From Centipeda periodontii DSM 2778 (lineage in GTDB: Bacteria > Bacillota > Negativicutes > Selenomonadales > Selenomonadaceae): DNA of 33,587 nucleotides. The notes beneath the pieces were generated by a model that saw only the letters and a program-made list of their open reading frames with translations, ran no database searches and was not told the origin of the DNA. Below are positions 1 to 33,587 of the stretch, one piece after another. A program made the position numbers and the translations under genes. Within the stretch, counting starts at the first letter, position 1; the number at the start of each line of letters is the position of its first letter. The stretch is from contig NZ_GL892076.1 in assembly GCF_000213975.1 (NCBI RefSeq), positions 1,963,492 through 1,997,078 on the forward strand, given 5' to 3'.

Positions 1-1319
1 GTCAAAGATTCCCGCGATGCAGCAAACATCTCAGATGCAACAATGCGCGGCTGGTTCTTTGCCTCTTTGCGCATAGCATCGACGGCAGCGAGGAACTCCG
101 TTGATACGGCGAGACAGCGGGCAAGCTCCTCGGGTGACTGCGCTTTCAGTTCGCGTTCGCGCTCCAGCTCCTCGATCCGTCGGCGAAGCCCTTCGATCTG
201 CTCCTGATACTCCTTCTCCCGCTGCAAGATAAGCTCGCATCGCTCCTGCATATAGGCAGCTCCCTCGCGCATGGATTCCTGCGCGTCGAGAAGAACCTTG
301 CTGCACTCCTCATCGGATTTCCCCTCGCTCTTTGCGTCTCCCGCCTGTTCGATCGTCCGGATGATATTCTCATGGCGCGGCGCATAGCCGTCCCATGTCT
401 CCTGATCCGCGCCGCAGCTCTGTTCTGCCTCCTCCACATTTTTCATGCTTGTGTGGAGATCGTCGGCGATGCCGCGCAGCTCCTTGACGGCGTTGTCGTC
501 CAGAGACTCCTCAGCCATCGTCAGGCTGTCGGAAATCTCCTGATAATACATTTCCGCATTCTGCTGCTCTTCTTCCAGCCACTTGTGGTATTCCTCCATT
601 TCGTCGACACTGAGTTCGTTGTCGCTGAACAATTCTTCTGTTTCTGCATTCGGCAGTTCCGGTGCAGCTTTTTGATCCGGCATGTTCTTCTCCTCCTTCT
701 GCAATGGGTAAAACTCCCCATTGACACCCTGCATGAAATCTGTTATCATATCCCTATACAGAGTGATGCCTCTCAACTGTAGGTGACTTTTGTCAGCAGG
801 TTGGGATTGAAGGGCATCACTTTTTTGTGCTATATGCACAAACTCCATTGCTGGTATTACTTCATGAATATATAGCCGTTTCTTTCCAAAATTTTCTTTG
901 ACACGGCAAAGGACGAGGTTTTCTTCACTATCAATATCTACCTTGTACAAAAAATAGTGATTTTTGCTCTCTTTTCCATCAAAATCTCCCAGAGCACATA
1001 AATAAGCTGCTCTTTCCACACCTTTCTGTAGCGTAGGAATTACATCAAGTTTACGCTGAATAAGTCCATGAAATAAGCTGCTTTTTATGCTTTGTACATC
1101 AATCTGGACATCACCAACGATGGTATTGATGGTTACACCATTGGGGTAGTTCTTTTTCCAGTATTCGATTGCCATCTTACGCGCAGCAGCCGCAGTATCT
1201 GCATGAATGACATTTGTCGATGCCGCAATCGGCTGCATACGAGAAAACTTCTCCTGCTCCTCTTTTCGGACGCGAGCTTTTTCAGCGTCGGACATATCCT
1301 CCCATTTTTTATTTAACAC
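1..1319 (-). CDS. LPD3-like polyvalent protein with coiled-coil C-terminus (partial, runs off left edge)
   Basis: One frame stays open from a GTG at 1317-1319 to the window edge, giving at least 439 residues. The start follows GAGGGGG by 5 nt; an in-frame ATG at 1293-1295 is an alternative but has poorer spacing. Residues about 35-140 contain a compact alpha/beta region ending in the motif LYIHEV, with the pattern IKSSLFHG near its start. This resembles the LPD3/PBECR (barnase-EndoU-RelE-like) domains found in large polyvalent proteins of phages and conjugative elements; the assignment is by pattern memory only. From about residue 210 the protein is very acidic and turns into a long Glu-rich coiled coil. 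It follows the ArdC-like gene by about 80 nt and is probably cotranscribed. Its C-terminus is unseen, so a nuclease, toxin or helicase module could follow. Confidence 0.7.
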   Translation of the reverse strand, partial: MLNKKWEDMSDAEKARVRKEEQEKFSRMQPIAASTNVIHADTAAAARKMAIEYWKKNYPNGVTINTIVGDVQIDVQSIKSSLFHGLIQRKLDVIPTLQKGVERAAYLCALGDFDGKESKNHYFLYKVDIDSEENLVLCRVKENFGKKRLYIHEVIPAMEFVHIAQKSDALQSQPADKSHLQLRGITLYRDMITDFMQGVNGEFYPLQKEEKNMPDQKAAPELPNAETEELFSDNELSVDEMEEYHKWLEEEQQNAEMYYQEISDSLTMAEESLDDNAVKELRGIADDLHTSMKNVEEAEQSCGADQETWDGYAPRHENIIRTIEQAGDAKSEGKSDEECSKVLLDAQESMREGAAYMQERCELILQREKEYQEQIEGLRRRIEELERERELKAQSPEELARCLAVSTEFLAAVDAMRKEAKNQPRIVASEMFAASRESL

Positions 1320-1345
1320 ATCATCCCCCTCTTTCCTCCATCATG

Positions 1346-1396
1346 ACATCCGGCAGATTCTTCGGGACGCCCGTTCCCTCGGAATCCGCCGGATGT
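1346..1396. other. Long intercistronic stem-loop
   Basis: ACATCCGGC at 1346 pairs with GCCGGATGT ending at 1396, and the pairing continues inward for about 22 bp per arm with four mismatches. Five T follow on the plus strand, so it would be a terminator only for rightward transcription. In the leftward ardC transcript it lies between two cistrons and may act in RNA processing or stability. Confidence 0.5.
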
Positions 1397-1398
1397 TT

Positions 1399-3612
1399 TT
1401 ATCTGCTATATGCCACGACAGGCTCAGTTGCTCGTTCTTCTGCTTGTGCTTTTTGTTCTGAAATAAGACGCCGAACTGCTGCCCTCTTTTCTGCTTTCTG
1501 CACGATCTGCTTTCCGTAGGAACGATCCTGCGAAATAGCTGCATTCGGACTGTTCCGCTGAATGGCGTCAGCAATCGATGTGCGCAACGTATCGATACGC
1601 TCAATCGCCTCCGGATCGGATTCCATCGAGGATTTTAATGTTGCTGCAGCAAACTCCGTATCTGCCTTTTGCCAGCCCTTTTCATCGGTTGGCGTATAGC
1701 CGGAGAGTCCTTCCCTATATACGCGTTCGCGAAAACCACGTGCATAGCCGGCATCGAGGGCAAGGCGTTCACCTTCCTTCGGATCATCTGTTGCGACAAA
1801 GAATCCGGGATGCGCGTGCAGTGTCTCTTCTGTCTGTGCAGCACGATAGAACATTTCCCGTAGTTTGTCACAGTAGAGCTGATAGGTGTCCTCGCCGACA
1901 CTTTCCTGCGCCGCTGTGCGAAGCTGCTGCACACGCTCATCCTCAAGCGGTGTGAGGACGAAATCGCCTTTATGCGCATGAAGCTCCTGTTCGCGGTAAC
2001 CGACATCGCTTATTTGGAAAATGCGACCATCCATCTCGATGAGATCCCCCTCCGCAAGGGGACGCCCCTCCTGCGGCGGGTGCATACAAAAATGTGCAAA
2101 AGCACGGTCAATCCCATGTTCCCGCATTACGTCTGTGCGAATGTAGTTTTCCTGTGCTGTAATATCAAAATCTCGGTTCAGATACAGCGGCTTTGATGTT
2201 TCCGCACTGCCTTTCTCTTTTGGCGCAGCATCCGCTTTGCGTTGGTAGATGGTGACATGAACCGACTTGTTGGCAAAATAGCTGTAGTCTGGCGTCAGAT
2301 TGTAGGTCGCTGCCACAGTTGCAGGGAGCTGTTTCTCGTAGTATACAGCACCGTACTGTGCGGACTTGTCGTCCGGGTCGACGAGATAGAGATTCTCCTT
2401 TGGAACTGCGCCGACATCTGCCGGACGCTCGGTCAGGAGATACTTGTAAAAACGTGCGCTCCCAAGAGCCTGCGACTCCGGTGGCTGCGTCAGTGTATTT
2501 GTGTCGGCGACCTTGACCAGATCCTCGACCTTCGGGAGTTCTTCGGCACGGAAGCGTGCGGGCATAAAGTCCTTGATGTAATTCGCAATCTTCCGCGCAT
2601 CGGTGGACGCTTGAAAGATCTCCATCTTGTTCTCTTTGAGATTCTTGATCCAACTTTGCACATAAGCCGCATGGTTTGTCGGATTCATCGGAAGACCAAG
2701 ATCAAGAGACAAATATGTCGAGGCTAGTTCTGCCCGCAGCTCCTCCTTTGCGTATGCGGGCGATTTGTGATTGCCTGTCACAGAGCGATTGAGTCGCTCT
2801 TTATGCCCCGTCCAATGCGCCAGCTCATGCAGAGCCGTCGCATAGTATTCGCCAAGACTCGGAAATGCTTCCTTTGGCGGCAGATGAATCTCATCCGTTG
2901 ACGGCGTATAACATGGATAAGGTTTTGCCGCAGGAACGTCATGTTTGATGACAGCCCCGCTTGCCTTTAGAATGCCCTCTGCAATCTCATACTGTTCTTC
3001 ATGTGTATAGCCCTTTTCCTTGGGAACATAGGGTCTGAGCGGATGGTCGATATAGCGGCACTTGCCGTCCGCATTACGGATGAGCTGTCCTTTCTCGTCA
3101 CGCGGATATTCTCGGCGCACACAGTCCGACGCATGGAATACCATGCGGTAATCCTTTCTCCAATATTGCTCTTCCTCGGGCAGAGGATTGCCATACCGAT
3201 CCGTCGTCTGTTTCCATGAGACTTGGATCCGTACGGCTTTGGCACCTTTTTTGACGCCATATTGCCATTTCAGCTCCGGGTTCACGGGTTTTCCCTGCTT
3301 TTCCAGCAGAGCGGCACGCTCCCGACAGGCAGCATCCTGCTTTTTCAGTGTCAGCATGGTAAAGAAGCGCGGGTCGTCGCTTTCTTTTTCTGCCATGATA
3401 AAGGACAGGTACACGCTGTTGAGCTGACCATATCGGTAGCCGTTCTTCCCGTTGATCGGGCAGACAAGTGCTGCGCCGACGTTGTTGTCCCATCCCTGCT
3501 GCCAGGGGAGCTTTCCGCTCTCCATGAGTTCGATGATTTTCTGTGTCGTTTTTGCGTAAAGATCCTCCTTGGGTGCTCCTTCTTTGCGTGAAAATCTTTT
3601 TTCGTCTGCCAT
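1399..3612 (-). CDS. ArdC-like antirestriction protein (ssDNA-binding plus zincin domain)
   Basis: The 737-residue product starts at an ATG preceded by AAAGGAG. Residues 17-165 match the ArdC/DUF1738 N-terminal ssDNA-binding domain, with the signature around LPWQQGW and the NG..YRYGQLN region. Residues about 205-330 form the C-terminal zincin domain with HELAH at 262-266 and a downstream KEELRAE helix near 290 that would supply the third zinc ligand. ArdC proteins protect incoming plasmid DNA from restriction and may bind transferred single strands. The remaining 400 residues are an extension with polyvalent-protein-like modules that I cannot name; typical ArdC is about 300 residues, so this is a long version. 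It is the first gene after the dyad-containing promoter at 3645-3675. Confidence 0.85.
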   Translation of the reverse strand: MADEKRFSRKEGAPKEDLYAKTTQKIIELMESGKLPWQQGWDNNVGAALVCPINGKNGYRYGQLNSVYLSFIMAEKESDDPRFFTMLTLKKQDAACRERAALLEKQGKPVNPELKWQYGVKKGAKAVRIQVSWKQTTDRYGNPLPEEEQYWRKDYRMVFHASDCVRREYPRDEKGQLIRNADGKCRYIDHPLRPYVPKEKGYTHEEQYEIAEGILKASGAVIKHDVPAAKPYPCYTPSTDEIHLPPKEAFPSLGEYYATALHELAHWTGHKERLNRSVTGNHKSPAYAKEELRAELASTYLSLDLGLPMNPTNHAAYVQSWIKNLKENKMEIFQASTDARKIANYIKDFMPARFRAEELPKVEDLVKVADTNTLTQPPESQALGSARFYKYLLTERPADVGAVPKENLYLVDPDDKSAQYGAVYYEKQLPATVAATYNLTPDYSYFANKSVHVTIYQRKADAAPKEKGSAETSKPLYLNRDFDITAQENYIRTDVMREHGIDRAFAHFCMHPPQEGRPLAEGDLIEMDGRIFQISDVGYREQELHAHKGDFVLTPLEDERVQQLRTAAQESVGEDTYQLYCDKLREMFYRAAQTEETLHAHPGFFVATDDPKEGERLALDAGYARGFRERVYREGLSGYTPTDEKGWQKADTEFAAATLKSSMESDPEAIERIDTLRTSIADAIQRNSPNAAISQDRSYGKQIVQKAEKRAAVRRLISEQKAQAEERATEPVVAYSR

Positions 3613-3644
3613 GATCCGATCTCCTTTCGTACATCTCTCCTCTC

Positions 3645-3675
3645 ATTGTAAAGTCATGCAGAATAAAAAAACTGC
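3645..3675 (-). promoter_or_regulatory. Dyad promoter element A, upstream of ardC-like gene
   Basis: On the minus strand GCAG-N10-CTGC (3658-3675) is followed after 7 nt by the -10-like box TACAAT (3645-3650). The same arrangement occurs upstream of trbC and traF. No good -35 hexamer is visible; the dyad covers that region, which suggests control by a DNA-binding protein. Confidence 0.55.
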
Positions 3676-3684
3676 ACGTTTTTA

Positions 3685-3713
3685 TAGATTTCAGACAGGG
3701 CATTGTGTATAAT
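3685..3713 (+). promoter_or_regulatory. Promoter of the acidic 63-residue gene
   Basis: TATAAT lies at 3708-3713 with a weak -35 (TAGATT, 3685-3690) 17 nt upstream, and the ATG follows 27 nt after the -10 box. It lies back to back with the ardC promoter, so the two may be coregulated. Confidence 0.5.
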
Positions 3714-3739
3714 AAAAGCAAAGAGAGGGAGGGAATGCC

Positions 3740-3931
3740 ATGCAGTTCAGAAGCAATGCCATCCATGTCGACCCTGCCGACCCGCGCTTCATCGGCGGTG
3801 ATATCATCACACAGGAGGAAGCAATGGAATGCGGCTACGATCTGGAAGAGGAAGATCTCAATATGACCGATGAGGAGCGGATTGAAGCGTTCTGGAAAGA
3901 AAATGAGGAATACGTAATAAAGAATGGATGA
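3740..3931 (+). CDS. Small acidic protein, function unknown
   Basis: The ORF encodes 63 residues after a strong GGGAGGGA ribosome site and has its own promoter and terminator. The product is strongly acidic, with Asp/Glu far outnumbering Lys/Arg, and includes clusters such as DLEEEDLN and DEERIEAF. I see no named domain. It is divergent from the ArdC-like antirestriction gene. Small acidic proteins beside antirestriction genes are sometimes DNA mimics, but nothing in the sequence proves that here. Confidence 0.7.
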   Translation: MQFRSNAIHVDPADPRFIGGDIITQEEAMECGYDLEEEDLNMTDEERIEAFWKENEEYVIKNG

Positions 3932-3940
3932 ACAAAACGA

Positions 3941-3984
3941 AAAGCACCTGCTTGCGGGAGACTCCCGTAAGCAGGTGCTTTTTG
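3941..3984. terminator. Bidirectional rho-independent terminator
   Basis: AAGCACCTGCTT and AAGCAGGTGCTT form part of an approximately 19-bp stem followed by T5 on the plus strand and by A-rich sequence on the other side. It separates the convergent genes at 3740-3931 (plus) and 3998-4534 (minus). Confidence 0.9.
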
Positions 3985-3997
3985 CTTAGTAAGCTAT

Positions 3998-4534
3998 TTA
4001 GTCTTGACCATATCTATCGAATATAATAATCTTTTGGATTACACCTTTTTTGTCAACGTCGAAGATGACTGACCGTACGCCTTCCTTTCCATCTGACGTT
4101 GTTATCGCGAGCCAAGGCGACCAATACTGTATATCCGTCTTTACACCATAGTGAGGGGGCTCTTGAACATCACTAAATACCTGCTGCACATCTGCAATCT
4201 TCATCCCAACGTGAATGCCGGAGGGCATCACAAGTGCTGCATTTGTACTCTCGATCTTTTGGACAAGCGGATTCTGCACACCGCCGTAAATGTCATAGGT
4301 GATGACAAATCCCTGCCCGTAATAATCGACCAGATACGCCGGATAATTCCCCAACCGCTTTGTCTTTTCGCCGTCCGGCTCACCGTAGATGCTGCGCACA
4401 TAGCTCAGATCGTTGCCGGGGGCAATGCCGGCGATCGCGACATCATCAACGGTCATCGCGCGTGGCGCAGCGAGAGCCGTGCCCATAAAGAGCGCCATGA
4501 CCACAGCGGTCATATACAAGATCTTCTGATACAT
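3998..4534 (-). CDS. Secreted protein of unknown function
   Basis: The product has 178 residues and begins with a signal peptide (Lys4, a hydrophobic run at about 6-21, and a likely cleavage after ALA at 20-22). The mature part contains IAGIAPGN followed by VRSIYGEP, a pattern I associate with small exported proteins of Selenomonas and relatives that often carry this element twice; here a second related stretch may be GIHVGMKIADVQQVFS. A good GGGAGG site precedes the ATG. It is the last gene of a short unit with the two genes upstream and reads into the bidirectional terminator. It is not a recognisable secretion component. Confidence 0.75.
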   Translation of the reverse strand: MYQKILYMTAVVMALFMGTALAAPRAMTVDDVAIAGIAPGNDLSYVRSIYGEPDGEKTKRLGNYPAYLVDYYGQGFVITYDIYGGVQNPLVQKIESTNAALVMPSGIHVGMKIADVQQVFSDVQEPPHYGVKTDIQYWSPWLAITTSDGKEGVRSVIFDVDKKGVIQKIIIFDRYGQD

Positions 4535-4563
4535 GAGAATCCCTCCCGTCCGTTCTCAGCAAA

Positions 4564-4706
4564 CTATCGCGCACCTCTCCCACATTCCTCATTGGGAAAG
4601 AACTGCTCGTATGCACGCAGCGTTTCCTCCACCTGCTCGCGGCTGATGTACGGTGCACAGTCGCGTACAATTCATCAAGCTCCTGTGCGCTGTAGTTCTC
4701 CGGCAT
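4564..4706 (-). pseudogene. Small gene with a one-base frameshift
   Basis: An ATG at 4704-4706, preceded by GGAGACC, opens MPENYSAQELDEL. The coherent continuation VRDCAPYISREQVEETL and onward to a TAG at 4564-4566 lies in another frame. Joining them requires one extra base near 4670, giving a protein of about 47 residues. In the uncorrected frame translation runs out of frame into the downstream secreted-protein gene. The start overlaps the end of the upstream gene by 32 nt, which suggests coupling. It may be a true lesion or a sequencing error. Confidence 0.55.
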
Positions 4707-4971
4707 ATTCGGTCTCCATTTCCCTTATGTATGCACGAGCAAAAATCAGCTGTCCCTTCAGTTCCTGCACATCAGCCATTGTATTGTAGCCCGAGCCAAG
4801 AATCCCATGATAGAGACCGATCACTTGCTTTTCAAAGATGGCAAGCGGATGACGTTGATCCATCGCCGCAACGCCAACAAAATCTTTGAACCGTCGGATG
4901 TCGGACAACAGTTCCGCGAATCCTTCCCGCAGAACCTCTAAATGAATGGTTACGTTATATTCGAGTGTCAT
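4675..4971 (-). CDS. Small hypothetical protein, probably helical
   Basis: The start chosen is the ATG at 4969-4971, after GGGGGCGATACA; upstream in-frame Met codons lie inside the promoter. The 98-residue product is helical and soluble, with no signal peptide or membrane segment. I do not recognise the family. It has its own extended -10 promoter just after the end of the trb operon and heads a short unit with the frameshifted gene and the secreted-protein gene. Confidence 0.65.
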   Translation of the reverse strand: MTLEYNVTIHLEVLREGFAELLSDIRRFKDFVGVAAMDQRHPLAIFEKQVIGLYHGILGSGYNTMADVQELKGQLIFARAYIREMETEYAGELQRTGA

Positions 4972-4993
4972 TGTATCGCCCCCCTTTGTTCGC

Positions 4994-5002
4994 ATTATAC
5001 CA
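4994..5002 (-). promoter_or_regulatory. Extended -10 promoter
   Basis: The minus strand reads TGGTATAAT, an extended -10 box, 23 nt before the ATG at 4971. The -35 region is weak, as expected when TGn is present. It follows directly after the stem-loop that ends the trb operon. Confidence 0.6.
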
Positions 5003-5006
5003 CAAA

Positions 5007-5042
5007 GGCGCATCAAAGACCATATCCCACCTTCGATGCGCC
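5007..5042 (-). terminator. Probable terminator of the trb operon
   Basis: GGCGCATCGAAG and CTTTGATGCGCC form a 12-bp stem with one mismatch starting 7 nt after the stop of the last trb gene, followed on the minus strand by TTTG. The short T-run makes it a weak terminator. Confidence 0.5.
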
Positions 5043-5048
5043 CTTGTC

Positions 5049-5936
5049 TTACTTGAAGCGAACGAATCCGCGCGGCTTTTCACGTTCGTAACCGCTCGCC
5101 GCAGCGCGCTCCTCGTTATACGGGTCGGTGACGATAATCTTTGCATTCTGCGCCTGTTTTTCCCGTTCGACCTCTTCATCCAGTTGGACTTGACGCTGAT
5201 CGTTTTCGAGCTGAACCTTCGCCGCAAGCAGGGCTGTCACCTGTGATTGATCTGCGACACTGAGCGCGTTCAGCTGCTCCATGATCTGACGCAGCTCTGT
5301 TTCGCCTTTGGCGTTGGCAGCCGCTTCCACAAGACGGTGTACGGTCTCCCTCGTGTTATCGTTGTCTGCGATCGCCGCCTCTGCAATCTGCACGTATTTG
5401 GCAGCGGATGCGGAGATTTCCTTGCGCTGGCGCACGCGGTTGCGCGGTGCGTCGTAGTCTTCGTGCCTCTCATTGTAAGAATGGAACGCGTTGCTTTCCG
5501 TGAGCAAATCCTTCTGCATTGTATTATGTAATTCAGCAGCACGGCTCTGTTTTTCCTCCGTCAACCCTGTGGCAAGGTGCATAATCATCGGATCCAGAGG
5601 AATCTTGTTGATGATGTCAATGCCGAGCTGCTCCGCAATATTCTCGACGATATGCAGAAATTTTTCGCCGAACAGAACGGATTTGATGATGCGTGTGTAG
5701 TCGTAGACAGAACCGCCCTGCCACTCCAAGTCCCTGAAAAAATAGTGTGCGGGGTCGAAGGTATCACGCCATGAGATACGCACGGGATCCCAATAATTTT
5801 CAGGCTCCCACGGGTCCCCCCAGCCGCCCCATGCTTCGCCCTGATGGACATTGGAAAGGAGTGCGCCGACGGATGCTGCGACTGTAAATATCGCAACGAG
5901 CAGAATCGTCATTCGCCGCTTTTTGTTTCCTAACAT
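5049..5936 (-). CDS. TrbJ/VirB5-like protein (second copy)
   Basis: The 295-residue product has an N-terminal hydrophobic segment (about 9-27, probably a signal peptide), then an aromatic-rich stretch with WGGWGDPWEPENYW near 36-49. The rest is alpha-helical with many Ala, Gln and Glu; the C-terminal half around NALSVADQSQVTALLAAKVQ resembles TrbJ, the VirB5-type minor pilus/tip protein exported to the periplasm. The ATG is preceded by AAAGGAGGGG. It is the last gene of the trb operon, after the LytM-VirB6 fusion. A second TrbJ-like protein is encoded at 10059-10850. The TrbJ assignment is by composition and position and is moderate. Confidence 0.65.
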   Translation of the reverse strand: MLGNKKRRMTILLVAIFTVAASVGALLSNVHQGEAWGGWGDPWEPENYWDPVRISWRDTFDPAHYFFRDLEWQGGSVYDYTRIIKSVLFGEKFLHIVENIAEQLGIDIINKIPLDPMIMHLATGLTEEKQSRAAELHNTMQKDLLTESNAFHSYNERHEDYDAPRNRVRQRKEISASAAKYVQIAEAAIADNDNTRETVHRLVEAAANAKGETELRQIMEQLNALSVADQSQVTALLAAKVQLENDQRQVQLDEEVEREKQAQNAKIIVTDPYNEERAAASGYEREKPRGFVRFK

Positions 5937-5954
5937 GAATTTCCCCCTCCTTTA

Positions 5955-5981
5955 TTCAGGTGCCCAAATTGGGCACCTGAA
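5955..5981. repeat. 27-bp perfect palindrome, copy 1
   Basis: TTCAGGTGCCCAA, a central A, and its exact reverse complement. The identical 27 bp recur at 10007-10033. Neither copy has a T-run, so they are not simple terminators. This copy sits between the stop of the LytM-VirB6 fusion and the start of the last trbJ-like gene. Confidence 0.85.
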
Positions 5982-6003
5982 CAGATCCGATTATGATTCG
6001 TTT

Positions 6004-7917
6004 TCAGAACATCCCCTGTCGGTCGGACAATTTGAACCCTGCCCCACCGAACTGCGTATTGACAAGTTTGCTGATGCGGTCAGCAAAATACATATACATA
6101 AGGACAACAAGAATGAGCTGCAAGAGCAGGATGTTGTTTGCAACAGCTTGTTTCACAACACCGCCGCTTCCTCCTAGGATCCCCATCAAGGTAGCTGTAT
6201 AGAATTCGAGTGATGAGCCAAAATAACCGCCGTGCTTGAGTGCTGCCGCAAATTCCTGTACGGTCTTTGCGTTATAGATCCCATCTTCAGCGTAGGCGTT
6301 ATAGTTTGACGCGGCGTACTGTGCATACTCCTCGTCACTGTCAAAGTGCCGGTAGTTATCGCCCTCCGGCGATATTCCCGCTATTTTTGCTCCATCTCCC
6401 GCCTTGATGCCACCGTAATTGTAATCTTCAACAGCGAGTGCACTCGAAAAGTGCCCGGATTCGAGTGCAAGCTGCGCCCAAATCCATTCAGGAGGAAGGC
6501 TTTTTCCATACCGCTCCTGCATGATCTGTGCGATGCGGTAAGCCAGTTCAGCCTTTGGACGACCGGAGATGGAGACACCGGATGCGCCGGGTGCTCCTCC
6601 GGCAGACTGCGCCTGTACGGTCTGTGACATGAGTTCGCCGACGACGATGTGCTCCATTGTCGATTGGAGCATCGCCGCAAAGAGGCAGAAGAACATGAGA
6701 TTGATCGATGCCGCAAATACACTGTTGATGCCGTTCGAGGCGAGATGGCGCACATGCTTCAGCCCCGCCAGAGGAAAGACGGTGAAACTAAAGAGAACCA
6801 TCATATAGAACTCGACATAGGCAAGCGCGATATAGTACCCGATGAGGCAGAAGAGCAGGAACAGAATACATCCAAGGATCAGCATGAGCAGAACCGCACC
6901 GGCACCCGCACCGCCGATCAAAAGGCTCAGAACATCGGAGATGCCGCCGGAACGGATTGCGCCGTTGAAGATCGGCGCGATAATGTTCATGCCCTTCTGC
7001 ACGATTTTTGTCGGATCGGAGACCGCCGCTTCCGCAGCTTCCGGATTTCCACCGGCAAGCCCGCCAAGAGCAGGAAAGCCATGAAGCGAAAGGTTGCCGA
7101 CAAAATCCCCCCAGTTGTAGAGGAGCGCAAGACAGAACCCATAGAAGAGTCCTCGTCGAACGAGCCACTTAAAGAGTCCCTCACGGTCTTCACTCGTTGG
7201 TGTCATCGCCTTATTCATTGCACCGAGCACAAGGTCGATTGCCACAAGGACAAAGAAGATCTTCGTCACATAGTTTTGCAACGCCTCCAGCCCTGTCGTG
7301 ATAAGCTCGACGACCTTGTTCACGAGATCGCTGATGGGCTTTGCGAAATCCTCTGTGACCGCCCAATCCTTTGTGTGCCCGTGGAAATCTACACCACCAA
7401 GCCCAAGCCCGCCGCCCTCTGCCTTCTCCAGTTCGAGCAGCCCAGGGACGTAGAGACCGGGATCGGTCGGCTCTCCATAGACACCATTCGGAAGCACCTC
7501 GAAATGACAATGCGGTCCCGTCGAATTGCCCGTGCTCCCCGCTTTTGCGATGAGCATTCCCTGCGTTACATACTCCCCCACGCCGACCAGAAGTTCCTGA
7601 TTATGCCCGTAAAGCGTATAGAGTGCCCCTCCATGATCGATCATGATGGTGTTGCCATAGCCCTGCATCCAGCCCGAATAACTCACCGTGCCCGATGCGG
7701 CAGCATAGATTGGATCTCCATAATCGACACCAAGATCGACACCTGCATGATAGGATTTCACACCGCTAATGGGATGGATGCGGTACCCCTGCGGACTGGT
7801 TACGACCATCGGCTGACCGACCGGAGAAACCATCAGCATCGCCGCTGCGGACTGCGCCGGAACAAAGGAGATGAGGAGGGCGAACAAAGCGGCAAATACG
7901 GTCAAAACGTGGCGCAT
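6004..7917 (-). CDS. Three-part fusion: LytM (M23) peptidase, VirB6/TrbL-like pore, glucosaminidase
   Basis: The start is the ATG at 7915-7917, 7 nt after AGGAGG, giving 637 residues; a Met six codons upstream has no ribosome site. Residues 1-25 are a signal peptide. Residues about 40-150 are a LytM/M23 endopeptidase with HAGVD (H57, D61), H105 and the HCH pair (H136, H138), the expected zinc and catalytic residues. Residues about 195-425 are polytopic and resemble TrbL/VirB6, with VEFYMMVL near 368 paralogous to IEFYTMAL in the neighbouring TrbL. Residues about 455-580 resemble a GH73-type glucosaminidase/lysozyme with Glu486 in LALESGHF and NYGGIK at 500-505. A last membrane helix lies near 593-611. 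It would cut both peptide and glycan bonds at the mating pore, a VirB1-like role joined to the pore. Confidence 0.85.
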   Translation of the reverse strand: MRHVLTVFAALFALLISFVPAQSAAAMLMVSPVGQPMVVTSPQGYRIHPISGVKSYHAGVDLGVDYGDPIYAAASGTVSYSGWMQGYGNTIMIDHGGALYTLYGHNQELLVGVGEYVTQGMLIAKAGSTGNSTGPHCHFEVLPNGVYGEPTDPGLYVPGLLELEKAEGGGLGLGGVDFHGHTKDWAVTEDFAKPISDLVNKVVELITTGLEALQNYVTKIFFVLVAIDLVLGAMNKAMTPTSEDREGLFKWLVRRGLFYGFCLALLYNWGDFVGNLSLHGFPALGGLAGGNPEAAEAAVSDPTKIVQKGMNIIAPIFNGAIRSGGISDVLSLLIGGAGAGAVLLMLILGCILFLLFCLIGYYIALAYVEFYMMVLFSFTVFPLAGLKHVRHLASNGINSVFAASINLMFFCLFAAMLQSTMEHIVVGELMSQTVQAQSAGGAPGASGVSISGRPKAELAYRIAQIMQERYGKSLPPEWIWAQLALESGHFSSALAVEDYNYGGIKAGDGAKIAGISPEGDNYRHFDSDEEYAQYAASNYNAYAEDGIYNAKTVQEFAAALKHGGYFGSSLEFYTATLMGILGGSGGVVKQAVANNILLLQLILVVLMYMYFADRISKLVNTQFGGAGFKLSDRQGMF

Positions 7918-7945
7918 ACATCGACCTCCTCTCAAAAAATAGGAC

Positions 7946-7974
7946 TTGTCAAGGCGTTAGAACTGTGCTACGCT
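7946..7974 (+). promoter_or_regulatory. Promoter of the plus-strand cargo gene
   Basis: TTGTCA (7946-7951), a 17-nt spacer and TACGCT (7969-7974) with TG at the extended -10 position. The TGCTACGCT core also occurs in the plus-strand promoter at 30481-30509. Confidence 0.65.
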
Positions 7975-8012
7975 TTCATTACTGGCAAAGAAAGCAGAAA
8001 GGACTGAGGATT

Positions 8013-8318
8013 ATGGGACTGTTTTGGGGATCGAAGAAAGAAATACCTGCGCCGCCTCCGTCACAACAGCGTGAAATGACGGAACACGAAAAGCTCATGC
8101 AGAAACTAACGCAGCCGTTGGAATTGGGATATGTGACCGGATGCGGTCCCGCAAACGCCTCCCCTGATTTCACCTACCTCATACGCAACATAAATGACGG
8201 CGTACATAAAAACAACAGGCATATCCACGAAATTAAAGAAATGCTCAAGGAACTCCTGATAGAGAATAGAAATCTTCGCGAGCGCGTCGAACACCTCGAA
8301 CAACAGAACCAACGATAA
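8013..8318 (+). CDS. Small coiled-coil cargo protein on the opposite strand of the trb operon
   Basis: The ATG at 8013 follows GGACTGAGG; the 101-residue product begins MGLFWGSKKE and has a Pro-rich stretch (PAPPPS) near 11-16. The C-terminal third, from about residue 60, is a heptad-like coiled coil (HEIKEMLKELLIENRNLRER). There is no signal peptide or membrane helix. It has its own promoter and a strong terminator and runs against the surrounding trb operon, which is the layout of a moron-type insertion. Function is unknown; interference with mating (entry exclusion) or regulation of the neighbouring pore genes are possibilities only. Confidence 0.75.
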   Translation: MGLFWGSKKEIPAPPPSQQREMTEHEKLMQKLTQPLELGYVTGCGPANASPDFTYLIRNINDGVHKNNRHIHEIKEMLKELLIENRNLRERVEHLEQQNQR

Positions 8319-8324
8319 CACCCA

Positions 8325-8359
8325 ACGACGGACAGGAAAGCAATCTGTCCGTCGTTTTT
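8325..8359 (+). terminator. Rho-independent terminator of the cargo gene
   Basis: ACGACGGACAG and CTGTCCGTCGT form an 11-bp perfect stem with a 9-nt loop followed by T5. It starts 7 nt after the stop codon and its T-run overlaps the stop codon of the convergent trbL gene. Confidence 0.9.
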
Positions 8360-9950
8360 AATTGTTGGTATCGTTGCCCGGCTGCGCAGCATTCGCTGTT
8401 TGCCTGTTTCGGCTATCTATGCCCGATCGCAGTTCTTGCAGGATGCGCGAACCGGAGTTGTCTTTCGTGCGCTGGAAGCTCCCGATCGCATCACGATAGC
8501 TCCGTACGGGGCTGCGGCTCATCACATAATTGCGACCGAGCTGTGTCAGTGTTCCTGTCATACCGCCCTTGCCCGTAGCTGCCGCTGCCGCCTGTGCCGC
8601 AGCAATGTTCCCCGTTGCCGCAGCAGCGCCGGCAACAGCCCCTTTGAGTGCACCGGTCATATCGCTGCCACTGAGTTGCGGCTGTCCGCTGAGAAGTCCG
8701 GAAACGAGCTGCGGAATCTTCTTGACGAGCAAGTAGATCAGGAGTGAGGCAAGCACTGCCTGAAACAGCAGGGCAAGGTCTTCGGCGGGATTATCCGCCT
8801 GAATAATCTTGTCGGCAAATCCTTCAATGAACGGCTTTGATACCGCCGATAGGAATGCGATGACGCAGACCTTGAGGGCAAGGTTGAACATCGCGCCAAT
8901 CGCCTTTTCCGTGAGGAAATTGAATTTGTTCATTGTGCCGAATGCAAGACACGGCAAGGCAAGAAGCGCCATCGTGTAAAACTCGATGCGCGCCATGAAC
9001 ATCTCGAGCGCGACCAGAAAGAGGCAGCCTCCAATGACGAGGATGCAAATAATGTCGAGGAGGAGTACGCCGGGCTGCATGGCAGTCGCGATGGTCTGTA
9101 CGACATCCGGAATCCAGCTGTCAGAGTTCGGCGTCCAGATCGCTGTAAACATCCGCAGCGCAATCTGCACAAAGGTATCACTTGCCTCGCCGACAATATT
9201 GTTCGCAATCGCGGTATTGTTCCCGCCGGCGCGGAATCCAAGCACCTCGAATCCGGACATGAGCGATCCCATGAGGCTGATCCAGTTCATCATGAGAAAC
9301 ATGAAGAACCCCATTTTCAGCGTCATGTTGATGAGATATTGGAGTTTGTCACCCGACATGAATTTGACCGTCAGCTCCCAGGTTGCCTGTACGACGGTCA
9401 GGATGACGAGGAGACGGAGACAGTAGGGCAGTATATTCTCCGCGCCGGGCACAATCACATGCTCCGTGTAATGGTTCATAAAAGAGCCAAGTATGTTGAT
9501 GTCCTCGACGCTTGTCCCTTCGCCGCTCACAAGTTCCGGCGTGAAATATTCCACCTGCTGCGTCTGCGCTGTCTGATTTGCCATCGACCAGACACCCGAT
9601 CCCATCAAGAATGAGCCGAAGTTGAAAGCCAGTCCTGCCCCCAGCATGAGCTGCCAGATGAATTTTTTGCCGTCCTCGATGCCAAAGGCGACCATCATGC
9701 CCGCGATCGCTGTCATGACGACAAGGACAACGTGCATCGCCTTGACAGCACCGTTTGCAAGCGTGGTCAGATTCTGATCGAATGTTCCCCCAAGCCCTGT
9801 ACCGGCGCTCGCAATGTCTTCTGAACTACCTGCGGCAAAGCCGATGCCGTTCATCTGAAAGAGGATAAGACCAAAAACGGCAAGCATGAGGAGAATATGT
9901 TTCGTGCGCAGTCGTTCCCTTAGTTTTCGTGCAATCCCTGCTGTCTCCAT
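8358..9950 (-). CDS. trbL: TrbL/VirB6 inner-membrane mating-pore protein
   Basis: The start is the ATG at 9948-9950, after GGAGGAGTAC; an ATG six codons upstream lacks a ribosome site. The 530-residue product has an N-terminal hydrophobic segment near 20-40, two helices at about 68-118, further helices between 175 and 240 and a block of four or more between 295 and 420. The segment IEFYTMALLALPCLAFG is typical of TrbL. The C-terminus is a polar, Ala/Gly-rich tail after residue 425, also usual for the family. The two-helix N-terminal region (FDQNLTTLANGAVKAM onward) is somewhat like a VirB2/TrbC pilin, but this is weak. TrbL forms the inner-membrane channel with VirB8 and VirB10. It lies downstream of a trbJ-like gene, as in RP4. 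Confidence 0.85.
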   Translation of the reverse strand: METAGIARKLRERLRTKHILLMLAVFGLILFQMNGIGFAAGSSEDIASAGTGLGGTFDQNLTTLANGAVKAMHVVLVVMTAIAGMMVAFGIEDGKKFIWQLMLGAGLAFNFGSFLMGSGVWSMANQTAQTQQVEYFTPELVSGEGTSVEDINILGSFMNHYTEHVIVPGAENILPYCLRLLVILTVVQATWELTVKFMSGDKLQYLINMTLKMGFFMFLMMNWISLMGSLMSGFEVLGFRAGGNNTAIANNIVGEASDTFVQIALRMFTAIWTPNSDSWIPDVVQTIATAMQPGVLLLDIICILVIGGCLFLVALEMFMARIEFYTMALLALPCLAFGTMNKFNFLTEKAIGAMFNLALKVCVIAFLSAVSKPFIEGFADKIIQADNPAEDLALLFQAVLASLLIYLLVKKIPQLVSGLLSGQPQLSGSDMTGALKGAVAGAAAATGNIAAAQAAAAATGKGGMTGTLTQLGRNYVMSRSPVRSYRDAIGSFQRTKDNSGSRILQELRSGIDSRNRQTANAAQPGNDTNN

Positions 9951-10006
9951 GTACTCCTCCGTCTTCATGATGTTATATATCTGTTTATGAATTTTTTACG
10001 ATTATA

Positions 10007-10033
10007 TTCAGGTGCCCAAATTGGGCACCTGAA
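10007..10033. repeat. 27-bp perfect palindrome, copy 2
   Basis: Identical to 5955-5981, including the central A. It sits between the end of the first trbJ-like gene and the start of trbL. The two copies bracket trbL, the plus-strand cargo gene and the LytM-VirB6 fusion. Confidence 0.85.
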
Positions 10034-10058
10034 TGTTTTTCGCAAAAGTTCATTTTTC

Positions 10059-10850
10059 TCAGTGTTTTCCTGCAAAATCATGCAGTCTGTTGGCTACCGC
10101 CCGATCGCGCGCCTCTGCCTGTGCCTTTTCCGTGTTATCGACGTACCACTTCTGCGCCTGCATTGCAAGGAGCTGGGCAAGCAGTTCCTTTTGATCGGCG
10201 CCCTGCAGCACCCCCGCAGCGGCAATCTGGATTCCCGCCTGTAGTATCTGCTGCTGCCCCTCTGCCTTGTTTGCTGCGGCAACAGCCTCATGGACAGTTT
10301 CGTTCGTCGATTCCGTGACCTTCTGCGAAGCCTGTGCACGTTCAGCGGCTGCTCGGTAGGTCGCATCAAGCGCCTTGTGATTCTTCTGCGTCTGCTTGTA
10401 GAGATCGACGAGGGTCGCCTTGCCGTTGATCGCATCCTCGATCGCCCCGATCTCATTTTTCAGAATCGCGGTCGCCGAGCTGTTGACGTTGAGGATGCTG
10501 GGAATCTTCCCCTCTTTCTTGAGTGCAACAATATCCTGCACAATGTCGATCGTTTTGCAGAGGTCTTCCGCTTTTTTGTTCTTCCGCATCCAGCCTTTCA
10601 ACATGTCAATGTCGATTTTTTTGGCATCCAGAATCATCAGCCCCAGCTCTTTCTCCTCTGTGGTGAGAATTTTCGCCGTGGTGATCGCTGTCTTGATTGC
10701 TTCCTCAATATTTTGCTGGTCGAATACGGCGACGGCTGCCTCTGTTTGATGACTGCGCATCATCATTGCCGCAAGTGGCGTTGTGACGCCAAGGAGCAGC
10801 CCCGTAACAACTGCCATCTGTAAGCGCTTCGTACTCCAATTCTTGAACAT
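10059..10850 (-). CDS. trbJ: TrbJ/VirB5-like protein (first copy)
   Basis: The ATG at 10848-10850 follows AAAGGAGAAGGACC and gives 263 residues. Residues about 12-32 are a signal peptide or anchor ending near AMMM. The mature part is alpha-helical and Ala/Gln/Lys-rich, with FDQQNIEEAIKTAITTAK near its start, the usual opening of TrbJ/VirB5 proteins. VirB5 proteins are periplasmic and sit at the pilus tip, helping contact with the recipient. Its position just upstream of trbL matches the RP4 order trbJ-(trbK)-trbL. No lipobox is visible. Confidence 0.75.
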   Translation of the reverse strand: MFKNWSTKRLQMAVVTGLLLGVTTPLAAMMMRSHQTEAAVAVFDQQNIEEAIKTAITTAKILTTEEKELGLMILDAKKIDIDMLKGWMRKNKKAEDLCKTIDIVQDIVALKKEGKIPSILNVNSSATAILKNEIGAIEDAINGKATLVDLYKQTQKNHKALDATYRAAAERAQASQKVTESTNETVHEAVAAANKAEGQQQILQAGIQIAAAGVLQGADQKELLAQLLAMQAQKWYVDNTEKAQAEARDRAVANRLHDFAGKH

Positions 10851-10866
10851 GGTCCTTCTCCTTTCC

Positions 10867-12762
10867 CTAGCCGGTAGGCACATCACGAACGAGGACACGC
10901 TCTTTTTCGTAGGCAGTCAGCGTCTGTCCTTGCTCCATTTTGGTCTGTAAATATTTGGTCTCGGCTTGTTTGATGACGTTCTGCAGCCCCGGATTCCGTG
11001 TCTGAACGCTCTTTACAATGTTCTTTGCATAATCCTTCTGCGAGCGTCTGCGTGGGGAATTATGCTGAACTGCATTCTCAATCTCGCGCTCTTCATAGCC
11101 GATGGAGAAAAGATGCAGGATGATCTGCTCATCCATTTGCCCGTTAAATGGCAGCGGAATATCCCGCTCAATCTCCTCGCGGCAGTTTTCATACATTTCC
11201 TCTGCATCCTTATCGCCACGTACGCGCACCCGCTCACCGGAAAAGCTGTATTCTCTGAGCTTATGTTTCGCTGCGCGGATGCTTTTTTTGTCGGTCGGGA
11301 AAGAAGCAGGTGTATGTTCCTGCTCCTTCTCGACCTCCTCTCTCTCCTCCGAAGCATCCTGTGTTCGGATTCGTACCGCATCGCCCTGTGTACGCCGGAC
11401 GCCCTCCCAAACAGGTGCGGCATCTGTCTGCGATACTTCCGAGGCGCTCCCGACAGACACTTCCTGCACTTCTCTCGCTTCCGCAAGAATTTGGTTTAGG
11501 TACTCCTGTGTCCGTTCATGATCCGGGATGCCGCCAAACTCGAGGAGCAGTTCCCTAACCTCCTCCTCGCTGACACCGTACTTCGTGATGAGTTCCCGCG
11601 CCGCCAAGACGTTATAATGCCGGCGATCTGCGGCGACACCGGAATCCGCTCCGGCGTCGATGAGCGCGTCATCATAATCCGTGATGAGACGCTGATAGAT
11701 ATCCGCAAACTTCACATAATCCCCATAATCCCCATCGAAGAAAGAGGCTTGTTCCGGTTCTCCCGCCAAAAGTGCCGCAAGGGTCTTATCCGTATCCCTC
11801 CCTGCGGCAGCGAGAAGAGGCGATGCGCGAAGGATTCCTGCGCGCAGCAGTTCCTCATCCATTCCTGCAGCGCGCAGTGCCCCTACAATCTGCGCTTCCG
11901 CTTCGTATGGAAGGGTATCTCGCCGCAATGTACGCATCGCATCTTTGAGACACGCCCGATAGACTTCTGTGTCACTTTCCACATCTGGGGATGCCGCATC
12001 GATTCCATCATATACGCTGATCTCACGGACGGCAGCGGAGGCGATTTTCCGCACATACGCTTCTTTGTCCCGCCCCTCGTAGTCGGTCGCTCCCATCAGA
12101 AGCTGCGCTGCGGTTTCCTCCTGTGCGTTGGAATCCCGAAGAAACTGCGTAATTCCCTCGCCCTCGCGCACGGCAATGGGACGCGCTGCCTCCTTGCTGC
12201 GACGCTCCCAAACTTCTTGAAAAAGCGACTGCATCCCCTCCGTCTCTGCTTTAACGGATTCCACGATCATCGCTCGGTGCTTTTTCCAGACACGATGCTC
12301 AAATGCGGTGCGCTCTGCTGTATCACCGGCAAGAATGCCGTAGAGGCTTCCGCCGAGATACGCCTCACGCACCTCTCCGCGCGGAATATGCTGCGCCCGC
12401 ATATTCTCGAGAATCCCCTGATCTGCAGCCGCTAGGATTCCTGCAATCTGCCGCAGCGGCTTCTCGTAGAGGGCATTAAAGCGTGCGCCCGGTGCAGGAA
12501 GATTGAAATTTGTTTCTTCTGCTGCCCCCTGCGGCAGAATCTCACGAAAATATTCGTTTACAACGTCCTGATCGTCGAAAAGAAGGGGATAACGGCTTTC
12601 ATGCAGGGTCGTACGCAGCTGATTGATTCCGTACCCCTCGTTCTTCATGGAAAGCAGCACATTCTTTTCGATGCGCCGCACAGCGGCAAGGAGATTTGGC
12701 ATGGCAAGAGCTTCCGTGCGGTAGGCGAGCGCTGCGTCCATCCTGCTCACCGCTCTTTCCAT
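10867..12762 (-). CDS. Large helical protein with repeated modules, unknown function
   Basis: The 631-residue product starts at an ATG that overlaps the stop of the upstream gene by 16 nt, so translation is probably coupled. It has no signal peptide or membrane segment and should be cytoplasmic. I see a degenerate helical module of about 45 residues at roughly 30-77, 286-332, 385-427 and 544-586, of the form LxxxG-(S/M)-xEE-h-R/E followed later by a short helix; the second and fourth copies contain SP after the module core. Residues 430-500 are a charged linker. Similar small helical repeats occur in mobilisation and replication proteins of Firmicutes elements, but I cannot name a family. Its position between trbE and trbJ suggests a transfer role. 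Confidence 0.7.
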   Translation of the reverse strand: MERAVSRMDAALAYRTEALAMPNLLAAVRRIEKNVLLSMKNEGYGINQLRTTLHESRYPLLFDDQDVVNEYFREILPQGAAEETNFNLPAPGARFNALYEKPLRQIAGILAAADQGILENMRAQHIPRGEVREAYLGGSLYGILAGDTAERTAFEHRVWKKHRAMIVESVKAETEGMQSLFQEVWERRSKEAARPIAVREGEGITQFLRDSNAQEETAAQLLMGATDYEGRDKEAYVRKIASAAVREISVYDGIDAASPDVESDTEVYRACLKDAMRTLRRDTLPYEAEAQIVGALRAAGMDEELLRAGILRASPLLAAAGRDTDKTLAALLAGEPEQASFFDGDYGDYVKFADIYQRLITDYDDALIDAGADSGVAADRRHYNVLAARELITKYGVSEEEVRELLLEFGGIPDHERTQEYLNQILAEAREVQEVSVGSASEVSQTDAAPVWEGVRRTQGDAVRIRTQDASEEREEVEKEQEHTPASFPTDKKSIRAAKHKLREYSFSGERVRVRGDKDAEEMYENCREEIERDIPLPFNGQMDEQIILHLFSIGYEEREIENAVQHNSPRRRSQKDYAKNIVKSVQTRNPGLQNVIKQAETKYLQTKMEQGQTLTAYEKERVLVRDVPTG

Positions 12763-12968
12763 GCGGCTTTGAGTGCCGACCAGAAATCACCGACGCCGCT
12801 CGCATTCCCCCCGAACGGCTTGCCGAGCATCTCCGTGTCAATCTTCCCTTCCTTGACCGCCTGATTCAGAGCTTTTTCTAGGGCGTTCATGCGCGTCTCA
12901 ATGCAGTTGACCCGGATTGCAAAATAGCAGATCATGAGGACGCAGAGAAAGATGATGCTGGTCGTCAT
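12747..12968 (-). CDS. Small single-pass membrane protein
   Basis: The product has 73 residues with one N-terminal membrane helix (about 3-20) followed by a short coiled coil (IETRMNALEKALNQAV) and a polar tail. The ATG overlaps the trbE stop by 4 nt (ATGA), and its own end overlaps the next gene. It occupies a position between VirB4 and VirB5 homologues where small accessory membrane proteins of transfer operons are common. It is not a lipoprotein, so it is not an obvious VirB7. Confidence 0.7.
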   Translation of the reverse strand: MTTSIIFLCVLMICYFAIRVNCIETRMNALEKALNQAVKEGKIDTEMLGKPFGGNASGVGDFWSALKAAWKER

Positions 12969-15448
12969 AATGCTGCCGCCTCCTCTTTCGGATATTCCGG
13001 AACTACAAGCTCATTTTCCTTGATCCAATGCTCATTGAAGTTCTCTGCACCGTAGTTTTCGATAATGCGTTGGCATTTTGCGAGCGCAACATCTCCGACG
13101 GCTGCGTATGACAGCGTGAACGGGCACAGATCGAGTGCGAGGTTGTAAAGGCGCGACCCCTGCGGGCTGTCATAGTAGTATTCCCGCTGCGGCTGCGCAT
13201 GGGCAAGCAGATGAATCTGCTGCTTGTTGAGACCAAATTGCCGATAAAGCTCCATCCGGCTCTCCGTGATCGCGAGCTTGTCCGGCAGGAAGATACGCGA
13301 CTGACAGGAGGAAAGGACGGTATCAAGGATCGGGGACTTTGCAATATCGTCCAGCGACTGCGTGGCAAACAGTACGGATGTGTTGTACTTGCGCAGCGTC
13401 TTAAGCCATTCCTTGATTTTCTCCGCAAACATCGGATTCTGAAAGAAGACCCAGCACTCATCAAGGACGATGAGCGTCGGCTCCTGATTTTTCTTCTCCG
13501 CGCTTTTCACGACGTTCTCGATGCGATGGAAGATATACATGAGTGTCGTACCGACGATACGGCGCGCGTTCATCAAAGTCTCCATCTCAAAGCTCTGCCA
13601 GCTTGTGATGGATAAATGATCCTTGTTGCTGTCGAATATCTCCCCGTATTCTCCTTTGTTGCCCTGATCGTCGGCGAGGGACATCGGATAGAACGCTGTC
13701 TTCAGCTCTCTGCTTTGCAGAAAGCTGATGAACGTCGTCATCGTTCGATCGCTCTCCTGCATTCCTGCCACAGTGGCAAGAGAGTCGCGAATGATGCTTT
13801 TTTGCTCGGGCGTGACCTCAACGCCCTCCTCGCGCAAATAGTCACAGAGCCAGTCAAGCGCCCATTGCCGTTCATCCTCATCATCGATGCGTGAAAGAGG
13901 CTGAAAGGAAAGCGAGCGTGATTTGCCGACATCGTAGAACTTGCCGCCGACACCCATCGTGAGGATTTTGCTGGATGCGCCTTTATCAAAGATAATGACG
14001 CGCGCATTCGGGTATTTACGGAACGCCGCCTCAATACAGTTGAGATGGACGGATTTACCGGCTCCTGTCGGTCCGATCATGAGTGAGTGACCAACGCCTT
14101 TGATGTGCAGATTGAGCCGGTACGGCGTGCTGCCGTCCGTCTGTGTATAGAGGAGCGGCGGTCCGTTCAGATGCTTGTTTCGCTCATCCCCTGCCCATGC
14201 AAGGGCGAGCGGCATCATGTGAACGAGGTTTCCGGTCGAGATGAGTGGTCTGCGGATATTTGCCCCGACGAGTCCCGGAATGCAGCCGAGCCACGCATCG
14301 ATGGCGTTAAAGTCCTCGATTTTGACACGCTGCATACCGCGCTCGATAAAAATCTGCCGAATCAGTTTTGCCTTTTCTTCTACTACCTCCCGATCCTCGT
14401 CCATGACGATAATCGCCGTCGAGTAGTAGACGAAAGAGATGTGATCGCCCTCAACTGCGTTCATCGCATCCCGAATTTCGGCGATGCGATCAACGGCGAC
14501 ATCATCAATGTTTTCGGCATTCTGTACGCTGTCGCGCACGGTGACATCGGCAATCGTAGAGGAAAGCGACTGCGTTTTCCCCTTCCATTGCCGACGTTCA
14601 CTATCCAGCTGGCTGATCACGTCATTCTTGCTCATGCAATAAACACGAGTCACCCAGCGATATGCAAAGTCGAGACGATGAAACTCGTCAAAGAGTCCAA
14701 AAATGGACTCCTTGCCGTAGGAGATCGGAGCAATGATACGCATGTGCTTGCGCCCGAGCTGAGGTTCAAGTCCCCCGTAGAGCGGCGTATCATAGAGGTA
14801 CTTATCCAAAAGAAACGGCGTCTGTGGATATTTGAGCGCACGCGGACGATCGGAAACCGTCGAATGGAGATAGGTAAAAAGCCCGTCTTCGTCAAGAAAT
14901 TCCGTATCAATGCGCAAATTGCGGCACATCAGGTAGAGCTTGTGGAGCTGCTCGCCAAACGATTCGAGTACATCATCCGCTTTGGTAACTTTGCGCTCGC
15001 GCCCCTCAACGATAAACTCCTTGAGCTGTTCCTGCCGATCCTTCGGCGGCAAAAACAGAAGTGTTGCATAGAAATGAGACTCGAAATACATACCGCTCGA
15101 AAAGAGGCGGCAGCGTTCTGCATCCATCCCCCGCGTTACAATGTCCGGAAAAGCATTTGTCGTCTCGTATGCGGTAGACGGAACGCGCTGCGCCTCGAAG
15201 TAGAGCGTAAAGCCCGTCTTCATCGCCGCGATCGACGCCTGCATCCGATTCGCAATCACCGCAAGCTCTTCCTCCACAGAGGAATCCAGATCGGGACTGC
15301 GATAGCGCCATGACGCGAGGAGTGATCCGTCCTTGTTGATGCAGACAGCAACATGCTGCTCCGCAACCGTGATACTCGTGATACGACCAAACGGCATAAT
15401 ATCCGAGAGGCGATCCACCTTGCGCCGGAACAGATTAAGTCGGTACAT
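12965..15448 (-). CDS. trbE: TrbE/VirB4 conjugation ATPase
   Basis: The ATG at 15446-15448 is 8 nt after GGAGGAG; a GTG two codons upstream is the alternative. The 827-residue product is full length for VirB4. Residues 1-400 are the N-terminal VirB4 domain and residues about 440-800 the RecA-like ATPase, with Walker A GPTGAGKS at 459-466 and Walker B LIVLDE at 659-664, followed by the Gln motif FATQSLDDI. VirB4 energises pilus assembly and substrate transfer at the inner membrane. It overlaps both neighbours by a few bases, so the operon is tightly coupled. An ATPase-less paralogue precedes it. Confidence 0.95.
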   Translation of the reverse strand: MYRLNLFRRKVDRLSDIMPFGRITSITVAEQHVAVCINKDGSLLASWRYRSPDLDSSVEEELAVIANRMQASIAAMKTGFTLYFEAQRVPSTAYETTNAFPDIVTRGMDAERCRLFSSGMYFESHFYATLLFLPPKDRQEQLKEFIVEGRERKVTKADDVLESFGEQLHKLYLMCRNLRIDTEFLDEDGLFTYLHSTVSDRPRALKYPQTPFLLDKYLYDTPLYGGLEPQLGRKHMRIIAPISYGKESIFGLFDEFHRLDFAYRWVTRVYCMSKNDVISQLDSERRQWKGKTQSLSSTIADVTVRDSVQNAENIDDVAVDRIAEIRDAMNAVEGDHISFVYYSTAIIVMDEDREVVEEKAKLIRQIFIERGMQRVKIEDFNAIDAWLGCIPGLVGANIRRPLISTGNLVHMMPLALAWAGDERNKHLNGPPLLYTQTDGSTPYRLNLHIKGVGHSLMIGPTGAGKSVHLNCIEAAFRKYPNARVIIFDKGASSKILTMGVGGKFYDVGKSRSLSFQPLSRIDDEDERQWALDWLCDYLREEGVEVTPEQKSIIRDSLATVAGMQESDRTMTTFISFLQSRELKTAFYPMSLADDQGNKGEYGEIFDSNKDHLSITSWQSFEMETLMNARRIVGTTLMYIFHRIENVVKSAEKKNQEPTLIVLDECWVFFQNPMFAEKIKEWLKTLRKYNTSVLFATQSLDDIAKSPILDTVLSSCQSRIFLPDKLAITESRMELYRQFGLNKQQIHLLAHAQPQREYYYDSPQGSRLYNLALDLCPFTLSYAAVGDVALAKCQRIIENYGAENFNEHWIKENELVVPEYPKEEAAAL

Positions 15449-16559
15449 ATTCACTCTCCTCCCAGTCCTGCGACACGATCAGCTCCTCCAGCTCCGGCGG
15501 CAGAGGAGGCGTCGGGGCTTCCGGTGTATGCTGCGCTATGCTTTTCGTTGCAAGAAGCTCCTCAATCGTCCGGAAGCCGCAGATCGGCGGGACAACTGCC
15601 GCACGGAAAAGTCCGGGCAGACTGCCCCACCAGAGATCTTTGGCATTATAATCCTCAACGATATACGGAATCCCAAGCGTCCCAAGAAGTTTTTCAAGAT
15701 ACGCTTCCGTCCGGGCATAATCTTCCTGCGAGACAAGCGCAATGGTCTGATTATTGTAGTACCCGTTCAGCCGCTGCAGCATGTGCCCCGTCAAAATATC
15801 TTTGATATATTTTCGTGACGGACACCATTTCCCTGTGTAATTTCGCAGCTCTTTTTCCGCTTCCGCTTTATCAAAAAGAAGCAGTCGCTGCACATGACGG
15901 CATGGAATCCCGGCACCGTGAAGATCCTCGGTGAGCTGCCGCAGCACCGACTCCTGTGAGCCAACGACGGACGGCAGTGTCAAGACGAGTAACTTCTCAT
16001 CACCGAGGCGGACATGATTGCTCGCAAAGTCAAGATCGATCCCCGCCGTAAGAAAAACATCCAGATCGACGGGGACATCCGGCATAGCAACGTGCGTCCG
16101 TCCTAGCGTCAAGGAAAAGGTAAGATAATCGACAATCTCCTGATAAGAAAGGACAGTCGCCTCGGCTTCCTTCGGAAAACTCCACGCCATCCGACGCAGC
16201 GTCACCGCAAGATCATATTCCATGTCGTAGAGGAGCTGTGGCGTGTCTTCCAAGCCGTTCACCACTTCGTCATCCTTGAGGAAAGGATTCCAGCAAAGGG
16301 TAAGGAAGCACTCTACGTCCCCGTCCACTGCATACTGTTCTTCGATCCAGATGCTCCATCCTCTGCGGAATGTCGGCAGAAAGATGGGGTTTTTCCACTC
16401 GAAGAACTGGACATGCTGCGGAGGATCGAACCGCTTGTAGCGGATTACCCCCAAAACGCTGTCGTCTTTATTGCGCATGACGTTTTCATGTGTCAATGCA
16501 CCCCAAGGCAGCCAGTCTGCGATTGTTTTGTTGTCGAGATGATACTCTTTCCAAGACAT
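15435..16559 (-). CDS. VirB4/TrbE N-terminal-domain paralogue lacking the ATPase
   Basis: The ATG at 16557-16559, after AAAGGATCG, gives 374 residues; upstream in-frame Met codons lie within trbD. The protein aligns by pattern with the first 400 residues of the following TrbE: WWGSLPGLFRAAV here corresponds to WLGCIPGLVGANI there. It stops with a Pro/Glu-rich tail where the RecA domain should begin, so Walker A and B are absent. It overlaps the trbE start by 14 nt. It could be a structural partner in a mixed VirB4 ring or a remnant of a duplication; its intact frame and good ribosome site favour function. Confidence 0.8.
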   Translation of the reverse strand: MSWKEYHLDNKTIADWLPWGALTHENVMRNKDDSVLGVIRYKRFDPPQHVQFFEWKNPIFLPTFRRGWSIWIEEQYAVDGDVECFLTLCWNPFLKDDEVVNGLEDTPQLLYDMEYDLAVTLRRMAWSFPKEAEATVLSYQEIVDYLTFSLTLGRTHVAMPDVPVDLDVFLTAGIDLDFASNHVRLGDEKLLVLTLPSVVGSQESVLRQLTEDLHGAGIPCRHVQRLLLFDKAEAEKELRNYTGKWCPSRKYIKDILTGHMLQRLNGYYNNQTIALVSQEDYARTEAYLEKLLGTLGIPYIVEDYNAKDLWWGSLPGLFRAAVVPPICGFRTIEELLATKSIAQHTPEAPTPPLPPELEELIVSQDWEESEYVPT

Positions 16560-16572
16560 AGCATACGATCCT

Positions 16573-16854
16573 TTACGTTGAGTAATAGTCGCGCTTTGAC
16601 CAATAGCGACTGAAGCACTCGAAGAATTGCGCGTCTTCCATCGAAAAATAACGTACAGCGAAATGCACAACGACATTCACGCTCAGAACGTACCAGTAGG
16701 ATAGTCCAAGGGTCAGCAGAATAAGCAGTGCTGCGCCGACATTCCAGACAATGCAGCTGCGTGGCACATCCATAAATAGGATGTACTCCGTCAGCGACCG
16801 GTAGATTGGAAGATGAATCCACGAGGCACCCTGCACATTTTTATTCTCATCCAT
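16573..16854 (-). CDS. trbD: TrbD/VirB3-like membrane protein
   Basis: The product has 93 residues, the usual size for VirB3/TrbD. The N-terminal motif IYRSLTEYILFMDVPR is typical of TrbD (HRSLT...GVPR). Hydrophobic residues at about 37-60 form one or two membrane helices. The ATG follows AAGGGG and lies 9 nt after the trbC stop. TrbD works with the VirB4 ATPase, whose homologues are the next two genes. Confidence 0.9.
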   Translation of the reverse strand: MDENKNVQGASWIHLPIYRSLTEYILFMDVPRSCIVWNVGAALLILLTLGLSYWYVLSVNVVVHFAVRYFSMEDAQFFECFSRYWSKRDYYST

Positions 16855-16863
16855 AGTGACCCC

Positions 16864-17283
16864 TTAGAACAAGGTACCGCTGATACCGGTGCCAAACATA
16901 TTCTCCATGAACTTGCCAACGCCGAGTGCGATTGCTCCACCACTCGCTCCCTTGACGCAGCGCGTCATGATTTGCTGTTTCCAGCCCATTGCCCAGCTCA
17001 TACCGCCCATCGCAATAGACCCTGCAATGACAAGCTTCGGAATCGGACCGGTGAGTGCGGCGGAGATGGTCTGAAGGGGCTTATCGAGCGGGTCAATGCC
17101 TGTCGTGATCGTCTCCGCAGCCCCATCATTTGCAAAGCCAACAGCTGCCGGCAGCATATAAAGCCCCATAAGGGCAAGCGTCGGCAGAGATGCCTTTGCG
17201 AAGGACAGAACATCCTTCTTCGTGATGCTGCGCATCGCCGCGATCTTGCTGCTCAGTTCCATCTTTACACGCTGGATTTTCAT
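16864..17283 (-). CDS. trbC: TrbC/VirB2 prepilin
   Basis: The 139-residue product has a long leader with a hydrophobic segment at about 33-50 ending in GFA, then a Gly/Ala-rich mature part with two membrane helices (about 82-98 and 110-128), the VirB2/TrbC layout. The ATG follows GGGAGGAAATCACA. In RP4 the prepilin is cleaved and cyclised by TraF, whose homologue is encoded at 24375-24923. It is the first gene of the mating-pore operon and lies about 60 nt downstream of dyad promoter B. Confidence 0.9.
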   Translation of the reverse strand: MKIQRVKMELSSKIAAMRSITKKDVLSFAKASLPTLALMGLYMLPAAVGFANDGAAETITTGIDPLDKPLQTISAALTGPIPKLVIAGSIAMGGMSWAMGWKQQIMTRCVKGASGGAIALGVGKFMENMFGTGISGTLF

Positions 17284-17342
17284 TGTGATTTCCTCCCTAA
17301 AATTACATCTGCTATCCTGCGGGATAAAGAATCCCGCATTCT

Positions 17343-17385
17343 ATTATAAAATCGCGCAGTAAAAAAATACTGCACGATTTTATAA
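17343..17385 (-). promoter_or_regulatory. Dyad promoter element B, upstream of trbC
   Basis: Two 18-nt arms (17344-17361 and 17368-17385) differ from a perfect inverted repeat at one position; the arm reads TTATAAAATCGTGCAGTA and the loop is six A on the plus strand. Inside it is GCAG-N10-CTGC (17356-17373), and a TATAAT -10 box for leftward transcription lies at 17343-17348, 7 nt after CTGC. It also sits just after the nucleotidyltransferase gene. The AT-rich arms make an operator more likely than a terminator. Confidence 0.7.
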
Positions 17386-17440
17386 GTTCGTTGTAATGGA
17401 ATTGTTTGTTCCTTTTTATAAAATTATTTGTTCACCGTAT

Positions 17441-18142
17441 TCAACGGCTCCATGCTTTTTGTTCATCGTCTTCTTTTTCGACGCTATTTTCCTTTATGTG
17501 TTCGACTTCCTCCTCAGAATAAAGAAGATCCAACTTCTCAAACATCTTCAGATAAAGGTCTGCCAATGTATTTTTATCGATCAACGCGTCGTCCTGTGTG
17601 GAAGTGACATAATCGAAATACTCGAACCCCTTATAGGTCATGGCATCTTTCAACTGTTCCTTTGTCGAATCCGATAGTTCGTCAAAATATCTGTCACAAA
17701 TGAAGCAGATGTCATAGAGATCGCGAATCTTATCCCGCCCCTGATATGCGCCTGTTTTCAACTGACAAATTCGGTCGATGGTGTAGACCTCTATGCCATC
17801 CACACAATGATGTGTATGCGCCGGAATGCTGCGGCTGCGATAGGAAATCTCGATTTTCAACGGCTTGTGTAAGGTCGGCTCATAGGCGAGCATGAATCGT
17901 TCGATTGTCGGCGTATCTTTGGCAATGCGGAAGGAAAAGCCGTGATTTCTGCAATAATGCTCGACAAATCCCTTGAGCCGTTTTTTTGCGCCGTCCAAAT
18001 CAATATCCTCGGAAAAACGGTTCAGCCCATAGGAAAGAAGAAGCCCTGTCCCTCCTTTTAAGATGAACGTATCAGTTTCCTTATTGAGTTCGGTCAAAAA
18101 ATTACGCATGATTTCTACATGGCGCACTTGTGCTGTATCCAT
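17441..18142 (-). CDS. AbiEii/AbiGii-like nucleotidyltransferase (toxin-type)
   Basis: The 233-residue product has the nucleotidyltransferase signature LKGGTGL at 28-34 followed by SEDIDLD at 44-50, with Asp46 and Asp48 as likely metal ligands, then KIEISY as the third acidic strand and a helical part with KTGAYQGRDKIRDLYDI. This is the pattern of the AbiEii family, which transfers nucleotides to RNA targets such as tRNA and acts in toxin-antitoxin or abortive infection systems. The C-terminal 30 residues are charged. Its ATG overlaps the upstream partner gene by 41 nt. The pair has its own promoter and lies between the two trb blocks as cargo. Confidence 0.85.
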   Translation of the reverse strand: MDTAQVRHVEIMRNFLTELNKETDTFILKGGTGLLLSYGLNRFSEDIDLDGAKKRLKGFVEHYCRNHGFSFRIAKDTPTIERFMLAYEPTLHKPLKIEISYRSRSIPAHTHHCVDGIEVYTIDRICQLKTGAYQGRDKIRDLYDICFICDRYFDELSDSTKEQLKDAMTYKGFEYFDYVTSTQDDALIDKNTLADLYLKMFEKLDLLYSEEEVEHIKENSVEKEDDEQKAWSR

Positions 18143-18548
18143 TGCTTTCTTGTTCCTTTCTAAAAAGAATCCATTTCATTCGGTATTCTTTTTCCATGAA
18201 GCGATCAATGCTCGCCCAATGCGCCGTCTCGTACAGTTTCCAGACTGCGGCAAAAATATTCGCATCATAGATATCCGTGCAGATATAATCGCGGCGCATT
18301 CCTTGCAGATTGGAGAAGTCTCCTGCCCACAGCAGATCAAGACAGGCGCGGATGTGGTTCGCCACAAAAAAAATGCCCTCTTTGCCCATGAGACTATGAT
18401 GTTGTTCAATGCCCTCTGTTCCAAACGGTGAATCCTCCGTATCCCACAAGGGAATGTTCTCCCACGATAAAGAAAAGGCGTGCCAATCGCCGCCTGTTTC
18501 CAAACAACAGGGGAGATTGAGTGCGTAAAGTCCCGATATGTATTTCAT
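18102..18548 (-). CDS. Partner of the nucleotidyltransferase, possible antitoxin
   Basis: The 148-residue product begins MKYISGLYALNLPC and contains GDWHAFS and a helical NHIRACLDLLWAGDF region. It shows no winged-helix AbiEi domain. I recall small proteins of this kind (N-terminal ALNLPC...GDWH) encoded beside AbiEii-type nucleotidyltransferases, but cannot name a family. The ATG follows AAAGGAGCG, and the 3' end overlaps the transferase gene by 41 nt, which implies fixed stoichiometry. It is the first gene of the pair, as antitoxins usually are. Confidence 0.7.
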   Translation of the reverse strand: MKYISGLYALNLPCCLETGGDWHAFSLSWENIPLWDTEDSPFGTEGIEQHHSLMGKEGIFFVANHIRACLDLLWAGDFSNLQGMRRDYICTDIYDANIFAAVWKLYETAHWASIDRFMEKEYRMKWILFRKEQESNGYSTSAPCRNHA

Positions 18549-18592
18549 GACGACGCTCCTTTCCGCAGTGTATAACTCTTCTTCCTTCCCCT

Positions 18593-18601
18593 ATTATATC
18601 A
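18593..18601 (-). promoter_or_regulatory. Extended -10 promoter of the toxin-antitoxin-like pair
   Basis: The minus strand reads TGATATAAT, an extended -10 box, 45 nt before the ATG at 18548. No clear -35 is visible. The pair is therefore probably expressed independently of the trb genes. Confidence 0.6.
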
Positions 18602-18638
18602 TCTTCTCCGTTTTGTGGGCATGATATCTGGCAGTTCC

Positions 18639-19074
18639 TTAATCTTCCAGCTCTTTCGGCTCATCCAGTCGATGCGTTATGTAGTCATGCGCCTCTCTGT
18701 CCCATCCATCAATAGAGAGCACTTCCGCAATAACACGCGATGCCGCCCTGCGCTCGATGTAGACAATCACATCGATGGCGCGGGCAATGCCCGCTTGCTG
18801 TGAGGAGATGGAAACGCGACTGACAAGATCCTCAAGACGGAACAGCGTATCATGGGCACTGTCACTATGTACGGTGGAGCAGCCCCCGCGATGCCCGGTT
18901 GACCACGCATCGACGAGCGTCAATGCCTCCTTGCCGCGCACCTCACCGACGACAATCCGATTCGGCGAGAGGCGCAGCGTTTTCCGTAGCAGGTTATCCA
19001 TATCCACGGTGTCTGTGGTCGAGAGTGCGACATAGTTCTCCGCCGTGCACTTGAGTTCTTTCGTGTCCTCAATC
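18639..19074 (-). pseudogene. trbB: trbB/virB11 ATPase, C-terminal fragment
   Basis: The fragment begins at the IS end in the conserved VirB11 strand IEDTKELKC and continues without interruption for about 145 residues. It keeps LRLSPNRIVVGEVRG (Walker B region) and the His box GHRGGCSTVHS, but the N-terminal domain and Walker A are gone. About half of a normal 310-330-residue TrbB is missing. It cannot be an active ATPase. VirB11 normally powers substrate and pilus switching, so transfer may be impaired unless another copy exists; some systems do work without VirB11. Confidence 0.9.
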
Positions 19075-19105
19075 TTGACATACTCCCCACGGCTAAAGCC
19101 GGGGG
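19075..19105 (-). repeat. Right end of the IS608-like element
   Basis: The hairpin at 19085-19105 reads CCCC-CGGC-TTTA-GCCG-T-GGGG on the minus strand, with a bulged T, preceded by GAAT and followed by AGTATG and the cleavage site TCAA. By analogy with other TnpB elements, this end would form the 3' part of the guide (omega) RNA, with the guide read from flanking DNA, here trbB. Confidence 0.75.
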
Positions 19106-19147
19106 ATTCTTGGATACAGACGGCATTTGCCTGCGATAGCGCAGGTC

Positions 19148-20257
19148 TTACAATGCCTCTCCAAAGAAGGTCGATGCCCCAACCTTCAAGATGTTCTTTG
19201 CGGTGTTCCTGTCCCGATCATGAACGGCACCGCAATGCGGACATGTCCATTCTCGGACGCGCAAATCTTTCGTTTCCGGATTCTGCGCGCCGCAGATATG
19301 GCAGGTTTGTGAGCTCGCATAGTACCGATCTATCTTTTGAATGCTCGTTCCTGTTTTGCTCGCCTGATGTTCGAGAATTTTCACAAACTCCGCAAAGCCG
19401 TAGTCCGAGATCTTTCTGCCCCATCGTTTCTGCATTCCCCTCAGGTTCAAGTCCTCGATGCACACAAGAGCGTATTCCTCGCAGATCGCATGTGTCAGCT
19501 TGAAATGAAAGTCTTTGCGCTGATTGGCTGTTTTCTTATGCAAACGGGCGAGTGCAAGTCGTGCCCTCTTTCGATGGTTCGACCCTTGCTTTTTCCGTGC
19601 AAGCGCTTTCCCTGCCCTGCGTATCGCTGCTACATTCTCCTTGAAAAAGAGTGGGGCTTCCCTGTCGTTTCCGTCCGATGCTGTGAGAAACTGCCTGAGT
19701 CCGAAGTCATAGCCGACGCTTTTACCTGTTCTTGCCAAGACTTCGTTTTCCACTGTTTCACAGACGAAATAAAGATAGAGGTCCCCAAGTGCATCCCGCT
19801 TGATGGTGACGGTCTTGACCACACCTTCGATGGCACGGCTTTTGAAATAGCGGTACTTTTGCGTACCGATTTGGACGGCATTTCCCTCTAGGAGCTTCCA
19901 CCCTGCCTGCTTCAAGGTATACGATTTATACTTTCTCACCTTCTTGAACGAGGGCGGCGCCGTGCGCACCTTTTGTTTCAGATTTCGAAAAAACAGTTTG
20001 TAGGCACGGTCAATCCGCTGTGTGATGTCCTGCACCGCCTGTGAACCGATTTCTTTCAGATAGGAAAACCGGGGTATCTTTTTGAGCTTCGTGAGATGTT
20101 TTTGCAGGGCATAGACGTTCAGCGATTTGTGATATAGACGATAATACCGTTTGTGCAGAGCAATACAGTGATTATAAATGAGACCTGCCGCATTGATTTG
20201 TCGGTGGAGCTTTCGGTTTCTCTTTGCCTTGTACAGCTTAAAGCAGTAGGTCTTCAT
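19148..20257 (-). CDS. tnpB: TnpB RNA-guided nuclease
   Basis: The 369-residue ORF is intact. The RuvC residues are present: Asp184 in VGYDFGL, Glu268 in CIEDLNLRG and the DRDRNTAKN motif at 347-355. The zinc finger has Cys319, Cys322, Cys339 and Cys342. The N-terminal wedge/REC part is normal in size. TnpB proteins are guided by omega RNA from the right end of the element and cut DNA next to a TAM that equals the insertion target, here expected to be TTAC. The nuclease helps restore the element at vacated donor sites. No tnpA is adjacent. Confidence 0.95.
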   Translation of the reverse strand: MKTYCFKLYKAKRNRKLHRQINAAGLIYNHCIALHKRYYRLYHKSLNVYALQKHLTKLKKIPRFSYLKEIGSQAVQDITQRIDRAYKLFFRNLKQKVRTAPPSFKKVRKYKSYTLKQAGWKLLEGNAVQIGTQKYRYFKSRAIEGVVKTVTIKRDALGDLYLYFVCETVENEVLARTGKSVGYDFGLRQFLTASDGNDREAPLFFKENVAAIRRAGKALARKKQGSNHRKRARLALARLHKKTANQRKDFHFKLTHAICEEYALVCIEDLNLRGMQKRWGRKISDYGFAEFVKILEHQASKTGTSIQKIDRYYASSQTCHICGAQNPETKDLRVREWTCPHCGAVHDRDRNTAKNILKVGASTFFGEAL

Positions 20258-20396
20258 TTTCTCACTTCCTTTGCGATGTTTTCTGATTCTCGATGGATTG
20301 TTTTCATCCCATCAATGAAAGTTTACTGCAAAGAAAAGCGAAAATCAATTGTCCGCTTTCAAATGCTTGCGCAAATTCGGCGGACGCGCCTTATAT

Positions 20397-20437
20397 CCCC
20401 AGCCCTAAAGGGCGGGGCTTTACGGCGCATTGGGTAA
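20397..20437 (-). repeat. Left end and TTAC target of the IS608-like element
   Basis: The hairpin at 20397-20417 reads CCCC-GCCC-TTTA-GGGC-T-GGGG on the minus strand, the same design as the right end, with AAAG immediately 5' of it. The TTAC target lies at 20434-20437, 16 nt outside the hairpin, and is the Leu-Thr coding sequence of trbI. Confidence 0.8.
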
Positions 20438-21345
20438 GGCTGTCATAAACATCCGCACTGACCTGCGCCGTTACTTGCCCGGGAACGGCGGTATCAATCC
20501 CCGTAAAGAGCATCGCAGGAATCAGCGTCCCTGCCTGAACGACATAGGGACTTCCGGAGGTAAGGGACAGATTCGCAGTCTGCAAGGTGTTCGACGCGGG
20601 AATTGTCGGTGCTTCTCCAGACGGCTGCGGCAGTCTCTCCTCCTGCGTTGCTATTGCCGCTCCGTCCCAATGCAAAGTCGATGGCAGACGCAAATCGTTT
20701 TTCAAGTTCATCTGCGGCGCGTTTTTCCGCAGCAAGCGCAGCATTTGCCGGCACAGCAGCAGATATCGGGACGGCAGCAGGTGTCGGGACAGCCGCAGTC
20801 ACCGGAGCACTATAAACGCCTCCCCCCGGTGACGCAGCAACACTGTATGACTGCGACGGAATATCTTGCTCACCACGATTCACACGAGCTACAACATGCG
20901 CATCATCGGAATCCATCGGCTGTGCACTCGCGACGCGAGTCCCCTGATTTCGCTGGTCGAGTGCACGCAGATCACGGTAACTGAGTTCATCCTTTGCGGC
21001 AGCTTCTCCTGCATGTGATGGTGTCTTTGTCTCCTGTACCGATGATCCGTTTGGACGGCGCGGGGCTTTGCTCCCGGGATCGTCTTGAAAGAAGACATAG
21101 CTCATTGTGAACGCAAGCAAGAGTCCAATGACGGTAAATCCGACAATTTTGCGTCGAACCCCATAAACTCTCTTGTGAACGCCGCTGTTCATGCGGACAT
21201 CGCCGGGATTCTGGTCGCTTGCGTCTCCCTCAAGTTCTTTCGGAGACTCCTGTGCCTCATCCTCGTCCGTTGTGCGGCTGCGGTTACGGTTGAAATGGGT
21301 CTTAAAGGCTTGAATGAATTTGGTGATACTGCCCATATTCGCCAT
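20434..21345 (-). pseudogene. trbI: trbI/virB10, frameshifted and truncated by the IS
   Basis: The ATG at 21343-21345 follows GAGGTGAGCAGT. The first frame gives a cytoplasmic N-terminus, a membrane helix near 63-80 and a Pro/Ala-rich periplasmic linker, as in VirB10. Around 20640-20660 the coherent VirB10 sequence moves to another frame, where NLSLTSGSPYVVQAGT and LIPAMLFTGIDTAVPG are classical VirB10 strands; one extra base in GGAGGAGAGA explains it. The frame then meets the IS after VYDSLT, so the C-terminal beta-barrel and outer-membrane antenna are lost. A chimeric stop lies at 20391 in the IS. VirB10 links inner and outer membranes; this copy cannot do so. Confidence 0.85.
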
Positions 21346-21350
21346 ACTGC

Positions 21351-22502
21351 TCACCTCGCTTTATGCTCGATCGTGATGTTCTCGTGCTCACTCACCTGCA
21401 GCTGCGCCTTATCAAACGGGGCATCGATGATGTAGTAATCATCTTTCTGCCGGTAGTTGACGAGTGTCATCATTCGATTCCCCTTCTCTTGGATAAAGAT
21501 AGGAATCTGCCGCTGCGGAATTTTCTTGAACTTCAAGTAGACGCGCATCCCGTCGGAAAACACCATTTCGGGACGATATTCTGCGTTCTTTCCCTTGACC
21601 TTGTAGCTGAAGTCAAGGTTTTCGACGCTGGAAACATTGACAGAAGTCGTCCGCAGTGCTTGTTCTTTCTGCTGCGTCTGCAGCATATTCTGACGATCTT
21701 CTGCCGCATACGTCCACGTCACCATCGGATTGTACCAATCGGCACTATGGATGATGAGCTGATAGCTGCGCTTATCCGTCGTAACGATAAGATTTGTCGT
21801 GGAAACTTCTACAACGGGCTTGATATAGAGATGCGGAACGCCGTCCACGGTCGCCGAAGACACCGCCCATCCTGCGGTGTCCCCGCCGCCGACGAATTGG
21901 ATGGTCTCCCCTTTACGGAATGCGAGGTCGGTCAAATAGCCTCGTCTGCAATAGATTTTGTAGAGCTGCGTGGGAGAATACGCAAAGGTCATTGTCGAAT
22001 TGCCCTGCGCATTGACCGCATCTTGCGTGTCATTGACATACGCAGCAGGGGCAGGATTGACAAGAGCGCGATCCGTCGGTGCCGGAACGGCAAGACGAAC
22101 CATTTCCTGCTCCCGCTCATACCCATCCAGCCGTTCTCTGAGCCGATCGAGGATGTTCATGATCTGCGTCTGCGACATGCTCACGGCATAGATGCTGTCA
22201 CGGAGATCATTTAATTCCTGTACTTCCGATTTCGTCAGCCCTTTTGCGGGCGCGGTCTGTTCTGCTTTGCGGACAGCCGGCATTTTGTCCGCCTCTGCCT
22301 CGCTGCGCTCTGCACGATCAGCAATGAATCGGGCAAGCGTTTCTTCAATAGGAGGTGCATCGCTTTGCACCTGTTCGGTTGATGCGTCCGTACGCGCAGC
22401 GTCAGCGGCATACGCAGGAGCGCCGAAAAACATTCCGGAGGTGAGCAGACCACCGAGGACTGTTGCGGCAAGGTGCTTTTTCATACGCTTTTGTAAGAGC
22501 AT
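21351..22502 (-). CDS. trbG: TrbG/VirB9 outer-membrane core-complex protein
   Basis: The 383-residue product has a signal peptide (hydrophobic 10-30, cleavage near AYA-AD), a helical acidic linker to about residue 150 and a C-terminal VirB9 domain. Typical features are the STMTFAYSPTQLYKIYC strand, the LYIKPV region and the C-terminal MVFSDGMRVYLKFKK and YYIIDAPFDKAQL motifs. VirB9 forms the outer-membrane ring with VirB10 and VirB7. The linker is longer than usual. The ATG follows AAGGGAGAAAAAA, and the stop is 6 nt before the trbI start. Its presence implies a host with an outer membrane. Confidence 0.92.
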   Translation of the reverse strand: MLLQKRMKKHLAATVLGGLLTSGMFFGAPAYAADAARTDASTEQVQSDAPPIEETLARFIADRAERSEAEADKMPAVRKAEQTAPAKGLTKSEVQELNDLRDSIYAVSMSQTQIMNILDRLRERLDGYEREQEMVRLAVPAPTDRALVNPAPAAYVNDTQDAVNAQGNSTMTFAYSPTQLYKIYCRRGYLTDLAFRKGETIQFVGGGDTAGWAVSSATVDGVPHLYIKPVVEVSTTNLIVTTDKRSYQLIIHSADWYNPMVTWTYAAEDRQNMLQTQQKEQALRTTSVNVSSVENLDFSYKVKGKNAEYRPEMVFSDGMRVYLKFKKIPQRQIPIFIQEKGNRMMTLVNYRQKDDYYIIDAPFDKAQLQVSEHENITIEHKAR

Positions 22503-22527
22503 TTTTTTCTCCCTTCAGTACATCCGA

Positions 22528-23283
22528 CTACTTCGCCTGTTCCTGCTGCTGTGTAGGCTGGCTCTGATTATTCTTTTGCTTTGTTCCGATTTCTGCCGAG
22601 AAGTTGAGATCGGAGATATAAAGTCCCAGCGGATTCACAAGCAAAGTCTGATCGTCCTTCGGTGGGATCGTGGTCACAGCAAAGACACACTCATATTTTT
22701 TTACGTCCTGTTTGCCGCTGGCAATGTTGAACTCCTCCTCTGTCCATGTAGCATGGTAGGAATCCGTATCCGGAATCTTCTTGATACCAGTGATCTTTGT
22801 TTGGACGGTATACATCGCATACTTGTTCTTGAATCCTTCATTGCGCTGGATTGCCGCATATTTTTGTGCGGCTGCTTGCGTGAGGTAAGCAAATGCTTTT
22901 CCCTGCATCTTTTCCTGTTGGACAGGATCGAGCTGGATATTCCGGGCGTTTTGTATAAACTGCCCGATAAAATAGCGAACCTCGACTTCCTGCGGGGTGT
23001 AGTCCTGTGCTATAAAAGCACCTGCTTTTTCTACCTCGCCCGTGGACTTATCCACAGTGACGACGTAAGGGATAATCTGCGATTTGAGCGACTGCACCGT
23101 CAATCCGATGGAGAGTACAACACAGGCAACCAAAAGACCGATTGCAATACGTCGCCAGTTGTAATTTTGCATGGCAACGCCCCCAATGCGTCGATCGATC
23201 ACCTCGCGCGCCTGTTCGGCAGGACTTAGTGTCTTGCTGGTGTCGGAAAACTTCTCCGGCTGCTGAAAAGATTTTAATCCCAT
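22528..23283 (-). CDS. trbF: TrbF/VirB8 inner-membrane assembly protein
   Basis: The 251-residue product has a short cytoplasmic N-terminus, one membrane helix at about 46-66 and a periplasmic NTF2-like VirB8 domain. Diagnostic strands are IIPYVVTVDKSTGEV just after the helix and the C-terminal NPLGLYISDLNFS. The C-terminus ends in a Gln-rich tail. VirB8 nucleates the pore and binds VirB6, VirB9 and VirB10. The ATG follows GGGAGGTAGAAC, 3 nt after the preceding gene. Confidence 0.92.
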   Translation of the reverse strand: MGLKSFQQPEKFSDTSKTLSPAEQAREVIDRRIGGVAMQNYNWRRIAIGLLVACVVLSIGLTVQSLKSQIIPYVVTVDKSTGEVEKAGAFIAQDYTPQEVEVRYFIGQFIQNARNIQLDPVQQEKMQGKAFAYLTQAAAQKYAAIQRNEGFKNKYAMYTVQTKITGIKKIPDTDSYHATWTEEEFNIASGKQDVKKYECVFAVTTIPPKDDQTLLVNPLGLYISDLNFSAEIGTKQKNNQSQPTQQQEQAK

Positions 23284-23286
23284 GTT

Positions 23287-23826
23287 CTACCTCCCTGTTT
23301 GAGCCGTAGGCACATCCTGCCCACCGAAATATGCAATACGCCGATCGGAGAAGGTTATCCCCTCTGTGAGTACCGAAGACTTTGCTGCATCGTCTGCCGC
23401 CTCGGGGGGAGGCGATGCAGCAGGAAGCGGGTATTGTTCAGCAATCGCAGTCGCTTGCTGAACTACGGGGGACACACCGACTGCGGAGGGCAGTGGTATT
23501 TGCGCCGCAACACTTACCTGCGGTACAGCTCGCTGTGCGATCTGCGCTTCTCCGATCGGGACAGCTTGGATCACTTGATCTTTGACGCTGCTCTCATTAT
23601 TTTCCGGCTGCGGCACGACGCTATACGGAATCATAACGTCTTCTGATACCGGCGGGGATTCTGCTGCATACGCCGGACTTCTTGCCGCATTGATAAGGAT
23701 GATGCCTCCGACAAAAAGAAACGGGACAAGGAGTACGACCGCAGTCATCATCCCGAGAAGAAACCCATGCCGCAAGGTCTTTTTCTCGGTATCATCTCGA
23801 CAAAATGAATAAGGCAAAATACTCAT
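23287..23826 (-). CDS. Single-pass membrane protein with Pro-rich periplasmic domain
   Basis: The ATG at 23824-23826 follows GGGAGGTTATCC and gives 179 residues; an upstream Met overlaps the previous gene. Residues about 22-48 are a membrane helix. The rest is low-complexity, rich in Pro, Ala, Val and Gln, and ends with a short conserved-looking stretch, ITFSDRRIAYFGG. I do not recognise the family. Its place between two genes of the core-complex cluster suggests a scaffold or VirB10-like accessory role; this is inference. Confidence 0.7.
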   Translation of the reverse strand: MSILPYSFCRDDTEKKTLRHGFLLGMMTAVVLLVPFLFVGGIILINAARSPAYAAESPPVSEDVMIPYSVVPQPENNESSVKDQVIQAVPIGEAQIAQRAVPQVSVAAQIPLPSAVGVSPVVQQATAIAEQYPLPAASPPPEAADDAAKSSVLTEGITFSDRRIAYFGGQDVPTAQTGR

Positions 23827-23858
23827 GGATAACCTCCCTACATTTTTACACGCGAGCA

Positions 23859-24365
23859 TCAATAGATAATTTCTTCATGCTCAATCCGCATATTTTGTGC
23901 AAGCTCACCAATGCTTCTCTGAATTTTGCTTTCAAACGGATGACGAAAAAGCAGTGTCACCTTTTTCCCGCTCATATCCAGACAAGCACATTCGACGGGA
24001 GCTAGGATGCGCCAAATGTTTCGATGTTCCGGCTGCATTTCTGCGAATGTTTGCCACGCAAGCGCGTTGATCTTCGCATTCTTTGCAAAAGAGTGTACCC
24101 GCCGACGTACTGTATCGGCGGGAAAAGTTCCACACTCTGAGCGCAGAACAAACCGCAGATCATGCTCAATCATTATGACGCGAATCAATACATCCGCTTC
24201 CTGTTCCCCAATCAGAAGACGCAGCGCTTCTGCGATGGACAACTCAGCATACATACTGTTCCCGCCGAGAGATGAGAGCAGCGTATGGATCTTCGGCTGC
24301 ACACGCAGCTCATAGTCTGCCCTGCTCCGCGCTGTCCATGTCCGGATTCTCATTTCTCCCGACAT
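23859..24365 (-). CDS. Protein of unknown function in the traF-trbF cluster
   Basis: The 168-residue product starts at an ATG after GAGGAGGCGTT, 9 nt from the traF stop. It is soluble by prediction, with an alpha/beta middle part (ADVLIRVIMIEHDLRFVLR) and two Cys near 125. The N-terminus is basic (RIRTWTARSRADYELRV). No named motif is seen. Tight spacing on both sides places it in the same transcript as traF and trbF. Confidence 0.65.
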   Translation of the reverse strand: MSGEMRIRTWTARSRADYELRVQPKIHTLLSSLGGNSMYAELSIAEALRLLIGEQEADVLIRVIMIEHDLRFVLRSECGTFPADTVRRRVHSFAKNAKINALAWQTFAEMQPEHRNIWRILAPVECACLDMSGKKVTLLFRHPFESKIQRSIGELAQNMRIEHEEIIY

Positions 24366-24374
24366 AACGCCTCC

Positions 24375-24923
24375 TCACCATTGGGTAAAAACAGGTATGA
24401 CCACAGCCCTGATGCGCGTAATAGGTACTGTGCCTGTATAACGCCCGTCGAAGCTGCGCGTAGTGTCGGCGATTGGCAGGAACATCCCATCAGACACAAC
24501 ATAATCTCCCTGTGCAAGCTGCGGTAATGGGCGATCTTTGCTGTCCAGCTCTCGCACTTCCCCAATATATGCGCCGTTTATACAAAAAACTCCATGTTCT
24601 CCAATGCTATATGCATCACCGGCAACAGCACCGACACGCTTCAAAAAACGGACATCCTTATGTTTCGTATATCCTCGCTGAACTGCAAAGTCTAGGACTT
24701 CCTCCGGCGGATCATAGACAACAATATCGCCGCGTTCGATCGTCGCTGCCGGAATACGCAGATAGATTCCGCGCGGAAGACTTGCTGTTTGGTTGTAGAA
24801 CAATATATCCTGCTGAGGAAATTGCCAATGGCATATATCTGCAAAAAGCGCAAGAATGGCGATGAGGAAAACGACGCCAATCCAAATTTTTTGTTGAATC
24901 GTAAAAGAATATCTGTGTCGCAA
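24375..24923 (-). CDS. traF: TraF-type S26 peptidase for pilin maturation
   Basis: The 182-residue product begins with a TTG codon at 24921-24923 after GGGCGGTGATC; no in-frame ATG fits. One N-terminal membrane helix (about 13-30) is followed by a leader-peptidase fold with the catalytic Ser48 in NQTASLPRG and Lys95 in RFLKRVGA, and the C-terminal GRYTG motif typical of TraF/signal peptidase I. In RP4 TraF cleaves and cyclises the TrbC pilin. It heads the second trb block, directly downstream of dyad promoter C. Confidence 0.9.
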   Translation of the reverse strand: MRHRYSFTIQQKIWIGVVFLIAILALFADICHWQFPQQDILFYNQTASLPRGIYLRIPAATIERGDIVVYDPPEEVLDFAVQRGYTKHKDVRFLKRVGAVAGDAYSIGEHGVFCINGAYIGEVRELDSKDRPLPQLAQGDYVVSDGMFLPIADTTRSFDGRYTGTVPITRIRAVVIPVFTQW

Positions 24924-24940
24924 CAGATCACCGCCCTTCC

Positions 24941-24971
24941 AGAATAACCTAATGCAGAATTAAAATACTGC
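24941..24971 (-). promoter_or_regulatory. Dyad promoter element C, upstream of traF
   Basis: On the minus strand GCAG-N10-CTGC (24954-24971) is followed after 7 nt by TATTCT (24941-24946), in the same geometry as elements A and B. Upstream it also keeps the AAAAACGTGCAG sequence found in element A. Confidence 0.5.
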
Positions 24972-24979
24972 ACGTTTTT

Positions 24980-25522
24980 CTAAGTACGCGAGTTTTTTGT
25001 CTCTCCTACGATTTTTCTGACCGCATCAAGATACCTGCGCAAATATGCGTGTATCGTGCTTGCAGCTACAGAATCCACCCCCGCAAGCCCCGGCAGCTCT
25101 GCCGCAGCGGCAAATGGATGCGCGATCTTGGCGCATATCACACGCTCGTATTCGCTCCTCTCGCCGCTCTGTCGGGTAAAACCCTCCATGAGAGAGAGCA
25201 GTGACCGGCATCGCGTACGCGCATCATAGAGTGATTCAAGCCATCCTGCCGCAAGCGGCAGCTCTGCACGAAGCACAAACGTGCCAATGCGCATATCAAG
25301 GATCGATAGCAGGTTCTGCAACACGATGGGCGCGTAGGCATCCGCAGTGCTGGCACGATAGAACAGGAGCGAGGACAATCTGCGCAGAATACGCTCATGT
25401 ATCGCATATAAGTGCCGCTCGGAGGCTGGCAGCCGAAGGGCGAGATAGTGAACGCTTCTCCCGTCACGATAATGACGCTCTAAAAACTCTGCCTCTAGCG
25501 CGCTGACATTCTCGACAAGCAC
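24980..25522 (-). CDS. Possible sigma-like/HTH regulator, interrupted at its 5' end
   Basis: The 180-residue product from a GTG at 25520-25522 has an N-terminal region (FLERHYRDGRSVHYLALRLP with SERHLYAIHERILRRL) that reads like a sigma-70 region 4 or ArpU-type helix-turn-helix; this is a tentative reading. The rest is helical without motifs. The same frame is open up to a TAG at 25553-25555, and the codons after it (EEISRLLARVLVENV) look coding. The GTG has no ribosome site at a proper distance, while GGGAGG lies 23 nt upstream, so the true start may be a CTG or the protein may once have been continuous with the preceding 58-residue ORF. It lies just before dyad promoter C and may control transfer genes. 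Confidence 0.5.
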   Translation of the reverse strand: MLVENVSALEAEFLERHYRDGRSVHYLALRLPASERHLYAIHERILRRLSSLLFYRASTADAYAPIVLQNLLSILDMRIGTFVLRAELPLAAGWLESLYDARTRCRSLLSLMEGFTRQSGERSEYERVICAKIAHPFAAAAELPGLAGVDSVAASTIHAYLRRYLDAVRKIVGETKNSRT

Positions 25523-25552
25523 ACGGGCAAGCAGCCGCGAGATTTCCTCCCG

Positions 25553-25729
25553 CTACCATCGAAGATACCCGGCAAGAATACGCGGGCGTCTCTCACGCGC
25601 ACATAGACCTTGCAGCTCTTCGAGCGTGATCGGCAGCACCGGTTTCTGCTGCTGCAACGCCTCTCTCAAGGCATTTGATGCGAGTGTAAGCCCCAAGTCG
25701 GGGCATTTTATCCGTGATTTCACCTGCAT
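25553..25729 (-). CDS. 58-residue ORF ending in TAG, in frame with the next gene
   Basis: The ATG at 25727-25729 follows GGGAGGATTTTT and lies 13 nt after the replication-initiator-like gene. The product starts MQVKSRIKCPDLGL and ends ILAGYLRW before TAG. The reading frame resumes directly after the TAG into the putative regulator at 24980-25522. It may be a complete small gene, or the first part of a regulator split by a nonsense mutation. Confidence 0.55.
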   Translation of the reverse strand: MQVKSRIKCPDLGLTLASNALREALQQQKPVLPITLEELQGLCARERRPRILAGYLRW

Positions 25730-25742
25730 AAAAATCCTCCCA

Positions 25743-26861
25743 TCACGGGCTTGCCCGTCCTTCTGCGTTCCCGCGTTGGCGCAGCAGGAACTCCTTTGCA
25801 AAGACCGAAGAGTCCTCCATCCGGCTAAGAGCCTCTTGCAGATTGCCGGTAACAGGAGCATCCTGCTCCTTCTCCACAGAAGGGGCAGCCGGCGGAACGT
25901 AGGGACGCGGAGGAGGTTTCTGCGCTTTCGCAGTCTCCTGCGCTGCGGGACGAACGGGAGTAAACGTATAGCCGTCTCTGAGCGCAGCATGAAGCCATCC
26001 CGTCGGATTGCGAATACTCTTTGTCTGCATGGCGATCTCTAGAAGGCACGCTTTTTCGCCCACTGCCGCCTCGCCATAGCTACGGATAAAGCGTTCCAGT
26101 GAGGCGCCGGATACGCCGAGCGCAGCACAGAGGCTGCGGACATCGCCTGTTGTTGTTTCATGAATTCTATGCGTGTTCTCTGTTGTTGTAGTCTCTGTTT
26201 CGCACGCGCGCGAGGAGGGCACGCAAACCCGCGCCGTTACTGGGGGTTCGGCGCTTTTTTTCTGTGGGGTCAAATTGACACCCGTATGAGGTTCATCTTG
26301 CTCCTCATGTGGTGTCATTTTGACACTTATCCAAGGTTCACCCACTTTGATTTTTTGACCTTCTTCATCATCATCCGATACGTCAAGGTCTGTATGTTCC
26401 GATTCCGCAGTATCAAAAACATAGCGTTCTTCCGTATGTCCCCCGCTTTCTCCCGTTGGTGGAGGAATAGAAATACGCCGATCAACGCTTGCTACGCTCG
26501 CCTGAAATTGCTCGTGTACGATTTTTTCACTAAGTTCTTCGATAAGCGCATAGTTGACAGTGTAGGCTTTCGTCTTGTTATACGAATTTCCGATCACTGT
26601 TGAAAGCATCGCCTTTTGATCTTCAAGCGACTTGATGATGCGTTTTATCGTGCTTTCCGACCAGAATGGAAATTGAACATTCCACTGCTTGACTGTATTG
26701 TAAATCCAGCGGCGTCCATATTGGTCGCAGAAGCCCGCTTCGCGGCTGATCCAGTATTGCAGCTGCTGAAGAAATATCGCCTCATTCAGACCGATTAGAA
26801 CAGCAAGATTCGGTTGGACGGTGAGCGGGGATTCCGAAATCAGAAGACTTGTCGCTGCCAT
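25743..26861 (-). CDS. Replication-initiator-like protein (winged helix, DnaD/replisome-organiser type)
   Basis: The 372-residue product starts at an ATG after AAAGGTGGAG. Residues about 10-125 match the N-terminal domain of Firmicutes plasmid and phage replication proteins: VQPNLAVLIGLNEAIFLQQLQYWI, then FPFWSESTIKRIIKSLEDQ as the winged-helix recognition part. Residues 125-245 are a variable acidic linker. The C-terminal region has LCAALGVS...SLERFIRSYG and NPTGWLHAALRDGY, as in DnaD-like proteins, then a Pro-rich tail. It probably opens or loads helicase at the element's origin. No iterons were recognised around it. It lies between the partition operon and transfer genes. Confidence 0.75.
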   Translation of the reverse strand: MAATSLLISESPLTVQPNLAVLIGLNEAIFLQQLQYWISREAGFCDQYGRRWIYNTVKQWNVQFPFWSESTIKRIIKSLEDQKAMLSTVIGNSYNKTKAYTVNYALIEELSEKIVHEQFQASVASVDRRISIPPPTGESGGHTEERYVFDTAESEHTDLDVSDDDEEGQKIKVGEPWISVKMTPHEEQDEPHTGVNLTPQKKSAEPPVTARVCVPSSRACETETTTTENTHRIHETTTGDVRSLCAALGVSGASLERFIRSYGEAAVGEKACLLEIAMQTKSIRNPTGWLHAALRDGYTFTPVRPAAQETAKAQKPPPRPYVPPAAPSVEKEQDAPVTGNLQEALSRMEDSSVFAKEFLLRQRGNAEGRASP

Positions 26862-26876
26862 CGTTCTCCACCTTTC

Positions 26877-27338
26877 CTAATACTGCCACAAAACAAGGGG
26901 GTCTGCATATACATACCCTCCCTCCACGTCGCGGACGATATACTCGAGATGCAGGTGTGCGCCGGTCACATAACCGGTCGCCCCTACAAGCCCGATCGCA
27001 GTTCCTTGTGGTATATACTGATCAACCGTCACATACACATCCGACATATGAGCATATCGTGTATATGTGTCATACGCAGGATGATAGAGCAACACCTGAT
27101 TTCCATAACCGTCCGTATAGTCTCCAGATTGAACCACAACACCGTCAAAGAGCGCAGGAATAGGCGTTCCTGCTGCATATCCGAGATCTACGCCCGCATG
27201 AAAAGACCACTCTCCTGAGATTGGATGATAACGCCATCCGAACGCCGAGGTCACAGGAAGATCGGCTGCATGAACGCAGAACGGGAAAAGCAGGAGCAGG
27301 AACAGCACTGCTCCTGCGGAAAAGACTTTTTTGTTCAT
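26877..27338 (-). CDS. Secreted LytM/M23 endopeptidase
   Basis: The ATG at 27336-27338, after GAAAGGACAGTC, gives 153 residues with a signal peptide (hydrophobic 7-23, cleavage near VHA-AD). The mature enzyme is a bare M23 domain with FHAGVDLG and AHLHLEY holding the HxxxD and HxH zinc motifs, and an intermediate HMS. It is a shorter relative of the LytM domain in the fusion at 6004-7917 and shares YHPISG with it. It would hydrolyse peptidoglycan cross-links to admit the transfer apparatus. The start overlaps the stop of a 39-residue ORF by 4 nt. Confidence 0.88.
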   Translation of the reverse strand: MNKKVFSAGAVLFLLLLFPFCVHAADLPVTSAFGWRYHPISGEWSFHAGVDLGYAAGTPIPALFDGVVVQSGDYTDGYGNQVLLYHPAYDTYTRYAHMSDVYVTVDQYIPQGTAIGLVGATGYVTGAHLHLEYIVRDVEGGYVYADPLVLWQY

Positions 27339-27454
27339 GACTGTCCTTTCATAACATCCGCACCGGTCTCCCATTGTGCAGGAAAACCATCTGTACGTCT
27401 CTTATCAAGCATACGTTGAAATGCTGCCTCGTATGTTTTTTCATACGTCCTCAT
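27335..27454 (-). CDS. 39-residue ORF coupled to the M23 gene
   Basis: An ATG at 27452-27454 opens MRTYEKTYEAAFQRML and the frame ends TGADVMKGQS with a TGA overlapping the next ATG (ATGA). The composition looks coding, but there is no clear ribosome site. It contains a short palindrome (CGTATG-T6-CATACG on the plus strand, 27430-27447). Function is unknown. Confidence 0.4.
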   Translation of the reverse strand: MRTYEKTYEAAFQRMLDKRRTDGFPAQWETGADVMKGQS

Positions 27455-27473
27455 TCAATGTGCAAAATAACAG

Positions 27474-27752
27474 CTACTCGTTCATTGCATCTACAAGCCA
27501 TTGAGGAGCAAGAACATTTTTTCCTTCATGGTCAAATAAGACTTGATAGGTTACAAAGAACTCTTCTGCCGCCTCCTCAGTGTAATGCTCTTCTGCCAGA
27601 TCTTCATCTTCAGGACAAAGACCACACCAAAAAGGGCTTTCGAGGAATTGCTTTATGGCAGTGTCTCTTGCCCCAAAACCAATACGATAATACGGATAAA
27701 GCACGCGAGCATTTCCCATATTTGCCTTTTCTGCGATCATAAATTTTCTCAT
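27474..27752 (-). CDS. Small hypothetical protein
   Basis: The ATG at 27750-27752 overlaps the stop of the DUF4406-like gene by 4 nt. The 92-residue product begins MRKFMIAEKANMGN and has an acidic middle (EDEDLAEEHYTEEAAEEFF). It is soluble by prediction, and I recognise no family. Translational coupling ties it to the gene upstream. Confidence 0.65.
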   Translation of the reverse strand: MRKFMIAEKANMGNARVLYPYYRIGFGARDTAIKQFLESPFWCGLCPEDEDLAEEHYTEEAAEEFFVTYQVLFDHEGKNVLAPQWLVDAMNE

Positions 27753-28063
27753 ACAATGACCGCCTCTCGTGGTTCGTAGATGATTTCCTTGCCAAGCTGT
27801 GCTGCGAGAGCAATCTCCTCGCGAACGCCTTTGCTGTGCTCCCAGTTTTGGAGTACATAGATGGCATCCGCTTCGCGTACCATCGCCGTTGTGATGCGAA
27901 GATACGCATCCCATTCCAGACCGCTCGGCGGTAGCACAGCAGGATTGAGCACCGTGCAATCCTGCTCAAGCAGCCATCGTTCTACCGCAGCAAAAATTTT
28001 CCTATATCCATCAATACCGGTGATCGCACCAGAGATGAATACGATTTTCCCTTCAAGGTTCAT
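27749..28063 (-). CDS. DUF4406-like (nucleoside deoxyribosyltransferase fold) protein
   Basis: The 104-residue product begins with FISGAITGIDGYRKIFA, then LNPAVLPPSGLEW and MVREADAIYVLQNWEHSKGV, the usual motif order of DUF4406 proteins found in phages and plasmids. These resemble nucleoside 2-deoxyribosyltransferases, but the activity is not established. The ATG follows AGAGGATTACC. It forms a pair with the next small gene and lies downstream of the parB unit. Confidence 0.8.
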   Translation of the reverse strand: MNLEGKIVFISGAITGIDGYRKIFAAVERWLLEQDCTVLNPAVLPPSGLEWDAYLRITTAMVREADAIYVLQNWEHSKGVREEIALAAQLGKEIIYEPREAVIV

Positions 28064-28096
28064 GGTAATCCTCTGCTTTCATAGTTGAAAAGGGCT

Positions 28097-28327
28097 TCAA
28101 GGAACGGGGGATGAAATCCACGCATAACCGAACTTCATTGTATCGAGAGCAAAATCAATGGCTGCCGCCTCCTGCGTCCGCCCGCTCGCTTTCATGGATT
28201 GCAGGAGTTTGCGAAGGGTATCTACTGCCTCCCGTGCGGTAATCGGCTCACTTGGGCAGATACTTTCTTCGACGGCAAGCGAGGATTTATCATTCTCCTC
28301 AGATGAAGACAGAGCATCTGTAATCAA
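28097..28327 (-). CDS. Small acidic protein overlapping parB
   Basis: A TTG start at 28325-28327 overlaps the parB stop (TTGA), giving 76 residues. The N-terminal half is Ser/Glu-rich; the C-terminal half holds a helical AREAVDTLRKLLQSMKASGR and an EAAAIDFALDTMKFG segment. I recognise no family. Coupling to parB suggests a plasmid-maintenance accessory role. Confidence 0.55.
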   Translation of the reverse strand: MITDALSSSEENDKSSLAVEESICPSEPITAREAVDTLRKLLQSMKASGRTQEAAAIDFALDTMKFGYAWISSPVP

Positions 28328-29382
28328 TCGCTCCTGCCCTTCCTCCTCTTCAAGAAGGGTTTCAAGGGCTTCCCCCGTGTCTCGTCATAAACATCTGAAA
28401 TGCTCTCGTCCTCTTTGATTGAGGCGATTTCATCGCGCGTATCATCTTCTGTATAGGAGGATATTACAGGGGAAGTGATCTCATACGCCGTATGTCCTTC
28501 TTGCTGATGTGCTTGATCGGGAGCTTCCTCCGCATCTGTAAAAGCCTCATCCTCTGCGGGAACTTCATGCGTCACTTCAGAAGCTGCTGCATCTTCTTCC
28601 GTCTCTGCCTCCGGCTCCGGATTCGATGCTTTCAGATGTGCTGCCAGATCAGAAAGTGTTCCGGAGAGCCGTCCTGCACGAATGGAGGCGACGAAGCTGT
28701 TTTGTAGCTCCTGATCTAAAGTGGCAATCTCCACTGCAACACTTTTACCAATCAGCCCCTCCTCAAACGCATTTTTGGCTTCATCCGTAAGCTGCGAGAG
28801 TGTCTGTAGACGCTGTAACGCCGATTTTGAAGTAGAGAGTATATGCTCGGCGAAGAACGTACGAAACTTCATATTCACTCCGTTTGCATCCGCGAGTTCG
28901 CCCTTTTCTTTTGCCTCCTGATAGATTGCCCGTGCAATCGGCTCAAGCTGCTGAACCTCGTTCAGCTGATCCAACACCGTCTTCTGACGGTAGTTGTTGG
29001 CGAATATGATGGAGAGCATCTCTACCTGTTCGGCAGAGAGTGCCCCCTTTGCTTCAAAGGCGGGTAAAACATGACACGGCAATTCTGCCTTATCGATTTC
29101 ACCGCGCCGGATGCGGCAGAGTGTTGCAGAGAGACGACGCTCACCCGAGATCAGGCGATATGTGCCGTCGCCGTTCGCAGTTACCTCCAACGGTGCCATG
29201 TGATCGGAAACGGCAAGCGAGTTTGCCATTTCCTCAATGCCCTCAATCGAATAGAAGTTCTTTTCGTTTGGTACAATCTTTTCTGCGTCGATATTCTCAA
29301 CACGATAGACGGAACGCTGAACTGCTGCGTTTTGTGTTGCCATGTTGAGATAGGAAAGCATACTTCCTTTATGTTTTTTCAT
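28324..29382 (-). CDS. parB: ParB-family partition protein
   Basis: The 352-residue product has an N-terminal ParB/Srx-like domain with IVPNEKNFYSIEGIEEMANS and LISGERRLSA (GERR at 80-83), a CTP-binding signature. A central helix-turn-helix part follows (about 120-230), and the C-terminal 100 residues are acidic and low-complexity, ending in a basic tail. ParB binds centromere sites and loads ParA-driven partition; some relatives such as KorB of RK2 also repress transfer operons. The ATG overlaps the restored parA stop (ATGA), as in a normal parAB operon. Confidence 0.88.
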   Translation of the reverse strand: MKKHKGSMLSYLNMATQNAAVQRSVYRVENIDAEKIVPNEKNFYSIEGIEEMANSLAVSDHMAPLEVTANGDGTYRLISGERRLSATLCRIRRGEIDKAELPCHVLPAFEAKGALSAEQVEMLSIIFANNYRQKTVLDQLNEVQQLEPIARAIYQEAKEKGELADANGVNMKFRTFFAEHILSTSKSALQRLQTLSQLTDEAKNAFEEGLIGKSVAVEIATLDQELQNSFVASIRAGRLSGTLSDLAAHLKASNPEPEAETEEDAAASEVTHEVPAEDEAFTDAEEAPDQAHQQEGHTAYEITSPVISSYTEDDTRDEIASIKEDESISDVYDETRGKPLKPFLKRRKGRSD

Positions 29383-30133
29383 TGGAGCAGTTCCTCCGCA
29401 AATCGAAGGACATCCCTTGCCACACGGCAGTGAGGACAGACCTCAAAGATACTCTTACGTGCACGGCTCGCTTGTGCCGTTTTGCCATCGGTGTCGCGTA
29501 GGAAACGCGCGACCGGAAGAGGGGAACCCCCTCACGCTCCAACTCTTTGCTGAGTTCGATTGCTTCCGGATATGCCATATACTGATTCACGAGAACGCCT
29601 TTAATGGACAAGCCCGGATTGAACTGCTGCACATCCGTAATCTGATCGTGCATCTTGCGGATGCCCTCGATGCTGTCCAATTCAAGAAGCGTCACGATAA
29701 TCACATCATCCGTACAGGCGAGTGCATTGAAAACACTCATGTTGATGTCCGGCGGATTATCGATCACACAGACAGCATAATCATCGGCGATTTCCGCAAG
29801 CGCATTTTTCAGAATCAAGTCCTGCCGCGTCTCCTGATCGCCGATGACGGCATAATTCGCCTCGACAAGCCCCATATCCGCAGCAATGCAGTCAATGTTG
29901 TGGTACTGCGATTTCTGCAAAACATCATGCACAGATGCCCCGTCCATCAAGATATTCGTGAGCGTTCCTTTTCGCTCATCTGCTCCAAGCCAACGCGAGG
30001 CATTGCCCTGCTTGTCGTTGTCAATAAACAGGACACGCAAGTCCCACGATTCGGCAAGCAGATACGCCAGCCATGTTGAGATCGTCGTCTTACCGACGCC
30101 TCCTTTGAGATTGATGAAACTGATGGTTTTCAT
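29379..30133 (-). pseudogene. parA: ParA-family partition ATPase with a 3' frameshift
   Basis: The first 220 residues are a normal ParA, with the deviant Walker A KGGVGKTT at 10-17, FIDNDKQGNAS as motif A' and CVIDNPPDINMS as Walker B. After TPMAK the frame gives an odd Arg/Val-rich tail to a stop at 29369. Adding one A to the AAAA near 29480-29484 restores TAQASRARKSIFEV and ends in RDVLRFAEELLQ with a TGA at 29379-29381 that overlaps the parB ATG, as expected. The lesion is therefore a one-base loss in a homopolymer, real or a sequencing error. The shifted protein keeps all nucleotide-binding motifs but not the C-terminal helix. It is listed as a pseudogene only because of the frameshift. 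Confidence 0.8.
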
Positions 30134-30438
30134 GTTTTCCTCCCTGTCCTCTGATCCGTACCGTCCGAATAGGTAAAGCGTTCAAGTTCGCTGATGACCT
30201 GTCGCATATAGTCAATCAGATCGCTGACACGCTCCGCATTTTGGGGATCATGCTCCATTGCCTGAAACTCCGCAGAGAGCTGCCGGACGCCGGATCGTAT
30301 GTTGAGTTTCAGACGATGTAAGTTTTCCTCAAATTTGGATATGTGGTGTACCTCGATGATCGTCTCAAGGTATTGGACTTTCTGTTCGAGGGATGCAATT
30401 TTTTGCATAAGAGCATAGCGGGACTGCTGGTCATCCAT
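30130..30438 (-). CDS. Coiled-coil protein at the head of the parAB operon
   Basis: The ATG at 30436-30438 follows AGGAGGTATGAG and gives 102 residues. The protein is helical throughout, with a heptad stretch (MQKIASLEQKVQYLETIIEV) and a charged C-terminus. It has no HTH that I can see. Its stop overlaps the parA ATG by 4 nt. A partition accessory or an operon regulator is plausible. Confidence 0.7.
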   Translation of the reverse strand: MDDQQSRYALMQKIASLEQKVQYLETIIEVHHISKFEENLHRLKLNIRSGVRQLSAEFQAMEHDPQNAERVSDLIDYMRQVISELERFTYSDGTDQRTGRKT

Positions 30439-30480
30439 CTCATACCTCCTCATTTGTCCTAAAATTCAATGAAAATGTCC

Positions 30481-30509
30481 TTGCAGTTTTAATAAAATTC
30501 TGCTACGCT
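30481..30509 (+). promoter_or_regulatory. Plus-strand promoter with dyad D
   Basis: TTGCAG (30481-30486), a 17-nt spacer and TACGCT (30504-30509), with TGC before the -10 as an extended element. The sequence also contains GCAG-N13-CTGC (30483-30503), a looser relative of dyads A to C. It faces away from the parA operon start. Confidence 0.6.
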
Positions 30510-30515
30510 ATGCGA

Positions 30516-30605
30516 GAAACTGGTGGTGAAGGTGAAAATCTCAGTCGCAGAGCTTATCATCATCCCTCCTGAATCCGCATTGATGTACGGTCAATGCGGA
30601 TTTTT
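30516..30605 (+). ncRNA. Putative short RNA between the par operon and the XRE repressor
   Basis: A promoter-like sequence ends at 30509 and a strong plus-strand terminator ends at 30605, defining a transcript of about 90 nt. No convincing ORF lies in it: a GTG-led frame runs through the terminator. It is opposite the upstream region of the par operon and the 3' end of the XRE gene, so antisense or regulatory action is possible. The coordinates are estimates. Confidence 0.4.
30573..30605 (+). terminator. Rho-independent terminator of the putative short RNA
   Basis: ATCCGCATTGA and TCAATGCGGAT form an 11-bp perfect stem with a 7-nt loop, followed by T5 on the plus strand only. The stem overlaps the stop codon of the XRE gene on the other strand. 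Confidence 0.8.
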
Positions 30606-30806
30606 ATATGTCCATATATCTCTGAGATTGTCGATTCCCAAAGCATCGGCGATACGAAATGCTGAGATAAGGCTCGGTGAAATGGATCCGTTCTCATAGC
30701 GTATATATGTCCTGCGCGATACCCCGGCCAGTTTGGCAATTTCTTCCTGCTGCTTTTCCTGCTGGAGGCGAACTTCCCTCAACCTGTTCTCCAGATCATA
30801 TTTCAT
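30591..30806 (-). CDS. XRE-family transcriptional repressor
   Basis: The 71-residue product is a single HTH domain: LREVRLQQEKQQEEIAKLAG, then VSRRTYIRYENGSISPSL as recognition helix region, then a C-terminal LGIDNLRDIWTY. Small XRE proteins like this regulate plasmid copy or transfer genes. The ATG follows AGGAGGG by about 11 nt, and the gene is 6 nt downstream of the 87-residue gene, so they are cotranscribed. Its targets could include the dyad elements, but that is not shown. Confidence 0.85.
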   Translation of the reverse strand: MKYDLENRLREVRLQQEKQQEEIAKLAGVSRRTYIRYENGSISPSLISAFRIADALGIDNLRDIWTYKNPH

Positions 30807-30812
30807 GTGGGG

Positions 30813-31076
30813 CTATCCCTCCTCGGTGGAAGGATCACGCCGAAAGCCGCCCCTGTGTTCTATGTTCTCCTCCGTATAACTGGATGCCCAGACAGAAACA
30901 GCCTCATCCTCTTGTTCGTACTGCAATATTCCTTCTGCTTCAAGGTCATGCAACGTCTCCCCCGCTTCCTCTACGGATGCAACCAGATATCGAGCAAACT
31001 TCTTGATGTCTAGGTGGAATCCGTTCGGAGCAGCCGTTACAAGACCAATGAGAACTCCGCGTACAAAAAGCCTCAT
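30813..31076 (-). CDS. Small hypothetical protein
   Basis: The 87-residue product starts at an ATG overlapping the stop of the zinc-ribbon gene (ATGA). Its N-terminus (RLFVRGVLIGLV) is weakly hydrophobic, and the middle (FARYLVASVEEAGETLHDLEAEGIL) is like a short winged-helix or dimerisation segment. I recognise no family. It is coupled to the regulators on both sides. Confidence 0.6.
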   Translation of the reverse strand: MRLFVRGVLIGLVTAAPNGFHLDIKKFARYLVASVEEAGETLHDLEAEGILQYEQEDEAVSVWASSYTEENIEHRGGFRRDPSTEEG

Positions 31077-31579
31077 GACATACTCCCCCCATCAATCTGA
31101 TCTCCCCATATCTCGAGTACATCTGCGCCGAGATAGTTGGCGATCTGCATTGCGACCAAGGTCGGCGGCACTTCTGCTTCGGTGTCATCCTCATATCTCT
31201 TATACAGATAAAGAGGTATTCCGACGGCTTCAATGACCTGCCCCTGCGTGATCTTCTTTTGTGCCCGAATTTGCCGCAGCCGATTCCCAATCCGACGTTG
31301 CCGCTCCGCAAGAAAAGGATTTTTCTCTGCAAAGGTTCTTCCGCAGTCTTGGCAGCGATACCGCCGACGATTGTAAACATATTGCTTCGTGGCATTTGGA
31401 ATCCCCTGTAACGTCTGAAGGCGGTACTGATGCACCTCGGTATGATGCGATCCGCACGAGGGACATTTCACCTCATCGACACGAGGGATATGGAAACGTA
31501 TCTCATCCTCCGTGCGAATCTCGATGCACTCCTCCGGGAGCGAATCAACATAGCTGACAAACTCAGCAGGCTTTATCAT
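31073..31579 (-). CDS. ISL3-type zinc ribbon fused to an XRE helix-turn-helix
   Basis: The ATG at 31577-31579 follows AGAGGTGAGATCAGA and gives 168 residues. Cys39, Cys42, Cys76 and Cys79 with RRRYRCQDCGRTFAEKNP form a zinc ribbon like the N-terminus of ISL3-family transposases. From about residue 95 an XRE-type HTH follows (LRQIRAQKKITQGQVIEAVG, then LYLYKRYE). No transposase catalytic domain is present. It is probably a DNA-binding regulator built from a transposase domain. The gene leads a three-gene unit ending with the XRE repressor and lies next to the CRISPR array. Confidence 0.75.
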   Translation of the reverse strand: MIKPAEFVSYVDSLPEECIEIRTEDEIRFHIPRVDEVKCPSCGSHHTEVHQYRLQTLQGIPNATKQYVYNRRRYRCQDCGRTFAEKNPFLAERQRRIGNRLRQIRAQKKITQGQVIEAVGIPLYLYKRYEDDTEAEVPPTLVAMQIANYLGADVLEIWGDQIDGGSMS

Positions 31580-31602
31580 TCTGATCTCACCTCTTTTCGC
31601 AC

Positions 31603-31650
31603 AAAAAAATAAATGTTGCAGGACACATAATGTGTCTCCACAACATTTAT
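31603..31650 (-). terminator. Stem-loop at the leader-distal end of the CRISPR array
   Basis: On the minus strand ATAAATGTTG, a small internal loop and GACACAT pair with ATGTGTC and CAACATTTAT, followed by T7. It would terminate leftward transcription of the array before the zinc-ribbon gene. The inner GACACAT-A-ATGTGTC palindrome (31622-31636) could also be an operator. Confidence 0.65.
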
Positions 31651-31662
31651 CATAGAGCCTAA

Positions 31663-33587
31663 GTTTCAATCCACGCGCCCCGTGCGGGGCGCGACGTTTA
31701 CCGCAGCATGATTCGGATGAGCTCGCATGGTTTCAATCCACGCGCCCCGTGCGGGGCGCGACTTGCTGTACTGGTCATAATATTGCACAAGTGAGTGTTT
31801 CAATCCACGCGCCCCGTGCGGGGCGCGACCACTTGATTTCGAGTTTATTATTCGGATTTTTAGTTTCAATCCACGCGCCCCGTGCGGGGCGCGACCCGTT
31901 CTGATAGGCACGCTCACGAAAATTGCTCGTTTCAATCCACGCGCCCCGTGCGGGGCGCGACAGCGTTTACAGATATTACCGTCAGCATGGAGCTGTTTCA
32001 ATCCACGCGCCCCGTGCGGGGCGCGACCGCGAAGTCGTGAGCAAGACAGAGCGTCACGGAGTTTCAATCCACGCGCCCCGTGCGGGGCGCGACGAAGTCA
32101 AAGCATCATATTCGGATTGCTGAGACGTTTCAATCCACGCGCCCCGTGCGGGGCGCGACCGTTCTTCTCGCGCAGCCGCTCCGCCTCCGCGATGTTTCAA
32201 TCCACGCGCCCCGTGCGGGGCGCGACCGTACCACTACGACAAAAGGTCTGACCAAATCAGTTTCAATCCACGCGCCCCGTGCGGGGCGCGACGCGGGGGG
32301 GTCTACACCCCCCGCCACGTCCTCTGTTTCAATCCACGCGCCCCGTGCGGGGCGCGACGTTAGGCTCTTGATCGCAACGCCTTTTGACCGCGTTTCAATC
32401 CACGCGCCCCGTGCGGGGCGCGACCCAGAAGGTGCGCGACGGCGACCACCTGACGGGCGTTTCAATCCACGCGCCCCGTGCGGGGCGCGACATTCTTACG
32501 CCGGCATATCGTCGCACAAGGCAGGTTTCAATCCACGCGCCCCGTGCGGGGCGCGACATCGCTAATAGATCCTTTGTGCTGCGGGCAAGCCGCGTTTCAA
32601 TCCACGCGCCCCGTGCGGGGCGCGACCCGGAGGCAGAGACGTGGGGTGGCTGTTCTGGTGTTTCAATCCACGCGCCCCGTGCGGGGCGCGACAAGCTCTT
32701 ATAATAATTTTATGTTTACGTCAATGTTTCAATCCACGCGCCCCGTGCGGGGCGCGACTCGGCTCGTATGCAAGCGGCGACTCCTCTTCTCAGTTTCAAT
32801 CCACGCGCCCCGTGCGGGGCGCGACGTGTGTTGGACCTCAAATTCGGCTGAACTCGTGTTTCAATCCACGCGCCCCGTGCGGGGCGCGACACGAACTCAA
32901 AAAGGCGTGTAATGCGGTCGGCGAGTTTCAATCCACGCGCCCCGTGCGGGGCGCGACCGCCGACATGATACGCGCCCGCGCTTCTGGCAGGGTTTCAATC
33001 CACGCGCCCCGTGCGGGGCGCGACGCGCGGCGCCGTAATCTTGAGTGATTTCGACGCATGTTTCAATCCACGCGCCCCGTGCGGGGCGCGACTCTAGCAC
33101 ACAACAGGATGAACATGAGCGCAGAGTTTCAATCCACGCGCCCCGTGCGGGGCGCGACTTCGGTCATGGTCGTATTCGCCGCCGAAACGAGGTTTCAATC
33201 CACGCGCCCCGTGCAGGGCGCGACTTCGGTCATGGTCGTATTCGCCGCCGAAACGAGGTTTCAATCCACGCGCCCCGTGCGGGGCGCGACGCTCGCATGT
33301 GCGCCACTGACGGATGCCAATCGTTTCAATCCACGCGCCCCGTGCGGGGCGCGACTCATCGCGCAGCCGTCTGATTACATCGCTGTGTGTTTCAATCCAC
33401 GCGCCCCGTGCGGGGCGCGACTGGCGCAGTGCCCGTGCGGCGTGTTCTTCTGCAGGTTTCAATCCACGCGCCCCGTGCGGGGCGCGACAATGGTTTCTCG
33501 GTCGAATCCTTTCAGTTCGTAGTTTCAATCCACGCGCCCCGTGCGGGGCGCGACGTAACACTCATCACCTGCCTAGGACAGGAGATT
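31663..33587 (-). CRISPR. Type I-C CRISPR array, 29 repeats
   Basis: I count 29 repeats of 33 bp, the first at 31663-31695 and the last at 33522-33554, with 28 complete spacers of 32-36 bp (mostly 33 or 34) and 33 nt after the last repeat up to the window end. The repeat has a GCGCCCC-GCAC-GGGGCGC stem and ends, on the minus strand, in GTGGATTGAAAC, the I-C form that provides the 5' handle. The array therefore reads leftward, with leader and newest spacers to the right, outside the window. Repeats are identical except the one at 33192-33224, which has A instead of G at 33215. Spacers at 33159-33191 and 33225-33257 are identical. No cas gene is in the window. Confidence 0.97.
33159..33257 (-). 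repeat. Duplicated spacer-repeat unit
   Basis: The spacer beginning TTCGGTCATGGTCGTATT occurs twice in succession, separated by the only variant repeat of the array. This points to a local duplication by slippage or recombination, with the substitution on one copy. Confidence 0.9.

Follow-up and report, generated by a model that had tools for sequence, protein, structure and literature searches.

A gene at 6004..7917 of the analysed stretch of Centipeda periodontii DSM 2778 DNA (33,587 nucleotides, hereafter the window) encodes a protein in which a VirB6/TrbL-type membrane protein is joined to an N-terminal M23/LytM domain and an internal glycosidase. We think it probable that this fusion and its relatives are specialised second VirB6 proteins that open the peptidoglycan at the type IV secretion system (T4SS) and can stand in for VirB1. 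The open reading frame runs from 7917 to 6004 and starts with ATG, and a TTG codon lies in frame at 7935. The gene and its parts are as follows.

6004..7917, minus strand: fusion gene (637 aa), M23/LytM joined to VirB6/TrbL that has a GH73 glucosaminidase inside it (Pfam, NCBIfam, alignment)
7843..7917, minus strand: putative signal-peptide-like N-terminus, about residues 1-25 (hydropathy)
7477..7752, minus strand: M23/LytM domain, residues 56-147 (Pfam, invariant residues, fold Z about 20)
6634..7335, minus strand: main VirB6/TrbL part, residues 195-428 (Pfam, hhalign to TrbL, R388 VirB6 match)
6178..6534, minus strand: GH73-type glucosaminidase slot, residues 462-580, with Glu486 (Pfam, slot alignment)
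6049..6165, minus strand: final hydrophobic VirB6 helix, residues 585-623 (hydropathy, model, VIA-align range 198-624)

An earlier note on this DNA had claimed that one open reading frame combines these three domains, and the Pfam search with the whole protein placed each of them above its cut-off: Peptidase_M23 at residues 56-147 (E 1.4e-30, 105.8 bits, cut-off 28.7), TrbL (PF04610) at residues 243-425 (E 2e-11, 44.5 bits, cut-off 25.9), and Glucosaminidase (PF01832) at residues 462-580 (E 2.2e-9, 38.5 bits, cut-off 30.2). The M23 zinc ligands that it had listed, H57, D61, H136, and H138, were all present and invariant in a 22-row alignment, and Glu486 was located by eye in the slot, within its LALES motif. 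We take Glu486 to be the catalytic residue and GH73 to be the proper name for the Glucosaminidase slot. Rather than being appended at the C-terminus, the glucosaminidase is an internal domain, as hydropathy and the model place one more hydrophobic VirB6 helix after it. Against the NCBIfam profile TrbL_P (TIGR02783) the fusion scored 73.7 bits (E 1.6e-20), under the equivalog cut-off of 128.85, which the adjoining canonical TrbL missed too with 113.9 bits.

The relationship to TrbL was also seen by hhalign (probability 99.7, E 3.4e-26). When 25 relatives were scanned with Pfam, M23 was found in all and TrbL in 24, the exception being the Veillonella protein L038. The model of the full fusion is weak (mean pLDDT 55.8, pTM 0.42, and pLDDT mostly under 50 in the GH73 segment). 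Its VirB6 part matched R388 VirB6 (7o3v_J) over 237 residues with an rmsd of 4.8 (model range 198-624) and a Z of 12.9, a value attainable by common helical arrangements; 8rtd_H (Z 12.4) and 8rt9_F (Z 12.3) matched the same weak model, and Z values under about 13 are not decisive for helical proteins.

The fusion is encoded in a T4SS operon with TrbE, VirB3, TrbC, TrbF, and TrbG as neighbours. The features of the system in the window are listed below.

5049..5936, minus strand: J2, the second VirB5/TrbJ-like gene, immediately downstream of the fusion (hhalign against J1; downstream in 43/45)
8358..9968, minus strand: canonical TrbL/VirB6, 536 aa (Pfam E 2.1e-15; TIGR02783 E 8.6e-33, under its cut-off)
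10059..10898, minus strand: first VirB5/TrbJ-like gene (J1), between TrbE and TrbL (family of TrbJ-matching J1 genes)
12965..15454, minus strand: TrbE/VirB4 ATPase (Pfam, tblastn)
16573..16854, minus strand: VirB3 (Pfam)
16864..17283, minus strand: TrbC/VirB2 pilin (Pfam)
18639..19079, minus strand: trbB/virB11, 3' part only (tblastn, residues 172-325 of 328; N-terminal half missing relative to genome G025)
19148..20257, minus strand: TnpB/OrfB_IS605 gene, replacing about 3.6 kb (5' trbB, virD4, 3' trbI; Pfam, G025 comparison)
20434..21354, minus strand: trbI/virB10, 5' part only (tblastn, G025 comparison)
21351..22502, minus strand: TrbG/VirB9 (NCBIfam)
22528..23283, minus strand: TrbF/VirB8 (NCBIfam)
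24375..24923, minus strand: TraF signal peptidase (NCBIfam)
26877..27374, minus strand: stand-alone M23 enzyme of the element (Pfam; also in G025, 152 aa)

The T4SS of the window is without VirD4 and without parts of VirB10 and VirB11, and judging from this gene content the window copy of the fusion is therefore probably not working in DNA transfer. The whole fusion gene gave a dN/dS of 0.094 in the comparison with G025.

The normal TrbL gene described in the earlier note does lie beside the fusion, and its view of the fusion as a specialised second copy agrees with the neighbourhoods of 45 distinct fusions. With neighbours taken from ORFs called by script, canonical TrbL was found upstream in 36 of them, or in 37 when a contig-cut TrbL piece at L108 is included. 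The remaining eight either begin at a contig end (two), have only 1.5 to 2.9 kb of upstream sequence (three), or are preceded by another gene (three); at L107, L109, and L111 the gene directly upstream is not a recognised TrbL. Downstream, a J2 gene was present in 43/45. J1 and J2 were matched by hhalign (probability 98.8, E 9.7e-17), and the J1 proteins matched TrbJ profiles with a best E of 4.8e-12; the direct match of the window J2 to TrbJ profiles was weak (E 0.006 and 0.034) and none was seen in four other J2 proteins scanned. As a second VirB5-like gene accompanies the second VirB6, the VirB5-VirB6 pair is duplicated.

The VirB6-like part could instead be a mere membrane anchor, making the fusion a VirB1 analogue on a captured VirB6 domain and leaving canonical TrbL alone to build the stalk. 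With canonical TrbL so often alongside, there is no obvious need for a second structural VirB6, and the VirB1 proteins of Gram-positives are themselves membrane-anchored hydrolases (PMC12857230). However, a plain anchor need not retain a whole VirB6-like domain or a second VirB5-like gene, and between the window and G025 the VirB6 part was more strongly constrained than the M23 end (dN/dS 0.064 vs 0.185). We consider the anchor somewhat unlikely and favour a specialised VirB6 subunit.

The modelled M23 domain matched structures with the LytM fold (9gy1, Z 20.4; 4bh5, Z 20.2; 2b13, Z 19.2), and the M23 end is constant across the 45 distinct fusions. The LytM part had been likened in the earlier note to the separate M23 enzyme of the element; this enzyme is real, but with 45% identity it is more distant from the fusion M23 than is an EnvC-type protein encoded in the host chromosome (58%). 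Identities to EnvC-type M23 domains of other genomes reached about 65%. The EnvC-type proteins differ from the fusion in that they have about 370 residues, lie beside FtsX- and CtpA-like genes, and carry no VirB6 part, the names EnvC, FtsX, and CtpA being those that we presume for these chromosomal genes. In a tree of 129 columns, which left out the truncated L039 and L040, 43 fusions were intermixed with 23 other M23 domains, mostly EnvC-type, with five changes and without settled bootstrap support; a single origin of the fusion M23 domains is thus not supported.

This kinship bears on whether the M23 domain cuts at all. Like EnvC, DipM, or the LytM domain of PrgK, it could be a regulator or activator, so that only the glycosidase would cut, and its nearest relatives outside the family are indeed the EnvC-type chromosomal proteins. 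According to PMC11323569, the LytM domain of PrgK from pCF10 is degenerate, without HXXXD and HXH, and lowers the muramidase activity of the protein, illustrating that the LytM domain of a T4SS hydrolase can be inactive. Four of the fusions have a Cys at position 136, where one of the M23 histidines would stand. On the other hand, all four motif residues, of the kind missing from PrgK, are retained in 39 of the 45 (two more are cut by contig ends), and the Veillonella plasmid fusion (L038) has kept its M23 domain with an empty glycosidase slot. A purely regulatory M23 domain appears unlikely to us, and we prefer to regard it as a cutting enzyme.

The glycosidase slot varied considerably among the 45 distinct fusions: it was lysozyme-like in 23, SLT in 12, GH73 in four, of a second lysozyme-like type in four, a phage tail lysozyme (Phage_lysozyme2) in one (L029, the same gene as L119), and empty in one. 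Consequently, the claim that the second enzyme is a glucosaminidase holds for the window fusion by Pfam and does not extend to the family. All 44 filled slots contain a Glu in an active-site-type motif, the motif patterns having been chosen per class. The slot type switches along the VirB6 tree, and the tree of the slots themselves has long branches, the S. bovis copy among them. By sequence, the GH73 slot had no convincing relative among solved structures (three matches, best E 0.49) and no second copy in its own genome at E up to 1. The commonest slot domain, the lysozyme-like one, was modelled alone and matched lysozyme-superfamily enzymes with a middling VIA-align Z of up to 7.5, with Foldseek E-values of 0.15 or worse. 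Its sequence matches to solved structures were weak (best E 0.23; four of five were lysozymes and the fifth an antibody), and its scores against Pfam SLT and Transglycosylas were under the cut-off; the assignment as lysozyme-like is based on fold class, motif, and position. Taken from these alignments and trees, the glycosidase slot appears to have been exchanged between enzyme families over evolution, with the M23 end and VirB6 frame retained.

In the GAMMA class, VirB1 stands on its own as a soluble protein of the periplasm (PMC12857230). The fusions resemble it in their proposed role and, for the 12 with an SLT slot, in domain, and differ from it in having the enzyme built into VirB6. The window fusion is not a GAMMA-class VirB1, since its enzyme lies within a VirB6-type protein and matches Glucosaminidase rather than SLT in Pfam. 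At 10 distinct loci, whose fusions all have a lysozyme-like slot, there is also a separate VirB1-like SLT gene, so the fusion is not always a replacement for VirB1. None was seen near the 12 SLT-slot fusions (0/12), nor within the flanks fetched for the other 13 lysozyme-slot fusions, and because of the latter the pattern is no clean either-or. The only SLT match in a complete Megamonas plasmid of 46 kb is the one inside the fusion.

The separate SLT genes at these 10 loci suggest two jobs, and the fusion could serve another one than assembly of the donor machine, such as cutting the recipient wall or opening the wall for the pilus only. Its pairing with a second VirB5-like protein would suit this, VirB5 being placed at the pilus tip in PMC9259494 and PMC12857230. 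Against it, a polytopic inner-membrane protein would be unlikely to leave the donor, and we judge such a different job to be improbable compared with wall opening at the donor machine.

Of 380 Negativicutes genomes, at least 41 carried the fusion, in at least 48 places. These were counted by hand among the matches listed, taking those that span from model position 100 or earlier to 390 or later, and they are lower bounds, as at most three candidates were scored per genome. The 45 distinct fusions, three of which come from plasmid records, are 51 loci minus identical copies, and at least eight further places without flanks or with split genes (G053, G099:C325, G087, G336, G241, G356, L044, and L047) stand outside this set. 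Negativicutes are bacteria with an outer membrane. Among the matches listed (to about E 7e-50), none was a fusion from the roughly 384 other Bacillota genomes; in this sample, 14 genomes labelled as the window's own or as sharing its genus, family, or class were taken as Negativicutes and 384 as outside, and 14 had no match. With three fusion queries, no fusion was found in plasmids of other phyla, and coverage of at least 80% was seen only in Megamonas and Selenomonas plasmids among the matches listed (best 60 of 3788, 25 of 1444, and 15 of 888 partly matching records). Two candidate TrbL-SLT joins in Proteobacteria (H65 and H67) turned out to be separate lytic transglycosylase genes.

A phage origin was not supported, as no relative was found in viral contigs (70 pattern matches in one search, none in another). 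Of 50,697 phage records 1200 matched. In none of them did the match extend over 80% of the protein, and the best 10 of the 1200 cover the M23 part only. That the fusion is a chance product or an artefact of annotation or mis-assembly joining separate genes is negligibly probable: 45 distinct fusions from many assemblies, including those in plasmid records, rule out a unique or chimeric artefact. The three-domain architecture is widespread in Negativicutes. No published description of it was seen among the papers listed in searches of the open-access literature, and by that literature it is apparently undescribed so far.

The fusion resembles the VirB6/TrbL proteins of Trb- and VirB-type T4SSs, such as TrwI of R388, in profile match and gene neighbourhood, and tentatively in predicted fold, and differs from them in its N-terminal M23 domain, its internal glycosidase, and its position as a second copy beside canonical TrbL. 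With hydrophobic VirB6 helices and large hydrophilic domains (hydropathy, Pfam), it is like the extended VirB6 proteins of Rickettsiales and Gram-positive MPF-FA systems; what sets it apart is that its extra domains can be recognised as peptidoglycan hydrolases, one at the N-terminus and one before the last helix. PrgK (VirB1 DELTA class) likewise joins LytM and a muramidase domain in one T4SS protein (PMC12857230 and PMC11323569), but it also carries a CHAP domain and is a hydrolase anchored in the membrane that is listed separately from VirB6. The window fusion, with no CHAP match in Pfam and a VirB6 domain instead, is not of this type. The tail wall-degrading enzyme gp13 of phage phi29 also combines LytM with a lysozyme-type domain (3csq vs the M23 part, Z 12.2), but it is a phage tail protein without a VirB6 part, in which the lysozyme comes first and LytM second (PMC11323569).

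In the mechanism that we propose, the fusion would serve a Trb-type conjugation T4SS as its specialised second VirB6/TrbL subunit, paired with a second VirB5/TrbJ-like protein. Its M23 endopeptidase and internal glycosidase would both face the periplasm, the former cutting stem-peptide cross-links and the latter glycan strands. Fixed in the machine, the subunit would make its own peptidoglycan hole, which is the job of soluble VirB1 elsewhere; cutting of the wall at the channel may fairly be inferred. Tentatively, and with rather less confidence, Negativicutes conjugation systems might form either two separate stalks or a single mixed one from a plain VirB5-VirB6 and a VirB5'-VirB6' pair. In place of a soluble VirB1, the pore itself would then have wall opening as a structural function, with a glycosidase cassette swapped according to the wall to be cut.

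If true, a five-fold VirB6' ring would display ten peptidoglycan-cutting domains. Open questions about the T4SS include how it passes through the peptidoglycan, what keeps the cut local, and when cutting ends; lysis by VirB1 must end at some point, and its regulation is not fully understood according to a 2025 review (PMC12624023). A cutter fixed inside VirB6 would confine the cut directly. The contribution of the extra domains of extended VirB6 proteins is not yet known, as stated in PMC12857230, and the fusions would offer a set whose extra domains have recognisable chemistry. They would also put a name to genes now recorded on plasmids as 'peptidoglycan DD-metalloendopeptidase family protein' or 'transglycosylase SLT domain-containing protein'. 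Finally, the exchange of the glycosidase with the rest kept would be a natural experiment on the wall chemistry that a conjugation machine needs.

A Pfam domain search of the 637-residue protein encoded at 6004-7917 on the minus strand bore out the three domains proposed in the earlier note, with M23 (E-value 1.4e-30), TrbL/VirB6 (2e-11) and glucosaminidase (2.2e-9) all above the curated cut-offs. The N-terminus has the appearance of a signal peptide, and hydropathy analysis placed hydrophobic stretches at about residues 212-240, 324-386, 395-427 and 586-619. Because the last stretch comes after the glucosaminidase, this enzyme is inserted within the VirB6 part, ahead of the last helix, in what we call the slot. 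An AlphaFold model built from nine sequences was weak overall (pLDDT 55.8, pTM 0.42); in this weak model, the M23 part aligned with LytM domains of known structure at Z values of about 20. Residues 198-624 matched the R388 VirB6 stalk protein (7o3v_J) over 237 residues with a Z of 12.9, and the VirB6 part further matched 8rtd_H and 8rt9_F, such Z values not being decisive for helical proteins. Of the seven helices of R388 VirB6, just helices 1 and 2 enter the inner membrane (PMC9259494), and most of the protein makes up a periplasmic pentamer (PMC12857230). If the R388 arrangement applies here, it would place the M23 end, like the inserted glycosidase, on the periplasmic side.

The M23-VirB6-glycosidase architecture is real and conserved. 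From 51 loci with flanks (loci carry L-numbers below), 45 distinct fusion proteins were obtained, and all four M23 motif residues were present in 39 of them. Two were cut by contig ends, and four, all alike and from genomes of other Negativicutes families (L121-L124; families f21, f25, f27 and f28), carry Cys at position 136 in place of the first His of HxH. The slot is variable. Sorted by eye on the aligned slots, its content was lysozyme-like in 23 fusions, SLT in 12, GH73 in four (the window, its same-genus relative G025 and two Mitsuokella copies), a second lysozyme-like type in four and a phage tail lysozyme in one, while one was empty. The SLT and phage lysozyme slots were called by Pfam in examples. 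The lysozyme-like slot received no Pfam name; lysozymes made up four of the five weak profile hits that it gave against solved structures, and modelled alone it matched a GH23 chitinase, a soluble lytic transglycosylase, leech destabilase and a g-type lysozyme. A motif containing glutamate was found in all 44 filled slots.

In a tree of the VirB6 part only, slot types required 7 changes, compared with a minimum of 5 and with 20.1 for shuffled labels. The GH73 copies of the window and G025 were sister to an SLT copy of Selenomonas bovis (support 100/96, the S. bovis row being flagged as long), and the Mitsuokella GH73 copies were sister to a lysozyme-slot copy (98/86). The simplest reading of these sequences is that the slot was swapped and the frame retained.

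A taxonomic survey, as proposed in the earlier note, showed the architecture to be widespread in Negativicutes. With a profile of 22 fusions run over 380 Negativicutes genomes, a hand count of the matches gave M23 joined to VirB6 in at least 48 places in at least 41 genomes and eight families. When 398 Bacillota genomes were sampled, 14 of which count as Negativicutes, just three had the join among the matches listed: the genome of the window and those of two further Negativicutes; outside Negativicutes, the listed matches covered the M23 part only and no join was among them. Ten loci came from GTDB contigs; the labels of nine are Mitsuokella, Selenomonas, Megamonas or other Selenomonadales, and that of the tenth is a Ruminococcaceae metagenome bin. 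Fusion-type genes were also found on plasmids of Selenomonas sp. oral taxon 920, Megamonas funiformis and Veillonella rogosae, the last having no Pfam TrbL match, with its VirB6 part assigned from the alignment. In a Mitsuokella assembly (L044) and a Selenomonas bovis assembly (L047), the fusion genes are broken into two reading frames.

A normal TrbL gene stands beside most of the fusions: a canonical TrbL lies upstream in 36 of the 45 distinct ones, or 37 when a contig-cut piece at L108 is counted. Two others begin at a contig end (L039, L040), three have no TrbL in the 1.5 to 2.9 kb upstream (L043, L045, L119) and three have a different gene directly upstream (L107, L109, L111). At L107 this is an ORF of at least 1864 aa, located where a recognisable TrbL would be. 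A VirB5/TrbJ-like gene, J2, lies downstream in 43 of 45; at L111 the contig ends, and at L040 the next ORF has no J2 profile match. The gene ahead of TrbL, J1, is also TrbJ/VirB5-like (best TIGR02780 E-value 4.8e-12). Profile comparison found J1 homologous to J2 (probability 98.8, E-value 9.7e-17) and TrbL to the fusion (99.7, 3.4e-26), with three unrelated pairings each below 1%. The operon order is thus J1, TrbL, fusion, J2, in which a VirB5-VirB6 pair is duplicated. In Megamonas-type elements a TraF-like peptidase lies between the fusion and J2. Several elements have very long ORFs (e.g., 2091, 2336 and 2479 aa) on the downstream side of J2.

Ten distinct loci have a separate VirB1-like SLT gene close to the fusion, and at every one of them the slot is lysozyme-like. 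No such gene was present in the fetched flanks of the twelve SLT-slot loci, nor in those of the other 13 lysozyme-slot fusions or of the fusions whose slot is GH73, of the second type, a phage lysozyme or empty, an absence that is firm for complete records only, because flank lengths vary. The complete 46-kb Megamonas plasmid gave one SLT hit, which is the fusion, and in the window tblastn detected no SLT domain.

The window's copy and that of G025 share 597 of 637 residues, with a dN/dS of 0.094 (VirB6 part 0.064, slot 0.107, M23 end 0.185). The rest of the window contains the following features:

1399-3612, long anti-restriction-type protein with ArdC N-terminal, zincin MPTase-PolyVal and DarA C-terminal domains
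4675-5016, short ORF with a match to the epsilon antitoxin family at 28.1 bits (cut-off 25), lying just downstream of J2
10867-12762, 631-aa protein with a RepB primase C-terminal match, between TrbE and TrbJ
12965-16676, two tandem VirB4/TrbE-like ORFs of 413 and 829 aa (414 and 838 aa in G025)
17441-18142, AbiEii-type nucleotidyltransferase gene, inside 17397-18652, which has no counterpart in the G025 element
19074-20434, TnpB/OrfB_IS605 gene
31900-33587, long CRISPR-like repeat array with a repeated peptide pattern in several frames, running past the window end (L141)

The smaller VirB4/TrbE-like ORF has a weak TrbE match and no Pfam match. Relatives of the RepB-primase-type protein, of 401 to 833 aa, occupy the same position in several related elements. 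The TnpB gene replaces about 3.6 kb (5' trbB, virD4, 3' trbI; L116:723-4365) that is intact in G025, where trbB, virD4 and trbI are full-length. A query that finds VirD4 in G025 did not find it in the genome of the window. With this stretch missing, and VirD4 with it, the T4SS is broken and has very probably lost the ability to transfer DNA. At 2.337 Mb of the same genome (L140, 2326000-2345500), a 571-aa TrbL and a TrbJ gene in two pieces are likely the remnant of a second conjugative element; no fusion was recognised beside that TrbL.

No description of a VirB6 joined to hydrolases was found in the open-access literature, searched mainly as titles and abstract openings, or in passages of PMC12857230, PMC11323569, PMC9259494, PMC3464263, PMC12624023, PMC12102498 and PMC11294453. 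The earlier note had left room for a prior description; as far as searched, the architecture is undescribed. According to a 2025 review, VirB1 is an enzyme of its own, which is soluble in Gram-negatives and anchored to the membrane in Gram-positives, and the contribution of the additional domains in extended VirB6 proteins is not yet known (PMC12857230). PrgK of pCF10 has a degenerate LytM, a muramidase and a CHAP domain, the first two resembling phi29 gp13 (PMC11323569). As in the fusion, two cutters are present in one protein; however, those of the fusion sit within VirB6, and its LytM looks intact while that of PrgK is degenerate. The finding is the fusion family and not the window's copy. 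Judging by its anatomy, from which we infer the mechanism, a VirB6 subunit seems to have taken on the task of VirB1; its glycosidase is exchangeable, and its partner is a second VirB5.
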